A stretch of DNA of 54,003 bases from Aerococcus sp. (lineage in GTDB: Bacteria; Bacillota; Bacilli; Lactobacillales; Aerococcaceae), in contig JAUMZL010000016.1 in the NCBI GenBank assembly GCA_030528155.1, positions 1-54,003 of the forward strand, in the 5' to 3' direction. Within the stretch, counting starts at the first letter, position 1; every line of letters starts with the position of its first letter. Both the position numbers and the translations under genes were made by a program. The notes beneath the pieces were generated by a model, which saw only the letters and a list, made by a program, of their open reading frames with translations, was not told where the DNA came from and ran no database searches. Shown piece after piece: positions 1 to 54,003 of this stretch.

Positions 1-54
1 CTTTAGTTAGATTATTTTTTGTATTTTGATGTCTACTTGACAGGGTGCAGTTCA
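1..54. mobile_element. End of an IS-like element (partial)
   Basis: Homology between the two tandem glycosyltransferase genes stops abruptly at about position 55. The next 25 bases (30-54), read on the minus strand, begin TGAACTGCACCC and end GTCAAGTAGACA, which resembles a terminal inverted repeat of IS3-family (IS150-group) elements. The rest of the element lies left of the window, so transposase, second end and target duplication cannot be seen. The IS assignment is inference from the junction and the TG-starting terminus. Confidence 0.5.
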
Positions 55-952
55 TACCGATTAAGAGCCAATTCTCTTTTTTATTTTTCGTTGTTACGAT
101 AAGGAGCCCACTGGCAATCAACATAGCGGTGATTAAACCATAACTATTGAGTGCCTTGACGTGAGTAATAATAGCACTAAGTTGACTTCGATCGCCATTT
201 AGATAGAGCATATTGGTAAAAATCGAATCGTTAATCGATGCCATTAAGGTACCGGTGGCAATCAGATAAATGCACAATGGAATCAGAAAAATTAAACCAC
301 CAATAATTAATTTGGTCAGCGGTGGGATAATAGTTTGCCAGTGATGGTTTTTTAATCCAATGCTAATAAGTAAAACGACAAAGATTGGAGCCAAAGCAAC
401 AATCATATTCGCACGTAAACCGAAAACGAAGAGCGTCCCAAATCCCATGAGGTAGTAGCTGTAGTCAGGCAAGTTTCCCCGTTTAAAGTGCACGATAAAA
501 TAAAATAGGATTAAGCTAATGAATGGGAGAGCATAAAGTTCAGTTAGATTTCCATCTTCGGTAAAGGCTGAGATCGCAACGCTAGTAAACAGGGGGGCAA
601 GTAGTGCTGGAATGCGGGACACCCAAAGCCGTGCTGTTTTATAAACGATAACAAGAAAAGCCAAAAAGAAGGCGAAGGTGATGAAGTAAATGCCACCACT
701 GGGATGGACGTGTGGCAGCTTCCAGCCTAAGGCATTCAGTAAAAAGATAACAGGGCCTTTGTGGTCAGTAACATCCAGATATGGACGATACCCCTGGGTA
801 ATGGCTTTGCCAATATAAATGAAAATGGAGGAGTCATGTCCGGAAACAGATTGAGAAAAGGGATTTTCTGCCCAAGTTAGTGACACTATAAAGGTCATTA
901 GAAAAAGGACAATAGCACTAAAGCTTTTTTTAAGGTTGGATTTGGATAACAA
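55..952 (-). pseudogene. Membrane glycosyltransferase (GT-C type), interrupted by IS end
   Basis: The minus-strand reading frame from a TTG at 952 is a close paralog of the gene at 1200-2783. It shares the GHDSSIFIYIGKAITQG loop, the DVTDHKGPVIFLLNALGWK segment and several hydrophobic helices. AGAAGG lies 7 nt before the TTG, the same arrangement as in the paralog. Similarity ends at position 55, after which the frame runs into unrelated IS-like sequence and out of the window. The gene is therefore probably broken about 300 residues in. The family (ArnT/PMT-like, polyprenyl-phosphate-sugar dependent) is inferred from topology and the acidic first extracellular loop. Its acceptor is unknown. 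If the junction were not an insertion, this would be a divergent C-terminus instead. Confidence 0.6.
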
Positions 953-1133
953 ATAGATAACCTTCTTTCTGCTAATAGACAGGAGTAGTACACTGAAAAA
1001 ATACGTTGTTTCTAAGTCGAGCTAAGGCAATGATTTTTAAGAAGACATGATGAAGCAAATTTGCTAACTCTGAAAAGATAGCTTGCAATCATTCACCGCC
1101 ATTTAACTCGTTTTTGATGTAATAAAACTTTTT

Positions 1134-1177
1134 AAAACTCTCGCCACCATATTCAGCAGAGTACGGGCGAGAGTTTT
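1134..1177 (-). terminator. Hairpin terminator after the glycosyltransferase gene
   Basis: Arms AAAACTCTCGCC and GGCGAGAGTTTT (12 bp) flank a 20-nt loop, 23 nt downstream of the minus-strand stop at 1200. A U-rich stretch follows on the minus strand. Confidence 0.6.
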
Positions 1178-1199
1178 AGGCATTAGATCATGAAAAGAT

Positions 1200-2783
1200 T
1201 TATTCTTTTCTCTCGAAGACAATAGTCTTGTCGAAACGTTTCACTTCATGATAATGTGCTTCGACATATTGTGGAAGTCGGCCGTCCACGGTGTCTGTGC
1301 TATCCTTCGGGGTCATGGCCCAGGTTGGTAGAATGATGACTTTCGGCTTATTATGCTCCATTTCTTGGAAGAAAGTTTGACCGATTTCTGAATCTACATT
1401 GAGAGTCATGGCTGGTAGGCTGAAGTAACGCGTTGCTGTGTCTCGATCGGTAGTTAGGTAGTACCAGCCACCGAGGCGATGCGCATAAATACGATCATCA
1501 GGCGTTGTTAAGTGATCCACCAACTTGGTGACTTGAGTGACCTCTTCCCGGTTAGTTATGCGACTCAGTGCGCCAACATACTGATCAGGAAATAGCTGCC
1601 GCTGTCCTTTAGTTTCTTCCACCTGTTGTTTCATCTCACTGAGAGAGGCTGTGGTGTTAAGGGAATAGGCATTCGTATACCAACTGACAAAAGGTGCATG
1701 TAAGTTCCAGAAAATCACACTAAGGGTTAAAGCGTAGATGATAGGGTTTTGCAGTGCCTTAATTCTAGATAGTAGGTAACCCACCAGCAAACCATAGTAA
1801 GGGAAAAGAGGCATGAAGTAGTGGGAGTAAGCGCGTCCCGATAATGTTTCAGCGTACAGCATGAGCAGATAGCTAAAACCTAATGTACCTATGCACAACC
1901 AGTTATTCAATTTATTTTCTGTTGTCATTACGATGACACCGCATGAAACAAGCATTAGCGTGATCATACCGTAGCTATTAAGTGATTTGATATGCGCGAG
2001 AATGGCGCTAAGTTGCGTGTTTGTCCCCTCAGCATAGATCATATTAGTGATAATAGAATCCTGAATAGCGGCCATTAAACTACCGTTGACGAATAGGTAA
2101 ATGATCAGTGGAATGAGAAAAATCAAACCACCAATGATTAATTTGAGCAAGGGGGCCAATAGCGCTTGCCAGCTCTTCTCATTGATCGCAATACCGATAA
2201 GTAACACAATAAATAGCGGTGCAAGAGCAACAATCATATTTGCACGTAAACCGAAGATGAACAGCGTGCCAAATCCCATTAAATAATAGCTATAATTGGG
2301 CAGTTTTTGCTCCTTAAAGTACAGCACAAAATAATAGAGTATCAAGCTGATAAATGGAAGGGCGTACAGTTCCGTTAAATTTCCACCATCTGTGAATGGA
2401 GCTGTGGCTAAACTAGCAAAGAAAACGGCTAAAAGAGCAGGAAGGCGTGGCACCCAAAGTCGTGCGGTTTTATAAATGACTGTTAGAAAGACAAGGAAGA
2501 AGGTAAACTCAACAAAGTAAATGCCACCACTGGGATGCACGTGTGGTAGTTTCCATCCTAAGGCATTCAGTAAAAAGATCACAGGGCCTTTGTGGTCAGT
2601 GACATCAATGTATGGTCGCGCTCCTTGGGTAATGGCCTTGCCAAGATAAATAAAAATAGAAGTATCATGACCGGAAACCATCGTTGAAAAGGGATTTTCC
2701 CCCCACGATAGGGAGACGAGAAAAGTCATGATAAAAATGGTTAAGGCAGAAATAGTCTCTTCAAATTTTTTTCTCAATGCCAA
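1200..2783 (-). CDS. Multi-pass membrane glycosyltransferase, GT-C type
   Basis: Hydrophobic protein of about 527 residues with roughly ten membrane helices and a soluble C-terminal domain of about 150 residues. The first outside loop holds GHDTSIFIYLGKAITQG followed by DVTDHKGP. This pattern is typical of polyprenyl-phosphate-sugar-dependent GT-C enzymes (ArnT/PMT-like, RgtA-D-like), which add sugars to cell-envelope polymers outside the membrane. I chose the TTG at 2783 because AGAAGG sits 7 nt upstream and the interrupted paralog has the same start. An ATG at 2870 is in frame but lies inside the terminator hairpin of the upstream gntR gene. Donor and acceptor are unknown. The tandem copy on its left suggests a recent duplication. 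Confidence 0.7.
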   Translation of the reverse strand: MALRKKFEETISALTIFIMTFLVSLSWGENPFSTMVSGHDTSIFIYLGKAITQGARPYIDVTDHKGPVIFLLNALGWKLPHVHPSGGIYFVEFTFFLVFLTVIYKTARLWVPRLPALLAVFFASLATAPFTDGGNLTELYALPFISLILYYFVLYFKEQKLPNYSYYLMGFGTLFIFGLRANMIVALAPLFIVLLIGIAINEKSWQALLAPLLKLIIGGLIFLIPLIIYLFVNGSLMAAIQDSIITNMIYAEGTNTQLSAILAHIKSLNSYGMITLMLVSCGVIVMTTENKLNNWLCIGTLGFSYLLMLYAETLSGRAYSHYFMPLFPYYGLLVGYLLSRIKALQNPIIYALTLSVIFWNLHAPFVSWYTNAYSLNTTASLSEMKQQVEETKGQRQLFPDQYVGALSRITNREEVTQVTKLVDHLTTPDDRIYAHRLGGWYYLTTDRDTATRYFSLPAMTLNVDSEIGQTFFQEMEHNKPKVIILPTWAMTPKDSTDTVDGRLPQYVEAHYHEVKRFDKTIVFERKE

Positions 2784-2813
2784 ATAAATAACCTTCTTTC
2801 TACTCTCTACATT

Positions 2814-2868
2814 AAAAAAGCATCTTTCTTTTCTATTCAACCCCATTCTGTTGAAAAAAGAAAGATGC
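2814..2868 (-). terminator. Strong terminator of the gntR gene
   Basis: Minus-strand hairpin: arms GCATCTTTCTTTT/AAAAGAAAGATGC (2820-2832 with 2856-2868) and TTCAAC/GTTGAA (2836-2841 with 2850-2855), an 8-nt loop and one 3-nt bulge, followed by six U. It lies 24 nt after the gntR stop and separates gntR from the glycosyltransferase. Confidence 0.85.
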
Positions 2869-2891
2869 ATGTAAAACGAAAACTAGTATTT

Positions 2892-3599
2892 TTACAGGTC
2901 GTTTGACTGCATTTTTACCTTGAAGTAGTCCCATTTCTTATAAGTTTCGATGTATTCCAGCACCTCGTTGTTCAAATGAGAGAGGGTTTTTCTGATCTGT
3001 AACACCGTTGGCTCATTCTCCGACATCCCAAGTAGCTTTGCCACGCGTTTAGGTGTGGGATAAGCGACTTCGTTTGTTTCAACGAATTTTTCTTCGGTCA
3101 TATGAATGCCAAAGTCTTCACGGAACCGCGCATAGATGGAAGCATAATCCTCGGTAGTGTGCTGGGTGAGATCGATAAATTTTTGGGGAATATAGGACTG
3201 TTGATAGATATAGGGAACGTTGTCCGCTTGACGCAGACGTTCGATTTTGTAGTATTGGTCGTCTTCGCGGAGTCCAAGGTGATGGAGATATTTATTGGTA
3301 TCCCCAACGGTCATGCTCAACACCGTAACAACATCATCCTGAACCGGGAATAGTTCCACATCGGAGAAGCGGATGAGTTTATTTTTTCTAGCGCGCGAGA
3401 TAAATGTCCCCTTACCCTGAATGCGCACGAGGTATCCCTCACGTTCGAGTTCGTTTAAGGCCCGAATGACAGTAATCGAACTGACGCTATACATCTCGAC
3501 AAGTTCGGCTTCGGTATAGAAACGATCACCATTCTCAAATTTTTCGCTTAGTATGCGTTCTTTTAAATCATCTTTGACTTGTTGATATTTAGGGACCAA
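2892..3599 (-). CDS. GntR/HutC-family transcriptional repressor of the sugar locus
   Basis: 235 residues. N-terminal winged helix-turn-helix (about 1-70; MVPKYQQVKDDLKERI and SSITVIRALNELEREGYL are typical GntR). A UTRA effector domain follows (about 90-230), usually binding a phosphorylated sugar. The TTG start at 3599 has GGAGG 9 nt upstream. It is divergent from the GH35 beta-galactosidase, as in the bgaC locus of Streptococcus pneumoniae. A shared ATTAATATATT element overlaps the -10 boxes of both divergent promoters, so it probably represses itself and the bgaC-EIIB unit. The inducer, perhaps a GalNAc-6-phosphate-type metabolite, is inference. Confidence 0.85.
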   Translation of the reverse strand: MVPKYQQVKDDLKERILSEKFENGDRFYTEAELVEMYSVSSITVIRALNELEREGYLVRIQGKGTFISRARKNKLIRFSDVELFPVQDDVVTVLSMTVGDTNKYLHHLGLREDDQYYKIERLRQADNVPYIYQQSYIPQKFIDLTQHTTEDYASIYARFREDFGIHMTEEKFVETNEVAYPTPKRVAKLLGMSENEPTVLQIRKTLSHLNNEVLEYIETYKKWDYFKVKMQSNDL

Positions 3600-3622
3600 G
3601 ACTGTCGGCCTCCTTCCTTCAT

Positions 3623-3655
3623 ATTAATATATTGATTCAAATTAGCACAGATCAA
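3623..3655 (-). promoter_or_regulatory. gntR promoter with candidate GntR operator
   Basis: On the minus strand, TTGATC (3650-3655) and TATATT (3626-3631) are 18 nt apart. The -10 lies inside ATTAATATATT (3623-3633 on the plus strand), which is repeated at 3834-3844 over the bgaC -10. Confidence 0.5.
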
Positions 3656-3812
3656 CAAAAGCTCAAGACGGCTCCTGTCGGCTGTCTTCATGCCATACAA
3701 AAATTAAAAGTATAGTGTAATGATACCATACTCACGGCGCTTATAGTAACGGATTGACGTGATTTTTCTGAATAGGAGACAGAATACGCAAAGATTGTTC
3801 AAGGGCTTGCTA

Positions 3813-3846
3813 TTGACAAATAAAAGCAGAGGAATTAATATATTAA
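3813..3846 (+). promoter_or_regulatory. bgaC promoter with palindromic operator over the -10
   Basis: TTGACA (3813-3818), a 17-nt spacer and TAATAT (3836-3841) form a near-consensus sigma-A promoter. The perfect palindrome TTAATATATTAA (3835-3846) covers the -10 and shares ATTAATATATT with the gntR promoter, as expected for a GntR repressor site. The remaining bases of the 3600-3950 gap show nothing else recognisable beyond a leader of about 100 nt. Confidence 0.75.
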
Positions 3847-3950
3847 CATAAGTGAAAAGGGTTACATAGCATAATATAAAACATGATTGGGTGGAAAGTG
3901 CACGTTTTTCCCGCCAGTCATTTGAAATTTAAGGAAAGGGAAGGAAACCA

Positions 3951-5753
3951 ATGGAGACATTTGAAATTGGGAAGAAGGATTTCATCCTTAACGGTCAGCC
4001 ATTCAAGATCATGTCTGGTGCCATTCATTACTTCCGCGTGCCACGAGAGGACTGGTATCATTCGCTCTACAATTTGAAAGCAATGGGGTTTAATACCGTT
4101 GAAACTTATATCCCGTGGAACCTTCATGAAACAAATGAAGGGGTATTTGATTTTAGTGAAGGAAAGGACATCGAGCACTTCTTAGATGTCGCACAGTCAT
4201 TGGGGCTGTATGCGATTGTGCGCCCAACACCCTATGTGTGCGGCGAATGGGAGTTTGGTGGACTGCCAGCGTGGTTACTAGAGAAAGATGTTCGGTTGCG
4301 TTCACGTGATCCTAAATATCTCAGCTATGTGGAAAAATACTACCAAGAATTGTTGCCACGTCTCGTTGATCATCAGTTGGATCATGGGGGCAATGTGTTG
4401 ATGTTCCAGGTAGAGAATGAATATGGTTCTTATGGCGAAGACAAAGACTATTTACGGGCAATTCGCCAAATGATGCTGGATGCGAACCTCACCATGCCTT
4501 TGTTCACTTCTGATGGGCCATGGCGCGGGACAGTTCGAGCAGGGAGTTTGGTAGAGGACGGTGTGCTAGAGACGGGAAACTTTGGATCAAAGGCAGCCAT
4601 GAACTTTGCTGATTTGGAGTCCTACTTTGCTGAACATGACCGCGAATTTCCGCTAATGAGCATGGAATTCTGGGATGGTTGGTTTAACCGTTACAATGAA
4701 CCGATTGTAACGCGGGAAACCGATGAGTTGGTTGAATCGGTGCGTGATTGTTTGCGCCTCGGCAGCATTAACCTCTACATGTTCCATGGAGGGACGAGTT
4801 TTGGCTTCATGAATGGCTGTTCAGCGCGTGGTGAGGAAGATCTGCCACAGCTCAGTTCTTATGATTATGGGGCGCCGCTGAATGAACAGGGAAATCCAAC
4901 CGAGAAATACTACGCTTTACAACGGATGATCCATGAAGAATTTCCTGATATTGAACAACATGAGCCGTTGATCAAACCAGCGATGGCGACACAACCGATT
5001 GCTTTGAGTGATAAGGTCAGTTTATTCAACACAGTGGACGCTTTGGCTAAACCAATTGAAACAGTCTATCCCGAAACCATGGAAGCTTTGGGACAAAACT
5101 ACGGGTATTTACTCTATCGGACGCATTTCGAAAAAGATACCAAAGGCGATGATGAAGAGACGATTCGGCTCATCGATGGTCGTGACCGTGCTCAGGTGTA
5201 TCTGAACCAAGAACATTTGGCCACGCAGTATCAATTCGAGATTGGCGATAAGATTCAAACCCCACTCACACAAAAAGACAATCAATTAGATATTTTGATT
5301 GAAAACATGGGACGTGTGAATTACGGGAGTAAGTTAGCAGCTGATACGCAACGCAAAGGTTTCCGCCAAGGGGTGATGGTAGATTTACATTTCATCTTGA
5401 ACTGGCAACAATACTGTTTACCGCTTGATAATATCGAAGCCATTGACTTTAGTGGCGAATGGATGGAAAATCAACCAGCCTTTTATCGTTATGACTTTAG
5501 TGTCAATGACGCTAAAGACAGCTATATTGATTTGCGTCAGTTTGGCAAAGGCTCCGTCTTCGTCAATGGAATTAATATCGGTCGTTTCTGGAATGTTGGA
5601 CCAGCACAATCGCTCTATGTTCCAGGTGCCTTCCTCAATGAGGGAGAAAATACGATCGTTATCTTTGAGACAGAAGGCGTTCATTCTGAAACCATCCAAT
5701 TGGTAGAGGCGCCACTCTTCAGCGAAGTTGAAGGGAAAGCGCGCACAAAGTAG
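3951..5753 (+). CDS. bgaC: Beta-galactosidase, glycoside hydrolase family 35 (BgaC type)
   Basis: 600 residues, the usual length for streptococcal BgaC and lactobacillar GnbG. The GH35 TIM barrel fills about 1-330, with two beta-rich domains behind it. The acid/base is Glu157 in VENEYGS and the nucleophile Glu239 in MSMEFWDGW. There is no signal peptide, so it acts in the cytoplasm. Family members cleave Gal-beta-1,3-GlcNAc and Gal-beta-1,3-GalNAc, free or PTS-phosphorylated. AAGG 5 nt before ATG supports the start. It is first in a unit with EIIB under a GntR-controlled promoter. Linkage specificity is inferred from the AgaS/NagA context. Confidence 0.9.
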   Translation: METFEIGKKDFILNGQPFKIMSGAIHYFRVPREDWYHSLYNLKAMGFNTVETYIPWNLHETNEGVFDFSEGKDIEHFLDVAQSLGLYAIVRPTPYVCGEWEFGGLPAWLLEKDVRLRSRDPKYLSYVEKYYQELLPRLVDHQLDHGGNVLMFQVENEYGSYGEDKDYLRAIRQMMLDANLTMPLFTSDGPWRGTVRAGSLVEDGVLETGNFGSKAAMNFADLESYFAEHDREFPLMSMEFWDGWFNRYNEPIVTRETDELVESVRDCLRLGSINLYMFHGGTSFGFMNGCSARGEEDLPQLSSYDYGAPLNEQGNPTEKYYALQRMIHEEFPDIEQHEPLIKPAMATQPIALSDKVSLFNTVDALAKPIETVYPETMEALGQNYGYLLYRTHFEKDTKGDDEETIRLIDGRDRAQVYLNQEHLATQYQFEIGDKIQTPLTQKDNQLDILIENMGRVNYGSKLAADTQRKGFRQGVMVDLHFILNWQQYCLPLDNIEAIDFSGEWMENQPAFYRYDFSVNDAKDSYIDLRQFGKGSVFVNGINIGRFWNVGPAQSLYVPGAFLNEGENTIVIFETEGVHSETIQLVEAPLFSEVEGKARTK

Positions 5754-5807
5754 AGATCGTGCTATAATAAAATTAAAAAGGAATATTATTTTAAGGAGGA
5801 ATTCGTA

Positions 5808-6278
5808 ATGATTATTGGTGTACGTATTGACGGTCGTTTAATCCATGGCCAGGTGGCTAACTTATGGGCAAGTAGTGTGAATGTTGGTCGTTTCATGGTT
5901 GTTGATGATGACGTGGCACAAAATGATGTTGAAAAAAGTGGATTGAAATTAGCTACTCCAGCTGGTGTTAAATTAAGTGTATTACCAGTTGAAAAAGCAG
6001 CTAACAATATCCTATCAGGAAAATATGACTCACAACGTCTCTTCATTATCGCAAAACGTCCACAACCATTGTTGGAATTAGTGGAAAAAGGGGTACCCCT
6101 TAAAGAAATCAACGTAGGGAACATGTCACGTACGGATGAAACCCGTTCATTGACAAAATCCATCAACGTGACAGATGCCGACATTGAAACCTTCAAACAA
6201 TTAGAAGAAAAAGGTGTTCATCTCGTTAACCAAATGGTACCAACCGATCCACAACATGAATTCAAAGAATTACTCTAA
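5808..6278 (+). CDS. PTS mannose-family EIIB component
   Basis: 156 residues. It begins MIIGVRIDGRLIHGQVANLW, the EIIB signature of the mannose/sorbose/GalNAc family; His13 is the phosphorylated residue. It accepts phosphate from EIIA (8425-8829) and passes it to sugar entering through EIIC/EIID. AAGGAGG precedes the ATG. A TATAAT at 5763-5768 in the 54-nt gap after bgaC may add a promoter. A terminator follows, so EIIB is transcribed with bgaC and apart from EIICDA. Homologous gnb/gad systems carry GalNAc, galacto-N-biose or lacto-N-biose; that specificity is inferred here. Confidence 0.9.
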   Translation: MIIGVRIDGRLIHGQVANLWASSVNVGRFMVVDDDVAQNDVEKSGLKLATPAGVKLSVLPVEKAANNILSGKYDSQRLFIIAKRPQPLLELVEKGVPLKEINVGNMSRTDETRSLTKSINVTDADIETFKQLEEKGVHLVNQMVPTDPQHEFKELL

Positions 6279-6291
6279 TACATAGGGTGTC

Positions 6292-6325
6292 AACGCTCCG
6301 TATCCAAACGGAGCGTTTCTTTTTT
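6292..6325 (+). terminator. Terminator after EIIB
   Basis: Arms AACGCTCCGT (6292-6301) and ACGGAGCGTT (6308-6317) with a 6-nt loop and TTTCTTTTTT behind. It splits the PTS genes into two transcription units. Confidence 0.85.
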
Positions 6326-6341
6326 GGAATAAGAATGCTTG

Positions 6342-6376
6342 TTAATTGTGATAACACCAGCGTTTGTCGCAATTAA
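6342..6376. promoter_or_regulatory. Inverted repeat upstream of the EIIC promoter
   Basis: TTAATTGTG (6342-6350) and CGCAATTAA (6368-6376) match as an inverted repeat at 8 of 9 positions, with 17 nt between, about 40 nt upstream of the -35. It could be a regulator site. It differs from the GntR operator at bgaC. Confidence 0.35.
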
Positions 6377-6415
6377 AAGGTTTTATCAAATGGTGATATT
6401 CTTTTGTAAGAGTAG

Positions 6416-6468
6416 TTGACAAATTAAAAAAAACGATTTAGTATAATAACATAGTGTAAACGTTTTAT
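6416..6468 (+). promoter_or_regulatory. EIICDA-agaS-nagA promoter with cre site 1
   Basis: TTGACA (6416-6421), then TAGTAT at 17 nt (6439-6444) or TATAAT at 20 nt (6442-6447). Directly downstream, TGTAAACGTTTTAT (6455-6468) matches the CcpA cre consensus TGWAARCGYTWNCW at 13 of 14 positions, a position expected to give catabolite repression. Confidence 0.7.
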
Positions 6469-6563
6469 ATTGATGCTATAGACCAAAACCTTTCTGGTAA
6501 GAAGGTGGTCGTTGGGAGACGTTGAAGGAAGTGATAGGTCGGGGGAGACAATTTGGACAAATT

Positions 6564-6577
6564 TGTAAGCGTTTAGT
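6564..6577 (+). promoter_or_regulatory. cre site 2 in the EIIC leader
   Basis: TGTAAGCGTTTAGT matches the cre consensus at 13 of 14 positions, about 110 nt downstream of cre 1 and 120 nt before EIIC. It could act as a roadblock or support CcpA looping. The rest of the long leader (6470-6698) has no convincing gene. Confidence 0.6.
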
Positions 6578-6698
6578 TGTTAGAGATCATTGGCTGCATG
6601 AGTAAGCTATTAATCGTTATTGTTATCTTGGCAGCGAGTGCTGGCAACGAATGCAGATGTTGGTATTTTAGGTTTATTTATTTTAGGAGGTTTTATCA

Positions 6699-7598
6699 AT
6701 GGAATTTCAGTGGTGGCAAATTCTGATTTTGTCCTTGTATTCTGGCTACCAAATTCTTGATGAATTACAGCTCTATTCCGCAATGAGTTCCCCAGTTTTC
6801 GCCGGATTGGTTACGGGGTTAGTCATGGGCGACATGGTTACCGGGCTGAAGATTGGTGCCGCAATGCAGTTGATGGTTTTAGGTGTTGGGACGTTCGGTG
6901 GGGCATCCAGAATTGATGCAAACTCCGGTACGATCTTAGCTACCGCATTCTCCGTTTCTGCTGGTATGAGTGTTGACCAAGCAGTTGGTACCATTGGGGT
7001 GGCTGTAGCAACCTTGATGTTACAATTGGACATCTTAGCACGTATGGCTAACACTTGGTTCCAACACCGTGTTGACAAAGCGATCGACAACTATGACTAC
7101 AAAGGAATTGAACGCAACTTCCTGTTAGGTGCACTTCCATGGTCATTGTCTCGTTTGATTCCAGTGTTCTTAGCATTAACCTTCGGGGCACCACTTGTTC
7201 AACAAATTGTTGATTACTTGAACGGTCCATTGAAATGGTTAGGTGACGGCCTGTCCTTGGCTGGTGCCGTAATGCCTGCTGTCGGGTTCGCGATCTTGCT
7301 CCGTTACCTGCCAGTGAAGAAACACATTCCATACTTGATTCTTGGGTTCGTGATTACTGCCCTCTTCACCACCATCTTCGGTAACATGCAACTTATCGGA
7401 ACGGGCTTAGGTGCAGTCAACAAAGAATTCACAACCGTTTTGAACGGCTTGCCAATGTTAGCTGTCGCATTGATGGGTTTAGCTTTCGCTTTGATCCGCT
7501 TCAGAGAACATTCTGTGATGAATGCTGCTAATCAAGCGGCCCCGAAACAAACCCAAGTAGAAGATTCGGAAGGGGAAATCGACGATGACGAAATCTAA
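6699..7598 (+). CDS. PTS mannose-family EIIC component
   Basis: 299 residues of mostly membrane-spanning sequence (about 7-8 helices): the sugar-translocating subunit. Typical EIIC features include the GLVMGDMVTGLKIGAAMQL stretch and a following GGASRIDANSG loop. AGGAGG lies 8 nt before the ATG. The C-terminus is a strongly acidic tail of about 12 residues (EDSEGEIDDDEI) overlapping the EIID start by 14 nt. It is the first gene of a CcpA-controlled unit EIIC-EIID-EIIA-agaS-nagA. Substrate is inferred as GalNAc or Gal-beta-1,3-HexNAc from neighbours. Confidence 0.9.
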   Translation: MEFQWWQILILSLYSGYQILDELQLYSAMSSPVFAGLVTGLVMGDMVTGLKIGAAMQLMVLGVGTFGGASRIDANSGTILATAFSVSAGMSVDQAVGTIGVAVATLMLQLDILARMANTWFQHRVDKAIDNYDYKGIERNFLLGALPWSLSRLIPVFLALTFGAPLVQQIVDYLNGPLKWLGDGLSLAGAVMPAVGFAILLRYLPVKKHIPYLILGFVITALFTTIFGNMQLIGTGLGAVNKEFTTVLNGLPMLAVALMGLAFALIRFREHSVMNAANQAAPKQTQVEDSEGEIDDDEI

Positions 7599-8397
7599 TT
7601 ATAAGTTAACTGAAAAAGACTTTACCCAAATTAACCGTCGTAGTCTGTTTGGTTACCAGTTAGGCTGGAACTATGAACGTATGCAAGGTTCTGGTTACTT
7701 GTACCACATTTTGCCACAGTTGCGTAAAATGTATGGGGATGGCACTCCAGAACTGAAACAAATCATGAAGACCCACAACCAATTCTTCAATACGTCAAAC
7801 TTCCTGAACACGATTGTTACCGGGATTGACTTGGCGATCGAAGAAAAACAAGGGATCGAAGGGGAAGAAGCCGTTGCCGGTTTGAAAGCTGGTTTGATGG
7901 GTTCCCTCGCTGCGATCGGGGACTCCATCTTCGGTGCGTTGATTCCTACCATCTTCGGTGCGATTGCCGCATCGATGGGGGCAGAAGGTAACCCACTCGG
8001 TATCTTCATCTGGATCATCGCTCAGATGGTAGTTATTTGGTTCCGTTGGTCACAATTGAAGGTTGCTTACCGTGAAGGGGTCACCTTAGTAACGACCATG
8101 CAACATCGCTTAACCGCTGTTACCGATGCTGCCACCTTAATGGGGGTATTCATGGTTGGTGCTTTGGTGGCAACCATGGTTAATGTTAAAGTAGCCATTG
8201 CACCAGAAGTTGCAGGGGTTACCTTCGACATCCAAAACACCCTTAACATGATCTTGCCACGCCTCTTGCCAGGTGCTATCGTATTGGGCATTTACTGGTT
8301 ATTAGGTCGCAAGAACATGACCTCTACCAAAGCAATCTGGATCGTTTTAGTATTGAGCGTTATCCTCTCTGCTTTAGGTATTCTTGCTAAACCTTAA
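7585..8397 (+). CDS. PTS mannose-family EIID component
   Basis: 270 residues. The N-terminal part (LTEKDFTQINRRSLFGYQLG) and the motif GLMGSLAAIGDSIFGALIPT are typical of EIID, the second membrane subunit of mannose-family systems. A hydrophobic C-terminal half anchors it. Its start overlaps the EIIC end by 14 nt, which suggests translational coupling. EIIA follows after 27 nt. Family membership is clear; sugar specificity cannot be read from sequence. Confidence 0.9.
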   Translation: MTKSNYKLTEKDFTQINRRSLFGYQLGWNYERMQGSGYLYHILPQLRKMYGDGTPELKQIMKTHNQFFNTSNFLNTIVTGIDLAIEEKQGIEGEEAVAGLKAGLMGSLAAIGDSIFGALIPTIFGAIAASMGAEGNPLGIFIWIIAQMVVIWFRWSQLKVAYREGVTLVTTMQHRLTAVTDAATLMGVFMVGALVATMVNVKVAIAPEVAGVTFDIQNTLNMILPRLLPGAIVLGIYWLLGRKNMTSTKAIWIVLVLSVILSALGILAKP

Positions 8398-8424
8398 TAA
8401 TTCATCGAATTGAGGAGTGAAGGA

Positions 8425-8829
8425 ATGGCACAGTCATTAGTATTGATTAGTCATGGTCCCCTGTGTGAAGCCCTCAAAGCTTCCACTGAAATGATCATGG
8501 GACCACAAGAAAATATTTATACCGTATCGTTGCTACCTGATGAAGGTCAGGGAGACTTCGAAAAGAAATTTGATGATATCGTCAAAGATCTCGATGATTT
8601 CGTTGTATTTTGCGACTTGCAAGGTGGAACACCATGCAACGTGATTTCTAAGAAGATCATGCAGGGAGAAGACATTGACCTCTATGCAGGCATGAATATG
8701 CCAATGGTGATTGCCTTCATCAATGGAGTGCTTATGGGTACGCCTGTCGATGTCGTTCAAGAAGCAGCGTCACATATCAGCCACGTCAACGACTTGTTGC
8801 TCGCTGATGATGACGATGAGGACGAATAA
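8425..8829 (+). CDS. PTS mannose-family EIIA component
   Basis: 134 residues. MAQSLVLISHGPLCEAL carries the phosphorylation site His10, and CDLQGGTPCNVI is the second family motif. It is a soluble phosphocarrier between HPr and EIIB. I start at the ATG at 8425, behind GAGGAG; an in-frame TTG at 8410 lies inside the ribosome binding region. The C-terminus ends in the acidic run ADDDDEDE, reminiscent of the acidic tail of EIIC. A hairpin terminator or attenuator separates it from agaS. Confidence 0.9.
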   Translation: MAQSLVLISHGPLCEALKASTEMIMGPQENIYTVSLLPDEGQGDFEKKFDDIVKDLDDFVVFCDLQGGTPCNVISKKIMQGEDIDLYAGMNMPMVIAFINGVLMGTPVDVVQEAASHISHVNDLLLADDDDEDE

Positions 8830-8840
8830 CGGTTGAACGA

Positions 8841-8866
8841 GGGGGCTGCTTGGCCCCCTTTTGTTT
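8841..8866 (+). terminator. Intra-operon terminator/attenuator between EIIA and agaS
   Basis: GGGGGC and GCCCCC (8841-8846 with 8853-8858), 6-nt loop, followed by TTTTGTTT. No clear promoter lies between it and agaS, so partial read-through probably lowers agaS-nagA expression relative to the PTS. Confidence 0.7.
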
Positions 8867-8947
8867 CATTATGGTCAAACGATGCCACTTGTTGGCAGTA
8901 TTGATAAAGGAAATAGAGTGGTTTTCCACTCGGCTAGGAGGACAAAA

Positions 8948-10123
8948 ATGTTTACAGAATCTGATGAAAAACTCAAAGAATTGGGCGCTGACATTACCGT
9001 ACGTGAAGTACAACAACAGCCAGAATTATGGCAAGAAGCTTATGACAACTATGTCGAACAACGTGAAAAGATCACGGAATTCCTCAATGCAATCACTGCG
9101 AAACATGACCGCATTCGGGTGGTGTTTGCTGGGGCTGGAACGTCCGCTTTTGTTGGTGAAACCATTGTGCCTCATTTGGCTGAAGTTAATGATCAAAAGA
9201 AATGGGAATTCCGCGCGGTAGCAACGACGGATATTGTGGGGACACCAGAAAAATTCTTACAACATGACATTCCAACGATTTTGGTTTCCTTTGCTCGTTC
9301 AGGTAATTCACCAGAATCTGTAGCTACCGTAGAAATTGCTGAACAATTGGTAGATGACCTCTATCAAATGACGATCACCTGCGCACCAGATGGTAAATTG
9401 GCGCAAAAAGCAGAAAAAGAAAGTGATAATCTGTTACTCTTGCAACCTGCTGGCTCTAATGACAAAGGGTTTGCAATGACAGGAAGCTACAGCTGCATGG
9501 CTTTGACGGCACTGTTAGTCTTCGATACTGCCAGCGAAGCAGACAAGAAACACTATGTTGAAACGATTATTGAAGCAGGCCACAGCATTATTGAGCGAGA
9601 AGAAGACATTCAAGCAGTGGCTAACTTAGACTTTGAACGCGTGATCTATTTAGGTTCTGGTGGTTTCTTCGGCTTGTCCCGTGAAACACAATTGAAGATT
9701 TTGGAATTGACCGCTGGGAAGATTGCCACTCAATACGAAACACCAATTGGCTTCCGTCATGGGCCAAAATCCTTAGTTGATGAGAAGACGGTTGTAATGA
9801 CTTATGTCTCTAACAACGCCTACACCGACCTATACGATGCAGATTTGGTTAACGAAGTGTACCATGATGAAATTGCTGAAAAGGTGTTGGCCTTGACCGC
9901 TGAAAAACGAGACAAGATCGACGCTGACCAATTTGTGGTTGCTCACGGTACGGAATCCTTGCCAGATGTTTACCTCAGCTTCCCATATGTGATGTTTGGT
10001 CAAACCTTTGCAGTGATGACAGCCATCAAGATTGGTAATACCCCAGACACCCCATCACCAAGCGGTACGGTAAACCGTGTTGTTCAAGGGGTTATCATCC
10101 ATCCTTTAGGAGAAGAGGCTTAA
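8948..10123 (+). CDS. agaS: Galactosamine-6-phosphate deaminase/isomerase (AgaS)
   Basis: 391 residues, the normal AgaS length. Two SIS domains: AGAGTSAFVGETI and SFARSGNSPES mark the first sugar-phosphate site, and GSGGFFGLSRE the second. AgaS converts galactosamine-6-phosphate to tagatose-6-phosphate plus ammonia. The ATG at 8948 has AGGAGG 6-7 nt upstream; an in-frame TTG at 8861 falls in the U-tract of the preceding terminator and is rejected. nagA follows after 2 nt. The ammonia it releases is notable given the apparently glutaminase-less purine enzymes elsewhere in the window, but a link is speculative. Confidence 0.9.
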   Translation: MFTESDEKLKELGADITVREVQQQPELWQEAYDNYVEQREKITEFLNAITAKHDRIRVVFAGAGTSAFVGETIVPHLAEVNDQKKWEFRAVATTDIVGTPEKFLQHDIPTILVSFARSGNSPESVATVEIAEQLVDDLYQMTITCAPDGKLAQKAEKESDNLLLLQPAGSNDKGFAMTGSYSCMALTALLVFDTASEADKKHYVETIIEAGHSIIEREEDIQAVANLDFERVIYLGSGGFFGLSRETQLKILELTAGKIATQYETPIGFRHGPKSLVDEKTVVMTYVSNNAYTDLYDADLVNEVYHDEIAEKVLALTAEKRDKIDADQFVVAHGTESLPDVYLSFPYVMFGQTFAVMTAIKIGNTPDTPSPSGTVNRVVQGVIIHPLGEEA

Positions 10124-10125
10124 TC

Positions 10126-11274
10126 ATGAAACAATTTTACGCAGCAAAAGAAATCATTCTCGAAGACAGTGTGGTTTACGATGGTTTTCTCGTGGTAGAA
10201 GACGGTAAAATCGTTGATATTGCCAAATCCGTACCGAGCGACGTTGAAGTCATCGATTATGGGGACTATGTCATTGCTCCAGGTTATGTGGACACCCATA
10301 TTCACGGGTTGATGTCCCACGATGTGATGGATATCTCCTTAGAGGGAATGAAGGTCATGTCTAACGGCCTCTATCAAGCAGGGGTTACATCGTGGTTACC
10401 GACGACCTTGACGGATTCCTTTGAAAACTTGAATGCTGTTTGCCAATTGATCGGGGAACATCACGATGAAATTGGTGGCGCTAAGATTCAGGGGATTTTC
10501 TTCGAAGGGCCAGCCTTCACCGAAGAACACAAAGGTGCGCAGAATCCAAAATATATGGAAGACCCATCTATCGACCATCTTCGTCAATGGCATGAATCTT
10601 CCAAGGGGCTGCTCAAGAAGATCGCAATTGCTCCAGAACGTGAAAATGTCGCGGACTACATTCAATTCGCCAATACGATGGGGATTCATGTGACACTCGG
10701 GCATAGTAATGCAACGTATGCCGATGCAGAGCGTGCCGTAGCTGCTGGAGCTGACGGGTTCTGCCATACCTATAATGGCATGAGTGGTTTGCATCACCGC
10801 GAACCTGGCATGGTTGGGGCAGCGTTGTCCCTCGATGATGTGTGGGCCGAACTGATCTGTGACGGCCATCATGTTCATCCAGCCGCAGCCAAAGTAGCTG
10901 TACGCGCACGTGGCGTGGACCGAGTAGTATTAGTCACTGACTCCATGCGTGCTGGTGGTATGGGCGATGGCGAATCCAAATTAGGTGAATTCGACGTTAT
11001 CGTTAAAGATGGCGCCGCACGCCTGAAGGATTCTGGTAGCTTGGCGGGATCTGTGCTTGAATTGAAGAATGCTGTGAAGAATGTGGTCAGTTGGGGTGTA
11101 GCTTCCTTAGAAGACGCCGTACGAATGGCCAGCTTAAATCCAGCAAAATCAGTTGGCATCGATGATGTCTGCGGCAAACTTCACCAAGGCTATGCTGCTG
11201 ACTTTAATATTTTGACCGACGAAGGGGTACTGGTTGCTACCTATCAAGACGGCGAGAAAAAATACGAAGCGTAA
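10126..11274 (+). CDS. nagA: N-acetylhexosamine-6-phosphate deacetylase (NagA family)
   Basis: 382 residues of the amidohydrolase superfamily. Visible metal/catalytic residues: His58 and His60 (DTHIHG), Glu127 (FFEGPAF), His193 (LGHSNAT), His214 (CHTYNGM) and Asp272 (VTDSM). It removes acetate from GlcNAc-6-P or GalNAc-6-P. Coupling to agaS (2-nt gap, Shine-Dalgarno in the agaS end) makes GalNAc-6-P the likely substrate, as for AgaA/GnbF. A housekeeping NagA elsewhere in the genome is possible. A weak terminator follows. Confidence 0.9.
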   Translation: MKQFYAAKEIILEDSVVYDGFLVVEDGKIVDIAKSVPSDVEVIDYGDYVIAPGYVDTHIHGLMSHDVMDISLEGMKVMSNGLYQAGVTSWLPTTLTDSFENLNAVCQLIGEHHDEIGGAKIQGIFFEGPAFTEEHKGAQNPKYMEDPSIDHLRQWHESSKGLLKKIAIAPERENVADYIQFANTMGIHVTLGHSNATYADAERAVAAGADGFCHTYNGMSGLHHREPGMVGAALSLDDVWAELICDGHHVHPAAAKVAVRARGVDRVVLVTDSMRAGGMGDGESKLGEFDVIVKDGAARLKDSGSLAGSVLELKNAVKNVVSWGVASLEDAVRMASLNPAKSVGIDDVCGKLHQGYAADFNILTDEGVLVATYQDGEKKYEA

Positions 11275-11304
11275 TCATTAAACGGTCATCTCTCAATGAA
11301 AAAG

Positions 11305-11331
11305 AAAAGGTCCTAGTGGAAAGGGCCTTTT
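11305..11331 (+). terminator. Weak terminator after nagA
   Basis: AAAAGGTCC and GGGCCTTTT (one G-U pair) with a 9-nt loop; the U residues are part of the stem and then CATTAATT follows. Confidence 0.5.
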
Positions 11332-11435
11332 CATTAATTGGTTGATTTTGGCTTGAAAACAAGAAATTTCCGGTGAAACGAACGATTTAAGCGCAGAATT
11401 TCACTTTATCATTTCCCAAAACAGCCAAAGTAGTT

Positions 11436-11441
11436 TATAAT
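11436..11441 (+). promoter_or_regulatory. Candidate -10 of the lacD promoter
   Basis: TATAAT 46 nt before the lacD ATG. No good -35 is seen (TTTCCC at 18 nt is the best). The position behind a terminator supports an independent promoter. Confidence 0.4.
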
Positions 11442-11487
11442 GACCGTGGAGTATGAATTTTTTAGTTTATATTTAGGAGGATTCATA

Positions 11488-12480
11488 ATGAAACATATTT
11501 CCGAAGAAAAGCTCAAACACTTGAAAGCATTGTCTGACGACAATAACGTGATTTCTGCTTTGGCAATCGACCAACGTGGTTCTCTCCGTCGTATGATTGC
11601 TGCTGACGCTGAAGAAGGCGCAGATATCCAAGCTCTCGTTGAACAATTCAAAGTAGCTGTTTCTGAAGAATTAACCCCATACGCATCATCCATTTTGTTG
11701 GACCCAGAATATGGTTTGCCAGCAGCTAAACAACGTGATGAAAAAGCAGGGTTACTCTTGTCCTACGAAAAAACTGGTTACGACGCAACTGAACCAGGCC
11801 GTTTGCCAGACTTGATTGCTGACGAATCAGCAAAACGTATCAAAGAACAAGGCGGTAACGCTGTTAAGTTCTTGCTCTACTTCGACATTGATGAAGGCGA
11901 CGAAATCAACGATGCTAAGAAAGCTTTCGTTGAACGTATCGGTGCTGAATGCGAAGCAGAAGGTATTCCATTCTTCATGGAAATCGTGACTTACGATGCA
12001 AAATTGAACGAAGAAAAATCTGCTGAATATGCAAAATTGAAACCTCGCAAGGTTATCGACGCAATGAAATTATTCTCAGAAGACCGTTACAACATCGACG
12101 TATTGAAGATGGAAGTTCCTGTTAACATGAACTACGTTGAAGGTTTCGACAACGGTGAAGTTGTTTACACCCAAGAAGAAGCAAAAGCATTCTTCAAAGA
12201 ACAAAGTGAAGCAACTGACTTACCATTCATCTTCTTGAGTGCTGGGGTTTCTGCTGAACTCTTCCAAGAAACCTTGAAATTCGCTAAAGAAGCTGGTTCT
12301 GAATTCAACGGTGTTCTCTGTGGACGTGCAACCTGGAAAGACGCTATTCCAGAATTCGCTGAAAAAGGCGAAGAAGCAGCTCGTGCATGGTTGAAGGGCC
12401 AAGGTAAAGAAAACATTCAAGCATTGAATGCTGTTCTTGAAGAAACCGCAACCCCATGGACCAACCGTATTGGTAAATAA
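11488..12480 (+). CDS. lacD: Tagatose-1,6-bisphosphate aldolase
   Basis: 330 residues, close to the usual length of about 326 for class I LacD. Family signatures include [36 protein letters not shown] and [10 protein letters not shown], the last with the likely Schiff-base lysine. It splits tagatose-1,6-bisphosphate into dihydroxyacetone phosphate and glyceraldehyde-3-phosphate, finishing the route from AgaS. I start at 11488 behind AGGAGG; an ATG at 11440 overlaps the TATAAT box. Codon use is more uniform than in neighbours, suggesting strong expression. The tagatose-6-phosphate kinase (LacC) needed between AgaS and LacD is not in this window. Confidence 0.93.
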
Positions 12481-12497
12481 TCAAACAATACTAACTT

Positions 12498-12514
12498 GTT
12501 AGGTCTGACCTAAC
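12498..12514. other. Small palindromic hairpin after lacD
   Basis: GTTAGGT and ACCTAAC around CTG, between the lacD stop and its terminator; perhaps it protects the mRNA 3' end. Confidence 0.4.
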
Positions 12515-12518
12515 GAGA

Positions 12519-12551
12519 AGGCGCTTGGAGTGATCTGAGCGTCTTTTTTTT
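12519..12551 (+). terminator. lacD terminator
   Basis: AGGCGCT and AGCGTCT (one G-U pair) around a 12-nt loop, followed by eight T. Confidence 0.8.
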
Positions 12552-12553
12552 GC

Positions 12554-12588
12554 AAAAAAACTGCCCACGTAACAGAAACGTGGGCAGT
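12554..12588 (-). terminator. galM terminator
   Basis: ACTGCCCACGT and ACGTGGGCAGT (12560-12570 with 12578-12588) with a 7-nt loop; on the minus strand a seven-U tract follows. It sits back to back with the lacD terminator. Confidence 0.88.
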
Positions 12589-12594
12589 TTGACG

Positions 12595-13647
12595 TTAGAT
12601 AGTATGAAATTGGAAGGTGGTTTTCTGGGTGTAGCGTTCATCGGGATGCAAGATGATATTCCCCCAATCCTCCGCATGATGGACGGCATCGGGTGCAGTC
12701 TGTGTTTCAAAGGTCGTTCCAGAATGAGTAATGGCAGGATGACCATAATGGTAGTAGTCGGGGACATTCGCATTGTGCGTGTAGATCACTAATGCAGATT
12801 GATCCGTTTTAACACTCACTTGGCGATGTTTTTCCGGTAAGCTGATAATGCCGTCAACCTCATTATCGTGAGTGAGCAACCAAGGGTGATCGAAGCCACC
12901 GGTAGGCTTGAGATCAGTCGCTAAATACTGATCTAATACTTCCTGATAGCGCACAGGTTCTCTAAGGTCGAAGGCGGTTCCTGACACATCTGCAATCTCG
13001 CCAGTTGGGATACTGTCTTTGCGCAGAGGCAGATATTGATCAGCAAAGACCTGGAAGATATGGTTCTTAACGGGCATTTCGTTGTCGCCATTTAAGTTGA
13101 AGTAGACATGATTGGTCAAATTTAATGGCGTTGCTGCACTCGTATTGGCGTGATATTGGATAGACCATTGATTATCGTCATTGAAACGATGGGTCACTGC
13201 AATATTTACCGTCCCGGGATAGCCATTATTTCCTTCCAGATCGGTGTAGGTGAAGGTCACCGCTGCTTCATGATCGTGTTCATCGATGGTATATGCCCAT
13301 TTCTGTTGATCGAGGCCGTTGAAGCCTCCGTGGTTTTGATTTTCGCCGTCATTTTTATCGACAGGGTAGGTTTTACCATCGATGACAAAGCTGGCGCGAT
13401 CGATACGACCGGCGACGCGCCCAACTGTTGCACCGTAGTAGAAATCATGCCAGGTAAAGACAGATTCTGCGTCGGGGTAACCGAGCACGATATTGTCGGT
13501 GGTCCCATCTTCATTAGGGACGAGCCATTGAGTGATGCGCGCCCCTAAATCAGCAAGGACGAGTGTTTGTTGATTGCGGTTAGTTAGACAGATTTCGTCA
13601 TATTGAATTCCTTGGTAACTACCAAAAGATCGTGTAGTCACTTGCAT
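12595..13647 (-). CDS. galM: Aldose 1-epimerase (galactose mutarotase)
   Basis: 350 residues, standard GalM length. Visible signatures: GRVAGRIDRASF, NQNHGGFNGLDQQKW, LTNHVYFNLNGD with a catalytic His, and THSGTTFETQTAPDAVH with the catalytic Glu near the C-terminus. It interconverts beta- and alpha-galactose so that GalK can use galactose released by the GH35 enzyme. The ATG at 13647 follows GAGGAGG; the open frame extends upstream to 13869, but that part overlaps the promoter region and galK. It is divergent from galK, and a cre-like palindrome lies in the shared region. Confidence 0.92.
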   Translation of the reverse strand: MQVTTRSFGSYQGIQYDEICLTNRNQQTLVLADLGARITQWLVPNEDGTTDNIVLGYPDAESVFTWHDFYYGATVGRVAGRIDRASFVIDGKTYPVDKNDGENQNHGGFNGLDQQKWAYTIDEHDHEAAVTFTYTDLEGNNGYPGTVNIAVTHRFNDDNQWSIQYHANTSAATPLNLTNHVYFNLNGDNEMPVKNHIFQVFADQYLPLRKDSIPTGEIADVSGTAFDLREPVRYQEVLDQYLATDLKPTGGFDHPWLLTHDNEVDGIISLPEKHRQVSVKTDQSALVIYTHNANVPDYYHYGHPAITHSGTTFETQTAPDAVHHAEDWGNIILHPDERYTQKTTFQFHTI

Positions 13648-13690
13648 AATCGTAGACCTCCTCTTTCTTATCATGAACAGTCTACCACAA

Positions 13691-13704
13691 TGAAAGCGCT
13701 GTAA
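13691..13704 (-). promoter_or_regulatory. cre-like palindrome upstream of galM
   Basis: TGAAAGCGCTGTAA matches the cre consensus at 12 of 14 positions in either orientation and lies 44 nt before the galM start. Confidence 0.4.
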
Positions 13705-13800
13705 ATGAGAGGGATTCGACGTTTGTTTGAATTTGTTGGGATTTGTCGGTTTTTTGTAGGAGAAGTAGGGATTTATTTTCCCACATGGGCGAAAAAATAG

Positions 13801-13832
13801 TATAATAAATTTAACAGACGAAAGCGTTATCC
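13801..13832 (+). promoter_or_regulatory. galKT promoter -10 with cre site
   Basis: TATAAT (13801-13806) lacks a good -35. Just downstream, CGAAAGCGTTATCC (13819-13832) matches cre at 12 of 14 positions, the same arrangement as at the EIIC promoter. Confidence 0.55.
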
Positions 13833-13860
13833 TAATTCCAAAGAAAGAAGGACAAGCAAC

Positions 13861-15033
13861 ATGGAACAAGCATTAAAAACAGCAGTTAGTCAAAAATTTG
13901 TGGAACTTTTTCACGAAGAGCCAACGACGCAGGGATTTGCGCCAGGGCGGGTGAATTTAATCGGCGAACACACCGATTACAATGGTGGCCATGTCTTCCC
14001 ATGTGCCATTACTAATGGCACGTATGGGGCAGCACGACGCAACGGGTCAAAAGAAGTGCGCTGTTACTCTGATAATTTCTCAGATGATGGAATCATTACC
14101 TTTTCACTTGAGGCATTAACTTTCGATAAAGCGGATGGCTGGACGAATTTTGTCAAAGGAATGGTGAAATTCATCCAAGCAGCAGGCTATGATATTGCTG
14201 AAGGTTTTGATTTGAGTATTGCAGGGAATATTCCTAATGGGGCGGGATTATCCTCTTCGGCCTCATTGGAACTCTTAATCGGCGTATTAGTGCGTGATTT
14301 GTTCGATTTAGAAGTAGAACAATTGGAATTGATTCGTCTCGGGCAACGTACCGAAAATGACTTCATCGGTGTGAACTCAGGGATTATGGATCAGTTCGCT
14401 GTAGGAATGGGAGAAACGGATCATGCGATTTTCCTGGACACCAATACGTTGGAATACGAATTAGTGCCAGCTGACTTTAAGGACAATGTCTTGTTGATTA
14501 TGAATACTAACAAACGCCGCGAGTTAAGTGATTCGAAATATAATGAACGCCGCAGTGAATGCGAGGAAGCACTTCGTCGTCTGCAGGAACATCACGATAT
14601 TGTGGCACTAGGCGCATTGACACCAGCCGACTTCGAAGCGTTACAATCAGAAATTGGGGATGAGACGTTGGTGAAACGAGCACGTCATGCCGTTACGGAA
14701 AATGCGCGGACGATTGCTGCCAAACAAGTACTAGAAGCCGACGACCTCAAAGCTTTTGGAGAATTGATGAATGCCTCGCATCGCTCCTTGCGCGATGATT
14801 ACGATGTGACGGGTGTGGAACTGGATACGCTTGTTGCTGCTGCTTGGGAGGAAGAGGGTGTCATTGGTGCCCGGATGACCGGTGCTGGCATGGGCGGATG
14901 CGCGATCGCTTTAGTAGCAAAAGACGCGGTAGATACCGTAAAAGCGCATATCCAAGCGACCTATACCGAAAAAATCGGTTACGCTCCATCATTCTATGTG
15001 GCTAATATTGGTAACGGTGCTCATACCTTTTAA
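13861..15033 (+). CDS. galK: Galactokinase
   Basis: 390 residues, normal for bacterial GalK (GHMP kinase). Galactose signature [15 protein letters not shown] at 29-43, ATP loop [15 protein letters not shown] near 126-140 and the C-terminal glycine motif [13 protein letters not shown]. It phosphorylates alpha-galactose to galactose-1-phosphate. The start follows AGAAGGA. galT follows after 40 nt, forming a galKT unit. galE is not in the window. With LacD nearby, the strain can handle galactose (Leloir) and the hexosamine half (tagatose route) separately. Confidence 0.95.
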
Positions 15034-15073
15034 TCGTTAAGACGCTCACTGCATCAAGGGAGGAACAGTATTC

Positions 15074-16567
15074 ATGTCATTATCTGAAACCATCGCAAAT
15101 TTCGTTGCTGAGGCGATTGCGGAAGGGTGGATTGATCCGCTCGATGAAATCTATACACGCAACCGGCTCCTTGCGCTTGTTCAAGCATCAGACTACGATG
15201 AGGCGGTTGTTCCTGCCACCCCATTGCCTGACTTATTGACCAGTATGGATCAGTTGCGAACCTATGCACAAGCACAGGGCATTGTGGGGACGGCAAACTA
15301 TCAGGTAGAGCAATTTGAAGCGGCGGTGATGGATTTGATTGTCCCAACCCCAGCGCTCACTAATCAGCGTTTCTGGGAAAAATATGAGGAGTCCCCACAA
15401 GAAGCTACCGATTATTATTACCAATTACAACGCACCAGTGATTACATCAAAACACGGCATATCGCTAAGAATGTCGAATTTATCTACCCCGATGCGACGT
15501 ACGGCAACCTCGAGATCACGATTAATCTCTCCAAACCAGAAAAAACACAAGCAGAGATTGAAGCAGCTAAAACCGCTAGCAATGCGGCCTACCCTAAATG
15601 TGCACTCTGTTTAGAAAATGAGGGATATAGTGGTCGTGTAGATCACCCTGCTCGTCAGAATCATCGCTTAGTGCGCTTGATGCTTGGAGACCAACCATTT
15701 GCGATGCAATATTCGCCTTATGTCTACTACAATGAACACAGTATTTTCTTGAATGTGCACCACGTTCCGATGGCTATCAACCGACGCACATTTGAAAACT
15801 TGTTCCATATCATTGATATCTTGCCGCATTACTTTGTTGGTTCTAATGCGGACTTACCAGGTGTGGGCGGATCGATCCTTGCGCATGATCATTATCAAGG
15901 GGGGCGGCATGTTTTCCCAATGGAGGAGGCTCCGATTGATCATCCGGTGACCTTTACGGGGTATGAAGATGTGGTGAGTGGCTACGTCAAATGGCCGATG
16001 ACCACCTTGCGTCTTGTGAGTGCTGACCAACAGCGCTTGATTGATCTAGCCGAGAAAATTCTTGGCGTTTGGCGCTCATACAGTGATGAAGCGGTTGGAG
16101 TCTTAGCCAAGACAACGGCACCGCATAACACCATCACGCCGATTGCGCGTCGTCGTAATGGTAACTATGAATTGGATTTAGTTTTGCGGAACAACCGCAC
16201 CACGCCGGAATTACCGGGGGGGATTTTCCATCCACATCCGGACGTACAAAATATCAAACAGGAGAACATCGGGCTGATTGAAGTGATGGGATTGGCGATT
16301 CTTCCTCCACGTTTGCTTCCCGAACTCCAGACGGTGAAAGACTATCTCGTTGGGAATATCCCACTGGAACAGGTAAGCGCGGTTCATCAATCATGGACCA
16401 AACAGATCGCTGCCGACTTCCAATCAGGGCAAGATGTTGATATGTTCATTCGGGAAAAATTAGGGCAAACTTTTGTGCGGATTTTGAGTGATGCCGGTGT
16501 ATTTAAACAAGATGATGCGGGCTTTGCAGCTGGAGACCGTTTCGTTTCTTTTGTGAACGCCAAGTAA
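15074..16567 (+). CDS. galT: Galactose-1-phosphate uridylyltransferase, type 2
   Basis: 497 residues, the length of the Firmicutes GalT type 2 family, which differs from the shorter E. coli type. Family motifs include CALCLENEGYSGR, GGSILAHDHYQGGRHVFP and FHPHPDVQNIKQENIG. It exchanges UMP between UDP-glucose and galactose-1-phosphate. GGGAGG lies 9 nt before the ATG. The last codons (FVNAK) lie in the first unit of a three-copy 35-bp tandem repeat that continues beyond the stop. Product assignment is firm. Confidence 0.95.
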   Translation: MSLSETIANFVAEAIAEGWIDPLDEIYTRNRLLALVQASDYDEAVVPATPLPDLLTSMDQLRTYAQAQGIVGTANYQVEQFEAAVMDLIVPTPALTNQRFWEKYEESPQEATDYYYQLQRTSDYIKTRHIAKNVEFIYPDATYGNLEITINLSKPEKTQAEIEAAKTASNAAYPKCALCLENEGYSGRVDHPARQNHRLVRLMLGDQPFAMQYSPYVYYNEHSIFLNVHHVPMAINRRTFENLFHIIDILPHYFVGSNADLPGVGGSILAHDHYQGGRHVFPMEEAPIDHPVTFTGYEDVVSGYVKWPMTTLRLVSADQQRLIDLAEKILGVWRSYSDEAVGVLAKTTAPHNTITPIARRRNGNYELDLVLRNNRTTPELPGGIFHPHPDVQNIKQENIGLIEVMGLAILPPRLLPELQTVKDYLVGNIPLEQVSAVHQSWTKQIAADFQSGQDVDMFIREKLGQTFVRILSDAGVFKQDDAGFAAGDRFVSFVNAK

Positions 16568-16650
16568 GGAAGACGGCCAATTCTTTTGTGAACGCTGAAT
16601 AAGGAAGATGGCCGATTCTTTTGTGAACGTCGAGTAAGGAAGGCGGCCGT
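16546..16650. repeat. Three tandem 35-bp repeats starting in the galT end
   Basis: Units at 16546-16580, 16581-16615 and 16616-16650. Each starts TTCTTTTGTGAACG, continues with a TAAGGAAG core and ends around GGCC. The first contains the galT stop codon; the other two are noncoding copies of the galT tail with several substitutions each. Confidence 0.9.
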
Positions 16651-16671
16651 TTTTCACTAGGACATTTGAGT

Positions 16672-16710
16672 AAAAAAAGAGAGGGAGCACTTTTTTGGGG
16701 TGCTCCCTCT
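16672..16710 (-). terminator. Terminator of the flavodoxin-pepS-membrane protein unit
   Basis: AGAGGGAGCAC (16680-16690) and GTGCTCCCTCT (16700-16710) with a 9-nt loop. On the minus strand a U7 tract follows. It could also slow plus-strand transcripts from galT. Confidence 0.8.
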
Positions 16711-16732
16711 TTAGTATTGGGCGAGTATTCGA

Positions 16733-17026
16733 CTACTTCTCGTCATTTAGACGATCTTCGAGGCTCTCTAGGCGGCTCTTGAGTGATTCGGTGGTCTCTT
16801 CTAATTGCTCAATGCGCTGGTTCTGTTGGAGCCACTCATCGGTGCGATTTTCCTCGCGCTTACCGGTGAAATGATAGACCACTCCAATCACAATCACAAC
16901 AAACAGCAAGAGTAAAAATAAGTAAAACCAGTTCCAATGTGGCGACCCTTTGTCCAGCGTTTGGAGGGTCTCCTCGATCACAGGGTTATCGTATACTGAA
17001 TTTTGTGGTTGCTTATGCTTCGCCAT
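16733..17026 (-). CDS. Small single-pass membrane protein with C-terminal coiled coil
   Basis: I do not recognise a family. The protein has 97 residues: a polar N-terminus (1-32), one membrane helix (about 33-53, WFYLFLLLLFVVIVIG) and a charged heptad-like coiled coil (about 66-95, with repeated LE/SL pairs). GAGGAGC lies 6 nt before the ATG at 17026; an in-frame upstream ATG at 17071 overlaps the end of pepS and lacks a good ribosome site. It is third in a unit after a flavodoxin and PepS, 32 nt behind PepS. A role in membrane or septum organisation is possible but unsupported. Confidence 0.65.
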   Translation of the reverse strand: MAKHKQPQNSVYDNPVIEETLQTLDKGSPHWNWFYLFLLLLFVVIVIGVVYHFTGKREENRTDEWLQQNQRIEQLEETTESLKSRLESLEDRLNDEK

Positions 17027-17058
17027 TTTAAAGCTCCTCTGCGAGTCTTTTATCTGTT

Positions 17059-18303
17059 TTAAATGGCCCATTCCCCGTTTCTAAAGACTGGGACAACTTC
17101 GCCATCTTTGGTGATACCATCGATATTCATTTTATCCGAACCAACCATAAAGTCAACGTGAACATCAGAGACATTTACACCTTTTTTAAGGAGGGTTTCT
17201 TCATCGTCATCTTTTGTTCCGGCGACATTATGAGGGTAGGCGGCGCCGATCGCAATATGGCAGGAGGCATTTTCATCAAAGAGTGTTTGATAGAAGGTCA
17301 AATTGCTGTCGGAAATTGGAGAATGATGGGGCACTAAAGCGACTTCCCCTAAACCATGCGCACCTTTGTTGTTGTTCACCAAGTTTTGCATGATTTCCGC
17401 TCCTTGTTCCGCGGTAATGTCGGTGATTTGGCCATCGTGGCATTCCATGCGGATACCAATGATGGTTTCATTTTGATAAGCCAGCGGTTTGGTCGAAACA
17501 ATCACACCGTCAAGACGATTGGTATCTGGTGCGGTGAAGATTTCCTCGGTTGGCATATTGGCTACAAAAGGATCGCCAGCGGCACTCACGCTGTCACCAC
17601 CAGCCCAGATATGGTTTTTAGGTAATCCCACAGTGAAGTCGGTTCCTGGAGCTTGATAGTGCAGTTTATCGAATTGGAAATCATTCATTTGTTGCGCACG
17701 TTTTTTCAGGTTGGCCATGTGATCTTCCCAAGCTTTGATCGGGTCATCTTCATAGATACGGTTGGCTTGGAAGATAGCATCCCACAGTGCTTCCACACAT
17801 TTGTCTGGATCATCAGCGAGTTCTGGGAAGATGTGTTTAGCCCAGCCGTAACTGGAAGCGGCGGCAACATTCCATTTAATATCATTGCGCATGGTGGCGT
17901 TCATCACGAGTTTGCGTGCCAAGATCGTTGCTTTTTGCGCTTTTTGCAATTTATCGCGATCGGTTAATCCGCTCAATGAATCAGGGTCAGAGGAGAGGAC
18001 GGAGATACGGCAGATCTTCTGGTTTTCAATCAGGTCTTTGCGCCGCGCTTGTTCATATTCTGGATTTTCCGTCAATGTCTCTTCGCTTTCATAGTGGTAG
18101 CGGTTGCGAGCGAGTTCGTCATCACTCCAGGTGAAGTGAACGCGTTTTGCGCCCGCTTCGTAGGCTTCTTTTTGTAGGAGGCGAGCGAGTGGCAATTGAT
18201 CAACGGCAATGTAGATCATAACGTTATCGCCAGGTTTAATCTGTAACCCCATTTTAATGAGCAGGTGGGCATATTTGGCTAAATGTGTTTCAAAATTTTC
18301 CAT
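17059..18303 (-). CDS. pepS: Aminopeptidase PepS/AmpS (peptidase family M29)
   Basis: 414 residues, the usual M29 length. Family features: a PGDNVMIYIAVDQ start region, MECHDGQITDITAEQG, EVALVPHHSPIS and a C-terminal VDFMVGSDKMNIDGI segment that supplies metal ligands. It is a cytoplasmic metallo-aminopeptidase removing N-terminal residues from peptides. The ATG at 18303 follows GGAGG by 7 nt; an upstream in-frame start at 18381 overlaps the flavodoxin gene. It lies 44 nt behind the flavodoxin and probably shares its transcript. Confidence 0.92.
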   Translation of the reverse strand: MENFETHLAKYAHLLIKMGLQIKPGDNVMIYIAVDQLPLARLLQKEAYEAGAKRVHFTWSDDELARNRYHYESEETLTENPEYEQARRKDLIENQKICRISVLSSDPDSLSGLTDRDKLQKAQKATILARKLVMNATMRNDIKWNVAAASSYGWAKHIFPELADDPDKCVEALWDAIFQANRIYEDDPIKAWEDHMANLKKRAQQMNDFQFDKLHYQAPGTDFTVGLPKNHIWAGGDSVSAAGDPFVANMPTEEIFTAPDTNRLDGVIVSTKPLAYQNETIIGIRMECHDGQITDITAEQGAEIMQNLVNNNKGAHGLGEVALVPHHSPISDSNLTFYQTLFDENASCHIAIGAAYPHNVAGTKDDDEETLLKKGVNVSDVHVDFMVGSDKMNIDGITKDGEVVPVFRNGEWAI

Positions 18304-18347
18304 GAAAAAACCTCCATTAGCTATGTAAATACTGTTGATGATTTTAA

Positions 18348-18797
18348 CTATCCAATCATCGACTGAGCAACGGTAACGCATTGTTTGGCCAGGGCTTCCA
18401 ATGGGGCAATATCTTCGCGTTCTACTGCGAGTTCCACGGTCACAGGGTTGCCACCCGGTGTCGCGTTGGTTTTAAGGAACTGATCGTAGAAATCATACAC
18501 GGACTGGCAGTAGGCTTCATACTCATGGTCTCCAGAACCAAATGTCCCGAATACTTTACCGGTCAGATCGAGGTCATTGAGGTCCTCATAGAGATCCAAC
18601 ATCGGGTCAGGGATTTCTGCTCCATAGGTATACGTGCCTACCAGACAGATGTCGACATCGAGAAAATCTTCTCCGTAAACTTCCTGGGCTTCCAGCATTT
18701 CAACTTCAACGTCGAGCGCTTCTAGGGCACCAGTAATCACATCGGCGGCTTCCAGTGTATTCCCTGTCAAACTGGCATAGGCAACAATCGCTTTCAT
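18348..18797 (-). CDS. Flavodoxin
   Basis: 149 residues, typical for short-chain flavodoxins. The FMN-phosphate loop SLTGNT (residues 9-14) is followed by an acidic, electron-carrier-like surface and conserved GTYTYGAEIPD and FGSGDHEYEAYC loops that flank the isoalloxazine ring. It is a soluble one-electron carrier; its partners are not encoded nearby. AAGGAGTGA precedes the ATG. An extended -10 (TGATACAAT, minus strand, 18830-18838) is a likely promoter for this three-gene unit. Confidence 0.9.
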   Translation of the reverse strand: MKAIVAYASLTGNTLEAADVITGALEALDVEVEMLEAQEVYGEDFLDVDICLVGTYTYGAEIPDPMLDLYEDLNDLDLTGKVFGTFGSGDHEYEAYCQSVYDFYDQFLKTNATPGGNPVTVELAVEREDIAPLEALAKQCVTVAQSMIG

Positions 18798-18892
18798 GAT
18801 TCACTCCTTTACGCAAAATATTTACCTTCATTGTATCAAATTTACCATGAAGGCGCTATTTTCTTTTAATCACTTTTCAATGAACCGTTAAT

Positions 18893-18932
18893 AAAAAACA
18901 CTAAAATACTCCATGAACAAAATTCATGGAGT
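18893..18932 (-). terminator. Terminator after the second GntR gene
   Basis: ACTCCATGAA and TTCATGGAGT with a 5-nt loop; on the minus strand ATTTTAGTGTTTTTT follows. Confidence 0.75.
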
Positions 18933-18938
18933 TGATTT

Positions 18939-19637
18939 CTAGTTAGTAATGTATGGTGTATAGATGGCACCTTCGCTTTGCTCACCAGCTGGCAGACGTT
19001 TTTGCATGAAGCGGGCAAACATCTCCATCAGTGTTCGGGTATCGATAAAGCGGTTCTCTTTGAAGAGATAGGTAATATCGCTGAGATAGAGCGCCTCATA
19101 GGTGAGGTAATCTTGCTGAGCTCTACCAGGTTTTGTATCGATAACGGCGTTGGTCACAATCGTATAGCAACGCAACAATTGTTCAACGAGAAATTCTTGT
19201 TTTGTTTTAGCGAAGTATACCTCAAACAGGTCTTTTACGCGTTCATGGAATGTTTCCCAATCTTCCTGATCCAACGCTTGGCGGACTTCCTTCATGAGGT
19301 CATCAAGCGTGTTCAGATCTTTCTTCATTGAGGAGCGGTTTTTCTTCAAGCGATCGGTCAGGCGGTACCAAATGACAATGAAGTAAACCAAATAAAAGCC
19401 AGCGCCATCCTGTTCGTGCAGGTCGTCTTGGACGAAGTAGCCGCGGTAAGGTTTCACTTCTACAGCTTCTTCTTCGGCGAGCGTTGCCAAAGCAGCACGA
19501 ATTGGGCTACGGCTCATTTCGAGCTCATCGGAGATATTTGCTTCGATGATGTGGTGCCCGAGTTGCCAATTTCTTTGGATGATTTGATCCTTAATATAGA
19601 GATAGGCCACTTGCTCCAATTTCTGTTGTTTTCCCAA
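18939..19637 (-). CDS. GntR-family regulator, FCD-like C-terminal domain
   Basis: 232 residues from the TTG at 19637, which has GGGGGA a few bases upstream. The N-terminal winged helix-turn-helix (about 5-70) contains ISDELEMSRSPIRAALATL, the classic GntR recognition helix, ending in PYRGYFVQ. The rest is all-helical, as in FadR/FCD-type regulators that bind small organic acids. The frame is open to 19844, but the extra residues are not GntR-like and cover the promoter region. It is divergent from map. A partial palindrome at 19668-19684 (TGAC...GTCA) might be its operator. Target genes are unknown. Confidence 0.75.
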   Translation of the reverse strand: MGKQQKLEQVAYLYIKDQIIQRNWQLGHHIIEANISDELEMSRSPIRAALATLAEEEAVEVKPYRGYFVQDDLHEQDGAGFYLVYFIVIWYRLTDRLKKNRSSMKKDLNTLDDLMKEVRQALDQEDWETFHERVKDLFEVYFAKTKQEFLVEQLLRCYTIVTNAVIDTKPGRAQQDYLTYEALYLSDITYLFKENRFIDTRTLMEMFARFMQKRLPAGEQSEGAIYTPYITN

Positions 19638-20111
19638 AGTAGTTCCCCCACTTTCACCATAAATGAATGACCATATACCAGTCAGTAAAGAAGATGAAAA
19701 ATTTACTCTCATCAGAAATAGGCGTCCTATACTGACCAAGGGAGTCGTTGTTTTCTCAGTCGAAGACGCATTTTTCCGAAGAAAGCAAGACACATTCTCA
19801 GCATGTGTCACGCATGAGTATAAATAGTGTATCCGTAGAGCCACTTTTTAATATTTACTATATGAATTATACAGAATAAACATTAAAAATAAAAGTGGCG
19901 ATACCTAAGTGATAGGATCCTTAAAAAAAGTTAAAAGATGGTTCACAGATAAAATCCGTGTTATTACTCCATCTATTTATTGTATACTAGCACTAACAGA
20001 TTCTTCAAGACGGTAACTGAACCTCTTCAGAGAATTTTTTCTAGTTAGCGGTAAAATGTGACTAGAGAGTAAAAAAGGAAGAATAAAAATTAAATTGAAA
20101 GGACGACCATC

Positions 20112-20927
20112 GTGATCACATTAAAATCAAAACGTGAAATTGAAGGTATGGATAAGGCCGGGAGTATTTTGGCGCACATTCACGAAGAAATGCGTGACTT
20201 TATTCGTCCTGGTATTACTACCATGGATGTTAACGATCGGATGGAGGAACTCATTCGTGCTGCTGGTGCTAAGCCAGAGCAGATTGGATTTGAAGGGTAC
20301 CCTTATGCCACCTGCACCTCACCGAATGACGTTATTGCGCACGGATTCCCGGAGAAATCTTTTACGCTGAAAAACGGCGACCTGTTGTCCCTCGATACCG
20401 TGATCTCCATTGACGGCTACTTCGCAGATTCCTGTTGGAGTTATGAAGTGGGCGAAGTTTCTGATGAAGTCGATCGCCTGATGGATGTAACACTACGTTC
20501 CTTATATTTAGGCATCGAACAATGTGTCCCTGGCAAACGCATTGGGGACATTGGTCACGCAATTCAAACCTATGCGGAAGGTGAAGGCTACAGCGTCGTA
20601 CGTGAATTTGTCGGCCATGGCATTCAACCAACCATGCATGAAGAGCCAATGGTGCCACATTATGGGACAAAGGGCAGGGGATTGCGTTTGAAAGAAGGCA
20701 TGACGCTGACCGTTGAACCAATGATTAATACCGGCGATTGGCGAGCTAAGGTCGATGACAATGGCTGGACAGCGCGGACTGTTGATGGCTCGCTTAGTTG
20801 TCAGTTCGAGCATACCTTCGTGATTACATCAGGCAAACCAAAAATCTTGACCATGCAGAGCTTAGATAAACATAGTCAACGATTAAATCTCGACGAGTTT
20901 GCGATTGATTATAATTTCGATAATTAA
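20112..20927 (+). CDS. map: Methionine aminopeptidase type I
   Basis: 271 residues. All five metal ligands can be placed: Asp95, Asp106, His169 (VGHGIQ), Glu202 (TVEPM) and Glu233 (QFEHTF), with His77 as the substrate-side histidine. It removes the initiator methionine from new proteins. The start is GTG with AAAGGAC about 9 nt upstream. The 474-nt gap before it (19638-20111) holds a candidate TATACT (19983-19988) with a weak TTATTA -35, and a leader of about 120 nt with no gene. A C-terminal tail of about 30 residues extends past the core fold. Confidence 0.93.
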   Translation: MITLKSKREIEGMDKAGSILAHIHEEMRDFIRPGITTMDVNDRMEELIRAAGAKPEQIGFEGYPYATCTSPNDVIAHGFPEKSFTLKNGDLLSLDTVISIDGYFADSCWSYEVGEVSDEVDRLMDVTLRSLYLGIEQCVPGKRIGDIGHAIQTYAEGEGYSVVREFVGHGIQPTMHEEPMVPHYGTKGRGLRLKEGMTLTVEPMINTGDWRAKVDDNGWTARTVDGSLSCQFEHTFVITSGKPKILTMQSLDKHSQRLNLDEFAIDYNFDN

Positions 20928-21024
20928 TAGCGGTATCTAGCAGTAATAGAATGGACTGCTCAACTCAGTGTTTTATCGGGGGAATAAACGGAGTGGGTGA
21001 CCACAGGAATTTAGGGGGATTTTG

Positions 21025-22362
21025 ATGAATAAAGACGGCTATTCATCTCGCGATCAGGAGAAGAATACGCATCCTAAGCAAACGGCATCGTCCCATGCTT
21101 ACCGATCAGAGGATGAAAGAACATCGGCGCACCAACAAAGCGCCCGGCGCCAAAGACGCCACCATACACCACAGCGACACAGTAAGCGGCCTCGTGGCAA
21201 GAAAGGTCTCTTGCTCGGTCTCTTAGGCTTATTGGTTATTGGAGTTGTTGTTGCGGCAGGGTTAGTACTGACGAATGTGGTGAATTTTGGTAATGATATT
21301 TATCGTGATGCCGGTGCTGAGCGTTTGCGCGATGCCGATAAGCAATTGGCAGATAAAAAGCCCATTACGATCTTGATTGAAGGATTAGACTCGGGTGCCT
21401 TGTTCTATAAGAATAATACAGATTCACGCTCTGACGTGATCATGCTGATGGCGATTAATCCCGAAACGAAGAAATCAACCATTGTCAATATTCCCCGCGA
21501 TGTGTTAGCGCCGATGGGAATGAGCAATGATTTCGACAAGATTAACCATGCCTATATGAAAGGCGGCGTCAAGGAGAGCATCAACTCCTTGCAGCGTTTC
21601 CTCGATATTCCAATTGACTACTATGTGAATGTGAACATGGCAGCCTTTATCGATATTATCGATGGCATGGGTGGCATTGAATTGACGCCAACCATGACGT
21701 TCGAGCAGGATGGCGCGCAATTCGTTGAAGGCCAAACGGAAACCTTCAATGGGGAACAGGCCATGAATTATGTGCGCATGAGGAAACAGGATCCAGAAGG
21801 GGATGTGGGTCGCGGTCGTCGCCAACAGCAGGTTGTTCAAGCGGTGATTAATAAAGTCATGACCTGGGATACGATTACTAACTATGATGAGATCCTCGAA
21901 AAACTGAAGGGAAATCTCTATACCAACTTTAGTGTTTCCGACATGTATCAGTTGCAAAGCCAATACTTATCATCCATTAAGTCACCGGAACATGTGATTA
22001 TTGATAACTTTGAAAATCTCAATTTAACCTTTGGATACTACATGCATCTGCCGGAATCTGAACGCTTGCGGGTGTCTAACCTGCTGCGCAAGCAATTGGG
22101 AATGCCAGACTCCCAATCAGCGGTGATTTATCCTGCTAGCTACGGTGTGGTTAATGATGGCTATGTGACGACGCTCGACAATAATGGTGACGGCGTCATT
22201 ACCGATGAAGATATGCTTGTCGAATCGGGTGTCTATACGCTGGAAGATTTGAAGGCCCGTTATGCGAAAGTTGGGGCAGTGCTTGATTTGACCTGGCGCA
22301 AGGGAGAAGTTGATAGTTCCGCCACTTCTTCGGCGCTGGAATCAAGCCAAGCGATTCAGTAA
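21025..22362 (+). CDS. LytR-CpsA-Psr (LCP) family cell-wall ligase
   Basis: 445 residues. A long basic, His/Arg-rich cytoplasmic N-terminus (1-59) is followed by one membrane helix (about 60-83) and an outside LCP domain (about 110-320) with SRSDVIMLMAINP, VNIPRDV and a GRGRRQQQVVQAV helix; the arginines bind the polyprenyl pyrophosphate. LCP enzymes attach teichoic acids or polysaccharide to peptidoglycan. Unusually, the C-terminal part contains an EF-hand-like loop, DNNGDGVITDED (385-396). A Ser/Ala-rich tail ends the protein. AGGGGG precedes ATG; a TTG one codon earlier is less likely. Confidence 0.9.
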   Translation: MNKDGYSSRDQEKNTHPKQTASSHAYRSEDERTSAHQQSARRQRRHHTPQRHSKRPRGKKGLLLGLLGLLVIGVVVAAGLVLTNVVNFGNDIYRDAGAERLRDADKQLADKKPITILIEGLDSGALFYKNNTDSRSDVIMLMAINPETKKSTIVNIPRDVLAPMGMSNDFDKINHAYMKGGVKESINSLQRFLDIPIDYYVNVNMAAFIDIIDGMGGIELTPTMTFEQDGAQFVEGQTETFNGEQAMNYVRMRKQDPEGDVGRGRRQQQVVQAVINKVMTWDTITNYDEILEKLKGNLYTNFSVSDMYQLQSQYLSSIKSPEHVIIDNFENLNLTFGYYMHLPESERLRVSNLLRKQLGMPDSQSAVIYPASYGVVNDGYVTTLDNNGDGVITDEDMLVESGVYTLEDLKARYAKVGAVLDLTWRKGEVDSSATSSALESSQAIQ

Positions 22363-22374
22363 AAGAATGGAACG

Positions 22375-22409
22375 ATTGGCAGCAGTGCGCGGGCAGGCTG
22401 CCAATTTTT
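22375..22409 (+). terminator. LCP gene terminator
   Basis: ATTGGCAGC and GCTGCCAAT with a 13-nt loop and five T. Confidence 0.8.
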
Positions 22410-22438
22410 GCTTTAGTTACTAGAAAGGAAAGACCTCA

Positions 22439-22933
22439 ATGGGAACAAAAGCCTTATATGCCGGGAGTTTTGATCCGCTCACACTGGGACATGTTGATAT
22501 TATCGAACGGGCGAGTCGCCTATTTGAAGGGGTGTATGTTGCCGTTGCTGTCAATACGACCAAAACACCATTGTTCAGTGATGAAGAGAAAGTGCAATTA
22601 CTGCATGACTCATTAGCTCATTTGGATAATATCACTATTGTACGTTTAGAACCGGGACGGTTGACCATCGATTTAGCACATGATCTATCATGCCAGGTGC
22701 TACTGCGAGGATGCCGCAACCCACAGGACTATGAGTATGAAACAAGCATTGCCATGATGAATAAGTTACAGGATCGAGCCATTGAAACGGTATTATTAAT
22801 GTCTGATGAAAAATACCGTTTTGTGTCTTCCAGCATCGTCAAAGAAACGGCGCGCTTTGGAGGCAATGTTTCGGCTGTGGTGCCAAAGCCAGTCAATCAA
22901 GCCTTAAAAGAAAAATTTCAGTACAGCGATTAA
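22439..22933 (+). CDS. coaD: Phosphopantetheine adenylyltransferase
   Basis: 164 residues, standard CoaD length. Nucleotidyltransferase motif GSFDPLTLGH (9-18) with both active-site residues, and a C-terminal FVSSSIVKE segment equal to the ISSTxxR loop. It joins AMP to 4'-phosphopantetheine in coenzyme A synthesis. AAAGGAA precedes the ATG. Its usual neighbour rsmD is absent upstream; here it sits between an LCP gene and guaC. Confidence 0.95.
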   Translation: MGTKALYAGSFDPLTLGHVDIIERASRLFEGVYVAVAVNTTKTPLFSDEEKVQLLHDSLAHLDNITIVRLEPGRLTIDLAHDLSCQVLLRGCRNPQDYEYETSIAMMNKLQDRAIETVLLMSDEKYRFVSSSIVKETARFGGNVSAVVPKPVNQALKEKFQYSD

Positions 22934-22948
22934 TAATGAAACTCATAA

Positions 22949-23023
22949 CAGAAAAAGTGGTGAGAACGCACAGATGCGACAATAAGTCGATCGGTGGGAT
23001 GAGCACATTTTTTCTGTTTTTTT
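22949..23023 (+). terminator. Possible long imperfect terminator after coaD
   Basis: CAGAAAAAGTG (from 22949) can pair with CACATTTTTTCTG (to 23016) with one bulge, and a seven-T run follows. The loop is long, so confidence is low. The rest of the 22934-23282 gap holds a 20-codon ORF and the guaC promoter. Confidence 0.35.
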
Positions 23024-23180
23024 GCGGGGGGAAGCAATAAAATGAACTCACGAATGGAATCGGTACATGATGGATTGCGGGAAAAAGTGATGAAAACTGA
23101 ATAGCTATATGACTGGTAGTAAAACGATTAACCTTGTTTAGCTTTTAAAGCTTGCTCATATGGAGGTGGGGCGGATTTGA

Positions 23181-23209
23181 TTGCTTTTATGGCTAAAACC
23201 CGATACAAT
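23181..23209 (+). promoter_or_regulatory. guaC promoter
   Basis: TTGCTT (23181-23186), 17-nt spacer, TACAAT (23204-23209), 74 nt before the guaC start. No PurBox is seen here. Confidence 0.5.
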
Positions 23210-23282
23210 AGGCGGCGGTGTCAATAGGGCGCCGATTATTGTGTTTGAAGCAATTAACTATTTATAACGAGGAGCAATCAGC

Positions 23283-24260
23283 ATGGAAACCTTTGATTAT
23301 GAACAAGTCCAGTTAATTCCTGCAAAATGCGTGGTGCGCAGTCGGAGTGAATGTGATACGGCTATCACCTTGGGAGGGCGAACCTTCAAAATCCCCGTTG
23401 TGCCTGCTAACATGCAGACGGTCTTGAATGAATCGCTCGCAGAGAAATTAGCCGAAAATGGGTATTTCTACATCATGCATCGTTTTCAACCAGAAAATCG
23501 ATTACCATTTGTACGGCGCATGAATCAAAAGGGCCTCTACGCTTCCATCAGTGTGGGCGTAAAGGAGGAAGAGTATGAGTTCTTGCGGGAATTGCGTGAC
23601 TCTGGCGAAAAGGTGGATTATATCACCATCGACATCGCTCACGGGCATGCGCAGACGGTCATTGACATGATCAAATTTATTAAACGTGAATTACCAGATG
23701 CTTTCGTCATCGCAGGCAACATTGCGACACCAGAAGCTGTGCGCGAGCTAGAAAATGCCGGTGCTGATGCGACCAAAGTCGGCGTGGGACCAGGACGGGT
23801 CTGCATCACAAAAATCAAGACGGGATTTGGAACTGCCGGCTGGCAATTATCAGCCATCCGCCTTTGTGCCAAAGCTGCACGTAAACCAATCATTGCGGAC
23901 GGAGGGATTCGTACCCACGGCGATATTGCCAAGAGCATTCGCTTCGGCGCTGATATGGTGATGGTGGGTTCACTATTGGCAGCTCATAGCGAATCTCCGG
24001 GAGAAGAAGTGGTTCAAAATGGGGTACCTTACAAAGAATATTTTGGATCAGCGAGCCAATTCCAAAAAGGTGAATATAAGAATGTTGAAGGAAAGAAAAT
24101 CTTGATTGAAAGTCGCGGGAGCGTCTTTAATACCTTAGAAGAAATGCAGCAAGACCTGCAATCCAGCATCTCTTACGCTGGAGGACGCGATCTTGGAGCT
24201 TTGCGGACAGTAGACTATGTGGTTGTGCCAACCATCTACAATGGAGACCGCAGCTATTAA
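23283..24260 (+). CDS. guaC: GMP reductase
   Basis: 325 residues, matching Gram-positive GuaC. IMPDH/GMPR fold with the catalytic Cys174 in [13 protein letters not shown], a [21 protein letters not shown] phosphate-binding stretch (cited as separate motifs DGGIRTHGD and GADMVMVG) and no CBS domains, which separates it from IMP dehydrogenase. It reduces GMP to IMP with release of ammonia, feeding purine interconversion. GAGGAGCAATCAGC precedes ATG. A strong terminator follows. It is not part of the pur operon and has its own promoter. Confidence 0.94.
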
Positions 24261-24282
24261 TATAGAATAGAAATAATCACTG

Positions 24283-24331
24283 AGAGATTAGATTGCGACT
24301 CATTATTTGCGGTCTAATCTCTTTTATTTTT
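24283..24331 (+). terminator. guaC terminator
   Basis: AGAGATTAGA and TCTAATCTCT around a 20-nt loop, then TTTTATTTTT. Confidence 0.85.
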
Positions 24332-24390
24332 CGTTAAAAATGAAGAATCTCTATTTATTCGCTCGATCGCTAAAAAGCTCGTTCACATTT

Positions 24391-24399
24391 TGATATAAT
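24391..24399 (+). promoter_or_regulatory. Extended -10 promoter of the degV-cps unit
   Basis: TGATATAAT is a consensus extended -10 (TGN plus TATAAT), 158 nt before degV. No strong -35 is present. Confidence 0.55.
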
Positions 24400-24467
24400 A
24401 GACGTAATTTCGTATGCTTATCGTCATTGGTATGGAGTTTGGACAAAACGACAACGGGTGGATGAAG

Positions 24468-24525
24468 GAGAGAGGGATTCCATCTGATAAGGATATGAAA
24501 ATTTCAAGTAAACTACGACTCTCTC
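24468..24525 (+). other. Hairpin in the degV leader
   Basis: GAGAGAG (24468-24474) can pair with CTCTCTC (24519-24525) in the 5' leader, about 30 nt before the degV start. No known riboswitch was recognised. Confidence 0.3.
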
Positions 24526-24556
24526 ATTAAATTTAATTAGGGAAAGGAAGAATTTT

Positions 24557-25462
24557 ATGAAAGCGGCCATTCTTACTGATGGAACATTTGCGCTCCCTGA
24601 CACTTTAACGAACCGCAATGATATTTTTGAATTTAAATTGCTGATTTCCTTTGCAGATGGGGAAACTTTAGAAGGTCAATATGATACGGATGAGATGGAG
24701 AAATTCTACCATCGTTTGGAACAGAGTAAGGAACTTCCTAAGACATCTCAAGTGCGTCCGGCAGAACTTTATCAGTTATTCGATCGTATGGTTGCAGAAG
24801 GATTTGACACCTTGTTCGTGCTAGCTATTCCAAGTGGCTTGAGCGGGACTGCTCAGACCATTCAAGGGGTTGCGCGCGAATATGAGGATCGAATTCAAAC
24901 CCACCTGCTCAGTCATCGCTCGATTGCTAGCACTATCGTTCCACTAGTGGCGCTAACCGCTCAGTACATTGATGAAGGGCGCGACATTCATTCTATTATC
25001 GAACGCGTGCGCTGGGTGGATCAACACCAAGCAGCTTGGGCTTCGGTAGCTAGTTTAGATAGCTTAGTCAAGAGTGGTCGTGCGAGCCGCTTTAGTGGGT
25101 TCTTAGGAAATCTGTTCCACGTGATCCCAATTATCAAGAGTGCCTTAGATGGGGGATTGGAGCTATCAGAAAAAACACGTACCCAAAAACAAGCTTATAA
25201 TAAGATTGTGGCAGCGATGGTTGAAGATGCCAAGCGTTATCCTGGATCAGTAGCTTTTCAGATTATGCATGCGGATAATCGCGCCGATGCAGATAAAGTG
25301 AAAGCGATGCTCAATGAAGTCATGCCGGAAGCGCCAGTTGAAATTGTGTGGTTGAGCTCAGTCATTGGTGTTCATATCGGACCGGGATCCTTAGCATTCG
25401 GCTGTTTGCCGGGAGTGGATAATTACGACTTATTAAATGGTCAGGAACCGGACTCGAAATAG
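24557..25462 (+). CDS. DegV-family fatty acid-binding protein (FakB-like)
   Basis: 301 residues. DegV fold: N-terminal ILTDGTFALP nucleotide/phosphate-like loop, PKTSQVRPAEL with the conserved TSQ motif, IPSGLSGTAQT, and C-terminal VIGVHIGPGSLAFG with the HxGPG motif. Such proteins bind a fatty acid in a buried tunnel and present it to the kinase FakA for phospholipid synthesis. FakA is not in the window, so the assignment rests on the family. GGAAAGGAAG precedes ATG. It heads a close run of six genes ending at 28833. Confidence 0.88.
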   Translation: MKAAILTDGTFALPDTLTNRNDIFEFKLLISFADGETLEGQYDTDEMEKFYHRLEQSKELPKTSQVRPAELYQLFDRMVAEGFDTLFVLAIPSGLSGTAQTIQGVAREYEDRIQTHLLSHRSIASTIVPLVALTAQYIDEGRDIHSIIERVRWVDQHQAAWASVASLDSLVKSGRASRFSGFLGNLFHVIPIIKSALDGGLELSEKTRTQKQAYNKIVAAMVEDAKRYPGSVAFQIMHADNRADADKVKAMLNEVMPEAPVEIVWLSSVIGVHIGPGSLAFGCLPGVDNYDLLNGQEPDSK

Positions 25463-25519
25463 TGATTTTCCATTAGAGAAGATGGACATCAACAGCAAAG
25501 AAAAATAGGAGGATACAGC

Positions 25520-26020
25520 ATGCCTTTGGAACAACCAGCACACTTGCTAACAAGTTTGGTCTATCTCTTTCATGAAGATGATGTTTTGATGATGCTTCGC
25601 AACAAGAAGAAACAGGATGTCAATGAAGGGAAATGGGTAGGCGTCGGTGGCAAATTTGAAAATGAAGAGACCCCTCTGGAGTGTGCGTGTCGTGAAGTGA
25701 TGGAAGAAACGGGCTTAGTATTAACGGCGCCCACCTATCACGGGCTGGTGACTTTTATTTACCCGGACTATCCAACAACATACATGTTCTTATATTCTGG
25801 TCAGGTGGAGGAGACCACTCTTCTGGAGAATGATGAGGGATCGATGGCATGGATTGACAAGTCTGACATCTTTGCGCTCAATCTGTGGGAAGGGGACCGC
25901 TTTTTCCTGGAAGGATTATTAGCAGGTAAACAGGATATTGATATGAAGTTGCGCTATGATCAAGCAGGACAGCTGATTGAAGCGTTGGATGTTGCGACAG
26001 GGCGATCCTTGTTGCCGTAA
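25520..26020 (+). CDS. Nudix hydrolase (MutT-like)
   Basis: 166 residues with a complete Nudix box, GGKFENEETPLECACREV followed by MEETG (about 46-68), which coordinates Mg2+ for pyrophosphate hydrolysis. The WVGVGGK start and C-terminal layout resemble 8-oxo-dGTP diphosphatases of the MutT/YtkD type, but the substrate cannot be fixed. AGGAGG precedes ATG. It lies 57 nt behind degV and 24 nt before the CpsB-like gene. Confidence 0.88.
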   Translation: MPLEQPAHLLTSLVYLFHEDDVLMMLRNKKKQDVNEGKWVGVGGKFENEETPLECACREVMEETGLVLTAPTYHGLVTFIYPDYPTTYMFLYSGQVEETTLLENDEGSMAWIDKSDIFALNLWEGDRFFLEGLLAGKQDIDMKLRYDQAGQLIEALDVATGRSLLP

Positions 26021-26044
26021 TGATCTAAGGAGGGAGATGGACGA

Positions 26045-26791
26045 ATGTTGATCGATCCGTGCTTTATCGGGTATGCACCCACAGATCAGTGGGAAGCGGC
26101 GGAGTGGTTTCGTTTAGCCAATCAATTGGTCAATCGGGGCATCACCCATATCCTCATGGCCCCCAATCACCCCTTAGATGCTCAATTTCCCGTGCAGATG
26201 GATGAGTGGGTTTTGACATTACAGACACTGCTTGATCGGCGCGGCATCCCTTTGCGTGTGTATGGTAGCCAGCTCATCCCCAGTGAGTATAGCCATTTTG
26301 CTTACGATGCTCAGCATCTGTTATTCGCTGATCTGAATCAGCGTTATGTGCTGGTGTCCATGGCGGAATCGATGGATTTTGAAGCGATCCACCCCACCTT
26401 ATTTGCGCTGCTGAAACAGGATATCAGACCGGTTTTGGTGCAGCCAGAGCGTGCTGGGACGATCGACTCAACGATCCTTACGACCCTTTTAGAGCAGGGC
26501 TGTTACGTGTTAGTGAGCAGCCAGAGTGTGATGGGGTTGAATGGCCCTGATGCTAAAAAATGGGCCTGGCAAGCATTAGCGCAAGGACAGGTCCATCTTA
26601 TTGGAACAGTGAGTGAGAATGGCGATGTGGATCACTTTCCCGATGCCTTGGCGGTGATTAGACAGCGCTTGGGGCGTAATTATCATGATGATTTATTATT
26701 AAATGCCAAAGCCTTGTTGAATGGCGATCCTTTGATCACTCAGTTTCAACTCACATCGGCGCGTTGGCGTTGGCCCTTTTCCAAACGATAA
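26045..26791 (+). CDS. CpsB/YwqE-type PHP phosphatase homolog, metal site degenerate
   Basis: 248 residues, the CpsB length, directly before CpsC and CpsD. The overall pattern follows the PHP-fold manganese-dependent tyrosine phosphatase CpsB, but ligands are missing. The usual IDxHxH start reads LIDPCFIG, GAE reads GSQ, AHxER reads VQPER, and the SDxHN motif near the C-terminus reads TVSENGD. Only one His of the set (APNH) may remain. It is therefore probably an inactive pseudoenzyme or has a changed function. Family assignment rests on these aligned relics plus synteny. Ribosome site GGAGGGAG. Confidence 0.65.
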   Translation: MLIDPCFIGYAPTDQWEAAEWFRLANQLVNRGITHILMAPNHPLDAQFPVQMDEWVLTLQTLLDRRGIPLRVYGSQLIPSEYSHFAYDAQHLLFADLNQRYVLVSMAESMDFEAIHPTLFALLKQDIRPVLVQPERAGTIDSTILTTLLEQGCYVLVSSQSVMGLNGPDAKKWAWQALAQGQVHLIGTVSENGDVDHFPDALAVIRQRLGRNYHDDLLLNAKALLNGDPLITQFQLTSARWRWPFSKR

Positions 26792-26822
26792 GACGCAAAT
26801 GGACAATGAGGAGTGAGAGAGA

Positions 26823-27569
26823 ATGAATGAATCCTATAATGACAAATTAATGCCCCGCTTCGGGAAAAACCTAAAAAATCACTGGCTGTTGGTTTTCCTC
26901 AGTGCCCTGATAGGGTTAACCATCGTTGTAGCGAGCGTATTGGTGGCGGTAAAGCCCCAATATGATAGTACAGCGCAATTGGTGGTTCAAGCGAATGCGG
27001 CAGCTGCTCAAAATCAAGATCAAAACCAGAAGAATAATCCAAGTAAAACCGTCGCTGATACATTGGTGACGCCAACAATCCTACAGCCAGCGATTGATGC
27101 GCTTGGATTAAAAATGTCACCGGACGAATTAGCGCAGAAAATCACCGTTCAAGCAAAAGGTCAATCACAAGTGCTCAATGTGACCGTGCGCGATGAATCT
27201 CCTTATCAAGGGACTAAGATAGTGAATGCGGTATCGGATAGTTTTACCGAGCGCGCACCAGAAATTCTCGGGGTGACGCGAGTAACCATCCTCACGCCGG
27301 CCGAAGTCGATACGCATAAGGACTTTCCTTCGCCTATTTGGAGCGGTCTGATTGGAGCGGCGATTGGGTTAGTGATTGCGGGAGTGTACGTGCTGGTGAT
27401 GACAATGCGCGATGATACTGTCTACAGCGAAGACATTGTTCATGAAGTTGGTTGGTCATTGATCGGTGTCGTTCCTGAAGTGAGTCACGAAGAAATTACC
27501 CTGACTCGCTTTAAGAGCCGTCGTCGCCTGGCAGATGAAGAGAATACGACGACTAAACGCCGCCTGTAG
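26823..27569 (+). CDS. cpsC: CpsC-type Wzz-domain membrane activator of the tyrosine kinase
   Basis: 248 residues. Two membrane helices (about 20-43 and 176-198) bracket an outside loop with a Gln/Asn-rich stretch (AQNQDQNQKNN). The Wzz/chain-length-determinant signature includes PQYDSTAQLVVQ at the start and PAEVDTHKDFPSPI before the second helix. In streptococci CpsC anchors and activates the BY-kinase CpsD and controls polymer length. It is 14 nt upstream of CpsD. No polymerase or flippase gene follows, so the controlled polymer is unknown. Confidence 0.85.
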   Translation: MNESYNDKLMPRFGKNLKNHWLLVFLSALIGLTIVVASVLVAVKPQYDSTAQLVVQANAAAAQNQDQNQKNNPSKTVADTLVTPTILQPAIDALGLKMSPDELAQKITVQAKGQSQVLNVTVRDESPYQGTKIVNAVSDSFTERAPEILGVTRVTILTPAEVDTHKDFPSPIWSGLIGAAIGLVIAGVYVLVMTMRDDTVYSEDIVHEVGWSLIGVVPEVSHEEITLTRFKSRRRLADEENTTTKRRL

Positions 27570-27583
27570 GAAGGAGAATAGGC

Positions 27584-28327
27584 ATGTTCAATCGCGAAGA
27601 ACGTGAAATTGAAAAGAAAAATCGAGAACAACATCTAGGTAGTTCCCTAATCACGCTATTGGATCCAATGAGTGTGGTATCTGAACAATTCCGCACAATC
27701 CGCACTAACATTCAATTTGCGATGGTAGAGCATAATTATCGTTCGCTCATGTTTACTTCATCGGGGGCATGGGAAGGTAAATCCATGGTTGCTAGCAACG
27801 TCGCAGTCTCTATGTCGCATTTGGATAACTTTCGTGTGCTCTTTATTGACGGCGATTTACGGAAACCCACGGCACATAAAACCTTTGATATTCACACGCG
27901 TCGTGGGTTAACTACTTACCTCACGGATCGCAGTGTCGATTATATGTCCGTCACGCAGTACATTCCAGAGGCAAACCTCTACGTTATTCCAGCTGGGCCG
28001 ACACCGCCTAATCCTGCCGAGCTGCTCAGTTCAGAACGCATGCACGAACTTTTGGCGGAGACTGGGAAGATGTTTGATTTAGTAATCATCGATACACCGC
28101 CTATTTTAGTGGTGACGGATGCCCAGTTGATTGCCAACGTGACCGATGCGGCTGTGTTTGTATTGCGCGAGGGGGTAGCCCAACGTCGCGATATTTATAA
28201 ATCAAAATTGCTATTAGATAAGGCCAATGCAAAAACGATTGGTGTAGTCTACAATGGTGCGGAAGGAAACGCTGTGAATTCGTACTATGGATATGGGTAC
28301 GGCGACGACCTGCGTTTAGATGATTAA
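27584..28327 (+). CDS. cpsD: CpsD-type bacterial tyrosine (BY) kinase
   Basis: 247 residues. ATPase with Walker A SSGAWEGKS (59-67, Lys66), Walker A' LFIDGDLRKPT (Asp89, Asp91) and Walker B LVIIDTPP. The C-terminal tyrosine cluster is SYYGYGYG (Tyr234, 235, 237, 239), the autophosphorylation sites. In Walker A, Ala-Trp replaces the usual Pro-Gly or Pro-Ser. It is a cytoplasmic kinase acting with CpsC. The neighbouring CpsB homolog seems unable to dephosphorylate it, so another phosphatase may be needed. AAGGAG precedes ATG. Confidence 0.88.
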   Translation: MFNREEREIEKKNREQHLGSSLITLLDPMSVVSEQFRTIRTNIQFAMVEHNYRSLMFTSSGAWEGKSMVASNVAVSMSHLDNFRVLFIDGDLRKPTAHKTFDIHTRRGLTTYLTDRSVDYMSVTQYIPEANLYVIPAGPTPPNPAELLSSERMHELLAETGKMFDLVIIDTPPILVVTDAQLIANVTDAAVFVLREGVAQRRDIYKSKLLLDKANAKTIGVVYNGAEGNAVNSYYGYGYGDDLRLDD

Positions 28328-28362
28328 GTAGAGGAATAAGAGTATCACTTAAGGAGGAACAG

Positions 28363-28833
28363 ATGGCACGCGAGATTAAAGCAGCACTCACTTATGCGCA
28401 GAATCAAGAGCTTGAACAGACCCACAGTCAAGCGGCGGAACGTGATGTGGATCAAGTCATGAGTTTTATTGAAAACTTTATTGTGACTTATACGGATTAT
28501 TTTGAAGAAGGAAAAATTAATTTGTTTGCCGTGGAGGCTCATCCTAATATTCGTCAAAAGGAAGCTCAGGTAGCGTTCATTTTGATCAACCTAACAGGAG
28601 AGACGATCAGTGAAATGACGGCCAAGATTCAACTCGAGGTGGAAGATTTTGGGGTCACTTTCGATGCGATGGATTGGACCATCCCAGCTGAATTTCTGGG
28701 GGACTGGGAGGACGGTTATGCGATTCTCGTAGTGGATAATGTGCCAATGAATGGCGCACCAACCAAGATGTCGTATGGAATTGGCGACATTGTGATGGAC
28801 GTTGGTGAAATTATGGTTCGCCATCCTAAATAA
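28363..28833 (+). CDS. Hypothetical protein, 156 aa, end of the cps-like unit
   Basis: I do not recognise the family with confidence. The protein is soluble, acidic, with a helical N-terminal third (IKAALTYAQNQELEQT) and a beta-rich part with hydrophobic strands (VAFILINLTGETISEM). It somewhat recalls SLAP-domain proteins, but this is weak. AAGGAGG precedes ATG, 35 nt after cpsD, and a strong terminator follows, so it belongs to the same transcript. There is no signal peptide or membrane helix. Confidence 0.7.
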   Translation: MAREIKAALTYAQNQELEQTHSQAAERDVDQVMSFIENFIVTYTDYFEEGKINLFAVEAHPNIRQKEAQVAFILINLTGETISEMTAKIQLEVEDFGVTFDAMDWTIPAEFLGDWEDGYAILVVDNVPMNGAPTKMSYGIGDIVMDVGEIMVRHPK

Positions 28834-28839
28834 AAGAGC

Positions 28840-28883
28840 AATAGTCATTGTTAGTATCAAAAAACTAACGATGGCTATTTTTT
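28840..28883 (+). terminator. Terminator of the degV-cps unit
   Basis: AATAGTCATTGTTAGT and ACTAACGATGGCTATT (16 bp with G-U pairs), 8-nt loop, then T7. Confidence 0.9.
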
Positions 28884-29034
28884 TAATTGTTTTGTTCAGA
28901 TTTTCGCTAATAAATGATTGGCAGTTTCCTTGAGTCATGGTAGTATGTGAGTGAGGATAAGTGCTAGTGCTGACGGTGCATAGCCTTACTCGTCTCGTCG
29001 CATAAAACAAGGAAAGAATGGGAGAAACAAAAGG

Positions 29035-30111
29035 ATGGAATGGATTCAAGACCTCATTGCTGTTTTAGGACAATCATTGAACAGTATTTCTCAAGGCGTA
29101 ATGGCTATGGGATTGGGATTTTCATTATTTGCAACATCGTTCGGATTTGGCGCGGCAGCTTTGCTGAGTCTGGTGATGGGGAATGTGGTTCCCCTCTCAT
29201 TTCAGGCGGAATCATTAGCACTGATGGCGGCTCTCAGTGATGATAAACATGAACGTCGCAGTATCTTAATCGTTGCCTCCGTTTTATTATTAGCGATTGG
29301 GTTAACACCTTTTGCGGATTGGTTGACCAATATTTCCGGGACCGCTATTCTCAGTGCCATGATGGCTGGGGTGGGCTTAATGTTATCTCAGATTGGCTAT
29401 CGCAGCGCCGAAAGCAGTCCGCTTGTTGGCTGGAGCTCATTAGTCATCGCGTTGCTCCTCTACTTGACAACCCAGGACCTGGCTTTAACGATTGCCTTAT
29501 CTGTGATTGGCGCGAGCGCGATTGCTTATTTCAAGAATGGGAAACAACCCCAACCGGTGAGCGCGGACGTGACACAGGAAGGAAAACTGAGCGTAACGAA
29601 GCCCAAATTAACGTTCAACGTGATCAAAGGAGCCTTGAGTTTTATTGCTCTGAACTTGGCTGGGAATATTTCATATGGTTTGATTACTGGTCAGATGACG
29701 GGGATCACCCCCAACCCCGCCAATGTGAATGATATTACGATGATTGAAGGAATCAGTAACTTGGTCGCTTCATTGTTTGGTGGGGCACCGGTGGGAGCGA
29801 TCATCTCAGCAACAGGGGACACACCGCATCCGCTCTTCTCTAATGTTTTGATGACCCTCTTTATTGCGGTGATCCTATTTGTTAAAATTTTGCCGAAGAT
29901 GAGTCGCTACATTCCATCTGCTTCCTTGGCAGGATTTCTGATGGTATTAGGCATGTTTGTGATTTTCCCTGATAATGCCACGGCAGCAATGACCAGCAAC
30001 ATGCCTTTAGCTGCTGGGGCGACAGTGGTGATTACCGCTATCAGTGATCCCTTCACCGGTTTAGTTTCCGGAACAATTTTACGGTATTTATTACCACTAC
30101 TTGGTTTATAG
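29035..30111 (+). CDS. NCS2-like (xanthine/uracil-type) permease
   Basis: 358 residues with about 11-12 membrane helices and no signal peptide. The glycine-rich GISNLVASLFGGAPVG segment and the ISYGLITGQMTG region resemble nucleobase-cation symporter family 2 (AzgA/PbuG branch), though the protein is shorter than the 430-residue AzgA type. Substrate is unknown; a purine would fit the purine genes in the region, but they are not adjacent. The start has GGAGAAACAAAAGG upstream. It is transcribed alone and converges on nth. Confidence 0.65.
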   Translation: MEWIQDLIAVLGQSLNSISQGVMAMGLGFSLFATSFGFGAAALLSLVMGNVVPLSFQAESLALMAALSDDKHERRSILIVASVLLLAIGLTPFADWLTNISGTAILSAMMAGVGLMLSQIGYRSAESSPLVGWSSLVIALLLYLTTQDLALTIALSVIGASAIAYFKNGKQPQPVSADVTQEGKLSVTKPKLTFNVIKGALSFIALNLAGNISYGLITGQMTGITPNPANVNDITMIEGISNLVASLFGGAPVGAIISATGDTPHPLFSNVLMTLFIAVILFVKILPKMSRYIPSASLAGFLMVLGMFVIFPDNATAAMTSNMPLAAGATVVITAISDPFTGLVSGTILRYLLPLLGL

Positions 30112-30120
30112 TCACTAATC

Positions 30121-30164
30121 AAAAACAGACGTTCTTATCTAAGCGGTAAGGACGTCTGTTTTTT
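30121..30164. terminator. Bidirectional terminator between permease and nth
   Basis: AAAAACAGACGTTCTTA and TAAGGACGTCTGTTTTTT with a 9-nt loop; A/T tracts on both sides serve both convergent genes. Confidence 0.9.
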
Positions 30165-30169
30165 CATAT

Positions 30170-30799
30170 CTATTCTTCTTCCAGGCAGGTATAAAGCTGC
30201 GGATAGTTTTCGCACTCAGGATGACGAGGATGACAAATTTCGCGGCCGAAGTAAATCATTGCCTGGTGAGCAGCAAGCCATTCTTCTTTGGGGAGAGAGG
30301 CCATCACGCGCTCCTCAATTTGACGCGGTGTCCAATCAGGCTCAGCGATATGATGGTGTTTAGCAATGCGCGTGACGTGAGTATCCACCGCAAACGCTGG
30401 AATGCCAAATCCAACACTCAACACAACATTCGCTGTTTTGCGGCCCACACCTGGCAGACTCTCTAGCTCTTTCCTGGTTTTTGGGACGTCACCGTTGAAA
30501 TCTTGAACCAATTTTTTAGCGGTTTTTACGAGATATTGGGATTTGTTACGGTAGAGGCCGATCGATTGAATATAAGGAGCGACTTCTTCAGGGGTGGCTT
30601 CACTTAAGGATTTTGGGGTTGGATAGGTGGCAAACAAGGCAGGAGTGAGTTTATTCACGGCGCGGTCGGTTGTTTGTGCACTGAGCATGACAGCTACTAA
30701 TAATTCAAAAGGATTATTAAAATGGAGCGCTGAAGTCACATTAGGATAGAGTTTGATAATTTCCTCAATCACGTGACGGGTACATTCTTTTGTTAACAT
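30170..30799 (-). CDS. nth: Endonuclease III, with one Fe-S cysteine replaced
   Basis: 209 residues, normal length. The HhH motif ELESLPGVGRKTANVV carries catalytic Lys121, and AFAVDTHVTRI carries Asp139, so glycosylase/AP-lyase activity on oxidised pyrimidines is expected. The C-terminal Fe-S loop should read C-x6-C-x2-C-x5-C. Here it is Cys189, Cys196, Tyr199, Cys205, so the third ligand is lost. The cluster may be absent or differently ligated. Start supported by GAAAGGA. It stands alone between two terminators, convergent with the permease. Confidence 0.92.
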   Translation of the reverse strand: MLTKECTRHVIEEIIKLYPNVTSALHFNNPFELLVAVMLSAQTTDRAVNKLTPALFATYPTPKSLSEATPEEVAPYIQSIGLYRNKSQYLVKTAKKLVQDFNGDVPKTRKELESLPGVGRKTANVVLSVGFGIPAFAVDTHVTRIAKHHHIAEPDWTPRQIEERVMASLPKEEWLAAHQAMIYFGREICHPRHPECENYPQLYTCLEEE

Positions 30800-30878
30800 A
30801 CAAGGGTCCTTTCTGCTTTTTAGTTGTTATTGTAGCAGGTTCCCGTATTTTTAGGGGAGAATCCCGCTTTTAGGCAAT

Positions 30879-30911
30879 AAAAAAAGAGTACAGCACGAAG
30901 CTATACTCTTT
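30879..30911 (-). terminator. cstA terminator
   Basis: Minus strand: AAAGAGTA and TACTCTTT with an AGC-TTCG-GCT type inner stem, followed by a run of U. Confidence 0.8.
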
Positions 30912-30928
30912 CTACGGTTCAGCTTGGA

Positions 30929-32446
30929 TTAAGCTGGAGCGTTAGCACCCTCTGCGTTTAGTGGGTGACCTTCTAGACTGTGAATTTTTTCAATGGACCA
31001 TTGATCGTTCAATAGTAGCGAATCTGGAGCGAGTGTTGCTTTTTGTTTTTGGCCACTGCGCCAGTAAACTCCTAGAATCAAACCCGCAATCACAAGGGCA
31101 ACGACATAGGTGATCATGGTCATTGGCATATGGAAGCCAATTGGTTGCGTCAGAATGTAGAAGACGCAAGCGTACAGCATGAAGACACATGGGACGAGTG
31201 TGACAATGTAGTTGCGGTTCTTCAAGTAGAGGTAACGGGTGGAGACCAATAAGGAAATCACCGCAGTCACTTGGTTAGCCCAGTTGAAGTAACGCCAGAG
31301 GATGTTGAAGTCCATGGTCGTTAAAACATAAGAAATGATGAACAATGGAATGGTAACCCCCAGGATTTTCTTCATAGAGTCCTGTTTGATACCGATATAT
31401 TCAGCTAAGATGTTACGCAAGCTGCGGAATCCGGACAGCCCGGAAGAAATAGGTAATACGATAACCCCGAGGATCGCAATGGTTCCAACAATATTGCCGA
31501 GTAACATGTAGGAAACTTTATTGACAACGACAGATGGGGTACCTTGTGCGATCATATCTGCTAAAGTTTGACCGTCAAACAGAGCCATAGAAGCTGCTGC
31601 CCAGATCATAGCGATAACCCCTTCACCGATCATCATGCCGTAGAAAATAAAACGTCCTTGTTTTTCATTCACTGTTGTCCGTGAGACCATTGGCGCTTGG
31701 GTAGCGTGGAACCCAGAAATTGCCCCACAGGAGATGGTGAAGAACAACGCTGGGAAGATTGGGGTACCGTCTGGGTGGAAGTTACGTAAGGTCTCAAAGG
31801 TCAAGTTCGGCATATTATGGCCTTTAACTAACAACATCACACCGATCCCCACCGTGCTCAAGATCAACGCGGCACCAAACCAAGGATAAACCTTACCCAT
31901 TGCTTTATCGATTGGGAGAACTGTCGAAATCAAGTAGTAGACAAAGATCAAAATCACTGCGACTTTGACAGTTAACCAACTTGGCGTAAGGCTAGCAATC
32001 AAGCTGGCTGGGGTTAAAACAAAGACTGTTGCCACCAACATTAACAATAGCATCGCAAAAATATTAACGATGTGTTTGACCGGTTTTCCAATGTATTTTT
32101 CCGCTAATTTTGGTAAATGCGCGCCATCGTTACGGAGAGAGATCATCCCCAACATGTAGTCGTGCACCGCACCGGCGAAAATACACCCAAAAATAATCCA
32201 TAAATAAGCCACTGGGCCGTACAATGCCCCCATAATTGGGCCGAAAACAGGACCTGTCCCTGCAATATTCAATAGCTCGATCAGCCCATTCGTTTTCTTA
32301 TCCATGGGAACAAAGTCAAAGCCATCCCGTAAAACTTCCGCTGGTGTTTGTCGCGTCGGGTCAATATGGAAATTACGTTCGATAAATTTCCCGTACGTGA
32401 AATAGCCCACCAAGAGAAGCAGGATACCACCGACAAATGTAATCAT
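30929..32446 (-). CDS. cstA: CstA-family carbon starvation protein / pyruvate transporter
   Basis: 505 residues with about 15 membrane helices. CstA signatures: LNIAGTGPVFGPIMGALYGP, GAVHDYMLGMISLRNDGAHLP and CGAISGFHATQAPMVSRT. CstA/BtsT proteins take up pyruvate or peptides under carbon limitation; it is shorter than the 700-residue E. coli form, as usual in Gram-positives. I start at ATG 32446 behind GAAGGAGG; an upstream in-frame start at 32485 has no better site. A cre site lies just upstream of its promoter. It is divergent from the YfcC transporter. Confidence 0.88.
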   Translation of the reverse strand: MITFVGGILLLLVGYFTYGKFIERNFHIDPTRQTPAEVLRDGFDFVPMDKKTNGLIELLNIAGTGPVFGPIMGALYGPVAYLWIIFGCIFAGAVHDYMLGMISLRNDGAHLPKLAEKYIGKPVKHIVNIFAMLLLMLVATVFVLTPASLIASLTPSWLTVKVAVILIFVYYLISTVLPIDKAMGKVYPWFGAALILSTVGIGVMLLVKGHNMPNLTFETLRNFHPDGTPIFPALFFTISCGAISGFHATQAPMVSRTTVNEKQGRFIFYGMMIGEGVIAMIWAAASMALFDGQTLADMIAQGTPSVVVNKVSYMLLGNIVGTIAILGVIVLPISSGLSGFRSLRNILAEYIGIKQDSMKKILGVTIPLFIISYVLTTMDFNILWRYFNWANQVTAVISLLVSTRYLYLKNRNYIVTLVPCVFMLYACVFYILTQPIGFHMPMTMITYVVALVIAGLILGVYWRSGQKQKATLAPDSLLLNDQWSIEKIHSLEGHPLNAEGANAPA

Positions 32447-32520
32447 GCCAATTCCTCCTTCGAAATAAATAAAAAATAATGGCAAAAGGCTAAAAATAGC
32501 TCTTACTAATAACCAGTCCT

Positions 32521-32568
32521 ATTTTATAATAAAATTCACAAAGAGCCAAATTTTAGACAGCGTTTTCA
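32521..32568 (-). promoter_or_regulatory. cstA promoter with upstream cre
   Basis: On the minus strand: TTGGCT (32544-32549), 17-nt spacer, TAAAAT (32521-32526). The minus-strand sequence TGAAAACGCTGTCT (32555-32568) matches cre at 13 of 14 positions and ends just before the -35, a place from which CcpA can also activate. Confidence 0.55.
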
Positions 32569-32633
32569 TTGTGACAGGCATAGGGTTAATAAAAGTTTTT
32601 TACGAATTTAAAAGAAATCTTTGTGAAAACGAT

Positions 32634-32647
32634 AACAGAAATTGGCT
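32634..32647 (+). promoter_or_regulatory. Second cre site in the cstA-yfcC intergenic region
   Basis: TGAAAACGATAACA matches cre at 13 of 14 positions. A TATAAT at 32730-32735 is the likely -10 for the plus-strand transporter. The rest of the 391-nt gap shows no gene. Confidence 0.5.
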
Positions 32648-32837
32648 GAAAGTAATAAAAATGACCAATAAAAAGGTGAGAGTGTCTTACTTATAAGAAA
32701 TACATTTCCATGTCAATTCTATTTCAAGGTATAATAAAAAAGAACATTTCTCACAAAGAAAGGAGGAAAGAAAAAAGTAGCAGCCGACAAAAGAAAGGGA
32801 TAGTTGTACAATTTTGTGTTTTTATAGGAGGATCGTT

Positions 32838-34331
32838 ATGGAAAAGAAGACGAAGAAATCGTTTAGAGTCCCGTCGTCATATACAATATTGTCTATTCTT
32901 ATTATCGGTTTGGTCATTCTCACCTGGTTCATTCCAGCGGGCGCATATGAAGTCAATGATGCTGGCCAATTTATTGCTGGTACTTACCACATAGTTGAAG
33001 CAAATCCTCAGAGCCTTTATGATATTTTAATGTCGCCGATGTATGGTTTTGTGGGCAATAAACAGACGAGTGGTGCGGTTGAAGTTGCTTTGTTCATTCT
33101 GGTGATCGGTGGTTTTTTAGGGGTGGTGAATAAGACGGGTGCCTTAAATGCTGGCATTGCTTCTGCCATCAAGAACAACAAGGGGCGCGAAAAGCGCTTG
33201 ATTTTTATTTTGATGATTTTATTTGGTTTAGGTGGAAGTACATACGGTATGGCGGAAGAAACCATCGCCTTTTTCCCGCTATTGATCCCGATCATGATTG
33301 GCATGGGATTCGATAAAATGGTCGCTCTAGCCGTCATTCTTGTGGGAACACAGGTAGGTGCACTCGCATCGACGGTCAATCCTTTTGCCACAGGGGTCGC
33401 CTCTGATGTTGCGGGGATCAGTATTGGTGATGGTTTTCTCATTCGTGTGGTCTTCCTCATTGTCCTCTTAGGCATCTCCATCGTATGGGTATATCGCTAT
33501 GCTGCCAAGGTTGAGAGTGATCCTACCCGTTCAATTGTCTATAGTCAACGAGCAGCCGATCAGGAAAATTTCCCCCTACCAGCAGAGGAAGTCATCTTTA
33601 CGAAGAAACAACGGCACGTGCTGTGGATATTCATTTTGACTTTTGTCATTATGATTGTCAGCTTGATTCCGTGGAGTGATTTCAATATTACGATCTTCGA
33701 AGAATTGAATCATTTCTTAGTCAATCTCCCTTATTTAGGGGGAGTATTTAACCATCTCGCCCCATTTGGCACATGGTATTTTTTGGAAATTACGATGCTC
33801 TTTATGGCCTCCTCAATTGTTATCGCAGTATTGTACGGGCTGAGCGAAGATGAACTGATCAGCGCCTTTATGGCAGGAGCGAGTGACATGATTGGCGTTG
33901 CTTTAATTTGCGGTTTTTCACGGGGGATTCAGGTCATTATGAATGACGGCCAAATCACGGCGACTATCCTGCATTGGGGTGAAATTGGTCTCAAAGGTCT
34001 CTCACAACAGCTTTATATTCTGTTGACCTATATTTTCTATTTGCCTATGTCTTTCCTCATGCCGGGCACGTCCAGTTTAGCAACTGCAACAATCGGGCTG
34101 TTGGGGCCACTGGGTGAGTTTGTCGGTGTCCCTGCCCATCTTGTAATTACAGCATTCCAAGCGGCGAGTGGTGCCTTGAATATCGTCACACCAACCTCAG
34201 GCGTCATTATGGGGGCACTAGCCATTGCCAAGGTGGATATTACGACGTGGTGGCGTTTCATTGGTAAATTATTCCTATTGCTCGTGATATTGAGTGCGAT
34301 CATGTTAGTAATGGCCAGTTTTGTGGTATAA
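32838..34331 (+). CDS. YfcC-family transporter (DcuC/arginine-ornithine antiporter-like)
   Basis: 497 residues with about 12-13 membrane helices. YfcC-type features: FRVPSSYTILSILII and LTWFIPAGAYEV at the N-terminus, GLGGSTYGMAEETIAFFPLL in the middle and a C-terminal PTSGVIMGALAIAKV segment. Members are annotated as C4-dicarboxylate, basic amino-acid or short-chain fatty-acid carriers; the substrate here is undetermined. I start at ATG 32838 behind AGGAGG; an in-frame codon at 32814 lacks a site. A 9-bp hairpin without a U-tract (34377-34404) lies downstream. Confidence 0.82.
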   Translation: MEKKTKKSFRVPSSYTILSILIIGLVILTWFIPAGAYEVNDAGQFIAGTYHIVEANPQSLYDILMSPMYGFVGNKQTSGAVEVALFILVIGGFLGVVNKTGALNAGIASAIKNNKGREKRLIFILMILFGLGGSTYGMAEETIAFFPLLIPIMIGMGFDKMVALAVILVGTQVGALASTVNPFATGVASDVAGISIGDGFLIRVVFLIVLLGISIVWVYRYAAKVESDPTRSIVYSQRAADQENFPLPAEEVIFTKKQRHVLWIFILTFVIMIVSLIPWSDFNITIFEELNHFLVNLPYLGGVFNHLAPFGTWYFLEITMLFMASSIVIAVLYGLSEDELISAFMAGASDMIGVALICGFSRGIQVIMNDGQITATILHWGEIGLKGLSQQLYILLTYIFYLPMSFLMPGTSSLATATIGLLGPLGEFVGVPAHLVITAFQAASGALNIVTPTSGVIMGALAIAKVDITTWWRFIGKLFLLLVILSAIMLVMASFVV

Positions 34332-34447
34332 ATCGGGAAATTAGAATGGCCAATGCGACATGTCGCCATTTACCCAAGAGGAAGAAGTGAGGCTGTCTTC
34401 CTCTCACTAAGATATCGCCGGCAGTACCGGACATATGTTAGGATAAA

Positions 34448-34461
34448 TGAAAGCGCTGTCT
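34448..34461 (+). promoter_or_regulatory. cre site upstream of the TIM-barrel-like gene
   Basis: TGAAAGCGCTGTCT matches cre at 13 of 14 positions, 22 nt before the start codon, suggesting catabolite repression. Confidence 0.55.
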
Positions 34462-34483
34462 GTTTTAGAGGAAGGAGTTTCTT

Positions 34484-35383
34484 ATGGTTAAGCGATTCAT
34501 CAGTGCCAATACGTCAGATTTATTAACGATGTCAGCAAAAGACCTCAAGCAAAGCATCAGAGCAAGCGAAGGTCGCGTGATTTTATCAGAAAATGTGGTG
34601 TCTACACCGGCATGGATTCCAGATATCACCAATAGCGAATTAGCACGCGCATTTGGTGCGGATTTGATTCTGCTAAATACGTTTGATATGAACCACCCAC
34701 ATATTTACGGTTTAGATGCCACAAACGATGACTTGATTCACACGCTGAAAAAATTGGTAGGGCGACCAATTGGTGTCAACTTAGAACCAGTAGCGCCCAG
34801 TGTTGAGCACATGTCAGATGCTTTAGCTATTGCAACAGGTCGTTTAGCGACAAAAGCTAATTTCAAACGAGCTGAAGCGTTAGGATTTGATTTCATCTGT
34901 TTGACGGGGAATCCAGGTGTTGGGGTGACGAACGAGGCACTCGTTGAGGCTTTGTCTGTTGCTAAAACTGTTTTTAGTGGGTTGGTTATTGCTGGAAAAA
35001 TGCATGGTGCTGGCGTCAACGAACCGGTGATGACATCAGCAGTGGCAAAGCAATTGATCGCAAATGGAGTGGATGTTCTTCTAGTGCCGGCTGTGGGGAC
35101 GGTACCAGGATTTGACCAGGATCAATTGCGTGCCTTAGTGGAACAGGCACACGAACATGATGTGTTAGTCATGTCTGCTATTGGCACCAGCCAGGAGAGT
35201 GCAGATCCCGCATTGATTCAGCACATCGCTTTGGAAAATAAGATGGCTGGTGTCGATATTCAACACATTGGCGACGCCGGGTATAGCGGATTAGCGCCGG
35301 TTGAAAATATCACAGCTATGAGCATCGCTATCCGCGGTAAACGCCATACTTATTCGCTGATGGCACGTTCCATCAATCGTTAA
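34484..35383 (+). CDS. TIM-barrel-like protein of unknown function
   Basis: 299 residues, soluble. Alternating beta/alpha pattern with FGADLILLNTFDMNHP, LGRPIGVNLEP-like (VGRPIGVNLEP), FICLTGNPGVGVT and VDIQHIGDAGYSG suggests a TIM barrel related to the PEP phosphonomutase or lactobacillar DUF7916-type proteins. I am not certain of the family. GGAAGGAG precedes ATG. A cre site just upstream and a strong terminator downstream make it a single-gene, probably CcpA-controlled unit, which points to carbon metabolism. Active-site residues cannot be named. Confidence 0.65.
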   Translation: MVKRFISANTSDLLTMSAKDLKQSIRASEGRVILSENVVSTPAWIPDITNSELARAFGADLILLNTFDMNHPHIYGLDATNDDLIHTLKKLVGRPIGVNLEPVAPSVEHMSDALAIATGRLATKANFKRAEALGFDFICLTGNPGVGVTNEALVEALSVAKTVFSGLVIAGKMHGAGVNEPVMTSAVAKQLIANGVDVLLVPAVGTVPGFDQDQLRALVEQAHEHDVLVMSAIGTSQESADPALIQHIALENKMAGVDIQHIGDAGYSGLAPVENITAMSIAIRGKRHTYSLMARSINR

Positions 35384-35402
35384 GTACTCAGTAATTATAG
35401 AT

Positions 35403-35451
35403 AAAAGAGTCAAAGGTAAGATGAACCATCACTTCCTTTGACTCTTTTTTT
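35403..35451 (+). terminator. Terminator before the purine operon
   Basis: AAAAGAGTCAAAGG and CCTTTGACTCTTTT (14 bp) around an 18-nt loop, then more T. Confidence 0.9.
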
Positions 35452-35633
35452 ATGATTTGTACAATTTGTGTTTAACACTATTGTTCGTCTATACAGTTAT
35501 TTTGTAGCTGAAATACATCAACTTAGCGGATTATCGAGCTAAAGTGCGAATAATAATCGCGGTATTTTTACGAAAAGTAGTGAAAAATCTAGAAAAGGGA
35601 AAATAAGGGTGTTAGAATGCAACTGCATCAGTT

Positions 35634-35678
35634 AAAAGCGAACTAAAAACGATATTAATTTAAATAATGTTCGTTTTT
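35634..35678 (+). promoter_or_regulatory. Inverted PurBox pair (PurR operator) upstream of purF
   Basis: AAAAGCGAACTAA (35634-35646) and, inverted, AATGTTCGTTTTT (35666-35678) resemble the Bacillus/Lactococcus PurBox (AWWWCCGAACWWT), 19 nt apart, with AT-rich sequence between that probably holds the -10. The other bases of the 344-nt gap before purF show no gene or recognised riboswitch. Confidence 0.65.
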
Positions 35679-35727
35679 ATGTGTGATACATCAGCAGAGT
35701 TTTGTGTGAGGGAAGGAGAAGCAAGCA

Positions 35728-37215
35728 GTGGCGAGAGTAAAAAGGTCAAAACGACGATTAGACTGTGTAAATGAAGCAGGTGGGTTGTTCGGAATCTGGA
35801 ACCAACCAGAGGCGAGCCAAATGACATATTTCGGATTGCATGCGCTCCAACACCGTGGACAACAAGGTGTTGGAATCGTGACAAATGATGGGCAATCTTT
35901 CCATAGTTATTGCCGACAAGGATTGTTAACGCATGTGTTTTCCAATAAGGACACCTTGAAAAACTTGCCGGGAACGTGTGCGTTAGGACAGGTTAGAGCG
36001 GCGACAACCGATGATTTAGCGGATGATACTAATCTTCAACCACGTATTTTTCACTTCAACGAAGGAACATTAGCTGTTAGTCATATTGGCCATTTAACGA
36101 ACGGACGAACCTTGAGAGCAGCACTCGAAGCAAAAGGCGCCGTTTTTTCTTCTAATTCAGCCGCTGAGCTTTTTATTCATTTACTACGTCAACAACCCCA
36201 TGATGATTTTGAAACCTCTTTTACTCACAGTCTTTTGCAATTAACCGGTAGTTTTGATTTTTGTTTATTGACGGAACACGCGCTCTATGCTGCTGTCGAT
36301 CCTAACAGTTTTCGTCCACTAATTATTGGACAACTGCCAGACGGTGCTTACCTTGTAGCTAGTGAAACATGTGTCCTTCATACACTCGGTGCTCGCTTCG
36401 TTCAGGAATTATTCGCCGGCGAGTACGCAGTGATTGATGATTCAGGATGTCGCGTTGAACGTTATGCCAATGATGGTGACGTCACGATCGAACCAATGGA
36501 ATACATCTATTACGCGCGCCCTGATTCCGATATTGCGGGGATCAATGTCCATAGTGCTAGAAAGCAAATGGGACGCCAGCTTGCAAAAGAACAGCCTGCC
36601 GCTCAAGCAGACATAGTCATTGGGGTTCCTAATTCGTCCTTGTCAGCAGCGAGTGGTTATGCAGAAGCCGCACAATTGCCGTATGAGATGGGACTTATTA
36701 AGAATCAATACACCGGACGAACTTTTATTCAACCCACCCAAGCCATGCGTGAACAAGGGGTGCGCAGTAAATTGTCACCGGTGCCTAGTGTTGTTAGCGA
36801 GAAACGAATCGTGCTAGTTGATGATTCTATTGTCCGCGGAACGACGATTCGTCGCCTCATTAGCCTTTTACGCGAGGCTGGTGCTAGTGAAATTCATGTG
36901 CGCATCGCCAGCCCAGTTTTGCGGTTTCCTAATTATTTTGGTATTGACGTCAGTCACAATAGTGAATTGGTTGGTGCTGATCGTACCATTCCAGAACTCA
37001 AGGAACTCTTTGGTTGTGATAGTTTAGGTTTCCTCTCTGTTGAAGGGATGGTTAGTGCCATCCATGCGCCGTTTGATACGCCTAATCGCGGGATTGCACT
37101 CGATGCTTTCAATGGAGAGGCGTCCGCAGATATTGGCGACTATAATGAAGAATTTATGCAGGAACTGACCCCGTTACAAAAATCTATTCGGAAAGGAGCG
37201 TTTCATGATGAGTAA
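35728..37215 (+). CDS. purF: Amidophosphoribosyltransferase PurF, glutaminase site degenerate
   Basis: 495 residues. The C-terminal phosphoribosyltransferase half is intact, with PRPP loop IVLVDDSIVRGTT (361-373) and GLIKNQYTGRTFIQP. The N-terminal Ntn-glutaminase half has lost key residues: the usual NEECGVFG reads NEAGGLFG, giving Gly18 for the catalytic Cys; AHNGNL reads SHIGHL (Ile120 for the oxyanion Asn); the Gln-binding Asp is Ala146; the Tyr after the substrate-binding Arg90 is Ala91. Fe-S cysteines of the Bacillus enzyme are also missing (Glu255, Asn402). It should make phosphoribosylamine only from free ammonia. GTG start with GGAAGGAG upstream. Confidence 0.9.
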   Translation: MARVKRSKRRLDCVNEAGGLFGIWNQPEASQMTYFGLHALQHRGQQGVGIVTNDGQSFHSYCRQGLLTHVFSNKDTLKNLPGTCALGQVRAATTDDLADDTNLQPRIFHFNEGTLAVSHIGHLTNGRTLRAALEAKGAVFSSNSAAELFIHLLRQQPHDDFETSFTHSLLQLTGSFDFCLLTEHALYAAVDPNSFRPLIIGQLPDGAYLVASETCVLHTLGARFVQELFAGEYAVIDDSGCRVERYANDGDVTIEPMEYIYYARPDSDIAGINVHSARKQMGRQLAKEQPAAQADIVIGVPNSSLSAASGYAEAAQLPYEMGLIKNQYTGRTFIQPTQAMREQGVRSKLSPVPSVVSEKRIVLVDDSIVRGTTIRRLISLLREAGASEIHVRIASPVLRFPNYFGIDVSHNSELVGADRTIPELKELFGCDSLGFLSVEGMVSAIHAPFDTPNRGIALDAFNGEASADIGDYNEEFMQELTPLQKSIRKGAFHDE

Positions 37216-38245
37216 TGCCTACCAGCAAGCGGGCGTTGACATAAAAAAAGGATACGAGGCTGTTGAGCGGATGCGAAAACATGTGAGTAGAACCTTACGC
37301 CCTGAGGTATTAACCGACTTGGGGAGTTTTGGGGCACTCTTTCAACCTGATTTATCTGCTTATACGCATCCGGTATTGGTGAGCGGGACAGACGGTGTGG
37401 GAACCAAGATCTTGTTGGCGCAACAAGCCGAGCGCTTCGATACGATTGGGATAGATTGCGTCGCTATGTGTGTCAATGACGTTGTCGCTCAAGGGGCAGA
37501 GCCGTTATTTTTCCTCGATTATTTAGCAGTAGGGGAGAATCATCCCAAACAAATTGAACAGCTAGTGAAAGGGGTTGCTGATGGCTGTGTTCTTGCCCAC
37601 GCCGCGCTGATCGGTGGAGAAACTGCTGAAATGCCAGATCTCTATTCAACCGAGGAATTCGATGTAGCCGGTTTTTGCGTTGGCATTGGTGAACGTGACC
37701 GAATGTTCGATGGTACCCAAGTCCAAGCGGGAGATTGCCTCATTGGTTTGCCTAGCAGTGGCATTCACTCCAATGGTTATTCACTCGTTCGCAAGCTGTT
37801 TTTTAAAGATCACAATTATGCTTTTACAGACACGCTATCAGATGGACGCTTGTTGATCGATCATTTGTTAGAACCAACTAAAATTTATGTCGCTGATGTC
37901 TTACCACTCATTCAAAAACAATGGCTTCACGGGATCGCGCACATTACTGGCGGTGGATTCTACGAAAATATTCCGCGCATGTTCTCCACTAACTATCAAG
38001 CACTCATCACTAAAACGGCATGGGAACGCCCCTTGATCTTTGATGTGATGCAGAAATTAGGCGCGCTATCCGATCAAGAGATGTTCAATGTTTTCAATAT
38101 GGGCATCGGTATGGTGTTAGCGGTTCCGTCTGAACATGAAGCCGATGTCATAAAAGCCCTGCCAAATAGCAGGGAAATTGGATATGTCCGAGAAAGAAGC
38201 AGCACCGAGCCAGCCGTTGTCTTGAAAGGGCTGGAGGACAAATGA
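37205..38245 (+). CDS. purM: Phosphoribosylformylglycinamidine cyclo-ligase (AIR synthetase)
   Basis: 346 residues. ATP-binding family motifs: VSGTDGVGTKILLA, CVNDVVAQGAEPLFFLDY, LIGGETAEMPDLY and GLPSSGIHSNGYSLVR. It closes FGAM to AIR. It overlaps the purF end by 11 nt, with GGAG 7-10 nt upstream (two adjacent ATG codons, 37205 and 37208). No active-site loss is seen, in contrast to purF and purL. Confidence 0.95.
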   Translation: MMSNAYQQAGVDIKKGYEAVERMRKHVSRTLRPEVLTDLGSFGALFQPDLSAYTHPVLVSGTDGVGTKILLAQQAERFDTIGIDCVAMCVNDVVAQGAEPLFFLDYLAVGENHPKQIEQLVKGVADGCVLAHAALIGGETAEMPDLYSTEEFDVAGFCVGIGERDRMFDGTQVQAGDCLIGLPSSGIHSNGYSLVRKLFFKDHNYAFTDTLSDGRLLIDHLLEPTKIYVADVLPLIQKQWLHGIAHITGGGFYENIPRMFSTNYQALITKTAWERPLIFDVMQKLGALSDQEMFNVFNMGIGMVLAVPSEHEADVIKALPNSREIGYVRERSSTEPAVVLKGLEDK

Positions 38246-38880
38246 GGGGATCTGAAGAAATATCAAAAAATCCTATCGTTGTTTCAAAATACCCACGTCT
38301 GGCGCTGTTCGCCTCGGGAACTGGAACAAATGTCGCGGCCATTATTGCTGCCGTGAAATCAGGAAGATTGCAGGCCAAGATTGTTGCCATCGTTTGTGAT
38401 GAATACCAAGCGCCAGTGATTGTGCGAGCGCAACAGGCAAAATGTCCGCTTCTCGTTCTCAATCCCAAAGACACGCTGAGTCGCCAGGGGTGGGAGGAAC
38501 AATTAGTAGCCTTCTTGAAAAATCAACAGGTCGATTGGATTGCGCTGGCAGGGTTTATGCGAATTATTGGCCAGCCGCTATTAGAGGCGTTCCCCCACCA
38601 TATCGTCAATATTCATCCTGCTTTATTGCCTGCTTTTCCCGGGCGAACGGGGATTGAGGATGCTTACCGAGCAAAGGTAGCTAAGACGGGGGTCACCATT
38701 CATTATGTGGATAGTGGGATTGATACTGGTGAAATTATCGCGCAAGAATCTCTTGAGATTGATCCAAAGTGGACGCTAGCAGATTTAGCACAACGCATTC
38801 ACCAAATCGAACATCGGCTCTATCCGACAGTATTAAATCAGTTGTTTATTCAGGAAAAAATAACAGAAAGGAAGGAATAA
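38242..38880 (+). CDS. purN: Phosphoribosylglycinamide formyltransferase
   Basis: 212 residues. Catalytic triad context present: VNIHPALLPAFPG (Asn and His) and VTIHYVDSGIDTGEII (Asp); N-terminal LFASGTGTNVAAII loop binds the phosphate. It transfers formyl from 10-formyl-THF to GAR. The start overlaps the purM stop (ATGA). About 17 residues precede the usual PurN start (MRGSEEISKNPIVV); no alternative start codon lies between, so the extension appears real. Confidence 0.94.
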   Translation: MRGSEEISKNPIVVSKYPRLALFASGTGTNVAAIIAAVKSGRLQAKIVAIVCDEYQAPVIVRAQQAKCPLLVLNPKDTLSRQGWEEQLVAFLKNQQVDWIALAGFMRIIGQPLLEAFPHHIVNIHPALLPAFPGRTGIEDAYRAKVAKTGVTIHYVDSGIDTGEIIAQESLEIDPKWTLADLAQRIHQIEHRLYPTVLNQLFIQEKITERKE

Positions 38881-38882
38881 GT

Positions 38883-40481
38883 GTGCGTCAATATGCATTG
38901 CTCAGCGTTTCTGACAAGACAGATATTACGGTAATCGCGCAAGCTTTTGTGGAACAAGGGATTCAATTGCTCTCAACCGGTGGCACCTACCAAGCCCTAA
39001 CAGCGGCCGGCATCCCCGTCGAGGCCGTCAGTGATTATACCGGTTTCCCAGAGATATTAGATGGGCGAGTAAAGACCTTGCATCCAAAAATTCACGGAGG
39101 GCTATTGGCCCGTTTAGATAAAGCGAGTCACCAAAAGGTTCTAGAGAAACAGGCTATCGTCCCAATCAATTATGTTGTTGTTAATCTCTATCCTTTTCAA
39201 CAGGTACTTACAGCGCCCAGCACATCAGACGAAGAAAAAATTGAAAATATTGATATTGGCGGGCCCGCATTGCTCAGAAGCGCAGCTAAAAATTATGAAA
39301 GGGTCAGCGTCATCACAGATGTGAACGACTATCCAACGCTTATTCAGCAATTGAAAGAAAATGGTGCGACTTCGCTTGAGTTTCGCCAGTATCTAGCCAA
39401 AAAAGCTTTCCAATTAACGGCTCACTATGATGCCTTGATTAGTCACTATTTAAAAGATCGCGTCAATAGTCAAACGACCTTCACGCCGTATGACTGGGAT
39501 CATGTGACGCTTACTTATGGCGATAAACATCCTCTCCGTTACGGCGAAAATGCCCACCAAGCGGCCGCTTTTTATCGTGAGGTGACGCCTCCTGCCTTCA
39601 GTTTAGCCAATGCACGAGTGTTGCATGGAAAGACGCTTTCCTATAACAATTTGAAAGATGCGGATGCGGCCCTTGCGACTGTTCGTGAATTTGATTGTCC
39701 CGCTGCGGTAGGACTGAAGCATATGAATCCATGCGGGGTAGGCATTGGAGAGACGATTGAAGAGGCTTTTGAGCGTTGTTTTTCAGCTGATAATGTCTCA
39801 ATTTACGGAGGAATCGTGGCACTCAATCGCCCAGTGAGTTTAGCGCTGGCAGAAAAATTGGCCAAAATTTTTCTGGAAATTGTGATCGCCCCAGCGTTCG
39901 CACCAGAAGCTTATGAACGATTGGCCAAGAAGAAAAATTTACGCCTTTTGACGTTGGATTTTGAACAAAAAGCAGCTGTAGCTAAAGAGGAATATGTCAG
40001 CGTATCAGGTGGACTGTTGATGCAAACCACCGATCATTCGCCAGAATTAGTCGATCAGGCATTAACATCTTTACCAGCCTCTTGGTCAGTTGCCCAAGGA
40101 CGCACCCCCACTGCTTCAGAAATGCGCGCGATGAATTTTGCGATGAAGGTGGTCAAACACGTCAAAAGCAATGCCATTGTTGTGACGAATGAGGTCATGA
40201 CGCTCGGAGTAGGGGCAGGTCAACCTAACCGCGTGGGTGCGGCAGCGATTGCTTTAGAGATGGCGGCCAAGAAAGATCCCGCTTTAAGAGAAAACATGGT
40301 TTTGGCGAGTGATGCCTTCTTACCTATGGCGGACACAGCGGAATTAGCGGCCAAATATGGGGTTAAAGCCATTATTCAACCAGGCGGATCTATTCACGAT
40401 GATGATTCTATCGCCGTTACCCAAAAGAATAACATCGCGATGGTGATGACGGGTTATCGTCACTTCCGCCACTCGTCTTAA
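38883..40481 (+). CDS. purH: Bifunctional AICAR transformylase / IMP cyclohydrolase
   Basis: 532 residues from the GTG at 38883, 2 nt after purN with GGAAGG upstream; the longer open frame overlaps purN. IMP cyclohydrolase domain first (LLSVSDKTDI, ILDGRVKTLHPKIHGG), then the transformylase domain with the catalytic Lys-His of LKHMNPCGVG and NNLKDADAAL. It performs the last two steps to IMP. The C-terminus retains QPGGSIHDDD. No anomaly seen. Confidence 0.95.
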   Translation: MRQYALLSVSDKTDITVIAQAFVEQGIQLLSTGGTYQALTAAGIPVEAVSDYTGFPEILDGRVKTLHPKIHGGLLARLDKASHQKVLEKQAIVPINYVVVNLYPFQQVLTAPSTSDEEKIENIDIGGPALLRSAAKNYERVSVITDVNDYPTLIQQLKENGATSLEFRQYLAKKAFQLTAHYDALISHYLKDRVNSQTTFTPYDWDHVTLTYGDKHPLRYGENAHQAAAFYREVTPPAFSLANARVLHGKTLSYNNLKDADAALATVREFDCPAAVGLKHMNPCGVGIGETIEEAFERCFSADNVSIYGGIVALNRPVSLALAEKLAKIFLEIVIAPAFAPEAYERLAKKKNLRLLTLDFEQKAAVAKEEYVSVSGGLLMQTTDHSPELVDQALTSLPASWSVAQGRTPTASEMRAMNFAMKVVKHVKSNAIVVTNEVMTLGVGAGQPNRVGAAAIALEMAAKKDPALRENMVLASDAFLPMADTAELAAKYGVKAIIQPGGSIHDDDSIAVTQKNNIAMVMTGYRHFRHSS

Positions 40482-40498
40482 GAAAAGGAGATGAAGAG

Positions 40499-41749
40499 AT
40501 GGATAGTGCTTTAGTCATCGGTAGTGGGGGTCGAGAACATGCGATTGCGCGCGCCTTGATTAAAAGCCCCGAAATTGCTGTGGTTTATGTGGCTCCGGGC
40601 AATGATGGCATGGCAGAAAGTGGCATTAAGCCCACCCCTATTGCTGTAACTGATAAGAAAGGGCTGCTTCAGTTTGCCATCCAGCACGGCATTGCTGTCA
40701 CCTTTGTGGGTTCGGAAGCACCGCTCGCAGCAGGCATTGTGGATGATTTTCGTCAAGCAGGCATGGCGATTGTTGGACCGACAAAACAAGCCGCTCAATT
40801 AGAGTCTTCGAAGTACTTTGCTAAACAAATGATGAATACAGCGGGGGTGCCCACTGCTGCTTATCACTACTTCACAGCGGATGAGTGGGAAAGGGCGAAT
40901 CAATTCGTGACCGCTGATCCCACGCGTTGGGTGATTAAAGGGGATGGTTTGCTTTCCGGCAAAGGCGTCATCTTACCTACGACTGCAGCAGAGGCCAGTG
41001 CCGCCTTAACCGTATTGATGCGACATCAAAATCAACCGGTCGTCATTGAAGAGCGCTTAGTTGGGCAAGAGTTTTCCTATTTTGCTTTCGTTAATGGTTT
41101 GCATTGCTTGTCATTGGGGAGTGCTTGTGATTATAAGCGCGCTTATGACGGTGACCAAGGTCCCAACACAGGCGGCATGGGAAGTTTCTCGCCCGTTGAT
41201 TGGGTCGATGACGCTTTAAGTGAGAAGATCCGGCAAACTATTCTACAACCAATAGCCAAAGCCATGGTGGATGCGGGTACACCTTACACCGGCGTGCTGT
41301 ATTTAGGATTGATGCTGACAGAAGCTGGCGTCAAGGTGATCGAGTTCAATGTCCGCCTCGGCGACCCAGAAACACAGGTCTTATTGCCACAGTTGGAAAC
41401 TGATTTTTACACCATTGTTAAAGCGCACCTCAAGCAAGATGCACTGACCATCAAGCATAAGTCGGGGGTTAGCCTCGGCGTTGTGGTGGCCAGTGATGGC
41501 TATCCTAAGAATTATAAAAGTGGCTTACCTCTACCACTCCGCTTGCCCGATCCCACGTTGTATAGCGCGGGTATTAAGCAGGGAGAAACAGGTTGGGTGA
41601 GTGAAGGAGGGCGGTTGTTCATGCTGACAGCACAAGGCCCCACCCGTTCCAAGGCACGTACAACTGTCTATCAGCACCTCAAAACGTTATCTTTACCGGG
41701 AACATTTTATCGTAATGATATTGGGAAACATCGAGAAAGGACGAGATAA
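40499..41749 (+). CDS. purD: Phosphoribosylamine-glycine ligase (GAR synthetase)
   Basis: 416 residues, standard length. N-terminal GSGGREHAIA, ATP-grasp WVIKGDGLLSGKGVILP and the GPNTGGMGSF and EFNVRLGDPETQ motifs. It consumes the phosphoribosylamine made by PurF. Phosphoribosylamine also forms non-enzymatically from ribose-5-phosphate and ammonia, relevant given the altered PurF. AAAGGAGATG lies just before the start; 17 nt after purH. Confidence 0.95.
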   Translation: MDSALVIGSGGREHAIARALIKSPEIAVVYVAPGNDGMAESGIKPTPIAVTDKKGLLQFAIQHGIAVTFVGSEAPLAAGIVDDFRQAGMAIVGPTKQAAQLESSKYFAKQMMNTAGVPTAAYHYFTADEWERANQFVTADPTRWVIKGDGLLSGKGVILPTTAAEASAALTVLMRHQNQPVVIEERLVGQEFSYFAFVNGLHCLSLGSACDYKRAYDGDQGPNTGGMGSFSPVDWVDDALSEKIRQTILQPIAKAMVDAGTPYTGVLYLGLMLTEAGVKVIEFNVRLGDPETQVLLPQLETDFYTIVKAHLKQDALTIKHKSGVSLGVVVASDGYPKNYKSGLPLPLRLPDPTLYSAGIKQGETGWVSEGGRLFMLTAQGPTRSKARTTVYQHLKTLSLPGTFYRNDIGKHRERTR

Positions 41750-42250
41750 ATGATGACATCATCAGCAAAAGTAGCGATTGTCATGGGAAGTCGCTCGGAT
41801 TGGGAGCAAATGCGCCAAGCTGCTGACATGTTAACCAAGCTAGCAATTCCGTTCGACAAGAAGGTGGTTTCTGCTCACCGCATGCCGGATGAAATGTTTG
41901 CCTTTGCACATTCGGCACAAGATAAGGGCTACGAAGTGATTATTGCCGCAGCAGGTGGCGCGGCTCATCTGCCTGGCATGATTGCCGCTAAAACGCTACT
42001 ACCAGTGATTGGGGTGCCCATGAAATCAAAGACGCTAAATGGGATCGATTCCCTACTGTCGATCGTACAAATGCCAGCTGGCATCCCGGTGATGACTATG
42101 GCGATAGGCAGTGCTGGAGCAACCAATGCCGCTTTGGCAGCAGCACGCTTCCTCGCCGTCCACGACACGACGATTGAGCAATCTCTTAAACATTATCAAC
42201 AGCAGCTGCATGATCAAGCAAAGGAAAGTAGTGATCAACTAAATGGTTAA
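41750..42250 (+). CDS. purE: N5-carboxyaminoimidazole ribonucleotide mutase
   Basis: 166 residues, class I Pur[21 protein letters not shown] with the catalytic His, and [11 protein letters not shown] are all present. It moves the carboxylate of N5-CAIR to carbon. The start touches the purD stop (two tandem ATG codons, 41750 and 41753), with GAAAGGACGAG upstream. Its end overlaps purK by 8 nt. Confidence 0.94.
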
Positions 42251-43388
42251 GCAAATTCAGCCTGGCGCAACCATTGGCATTTTGGGCGGGGGCCAGTTGG
42301 GGAAAATGCTGGCACAATCTGCGCAAAAGATGGGCTATCGAGTGGCTATGTATGACGCCAGCCCCGATGCTTGCGGATTTGGTGTAAGTCATCGCCATGT
42401 CGTTGGTTCTTATTCGGATCATGATAAAGTGCTGGCCTTTGCCCAGTCTGTCGATGTTCTAACCTATGAGTTTGAAAATATTGATGGCGCTCTGCTTGAA
42501 CAGATTGCCGATCAAGCGTATCTGCCCCAAGGAACCAAATTATTATTAATCTCCCAACAGCGTGTTCAAGAGAAAACATGGTTGAATGAAGTGGGAGCAC
42601 AAACAGTGGCTTTCCAGCCGGTATCTTCACTAAAAGAATATCGAAAAGCCATTCAAACGATGGGTTATCCTGCCATCTTGAAGACGACACGTTTCGGCTA
42701 TGACGGCAAGGGGCAAATACGCATTGAAAATGAAGACGATGAGCGCAAAAAAAAGACCGCTATTGAATCTTTGTTGGCACATCCTTGTATTTTAGAGGAC
42801 GTTGCCGATTTCGCTTATGAGGCATCGGTGATGGTGAGTCGCGATTTGTACGGTCATGTTGAAATTTTTCCTGTCAGTCGTAATCAACATCGCCATGGCA
42901 TTCTTTATTCGAGTTTGGTGGGTGGCGACATCCCGACAAATATCCTCACTCAGATGAAGCAGATGGCTACTCATATTGCGGTATCAGGCGAACTGATTGG
43001 TGTGTGTGGTGTCGAGTTCTTCGTCATGGCTGATGGATCAGTCTATGTGAATGAAATCGCACCGCGCCCTCACAATAGTGGACACTACTCGATTGAAGCG
43101 GTCAATGTCTCACAATATGATCAACACATTCTTGCTTTGGTGGGACAGCCATTAATTCAGCCCCGTCTGTACGAACCAGCATTAATGATTAATATTCTCG
43201 GACAGCATTTGCCTTTTCTCGCAGACATCCGTGCAGCCTTTCCCACGGCGATGGTTCATCTCTATGGCAAAGACGTTGCGAAGCGCCAGCGGAAAATGGG
43301 GCATTTCACTCTCACACATCCTCGTTATGACACACTTGATACACTCTTACATCACGATGTATTGCAACAATGGGAAGCACGGTTTTAG
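42243..43388 (+). CDS. purK: N5-carboxyaminoimidazole ribonucleotide synthase
   Basis: 381 residues. ATP-grasp enzyme: [17 protein letters not shown] at the N-terminus, [14 protein letters not shown] in the ATP loop and [18 protein letters not shown] in the catalytic domain. It uses bicarbonate and ATP on AIR, in front of PurE. Translationally coupled to purE by overlap. purC follows after 19 nt. Confidence 0.94.
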
Positions 43389-43407
43389 TGACCTAGAGGA
43401 GGTAATG

Positions 43408-44091
43408 ATGAAAAAACAGTACACGGGTAAGACAAAAGACGTCTACCGCACCACTGACGGCCATCTGCTCTTGAAATTCAAGGATGATGTTACCGGAGTG
43501 GACGGTCAATTTGATCCTGGAGCGAATCAGATTGCCTTGTCCATCGCAGGGGTGGGAAAAAAAGACGTTAAGATGTCGACATACTTTTTCAACCAATTGC
43601 GTAAGCAGGGGATTCCGACCCATTTCGTCACCAGTGATCTAGAGGAAGCAACGATGACCGTTGTTCCTGCCAAAATTTTTGGTAAAGGGTTAGAAGTCAT
43701 CACGCGCTATCGAGCGGTGGGATCTTTTATCCGTCGTTATGGCGCTTATATTGACGAAGGTAGTCCGCTCGATGAGTTCGTAGAGATCACTCTAAAAGAT
43801 GATGAGCGCATGGATCCGCCAATTACCGAAGAAGCTTTGGTGATGCTGGGAATCATGACACCCGAAACGTATCAAGCGGTGGTTACTCTGAATCGCCAAA
43901 TTGCGCGTTTAATCCGCCAAGAATTAGCAGAGCATGGATTGGAACTCTATGACCTTAAACTAGAGTTTGGACGTCGCCAAGATAATGATGAGATCCTATT
44001 GATCGATGAAATCTCTGGGGGCAACATGCGTGTTTTCAAAGATGGGAAATACATTGAACCACTACATTTAGCCGACTATTTTGAAATTTAA
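43408..44091 (+). CDS. purC: SAICAR synthetase
   Basis: 227 residues, slightly short for PurC. It has TGKTKDVYRT at the N-terminus, VITRYRAVGSFIRRYG and LYDLKLEFGR. The usual DEISPDNCRLWD motif reads DEISGGNMRVF, as in one subgroup of PurC proteins, so it is not counted as a defect. The start at 43408 has GGAGG 5 nt upstream; the open frame extends back into purK. It adds aspartate to CAIR. purB, needed next, is not in the window. Confidence 0.92.
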   Translation: MKKQYTGKTKDVYRTTDGHLLLKFKDDVTGVDGQFDPGANQIALSIAGVGKKDVKMSTYFFNQLRKQGIPTHFVTSDLEEATMTVVPAKIFGKGLEVITRYRAVGSFIRRYGAYIDEGSPLDEFVEITLKDDERMDPPITEEALVMLGIMTPETYQAVVTLNRQIARLIRQELAEHGLELYDLKLEFGRRQDNDEILLIDEISGGNMRVFKDGKYIEPLHLADYFEI

Positions 44092-44152
44092 TCGTTACCG
44101 CATGCTAACCGATGATTGAACACAGTGCTTTTTATGGAATGTGAGGAAAAAT

Positions 44153-47100
44153 ATGCATCAATTTGTGATTGTACCAGCAGAAGATTCCACTTTTTATCTG
44201 AAGGAAGCGCATCAGTTTCTCCACTTGGACCGACTGACGGCTGTAAAGCAGTATGACATATTTGAATATGAAGCAGATACCTTAAATGAAGCAGCGTTGC
44301 AGGTGTTCCCTAATTATGAAGTGACGGACGATTTAGAGGCACTGGCACAACCGAATAGTTTTCGCTACCGTCAAATCCTTGGTCAATATGACGAAGTAGA
44401 AGAAATGACGGGACGTTTGGTTCACGATATTTTACAACAGACAACCACTTTTCATCATTCGCGGGTGTTGAGGCTAGAGGGATTAGACCAAGAGGAGACA
44501 GAAGCGTTCAAACGTTACTTTGTCAATGAAACAGAAATCGAGTTAGTTCCTTTCAGCGCTTTGGACTATGACATGGGGCAGTCCGATGCGAAAGATTTGC
44601 AGCAGGTGCAGGGCTTCATCACCTTCACTGACGAGCAATTAGCAGACTTAATCAAAGATTATTCGATGGATATGGCGGATATCCGCGTCGTTCAAGCGTA
44701 TTTCCAAGCTGAAGGTGTCAACCCAACCGTATTTCAATTGAAAGTCATCGATACTTATTGGTCTGATCACTGCCGCCACACAACGTTCTTGACAGAATTG
44801 ACAGAAATCACCGTAGAAGACGGGAAGTACCGTGAAGCCATTGAACAGGCCATTGCGGAATATAATGACGTACGAGCACATGTCTACACAGATCGCCATG
44901 TCAAGCCTGTGTCATTGATGGATATGGGCACCATTAATGCCAAAGAAGCCAAACGACTGGGCGTATTAACGAACGTTGATGAATCAGACGAAGTTAATGC
45001 GTGCTGTATCAAGATTAAAGTGGATGTTGATGGAGAAGAGGAAGACTTCCTACTCTATTTCAAGAATGAAACCCACAATCACCCCACGGAAATTGAACCG
45101 TTCGGCGGGGCAGCTACCTGCATTGGTGGTGGGATCCGTGACCCTCTCTCTGGCCGGTCTTATGTTCATCAAGCGTTGCGAATGGTTGGGGCAGGGAATC
45201 CAACCAAAGCATACGAAGAGACCCGCCAAGACAAACTATCGCAGCGCGTATTGGCGCAGCGAGCGGTACAAGGCTACTCCGATTATGGCAATCAAATTGG
45301 CCAAACAGCTGGCTACGTCAAGGAATTTTACCACGACGGCTTTGAAGCTAAACGCATGGAATTAGGCGCGTTGGTTGCTGCTGCACCAGCTGATGCTGTT
45401 GTCCGTCAAATCCCAGAACCAACAGATGTCGTGCTGTTGTTAGGAGGCCCAACTGGACGTGATGGGCTAGGCGCGGCAGTGGGCTCGTCAATGGTTCAAA
45501 CGGAACAATCGAAAGAACTGCAAGGAGCAGAAGTACAAAAAGGGAATCCTGGCATTGAAAGAAAAATTATTCGTCTATTCCGCCAACCAGAAGCCACACG
45601 GTTAATCAAGAAATGTAATGATTTTGGTGCTGGTGGGGTATCGGTAGCCATTGGGGAATTAGCGCCTGGTCTCAGTATTGACCTCGATCAAGTCCCATTG
45701 AAATATGCAGGGATGGATCCAAGTGAAATTGCTCTCTCAGAATCACAAGAACGAATGGCCATCGTTGTAGCAAAAAGTGATGTTGAAACATTTGTTTCTT
45801 TAGCAGAAGCGGAAGACTTAATGGCCACACCAGTAGCTACGGTGACTGATTCGCCTTATATGGTGATGAACTACAAGGGCGAGGAAGTGCTTCGTCTCAG
45901 ACGCGATTTCTTAGATTCGAATGGGGGAAAGAAGACCGCCCAAGCACATATCATCAGTAACGATTTTGAAGCAGAGCGTCGGGACGATCGCCCGATCAAG
46001 GAGCAATTGGGTGATGTGAAATACGCGAGTCAGAAAGCAATTGGCCAAAACTTTGACTTCACTATCGGTAAAGGAACTGTCTTAGCGCCGTTTGGTGGTA
46101 AGAATCAGATAACGGAACAAGAAGGCATGGTAGCTAAAATTCCAGTGCTCGGTCATGAAACAAAGAGTGTCTCTGTTATGTCGGGGGCTTTCTATCCAGA
46201 TATTGCGACTCAATCGCCATTTCATGGAGCATACTATGCCGTCTTGGCTTCTATTGCTAAAACAGTTGGGCTAGGCGTACCTTATCCGGACGTTCGATTA
46301 AGCTTCCAAGAATTTTTTGAAAGCCTCACCTCCAAAGAAAAATGGGGCAAACCAACTGGGGCCTTACTCGGTGCTTTCCATGCTTTGAAACAGCTAGATT
46401 TGGCTTCGATTGGTGGCAAGGATAGTATGAGTGGGACTTTTGAGGATTTAGTCGTGCCACCGTCTCTGATTAGTTTTTCGGTTGGGAAGACGACCATTGA
46501 TCGCGTACAATCGCGAGAATTCAAGGCGACGGACTCTCAAATTGTTCTATTAAAACCTGATCTAACCGCTGAGGATCTCTACCTGACGGATCAACTGAAA
46601 GAGATGTTTGAAACGGTGGATGCTTTACTTAAAGATAACCAGGTTCGGGCGATTGGATTGACGAACGACAAGACCATTGAGCAGAATGTTGTGGAAATGG
46701 CATTAGGTAATGGTATCGGAGCAAGCATTGATCAGCACTATCTCCATCAAAAATACCCAGTGGCTTACCTGATTGAAACTCGAAAAGGACTCGATGTGCC
46801 AATGGGCGAGGTCATCGGTGAAACAACCGCTACGAATGAAGTCGTTCTTGATCAAACGTATGCTTTGCCTGAACTGCTAGCGACCTACGCAAAGCCACTA
46901 GCAGATGTTTTCACAGACATTCCATTTGAAGAAAAAATGCCGGTAGCCCAACCATTGGAAGTGCCAACAATCACTAGTGATTGCCGTGTTCTAATCGTGG
47001 TGACTAACGGTGTGAATGGCGAATATGATCTTAAGGAGACCTTCCGTCAGTATACCAAACAGGTCGATACCTTCATTATCCAAGAAGAGCTTGACTACAA

Positions 47101-47692
47101 AGGATCGATCGCCCGTTTGAAAGAAAAGATGATGGCCTATGATATTCTTGCTTTTGCGGATGGTTCGATCTTCTCCAATCGTTTATTCTATGGCGAAGGA
47201 ATGTCATTAATCCTGAACGATCTAAAAGATGCCTTGACGATCTTTATGGAAAAACACTATGTTCTTGCTGTGGGGGCTGCTATGGCTGGCTTTGTTAACA
47301 ACGGTTGGTTAGAATTTGGCAAGGCGCAGCCTGGCACGCATCTTCACTATCAGAACAACCCCTATGATAAGTACATCGCAACGACTGTTCCGGTTAATGT
47401 TGTCAAAGATAGTCCGTTTGCGCCAAAAGGCAGTTATACTACGGCTTTATCTGGGTATACCCTCACTTTGACGAGTGATGACACAGTAGATCTCACTGAT
47501 CAAATTCTCTCACGTTATGCCACTTTTATTGCTGGTGTTGATGGTATCGATGCGATGGTGGATCCAAGTGGACATCTGCTCGGAATCAATTCAAATACGG
47601 AGCGCTTCTTTGCTGGGGGAGTGAAGAATGTATCGGTACATGAATCGCCACTGATTGCCAACTTAGTTAAGGTAGCTAAACAAACGAAATAA
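44153..47692 (+). CDS. purL: FGAM synthase, single-chain PurL, with degenerate glutaminase domain
   Basis: 1179 residues: PurS-like N-terminus (about 1-145), synthetase core (about 150-940; SDHCRHTTF at 204-212, FKNETHNHPTEIEP, GGKDSMSG) and a C-terminal glutaminase-like domain (942-1179). The core looks intact. The last domain keeps the VLIVVTNGVNGEYD start, but the nucleophile elbow GICNGFQAL reads AVGAAMAGF, with Gly1041 at the Cys position. The downstream GHSERxE catalytic His/Glu motif reads NSNTERFF, and the SHGEG loop is absent. No purQ or purS gene is seen. It should run on ammonia, not glutamine. Start ATG behind GAGGA; GTG at 44141 is less likely. Confidence 0.92.
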   Translation: MHQFVIVPAEDSTFYLKEAHQFLHLDRLTAVKQYDIFEYEADTLNEAALQVFPNYEVTDDLEALAQPNSFRYRQILGQYDEVEEMTGRLVHDILQQTTTFHHSRVLRLEGLDQEETEAFKRYFVNETEIELVPFSALDYDMGQSDAKDLQQVQGFITFTDEQLADLIKDYSMDMADIRVVQAYFQAEGVNPTVFQLKVIDTYWSDHCRHTTFLTELTEITVEDGKYREAIEQAIAEYNDVRAHVYTDRHVKPVSLMDMGTINAKEAKRLGVLTNVDESDEVNACCIKIKVDVDGEEEDFLLYFKNETHNHPTEIEPFGGAATCIGGGIRDPLSGRSYVHQALRMVGAGNPTKAYEETRQDKLSQRVLAQRAVQGYSDYGNQIGQTAGYVKEFYHDGFEAKRMELGALVAAAPADAVVRQIPEPTDVVLLLGGPTGRDGLGAAVGSSMVQTEQSKELQGAEVQKGNPGIERKIIRLFRQPEATRLIKKCNDFGAGGVSVAIGELAPGLSIDLDQVPLKYAGMDPSEIALSESQERMAIVVAKSDVETFVSLAEAEDLMATPVATVTDSPYMVMNYKGEEVLRLRRDFLDSNGGKKTAQAHIISNDFEAERRDDRPIKEQLGDVKYASQKAIGQNFDFTIGKGTVLAPFGGKNQITEQEGMVAKIPVLGHETKSVSVMSGAFYPDIATQSPFHGAYYAVLASIAKTVGLGVPYPDVRLSFQEFFESLTSKEKWGKPTGALLGAFHALKQLDLASIGGKDSMSGTFEDLVVPPSLISFSVGKTTIDRVQSREFKATDSQIVLLKPDLTAEDLYLTDQLKEMFETVDALLKDNQVRAIGLTNDKTIEQNVVEMALGNGIGASIDQHYLHQKYPVAYLIETRKGLDVPMGEVIGETTATNEVVLDQTYALPELLATYAKPLADVFTDIPFEEKMPVAQPLEVPTITSDCRVLIVVTNGVNGEYDLKETFRQYTKQVDTFIIQEELDYKGSIARLKEKMMAYDILAFADGSIFSNRLFYGEGMSLILNDLKDALTIFMEKHYVLAVGAAMAGFVNNGWLEFGKAQPGTHLHYQNNPYDKYIATTVPVNVVKDSPFAPKGSYTTALSGYTLTLTSDDTVDLTDQILSRYATFIAGVDGIDAMVDPSGHLLGINSNTERFFAGGVKNVSVHESPLIANLVKVAKQTK

Positions 47693-47762
47693 GTGGCTTT
47701 AGCTGACAGTAAAGCTAATAATGTAAAGAAGAAGGATTAGGAGCCTTAAGATGGCTCATTTC

Positions 47763-47795
47763 AAGGCAGCATTTAAACCGCATGCTGCCTTTTTT
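47763..47795 (+). terminator. Terminator of the purine operon
   Basis: AAGGCAGCAT and ATGCTGCCTT, 9-nt loop, then a T run. A smaller GAGCC/GGCTC hairpin lies at 47741-47757. Confidence 0.9.
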
Positions 47796-47844
47796 ACATA
47801 TGGAATAAATGGAACTGAGCATATCTATTAAGCGCTACCTTCGT

Positions 47845-47850
47845 TATAAT
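47845..47850 (+). promoter_or_regulatory. Candidate -10 for pepX
   Basis: TATAAT 68 nt before the pepX start; the -35 (TATCTA at 17 nt) is poor. Confidence 0.4.
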
Positions 47851-47917
47851 AGGGGATATAAACAAAGATGCTACTAGCGGCATGAAACTGTAATGCCAAG
47901 GCAAAGGAGGTCTTTTG

Positions 47918-50077
47918 ATGATTACGATTGATGCGCACGCGCTACGTGCGATTGCTAGTGAACTGTTAGGGAGCGAAACGGTCACAAAAAATGCCGTGCT
48001 GAGTTATTTCAACGGATTAGAGTGGCCCAAGAACGTAAAAGAACCGCTGAGTCGCTTGATGGCTCAGGATTTTTCTACACCAGAAGCTTTACTCGATACG
48101 ATATTGCAATACCCAGTCACCCGCAATATTTCGGTGCTGGAGCAACTCTTTATGGCGAAGCGCCTGCCGTGTTTCCTGACGACATACCGTCCACAGGGGC
48201 CAATCGTGTTCCATGAACGCACGCTGATGGCCTATGATGAAACCACAGCCATTAAGGAACGGGTCTATGTCGAAACAGCTTATTCCACGAATGGCGAGCC
48301 TTATGGTGATTTGACGGAAATTTATATTCAGCGTCCCCGTGAGATCAAATCTGGGTGTCCCATCGTGTATGTCGCTGATCCATACATGATGGGTGCAGTG
48401 GATGAAGCCTTTACAAAGCATTTGTACCCGCACAAAGAAGAATACCGCGATCCCATTGAAGACATTGAGTTGCCATTAGCACCAGAACCGGCGCAAAAAC
48501 GGCCACAGGGTGAACGGATGGAGACGCCAAAAGAAATCACTTTGCCGACGTTCCAAGGGATGAATCCAGCCTTTAACCATTATCTAGCAAAGGGCTATGC
48601 GCTGGTGTACTACGCCGGGCGCGGAGCCTATTACTCTCAGGGGTTCAATGTGACAGGTACGCAGTTAGAAATTGAAGCGGTCGATGCCGTCCTGCGTTGG
48701 GTTGATGGCGATGCACAAGGGGTCTATGATCTTGAGGCCAAAGAACAAGTGTATTGCGATTGGAGCAATGGGGCAGTTGGGATGACGGGACGTTCCTATT
48801 TAGGGACATTGCAGATTGGAGCGGCAACAATCACCCAAACAAAATCCTTGAAGACCATCGTTCCAGAAGCGGCCATTGCGAGCTGGTATGACTATTATCG
48901 CTACAATGGGCTGGTGGTAGCGCCACAGGGATTCTTCGGTGAAGATATTGACTTACTGACGTGGTTCTGTGAGAGCTTCCTCCTTAATCCAACCAACAGC
49001 GCGCATGACCGTATTGAACAGTGGGAGAGTTTGAAACGACAAATTCAGCATGACATGGATCGAGGGAGCGGCCAGTACAATGCTTTTTGGGATGGTGGCA
49101 ATTATCTCAATCATGCTGACCATATTGCTGTTCCGTTCCTCTTTATTCAGGGAACGGCGGATTGGAATGTGAAGACCTCTCATCTGTTCAAGTTGATGCG
49201 ATCAACGGCCAATAATCACAGTCAGCGCAATATGATCATTCATCGCGGGAAACACATTTCCTTACATGCTTTACAAAATGATCATTTCTTGAAACGCCTC
49301 GATGAATGGTTCGATTACCATCTGTTAGGTATTGGTACATTAGACTGGAAAAATGGCGATGCGCTTGTGCAAAGTCCATATGATCCTGATGAATGGACGA
49401 TGGTCAATTACGATCAACGGCAAACCACGCATTGGCATGTGGGGAGTCGTGGTACGCTCACGACAGATAGTGATGATAAAATGGCGTCAAAAGTCATCAC
49501 ATTCCAAGATCAAGTGGATTATCCATCTATCGCTATGTGGGAACATGATGTGGTGAAAAATGAGGCGATAGCCACCCACTGGCAGAGCAAAGCACTCACA
49601 GAGGATTACCATATTCATGGCGATGTGAACGTTGAATTGGAAGTAGAGGCGAGTGAAGCGCCGGGAGCTTTGAGTGCAATGTTAGTCGATGTCGGCAGTG
49701 CCGTACGTCTCGATGAGAAGATGCACGCGCTGACAGAAACTGAGCAAGTGGCTTGGCATGTAAATGTGCCTAAAACGCAATTTACTTGTGCCCCAGCGAG
49801 TGACTATCATATTATTACTCGTGGCTGGACCAATTTATTGAACCCAGAACATCGCCGCACGCCCCTCACCCGAGCAGAGTGGCAATCATCACCTCGCCAG
49901 TGCTACAAGATTGATATGATGGGAATGGATTATACGGTGAAGGCAGGACATCAATTGATGTTAGTGGTTTATGGATACGACCGTGAATATACATTCCATC
50001 CGACGATTGCGCGCAACTTTAGTCTGGACGTGGCTAAGGTTAGATTAGCGGTAGATGGACTGCCTACAAAAGAGTAA
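47918..50077 (+). CDS. pepX: Xaa-Pro dipeptidyl-peptidase PepX (family S15)
   Basis: 719 residues, shorter than the 760-790 of most PepX. The nucleophile is Ser293 in GMTGRSYLGT; GTADWNVKTSH holds the Asp and GKHISLHAL the His of the triad. The helical N-terminal domain, the alpha/beta hydrolase core and the beta-sandwich C-terminal domain follow in order. It releases X-Pro dipeptides from peptides in the cytoplasm. AAGGAGG lies 7 nt before ATG; a TTG one codon upstream is rejected. It stands alone behind its own promoter. Confidence 0.93.
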   Translation: MITIDAHALRAIASELLGSETVTKNAVLSYFNGLEWPKNVKEPLSRLMAQDFSTPEALLDTILQYPVTRNISVLEQLFMAKRLPCFLTTYRPQGPIVFHERTLMAYDETTAIKERVYVETAYSTNGEPYGDLTEIYIQRPREIKSGCPIVYVADPYMMGAVDEAFTKHLYPHKEEYRDPIEDIELPLAPEPAQKRPQGERMETPKEITLPTFQGMNPAFNHYLAKGYALVYYAGRGAYYSQGFNVTGTQLEIEAVDAVLRWVDGDAQGVYDLEAKEQVYCDWSNGAVGMTGRSYLGTLQIGAATITQTKSLKTIVPEAAIASWYDYYRYNGLVVAPQGFFGEDIDLLTWFCESFLLNPTNSAHDRIEQWESLKRQIQHDMDRGSGQYNAFWDGGNYLNHADHIAVPFLFIQGTADWNVKTSHLFKLMRSTANNHSQRNMIIHRGKHISLHALQNDHFLKRLDEWFDYHLLGIGTLDWKNGDALVQSPYDPDEWTMVNYDQRQTTHWHVGSRGTLTTDSDDKMASKVITFQDQVDYPSIAMWEHDVVKNEAIATHWQSKALTEDYHIHGDVNVELEVEASEAPGALSAMLVDVGSAVRLDEKMHALTETEQVAWHVNVPKTQFTCAPASDYHIITRGWTNLLNPEHRRTPLTRAEWQSSPRQCYKIDMMGMDYTVKAGHQLMLVVYGYDREYTFHPTIARNFSLDVAKVRLAVDGLPTKE

Positions 50078-50121
50078 CGATAAGTGCAGGACTAGCGGAT
50101 CACTTTACTTGGAGTGGTTCG

Positions 50122-50781
50122 GTGCCTAGGTATAATGAGAGGATGGAGGATGTGTTACAACTACGTGAAGTTAAACAGGAAGAAATAAACGCATGCATTC
50201 GCTTGGTTCAAGCGGCATTCGATGATTATCTCTTCTTTAAAGCTTATGTTGACGATCCTGAGCGCAAGGAACAGTTTTACAATAAACTGATGGAAATTTG
50301 GGTGCGTTCTATTGCAGATCGGCACACATTATATGTTGGCGAAGAATTCGGAGAGATTCAAGCGGTAGCAGGGGTGCAACGCCCGCATCAAAAGGATATT
50401 GAGAATCGCGATTACCTTGATTATGGTGGGCGGGAAGCCTTAGCTATTGCGGGAGAAGACGATACCAAGCGCTTCCTCGAGATGTTAGCAATCTCGGATG
50501 AACCGTGCCACGCCATCCCGCAGCCCAAATGGTACTTTGAATTATTGGCTGTGCGGACGGATCGTTCGGGTAGAGGGATTGGTACACGGATGTTTACAGA
50601 AGGATTGCTCCCACTCGTTGCCCAAAACGGTGGGGGAATCACTACCTTGAACACCAATACTGAACCTAATGTGCGTTTCTATCTGAAAAACGGCTTCAAA
50701 GTGATCGATGAGCGGTGGTTACACGCGAACGGCCATGAGATTCCTAATTGGTCATTCGTTCGCAATGTTGAACCAGTATAA
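50122..50781 (+). CDS. GNAT-family N-acetyltransferase
   Basis: 219 residues from the GTG at 50122. The acetyl-CoA motif A reads LLAVRTDRSGRGIGTRMF, preceded by a strand containing KWYFEL, and NTEPNVRFYLKNGFKV is motif B. Substrate unknown. The start is uncertain: GTG has GGAG 7 nt before it, but a TATAAT at 50131-50136 lies inside this frame, so ATG 50143 could be a near-leaderless start. The homologous region begins only at about LREVKQEEI, which does not decide it. Confidence 0.75.
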   Translation: MPRYNERMEDVLQLREVKQEEINACIRLVQAAFDDYLFFKAYVDDPERKEQFYNKLMEIWVRSIADRHTLYVGEEFGEIQAVAGVQRPHQKDIENRDYLDYGGREALAIAGEDDTKRFLEMLAISDEPCHAIPQPKWYFELLAVRTDRSGRGIGTRMFTEGLLPLVAQNGGGITTLNTNTEPNVRFYLKNGFKVIDERWLHANGHEIPNWSFVRNVEPV

Positions 50782-50796
50782 ACGAGCAATAGAAAA

Positions 50797-50865
50797 GAGC
50801 CATCTCGATGAGATAGTAACCGCTTGAAAGCGGAGGCTACTCAACTTGAGATGGCTCGTTTTTAT
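50797..50865. terminator. Terminator between GNAT and dps, with inner hairpin
   Basis: GAGCCATCTC (50797-50806) pairs with GAGATGGCTC (50848-50857), enclosing a second hairpin CCGCTT/AAGCGG (50820-50833), with GTTTTTATTTT behind. It serves the plus-strand gene and probably also dps. Confidence 0.75.
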
Positions 50866-50879
50866 TTTACGGTAGAAAA

Positions 50880-51347
50880 TTAAGGTTCAATCGCAGGGGC
50901 ATGGTTCCCTTCTGCTTCAATCATCCATAATGTTTTTTGGCAATCGCCCAAGAAACCAGTAGCTAAGTCTTCGGAAGCGATGTCGCCTTCTTCTTGTGCG
51001 GCTGCAATCGCTGCTTCATAGTCTGCAATCAGAATACGCAAGGCTTTGGCAATGCGCGCTAAATCTTCTGGAATCGTAGAGGACCAATCGCCTTTTTGAT
51101 CGGGTAATTGGCTGTGCTCTAGATATTCACCAAACGAGGAGTAAGGGTCGCCATCAATTGTAATGAGCCGTTCGGAAACATCATCTAACTGTGCAAAGAC
51201 ATCCTCCATCATTTCATCCATTTTAGGATGATAATAGAGGAAACCGTGTCCCCGCATGTACCAGTGAATTTGGTGCAAGGTCAGATGCATGTGTGTTAAA
51301 TCCGCTACCAGTTGATTCAGTGCTTCTTTTGTTTTTGTATAAGCCAT
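50880..51347 (-). CDS. dps: Dps-family DNA-binding / ferritin-like protein
   Basis: 155 residues. All ferroxidase ligands can be placed: His28, His40, Asp44, Asp55 and Glu59, with the same spacing as Listeria Dps (H31, H43, D47, D58, E62). It forms dodecamers that oxidise iron with peroxide and protect DNA. I use the ATG at 51347 with AAAGGA 9 nt upstream. Its promoter is at 51372-51400. It is monocistronic; no PerR box was identified. Confidence 0.93.
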   Translation of the reverse strand: MAYTKTKEALNQLVADLTHMHLTLHQIHWYMRGHGFLYYHPKMDEMMEDVFAQLDDVSERLITIDGDPYSSFGEYLEHSQLPDQKGDWSSTIPEDLARIAKALRILIADYEAAIAAAQEEGDIASEDLATGFLGDCQKTLWMIEAEGNHAPAIEP

Positions 51348-51371
51348 GTTCAGCACATCCTTTCTAGAATC

Positions 51372-51400
51372 ATTATAAAGAAAAACGCTAACACTGTAAA
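51372..51400 (-). promoter_or_regulatory. dps promoter
   Basis: On the minus strand TTTACA (51395-51400), 17-nt spacer, TATAAT (51372-51377). Confidence 0.7.
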
Positions 51401-51553
51401 AAATTACGTGTGGGTATAGTGGCGTAGAGGGGAAAATAAGGTAGTTCTCATTTCCATCAGAAAGAGAACGAGAGGGAAAGACACAGGAAGCGGCAACTGA
51501 AAGGAAAGGGGGTAGATAGCCTGTAACAAACCTGTTTTGGTCAAGGCGTGACG

Positions 51554-51581
51554 TTGCGCCTTTAGTGGTTTTTTGTATAAT
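51554..51581 (+). promoter_or_regulatory. Glycosyltransferase promoter
   Basis: TTGCGC (51554-51559), 16-nt spacer, TATAAT (51576-51581). The -35 overlaps a small hairpin AAGGCG/CGCCTT (51543-51562). Confidence 0.5.
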
Positions 51582-51625
51582 AGAGGTGATATTAGACGAA
51601 GATAAGAGCAGACGGGGGAGAGAAC

Positions 51626-52648
51626 ATGCTGCACATTAATATGATCTCACGCGGTGAAGAGGTCAAAGGACAGGGCGTTGGAACGGCATATGAGAGCTTG
51701 ATGGATATGTTACAACGGTTAACCAGTGATGATTTAGCGTTGCAATTTAACCAATTGAAAGGTGCGGATCTGAATCACGTTCATACGGTTCATCCCTTCT
51801 GCTACGAAGAGATGATTCGTTCATCCAAACCGAGTTGCATGCATGTTCATTTCTTACCGGAAACACTAGAAGGGAGTATTGCGCTTCCTTCACAGTTGCA
51901 AAAAATGTTCTATAAATACGTGTTGACCGTCTATCGTACGGCTGATGAATTAATTGTTGTTAATCCTATTTTCATTGATGCCTTGGTAGACTATGGGTTT
52001 GACCGCGATCGCATCACCTTTATTCCCAATGTCGTCGATCGCCAAACCTTTAAGCCACTGCTATCAGCGGATCGTACGATTGGGTATGAACGCTATGATT
52101 TAGACCCTGATCGCTTCACTGTGCTCAGTGTGGGACAGGTACAGACCCGTAAAGGAGTGCTGGATTTTGCTGAAATTGCGCGGAAAATGCCAGATGTGCA
52201 ATTTCTTTGGGCGGGAGACTTTTCATTCGGTGCAATTACTGATGGCTATGAAGAACTAAAGAAGCTGCGCGAAAACCCACCAGAGAATTTGCGATTTTTA
52301 GGGATGGTTGAACGCAGTGATATGAATCTGCTCTACAACATTTGTGATTGCTTATTGATGACGTCATACAACGAACTATTTCCAATGGCTATTATCGAGG
52401 CAGTGAATGCCGGCACGCCAATCTTACTTAGGGACTTAGATCTCTACAAAGAAATCTATTTCACCGAATACTTGCGAGCAGCAAATAATGATGAATTTTG
52501 CGACCAATTGACGCGTCTCGCGCATGATCCTGCCTTACAGCTGCAGGCAAAAATAGCCTCGCGAAAGATTGCGACAGACTATGCGGAAGAAAAGACGGCC
52601 AAACGCTGGGTAGAATACTACCAGCAATTCTATGAACGCTGGGGCTAG
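51626..52648 (+). CDS. Family 4 glycosyltransferase (glycolipid type)
   Basis: 340 residues, GT-B fold. The N-terminus MLHINMISRGEEVKGQGVGT includes the conserved loop of this group; the C-terminal half has SVGQVQTRKGVLDF, the FLGMVERSDMN segment and MTSYNELFPMAIIEA, equal to the EX7E motif of GT4. It resembles the streptococcal CpoA/LafB enzymes that add galactose or glucose to glucosyl-diacylglycerol (lipoteichoic-acid anchor), but the exact donor and acceptor are inference. GGGGGAGAG precedes ATG. No second glycolipid transferase adjoins it. Confidence 0.8.
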   Translation: MLHINMISRGEEVKGQGVGTAYESLMDMLQRLTSDDLALQFNQLKGADLNHVHTVHPFCYEEMIRSSKPSCMHVHFLPETLEGSIALPSQLQKMFYKYVLTVYRTADELIVVNPIFIDALVDYGFDRDRITFIPNVVDRQTFKPLLSADRTIGYERYDLDPDRFTVLSVGQVQTRKGVLDFAEIARKMPDVQFLWAGDFSFGAITDGYEELKKLRENPPENLRFLGMVERSDMNLLYNICDCLLMTSYNELFPMAIIEAVNAGTPILLRDLDLYKEIYFTEYLRAANNDEFCDQLTRLAHDPALQLQAKIASRKIATDYAEEKTAKRWVEYYQQFYERWG

Positions 52649-52847
52649 GCTGTCTTTGTCATAGAGTGGTACATTTCAGAGAAGTATTATTTTTTTGATG
52701 GCAATCGTTGGCGTTGCTGAATGAATTTGGCATTTTAGGGCAAGGGTACTGATGACGAGCCACAGTGGTTGTTATTTGTGGTGAAGGTGGACGTCACGTT
52801 GGCGAGAGTTAAAAATTAAAAGTGGCTGTGATGTTGATAGAATGATT

Positions 52848-52917
52848 AGATGCGGTGGTAGTTAGCATATTGACGAGATGTTTAGAAGCATTGTTAGCTG
52901 AAACTAGCATCGCATCT
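52848..52917 (+). ncRNA. Candidate structured RNA upstream of tRNA-Ala
   Basis: AGATGCG (52848-52854) pairs with CGCATCT (52911-52917), and TAGTT pairs with AACTA inside, giving an interrupted stem of about 70 nt. It lies in the 332-nt gap 52649-52980, which has no credible gene. Strand and transcription are uncertain; no known RNA family was recognised. Confidence 0.25.
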
Positions 52918-52980
52918 TCACGATTTTCAGTGAAAAGGCTTTTCTTTTTGGAGCAATAGCGTTATAGTTATTGCTGTTAG

Positions 52981-53053
52981 GGGCGAGTAGCTCAGCTGGG
53001 AGAGCGCCGGCGTCGCATGCCGGAGGTCGCGAGTTCGATCCTCGTTTCGTCCA
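52981..53053 (+). tRNA. tRNA-Ala, anticodon CGC
   Basis: 73-nt cloverleaf without encoded CCA. Acceptor GGGCGAG/TTCGTCC with the G3-U70 alanine identity pair; D-stem GCTC/GAGC; anticodon stem CCGGC/GCCGG with loop GTCGCAT (anticodon CGC at 53014-53016); T-stem GCGAG/CTCGT with loop TTCGATC. Base 32 is G where a pyrimidine is usual. A TATAGT (52963-52968) lies just upstream. It reads GCG codons. Confidence 0.93.
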
Positions 53054-53147
53054 TAGCAGTACTAGGATGGGTTCGCTATGACCATAGCTAGGATTGGCTA
53101 TGAGTAAGGTGAGACATGTTAGAAATAATGCCATTCTTTTTCAGTAC

Positions 53148-53175
53148 AAAAAGCTCTGTTTCCAGAGCTTTTTTG
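53148..53175 (+). terminator. Terminator after the tRNA
   Basis: AAAAAGCTCTG and CAGAGCTTTTT with a 4-nt loop, then more T; about 95 nt after the tRNA. Confidence 0.85.
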
Positions 53176-53237
53176 TGTATATTGAGAGGAAATTCATCAT
53201 ATGTAACGGTTGGCACGGCAGGATTAAGGGGGAGAAA

Positions 53238-53633
53238 ATGGAACAGTCATCATCGAATGCTAATGGGCATAAGGAAACTGCAGCGAAGGCCATTCGTCAG
53301 CGTTATCCAAAGCACATGTCTGGCATGACATTGGTTGATGCTTATTACATCAACGACGAAGATCTAGTGAACTATGTGACTGACAGGGATCGCTATATTG
53401 CTTTGGCTATAGAATTACTCAAGCCTTATTTTAAAACAGTGCAGATGGAGTTCAGCGATTCTCAGGATGGTGAGGCATTAACCGCCATCACCTCTACTGA
53501 CGAGTGGCGTTTTCTTTTTCATTTGGATCCATTGTTTGTGGATGGTATGCGCGAAGCGGAGCGAATGGGAACGCTGTCTGAAACGGTATTATCTTGGGCA
53601 GATTTAAATCCAAAACAAAAAAATGATGTCTAG
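53238..53633 (+). CDS. Hypothetical protein, 131 aa
   Basis: No family recognised. It is soluble and acidic with a conserved-looking core (YPKHMSGMTLVDAYYINDED, RDRYIALAIELLKPYF) and no signal peptide or membrane helix. ATG at 53238 follows AAGGGGGAG by 3 nt; the frame is open upstream to 53094, but that part contains the tRNA terminator, so it is rejected. It ends 4 nt before the first rRNA promoter. Function unknown. Confidence 0.65.
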   Translation: MEQSSSNANGHKETAAKAIRQRYPKHMSGMTLVDAYYINDEDLVNYVTDRDRYIALAIELLKPYFKTVQMEFSDSQDGEALTAITSTDEWRFLFHLDPLFVDGMREAERMGTLSETVLSWADLNPKQKNDV

Positions 53634-53636
53634 TGG

Positions 53637-53665
53637 TTGACAAACCGAGATCAAGCGTGTAAAGT
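53637..53665 (+). promoter_or_regulatory. rRNA operon promoter P1
   Basis: TTGACA (53637-53642), 17-nt spacer, TAAAGT (53660-53665). Confidence 0.6.
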
Positions 53666-53776
53666 ACATACTCGCGTGTTGCTGCTAGAGCAGTAGCGAA
53701 GTGTGGGAGCTTTAATGACACGATAAACGAACTGAAACGCTTTCGAAAAGAGTTTTGAAAAAGTTGGTTAAAAGTG

Positions 53777-53805
53777 TTGACAAAGATCCCGGCAACGCGT
53801 ATAAT
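53777..53805 (+). promoter_or_regulatory. rRNA operon promoter P2
   Basis: TTGACA (53777-53782), 17-nt spacer, TATAAT (53800-53805): a full consensus. Confidence 0.85.
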
Positions 53806-53883
53806 ACATTTCAGTCGTTAGGACGTTTCTGAGTTTTATTTGCTCGGTTCAATGACAACGACAGAAAAAAATAAAAAAACTTG

Positions 53884-53912
53884 TTGACAAGCGTTGAGCT
53901 TGCTGATAAGAT
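53884..53912 (+). promoter_or_regulatory. rRNA operon promoter P3
   Basis: TTGACA (53884-53889), 17-nt spacer, TAAGAT (53907-53912), 107 nt behind P2. Confidence 0.75.
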
Positions 53913-53919
53913 ATAAGAG

Positions 53920-54003
53920 TTGTCGCTTCAAGCGACAAACTGGTTAGCCCTTTGAAAACTGAATAAAGAAGACGAACCAAATGTGTAGGGATTGAATCTG
54001 AAA
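53920..54003 (+). other. 16S rRNA leader (rRNA gene beyond the window)
   Basis: Hairpin TTGTCGCT/AGCGACAA (53920-53938) is followed by CTTTGAAAACTGAATAAAG, the leader typical upstream of 16S rRNA in Lactobacillales. The 16S gene itself is not reached. Confidence 0.8.

Follow-up and report, generated by a model that had tools for sequence, protein, structure and literature searches.

A purine operon of Aerococcus-like bacteria whose PurF and PurL have both lost their glutaminase sites and may well run on free ammonia

PurF and PurL are textbook glutamine amidotransferases. In Escherichia coli PurF, changing the Cys to Ala or Ser abolishes the use of glutamine while ammonia still works (excerpts of PMC3261824), and PRA synthesis that depends on ammonia has been linked to purine production in vivo (excerpts of PMC12017579). 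Human CPS1 takes ammonia as its substrate and carries Ser in place of the catalytic Cys (excerpts of PMC4655335). Methanocorpusculum labreanum Mlab_0150 and M. marisnigri Memar_1841 resemble the locus described here in that a PurF-like protein with Ser for Cys is found with a PurQ-like protein devoid of the triad. They differ from it in being, as far as excerpts of PMC3261824 describe them, extra copies in their genomes that do not form part of a whole operon, and the authors of that work doubt that Mlab_0150 is a PurF. Our literature searches yielded no description of a purine operon with both glutaminase sites lost.

Such an operon is present in the window, by which we mean the whole 54,003-nucleotide stretch of Aerococcus sp. 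DNA that was analyzed. We confirmed the gene order purF-M-N-H-D-E-K-C-L at the coordinates that the earlier note had given:

purF, 35728..37215, forward strand: amidophosphoribosyltransferase in which the glutaminase nucleophile (now Gly18), the oxyanion Asn and the Asp that binds Gln are all replaced; PRPP loop present in the PRTase half
purM, 37205..38245, forward strand: AIR synthetase
purN, 38242..38880, forward strand: GAR transformylase
purH, 38883..40481, forward strand: AICAR transformylase / IMP cyclohydrolase, named from sequence reading and conservation across operons
purD, 40499..41749, forward strand: GAR synthetase
purE, 41750..42250, forward strand: N5-CAIR mutase
purK, 42243..43388, forward strand: N5-CAIR synthetase
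purC, 43405..44091, forward strand: SAICAR synthetase of the type accompanying Cys-less PurL, named from sequence reading and conservation across operons
purL, 44141..47692, forward strand: fused FGAM synthase resembling TIGR01857, with its synthase motifs; the glutaminase domain at the C terminus has neither Cys nor SHGEG

The starts of purH (the GTG of VRQYALLSVSDK) and purC (MMKKQY) were chosen by us; the longest ORFs begin at 38769 and 43231, respectively. Scanned with Rfam at gathering scores, the window gave one tRNA and nothing else, so that the operon shows no regulatory RNA of a known kind. A second PurF, PurL or PurQ was not found in the assembly of the window (95.5% complete), and intact duplicate genes were therefore rejected for this genome.

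The residues of both proteins bear out the earlier claim that the two glutamine-using enzymes of the operon lack their glutaminase sites. In the window PurF, Gly18 (NEAGG) is found where NEEC-G has the nucleophilic Cys, the oxyanion Asn is replaced with Ile (HIGH vs HNGN), and the glutamine-binding Asp is replaced with Ala (NSAAE). Arg is retained in GQVRAAT, and the PRPP-binding loop of the PRTase half, VLVDDSIVRGTT, is present. The protein scores above the curated cut-off of TIGR01134 (397.9 bits against 350), aligns to Bacillus subtilis PurF 1gph over residues 19 to 469 (E 8.6e-139) and is still matched by the PF13537 glutaminase domain (48.3 bits). Judged by its residues, it is a PurF homologue but not a glutamine amidotransferase. 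Cys13 was rejected as a replacement nucleophile, as it is missing from G011.

In the window PurL, Gly occupies the Cys position (AVGAAMAG, from residue 1043, vs GICNGFQ) and TTALSGYTL, from residue 1100, stands in place of the SHGEG motif; the Cys-His-Glu triad of class I glutaminases is absent from this protein. The synthase motifs YWSDHCRH (at 206) and KNETHNHP (at 308) are present. The best match to TIGR01857 covers residues 28 to 1008 of 1183 and reaches 1015.5 bits, under the curated cut-off of 1057.05. The vestigial glutaminase domain is C-terminal, at approximately residues 949 to 1183, and PF13507 scores 30.8 bits in this protein. Family models still label such genes glutamine amidotransferases, which calls for caution.

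The survey of relatives proposed in the earlier note revealed co-occurring loss. A Cys-less fused PurL was found in 20 of the 76 Aerococcaceae genomes, each time with a Cys-less PurF in the same operon (20/20), and the triad is intact in the remaining five fused PurLs of the family. As 20 genomes show the same losses, sequencing or assembly error was rejected. Two operon layouts carry the double loss, A, which includes the window, and B. All nine genes are present in 8/8 layout-A operons, and eight, all but purK, in 12/12 layout-B operons, some of which are cut at the end of the stretch; PurK had no match in the layout-B stretches. Close pairs of double-loss genomes, in both layouts, are under strong purifying selection, with dN/dS of 0.02 to 0.16 in catalytic and vestigial glutaminase parts alike (pairs with readable dS of at least 0.05, several near saturation). 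In the window's own pair, three of the four parts were saturated and the fourth nearly so. A glutaminase domain without its nucleophile has thus been retained under constraint, a relic of the CPS1-like kind, judging from the PF13537 and PF13507 matches and the low dN/dS in relatives.

These observations bear on the possibility that the operon no longer makes purines, either because it is decaying or because it serves another product. The lack of a PurK match in layout B would fit, as would the one-contig genome G017, which holds a layout-B operon together with an intact operon, so that its layout-B set could be dispensable or specialized. However, the regular presence of nine or eight genes, the low dN/dS and the lack of second copies in the window's genome make this very improbable. 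The earlier note had regarded intact duplicate genes as an argument against its proposal; they occur in one relative, G017, but not in the window's genome. In G034 (9% contamination), we found an intact PurF almost identical to that of G017, and in G009 (4% contamination) a separate contig gave another PurF match of full length; both second copies may be contaminants.

Outside the Aerococcaceae, the double loss occurs in G234 (another Lactobacillales family), G595 (another family of the phylum) and L092, a Clostridiales MAG whose PurL sits elsewhere on the PurL tree. The PurF Cys is kept in 77 of 78 extra-family loci by alignment, the exception being L092, and in 76 by eye, L045 also lacking it; these loci (L034 to L111) were drawn from the 80 highest-ranking of 352 matches obtained with the window PurF. 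Fused PurLs across the phylum keep their Cys in 98 of the 105 genomes read. The PurLs of G455 and G656 have Cys and His, with Val and Gly in place of Glu, and were scored Cys-positive where counted. G616 was left out of the counts: its PurL frame, which lacks the Cys, contains an in-frame TAG, and PurF had no match in this genome.

Single losses are also found. Both genes were available in 83 rows: the Cys is missing from both proteins in 23, from PurF only in 2, from PurL only in 4 and from neither in 54; the last number includes the intact second copies in G017 and G034, and the tally excludes row L260 (G516), whose PurF N terminus is unreadable, and 70 PurF rows without a paired PurL or PurQ. 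The PurF site is lost in G009 and G048, each time paired with a PurQ that has its Cys. In G501 the PurL site is lost and the PurF site intact, and in L045 PurL is intact and the PurF Cys lost, by eye. Three loci (L335, L270, L271) combine a PurL without Cys and a PurF whose Cys is kept but whose other glutamine-site residues are altered. Genomes with one loss, which the earlier note had named as an observation against its proposal, exist in part (G009, G048, G501, L045). A tree-based pairs test of the association between PurF and PurL loss was not significant in any coding, L045 PurF being entered both as Cys-positive (automatic alignment) and as Cys-less (by eye); it had 4 independent pairs on supported branches and 7 on all, fewer informative pairs than the test needs.

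The Cys-less PurFs found alongside a Cys-bearing PurQ in G009 and G048 raise the possibility that a separate glutaminase acts in trans, splitting glutamine and supplying both enzymes with the ammonia, in the way that PurQ serves small PurL. Split PurQ/PurL is common in Aerococcaceae, with PurQ over the cut-off in 30 of the 76 genomes. In contrast, the window's genome has no PurQ over the cut-off and one weak match, a 199-aa frame (24.7 bits); a PF00117 search of this genome returned GuaA, a 262-aa frame whose sequence was not read and that same 199-aa frame. The layout-A and layout-B operons listed have no additional gene inside them, and we know of no trans-acting subunit for class II amidotransferases such as PurF. 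We thus regard this explanation as improbable.

On the PurL tree, the Cys-less PurLs of Aerococcaceae cluster with those of G234 and G595, 22 in all; therefore, most of the co-occurrence is inherited. The layout-A PurF is nested among intact native PurFs, and its site was lost separately from that of layout B. The window operon is a chimera of native purF-M-N-H-D-E-K and a foreign purC-purL pair from an already Cys-less lineage. In the window lineage, the PurF glutaminase site disappeared from a native Aerococcaceae operon, whose purC-S-Q-L block was replaced by a foreign purC-purL pair already without such a site. Parallel loss and the use of ammonia fit the evidence, but the earlier idea of two independent losses sharing one cause is too simple: the fused PurL is a member of a single Cys-less group that extends to genomes of other families, and it arrived with purC in a native operon, whereas the PurF site was lost in the native lineage.

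Shared descent of one operon also underlies another explanation, in which the losses are unlinked and the glutaminases decayed neutrally in ammonia-rich habitats. This proposal keeps ammonia use; as a common selective cause is all that it disputes, its probability overlaps with that of our best explanation. The clustering of the 22 PurLs, the single losses and the nonsignificant pairs test favor it, whereas the separate loss in the native layout-A PurF and the further double loss in L092 do not, and we give it a substantial chance, although short of even.

We consider it likely that PurF and PurL, like human CPS1, both draw on free ammonia, because the glutamine-site residues are lost in both enzymes while the other motifs are kept, and because the double loss recurs, in 20 of 76 Aerococcaceae, G234, G595 and L092. 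The operon would make IMP with a PurF and a PurL unable to draw nitrogen from glutamine. PurF would join free ammonia and PRPP on its phosphoribosyltransferase half, and PurL would use ATP to join free ammonia and FGAR on its synthase half. The vestigial glutaminase domains would stay as structural or regulatory parts. GuaA, a later glutamine-using step toward GMP, would still be glutamine-fed. This reading is weakened by the single losses, by the near-lack of Amt, by the failure to find an ammonia source among the flanking genes examined and by the nonsignificant pairs test.

A lack of glutamine supply, one of the causes put forward in the earlier note, does not agree with the window's genome: glnA is present, and GuaA, GlmS and AsnB have their Cys, so a general glutamine shortage was rejected. 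glnA was found in 17 of the 20 double-loss genomes, and full-length GuaA reading frames in all 20, the sequence being read for the window's only. No glnA match was obtained in G025, G026 and G033 (all layout B), nor in G004, G052, G063 and G070; among these last four, only G052 exceeds 90% completeness, and no PurF-like match was obtained there. At low concentration, ammonia would be expected to serve poorly as a substrate, and intracellular ammonia would have to be sufficiently high. The ammonium transporter Amt is absent from 19 of the 20 double-loss genomes, including the window's, G035 being the sole carrier. The dedicated ammonia source suggested earlier did not materialize among the flanking genes examined beside the operon; nor did a link to AgaS or GuaC. 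The 10 flanking proteins scanned at eight relatives' loci share no ammonia-producing gene, and the search for any common flanking gene gave no lead.

Judging from their genes, these Aerococcus-like bacteria may well use free ammonia to build purines. If so, their purine synthesis is predicted to need ammonia, and the double loss, at which several lineages arrived along different routes, would demonstrate that a core pathway is able to switch its nitrogen donor. Natural ammonia-only enzymes would also provide material on how ammonia enters and why a dead domain is retained.

Human CPS1 likewise retains a glutamine amidotransferase-like domain, with Ser for Cys, and uses external ammonia (excerpts of PMC4655335). 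It is, however, one enzyme of another pathway, whereas the present case concerns two enzymes of a single pathway, whose glutaminases belong to unrelated classes, and a use of ammonia that we infer. The PurFs (GPATases) of E. coli and B. subtilis share the enzyme family and the PRTase half of the window PurF, in which nucleophile, oxyanion Asn and glutamine-binding Asp are replaced; the engineered Cys changes of the E. coli enzyme behave as proposed for the window PurF (work cited in excerpts of PMC3261824). Streptococcus-like and clostridial fused PurLs (TIGR01857) have the same architecture as the window PurL, with 36 to 48% identity among the matches listed outside the Cys-less group, but the latter lacks the Cys and SHGEG and scores below the TIGR01857 cut-off. 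AsnA and AsnB, which are unrelated to each other, are ammonia-fed and glutamine-fed enzymes for one pathway step, sometimes both in one genome. It is possible, if doubtful, that Bacillota similarly have a transferable ammonia-fed purine pathway, with the purC-purL pair or the whole operon moving between lineages and, in some genomes (G017), an alternative set standing beside a glutamine-fed operon for ammonia-rich conditions, as AsnA beside AsnB. Unlike in that case, the ammonia-type purine enzymes here descend from glutamine-type ones.

The purine operon of the window, in the order purF-M-N-H-D-E-K-C-L, lies on contig C8 of the genome (G000; 1,673,172 bases in 38 contigs, 95.5% complete). As an earlier note on this DNA had claimed, both of its glutamine-using enzymes lack their glutaminase sites. 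In PurF, of which residues 19 to 469 align to Bacillus subtilis PurF and whose closest counterpart among the matches listed is 68% identical (genome G011), the catalytic Cys is replaced by Gly18, the oxyanion Asn by Ile and the glutamine-binding Asp by Ala. As a fused FGAM synthase, PurL comes close to TIGR01857 (1015.5 bits, under the cut-off of 1057.05), and its best match stops at residue 1008, within the glutaminase domain. Pfam GATase_5 still detects that domain (30.8 bits), and its residues include neither a Cys nor an SHGEG motif. The roles given to these PurF and PurL residues are those general to their families, and that of the PurF Cys is described in PMC3261824. Upstream of purF are the following:

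34484-35383, gene of a DUF7916 protein (PF25509, 433.5 bits), immediately upstream of purF
32814-34331, gene preceding the DUF7916 gene; its sole NCBIfam match is the YfcC antiporter family, below its cut-off

We searched 76 Aerococcaceae genomes for PurL and PurQ, and found a PurL match in 53 and PurQ over its cut-off in 30. Twenty encode a fused PurL without the Cys, and in all 20 the PurF of the same operon lacks it as well. These double-loss operons occur in two layouts. Layout A (n = 8; G000, G011, G058, G034, G035, G057, G056 and G028) has the gene order of the window and a PurF of 495 to 523 residues. Layout B (n = 12; G033, G023, G018, G017, G036, G015, G038, G022, G010, G024, G025 and G026) has the order purC-L-E-F-M-N-H-D, with no PurK match in the 12 operons. 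Its PurF has 415 to 430 residues, with Met-Ser-Gly at or near the start, and is missing parts of the glutaminase domain, among them much of the oxyanion-Asn region. The GICNGFQ and SHGEG motifs are intact in the remaining five fused PurLs of the family (G001, G002, G003, G073 and G074). The single contig of G017 carries both a layout-B double-loss operon and an intact native operon, at about 1.43 and 2.18 Mb.

The order-wide search, with E 1e-150 as its limit, selected 91 of 395 genomes. Outside the family, a single genus (f4 g24) accounts for 66 of these, with both genes intact in all 11 examined, and the one other is G234 (family f6), whose Cys-less PurL is cut at a contig end and whose PurF is layout-B-like. 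The phylum-wide search returned 117 of 398 genomes under E 1e-120, that of the window included; PurL was read in 105 of the 116 others, and its Cys was missing in seven. The PurF Cys of these is replaced by Ser in G595 and retained, with other glutamine-site residues altered, in G440, G481 and G405; PurF is intact in G501, has an unreadable N terminus in G516 and gave no match at E 1e-30 in G616. Conversely, in 17 genomes of this sample the PurL Cys is intact and a PurF lies within the examined stretch; all 17 retain the PurF Cys. The Cys-less PurL frame of G616 (C30:4677-7949) contains an in-frame TAG. Among 78 outside-family loci, from the best 80 of 352 matches to the window PurF, L092 (a Clostridiales MAG) has a Cys-less PurF and, on the same contig, a Cys-less PurL; in L045 the PurF Cys is missing by eye and PurL is intact. 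At L319 (G424), a fused PurL-like open frame runs to 1641 residues, a length that none of the others read reaches; Cys and SHGEG are both present.

Both Cys were lost in 23 of the 83 rows with both genes, that of PurF only in 2, that of PurL only in 4 and neither in 54 (23, 3, 4 and 53 with L045 recoded as PurF-lost). Fisher tests yielded very small p-values from these rows, which are however related to one another. An independent-pairs test found four pairs on supported branches and seven on all, too few for significance. We thus claim only that the losses co-occur repeatedly, and do not claim that one is functionally tied to the other.

The Cys-less PurLs of layouts A and B came together with those of G234 and G595 in midpoint-rooted trees built only from the synthase part of PurL (0.999 in one tree, 100 in another), with four more changes required elsewhere (L335; L345; L344; L092 with G440, G481 and G516). 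In the tree of the PurF PRTase part, layout B grouped with G234 and G595 (100/98), and layout A lay inside a group of intact PurFs native to the Aerococcaceae (16 rows, 99/93). PurC of the eight layout-A genomes is 51 to 59% identical to that of layout B (G018) and 29 to 33% to native PurC (G072); layout-A PurL is also nearer layout B, and PurF, PurM, PurN, PurH and PurE are nearer native G049. These identities show the layout-A operon to be a chimera. Together with the trees, they make it most likely that its purC-purL pair arrived already without the glutaminase site and that the PurF site was lost separately. The two independent losses of one cause proposed earlier would then be too simple a picture, the PurL loss having come in with the imported pair.

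When PurF (its PRTase part and tail) was combined with PurM, PurN and PurH, the tree set G048 next to eight rows, which are G009 and seven of the layout-A genomes (100/99). G028 had no firm place in this tree, and the AU test did not reject a single clade of all ten (p 0.40). Both G048 and G009 combine a Cys-less PurF with a small PurL and a PurQ in which the Cys is present. PurC of G009 is of the foreign type (56% identical to G000, 53% to G018, 29% to native), the retention of which suggests that G009 later reverted to PurQ-PurL.

Close pairs show both enzymes to be under purifying selection, with dN/dS of 0.02 to 0.16 where dS was readable and at least 0.05, in vestigial and catalytic parts alike; pairs near saturation, the window's own among them, carry little information. 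Elsewhere in G000, the Cys is retained in GuaA, GlmS and AsnB, in GuaA along with the FHPE motif, and a glutamine synthetase is present. The change thus affects the two glutamine steps toward IMP and does not extend to general glutamine use, and the same genes argue against a shortage of glutamine, one of the causes put forward earlier. GuaA frames measure 518 to 558 residues in 20 of 20 double-loss genomes, with residues read for the window's alone. A PF00117 search of G000 returned GuaA, one 262-residue frame and one weak 199-residue frame, with no clear CarA or PyrG, which may reflect an assembly gap. No glutamine synthetase match was obtained in G025, G026 and G033 (layout B, 95 to 97% complete). 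In three genomes without double loss, GMP synthase C-terminal domains lie in frames of 254 to 336 residues (G030:C1:1022410, G031:C3:4880 and C18:259576, G032:C3:237510), so short as to suggest a GuaA without a fused glutaminase domain.

Two genes of the window had been put forward as ammonia releasers, AgaS and GuaC:

8861-10123, SIS-domain gene (AgaS)
23283-24260, IMPDH/GMP reductase-domain gene (GuaC)

Both sit away from the operon. Ten flanking proteins scanned at eight relatives' loci include none in common and none whose name indicates ammonia production; one of them belongs to the amidohydrolase family, its activity being unassigned. The transporter Amt is absent from 19 of the 20 double-loss genomes, G000 included. 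This is no mark of double loss, since Amt is missing in 56 of the 76 family genomes. NH3 diffusion or amino-acid breakdown would suffice as supply.

PurF and PurL of this operon are quite probably fed by ammonia, which would replace glutamine at both steps. Our literature search (PurF/PurL with ammonia, glutaminase loss, Aerococcus/Aerococcaceae), with most subscription papers and all preprints outside its scope, found no such operon described among the matches listed, in line with the earlier note. The proposal draws on several precedents. Replacing the Cys of Escherichia coli PurF with Ala or Ser kills glutamine use and leaves ammonia use working (Mei and Zalkin 1989, as cited in PMC3261824). 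According to PMC12017579, PRA synthesis from ammonia is implicated in purine synthesis in vivo, and yeast with a non-condensing Ade4 is reported to slow its growth as ammonium drops. For a fused PurL without glutaminase, the two-site mechanism would permit ammonia use. Finally, the retention of a dead glutaminase domain has a precedent in CPS1, according to PMC4655335.
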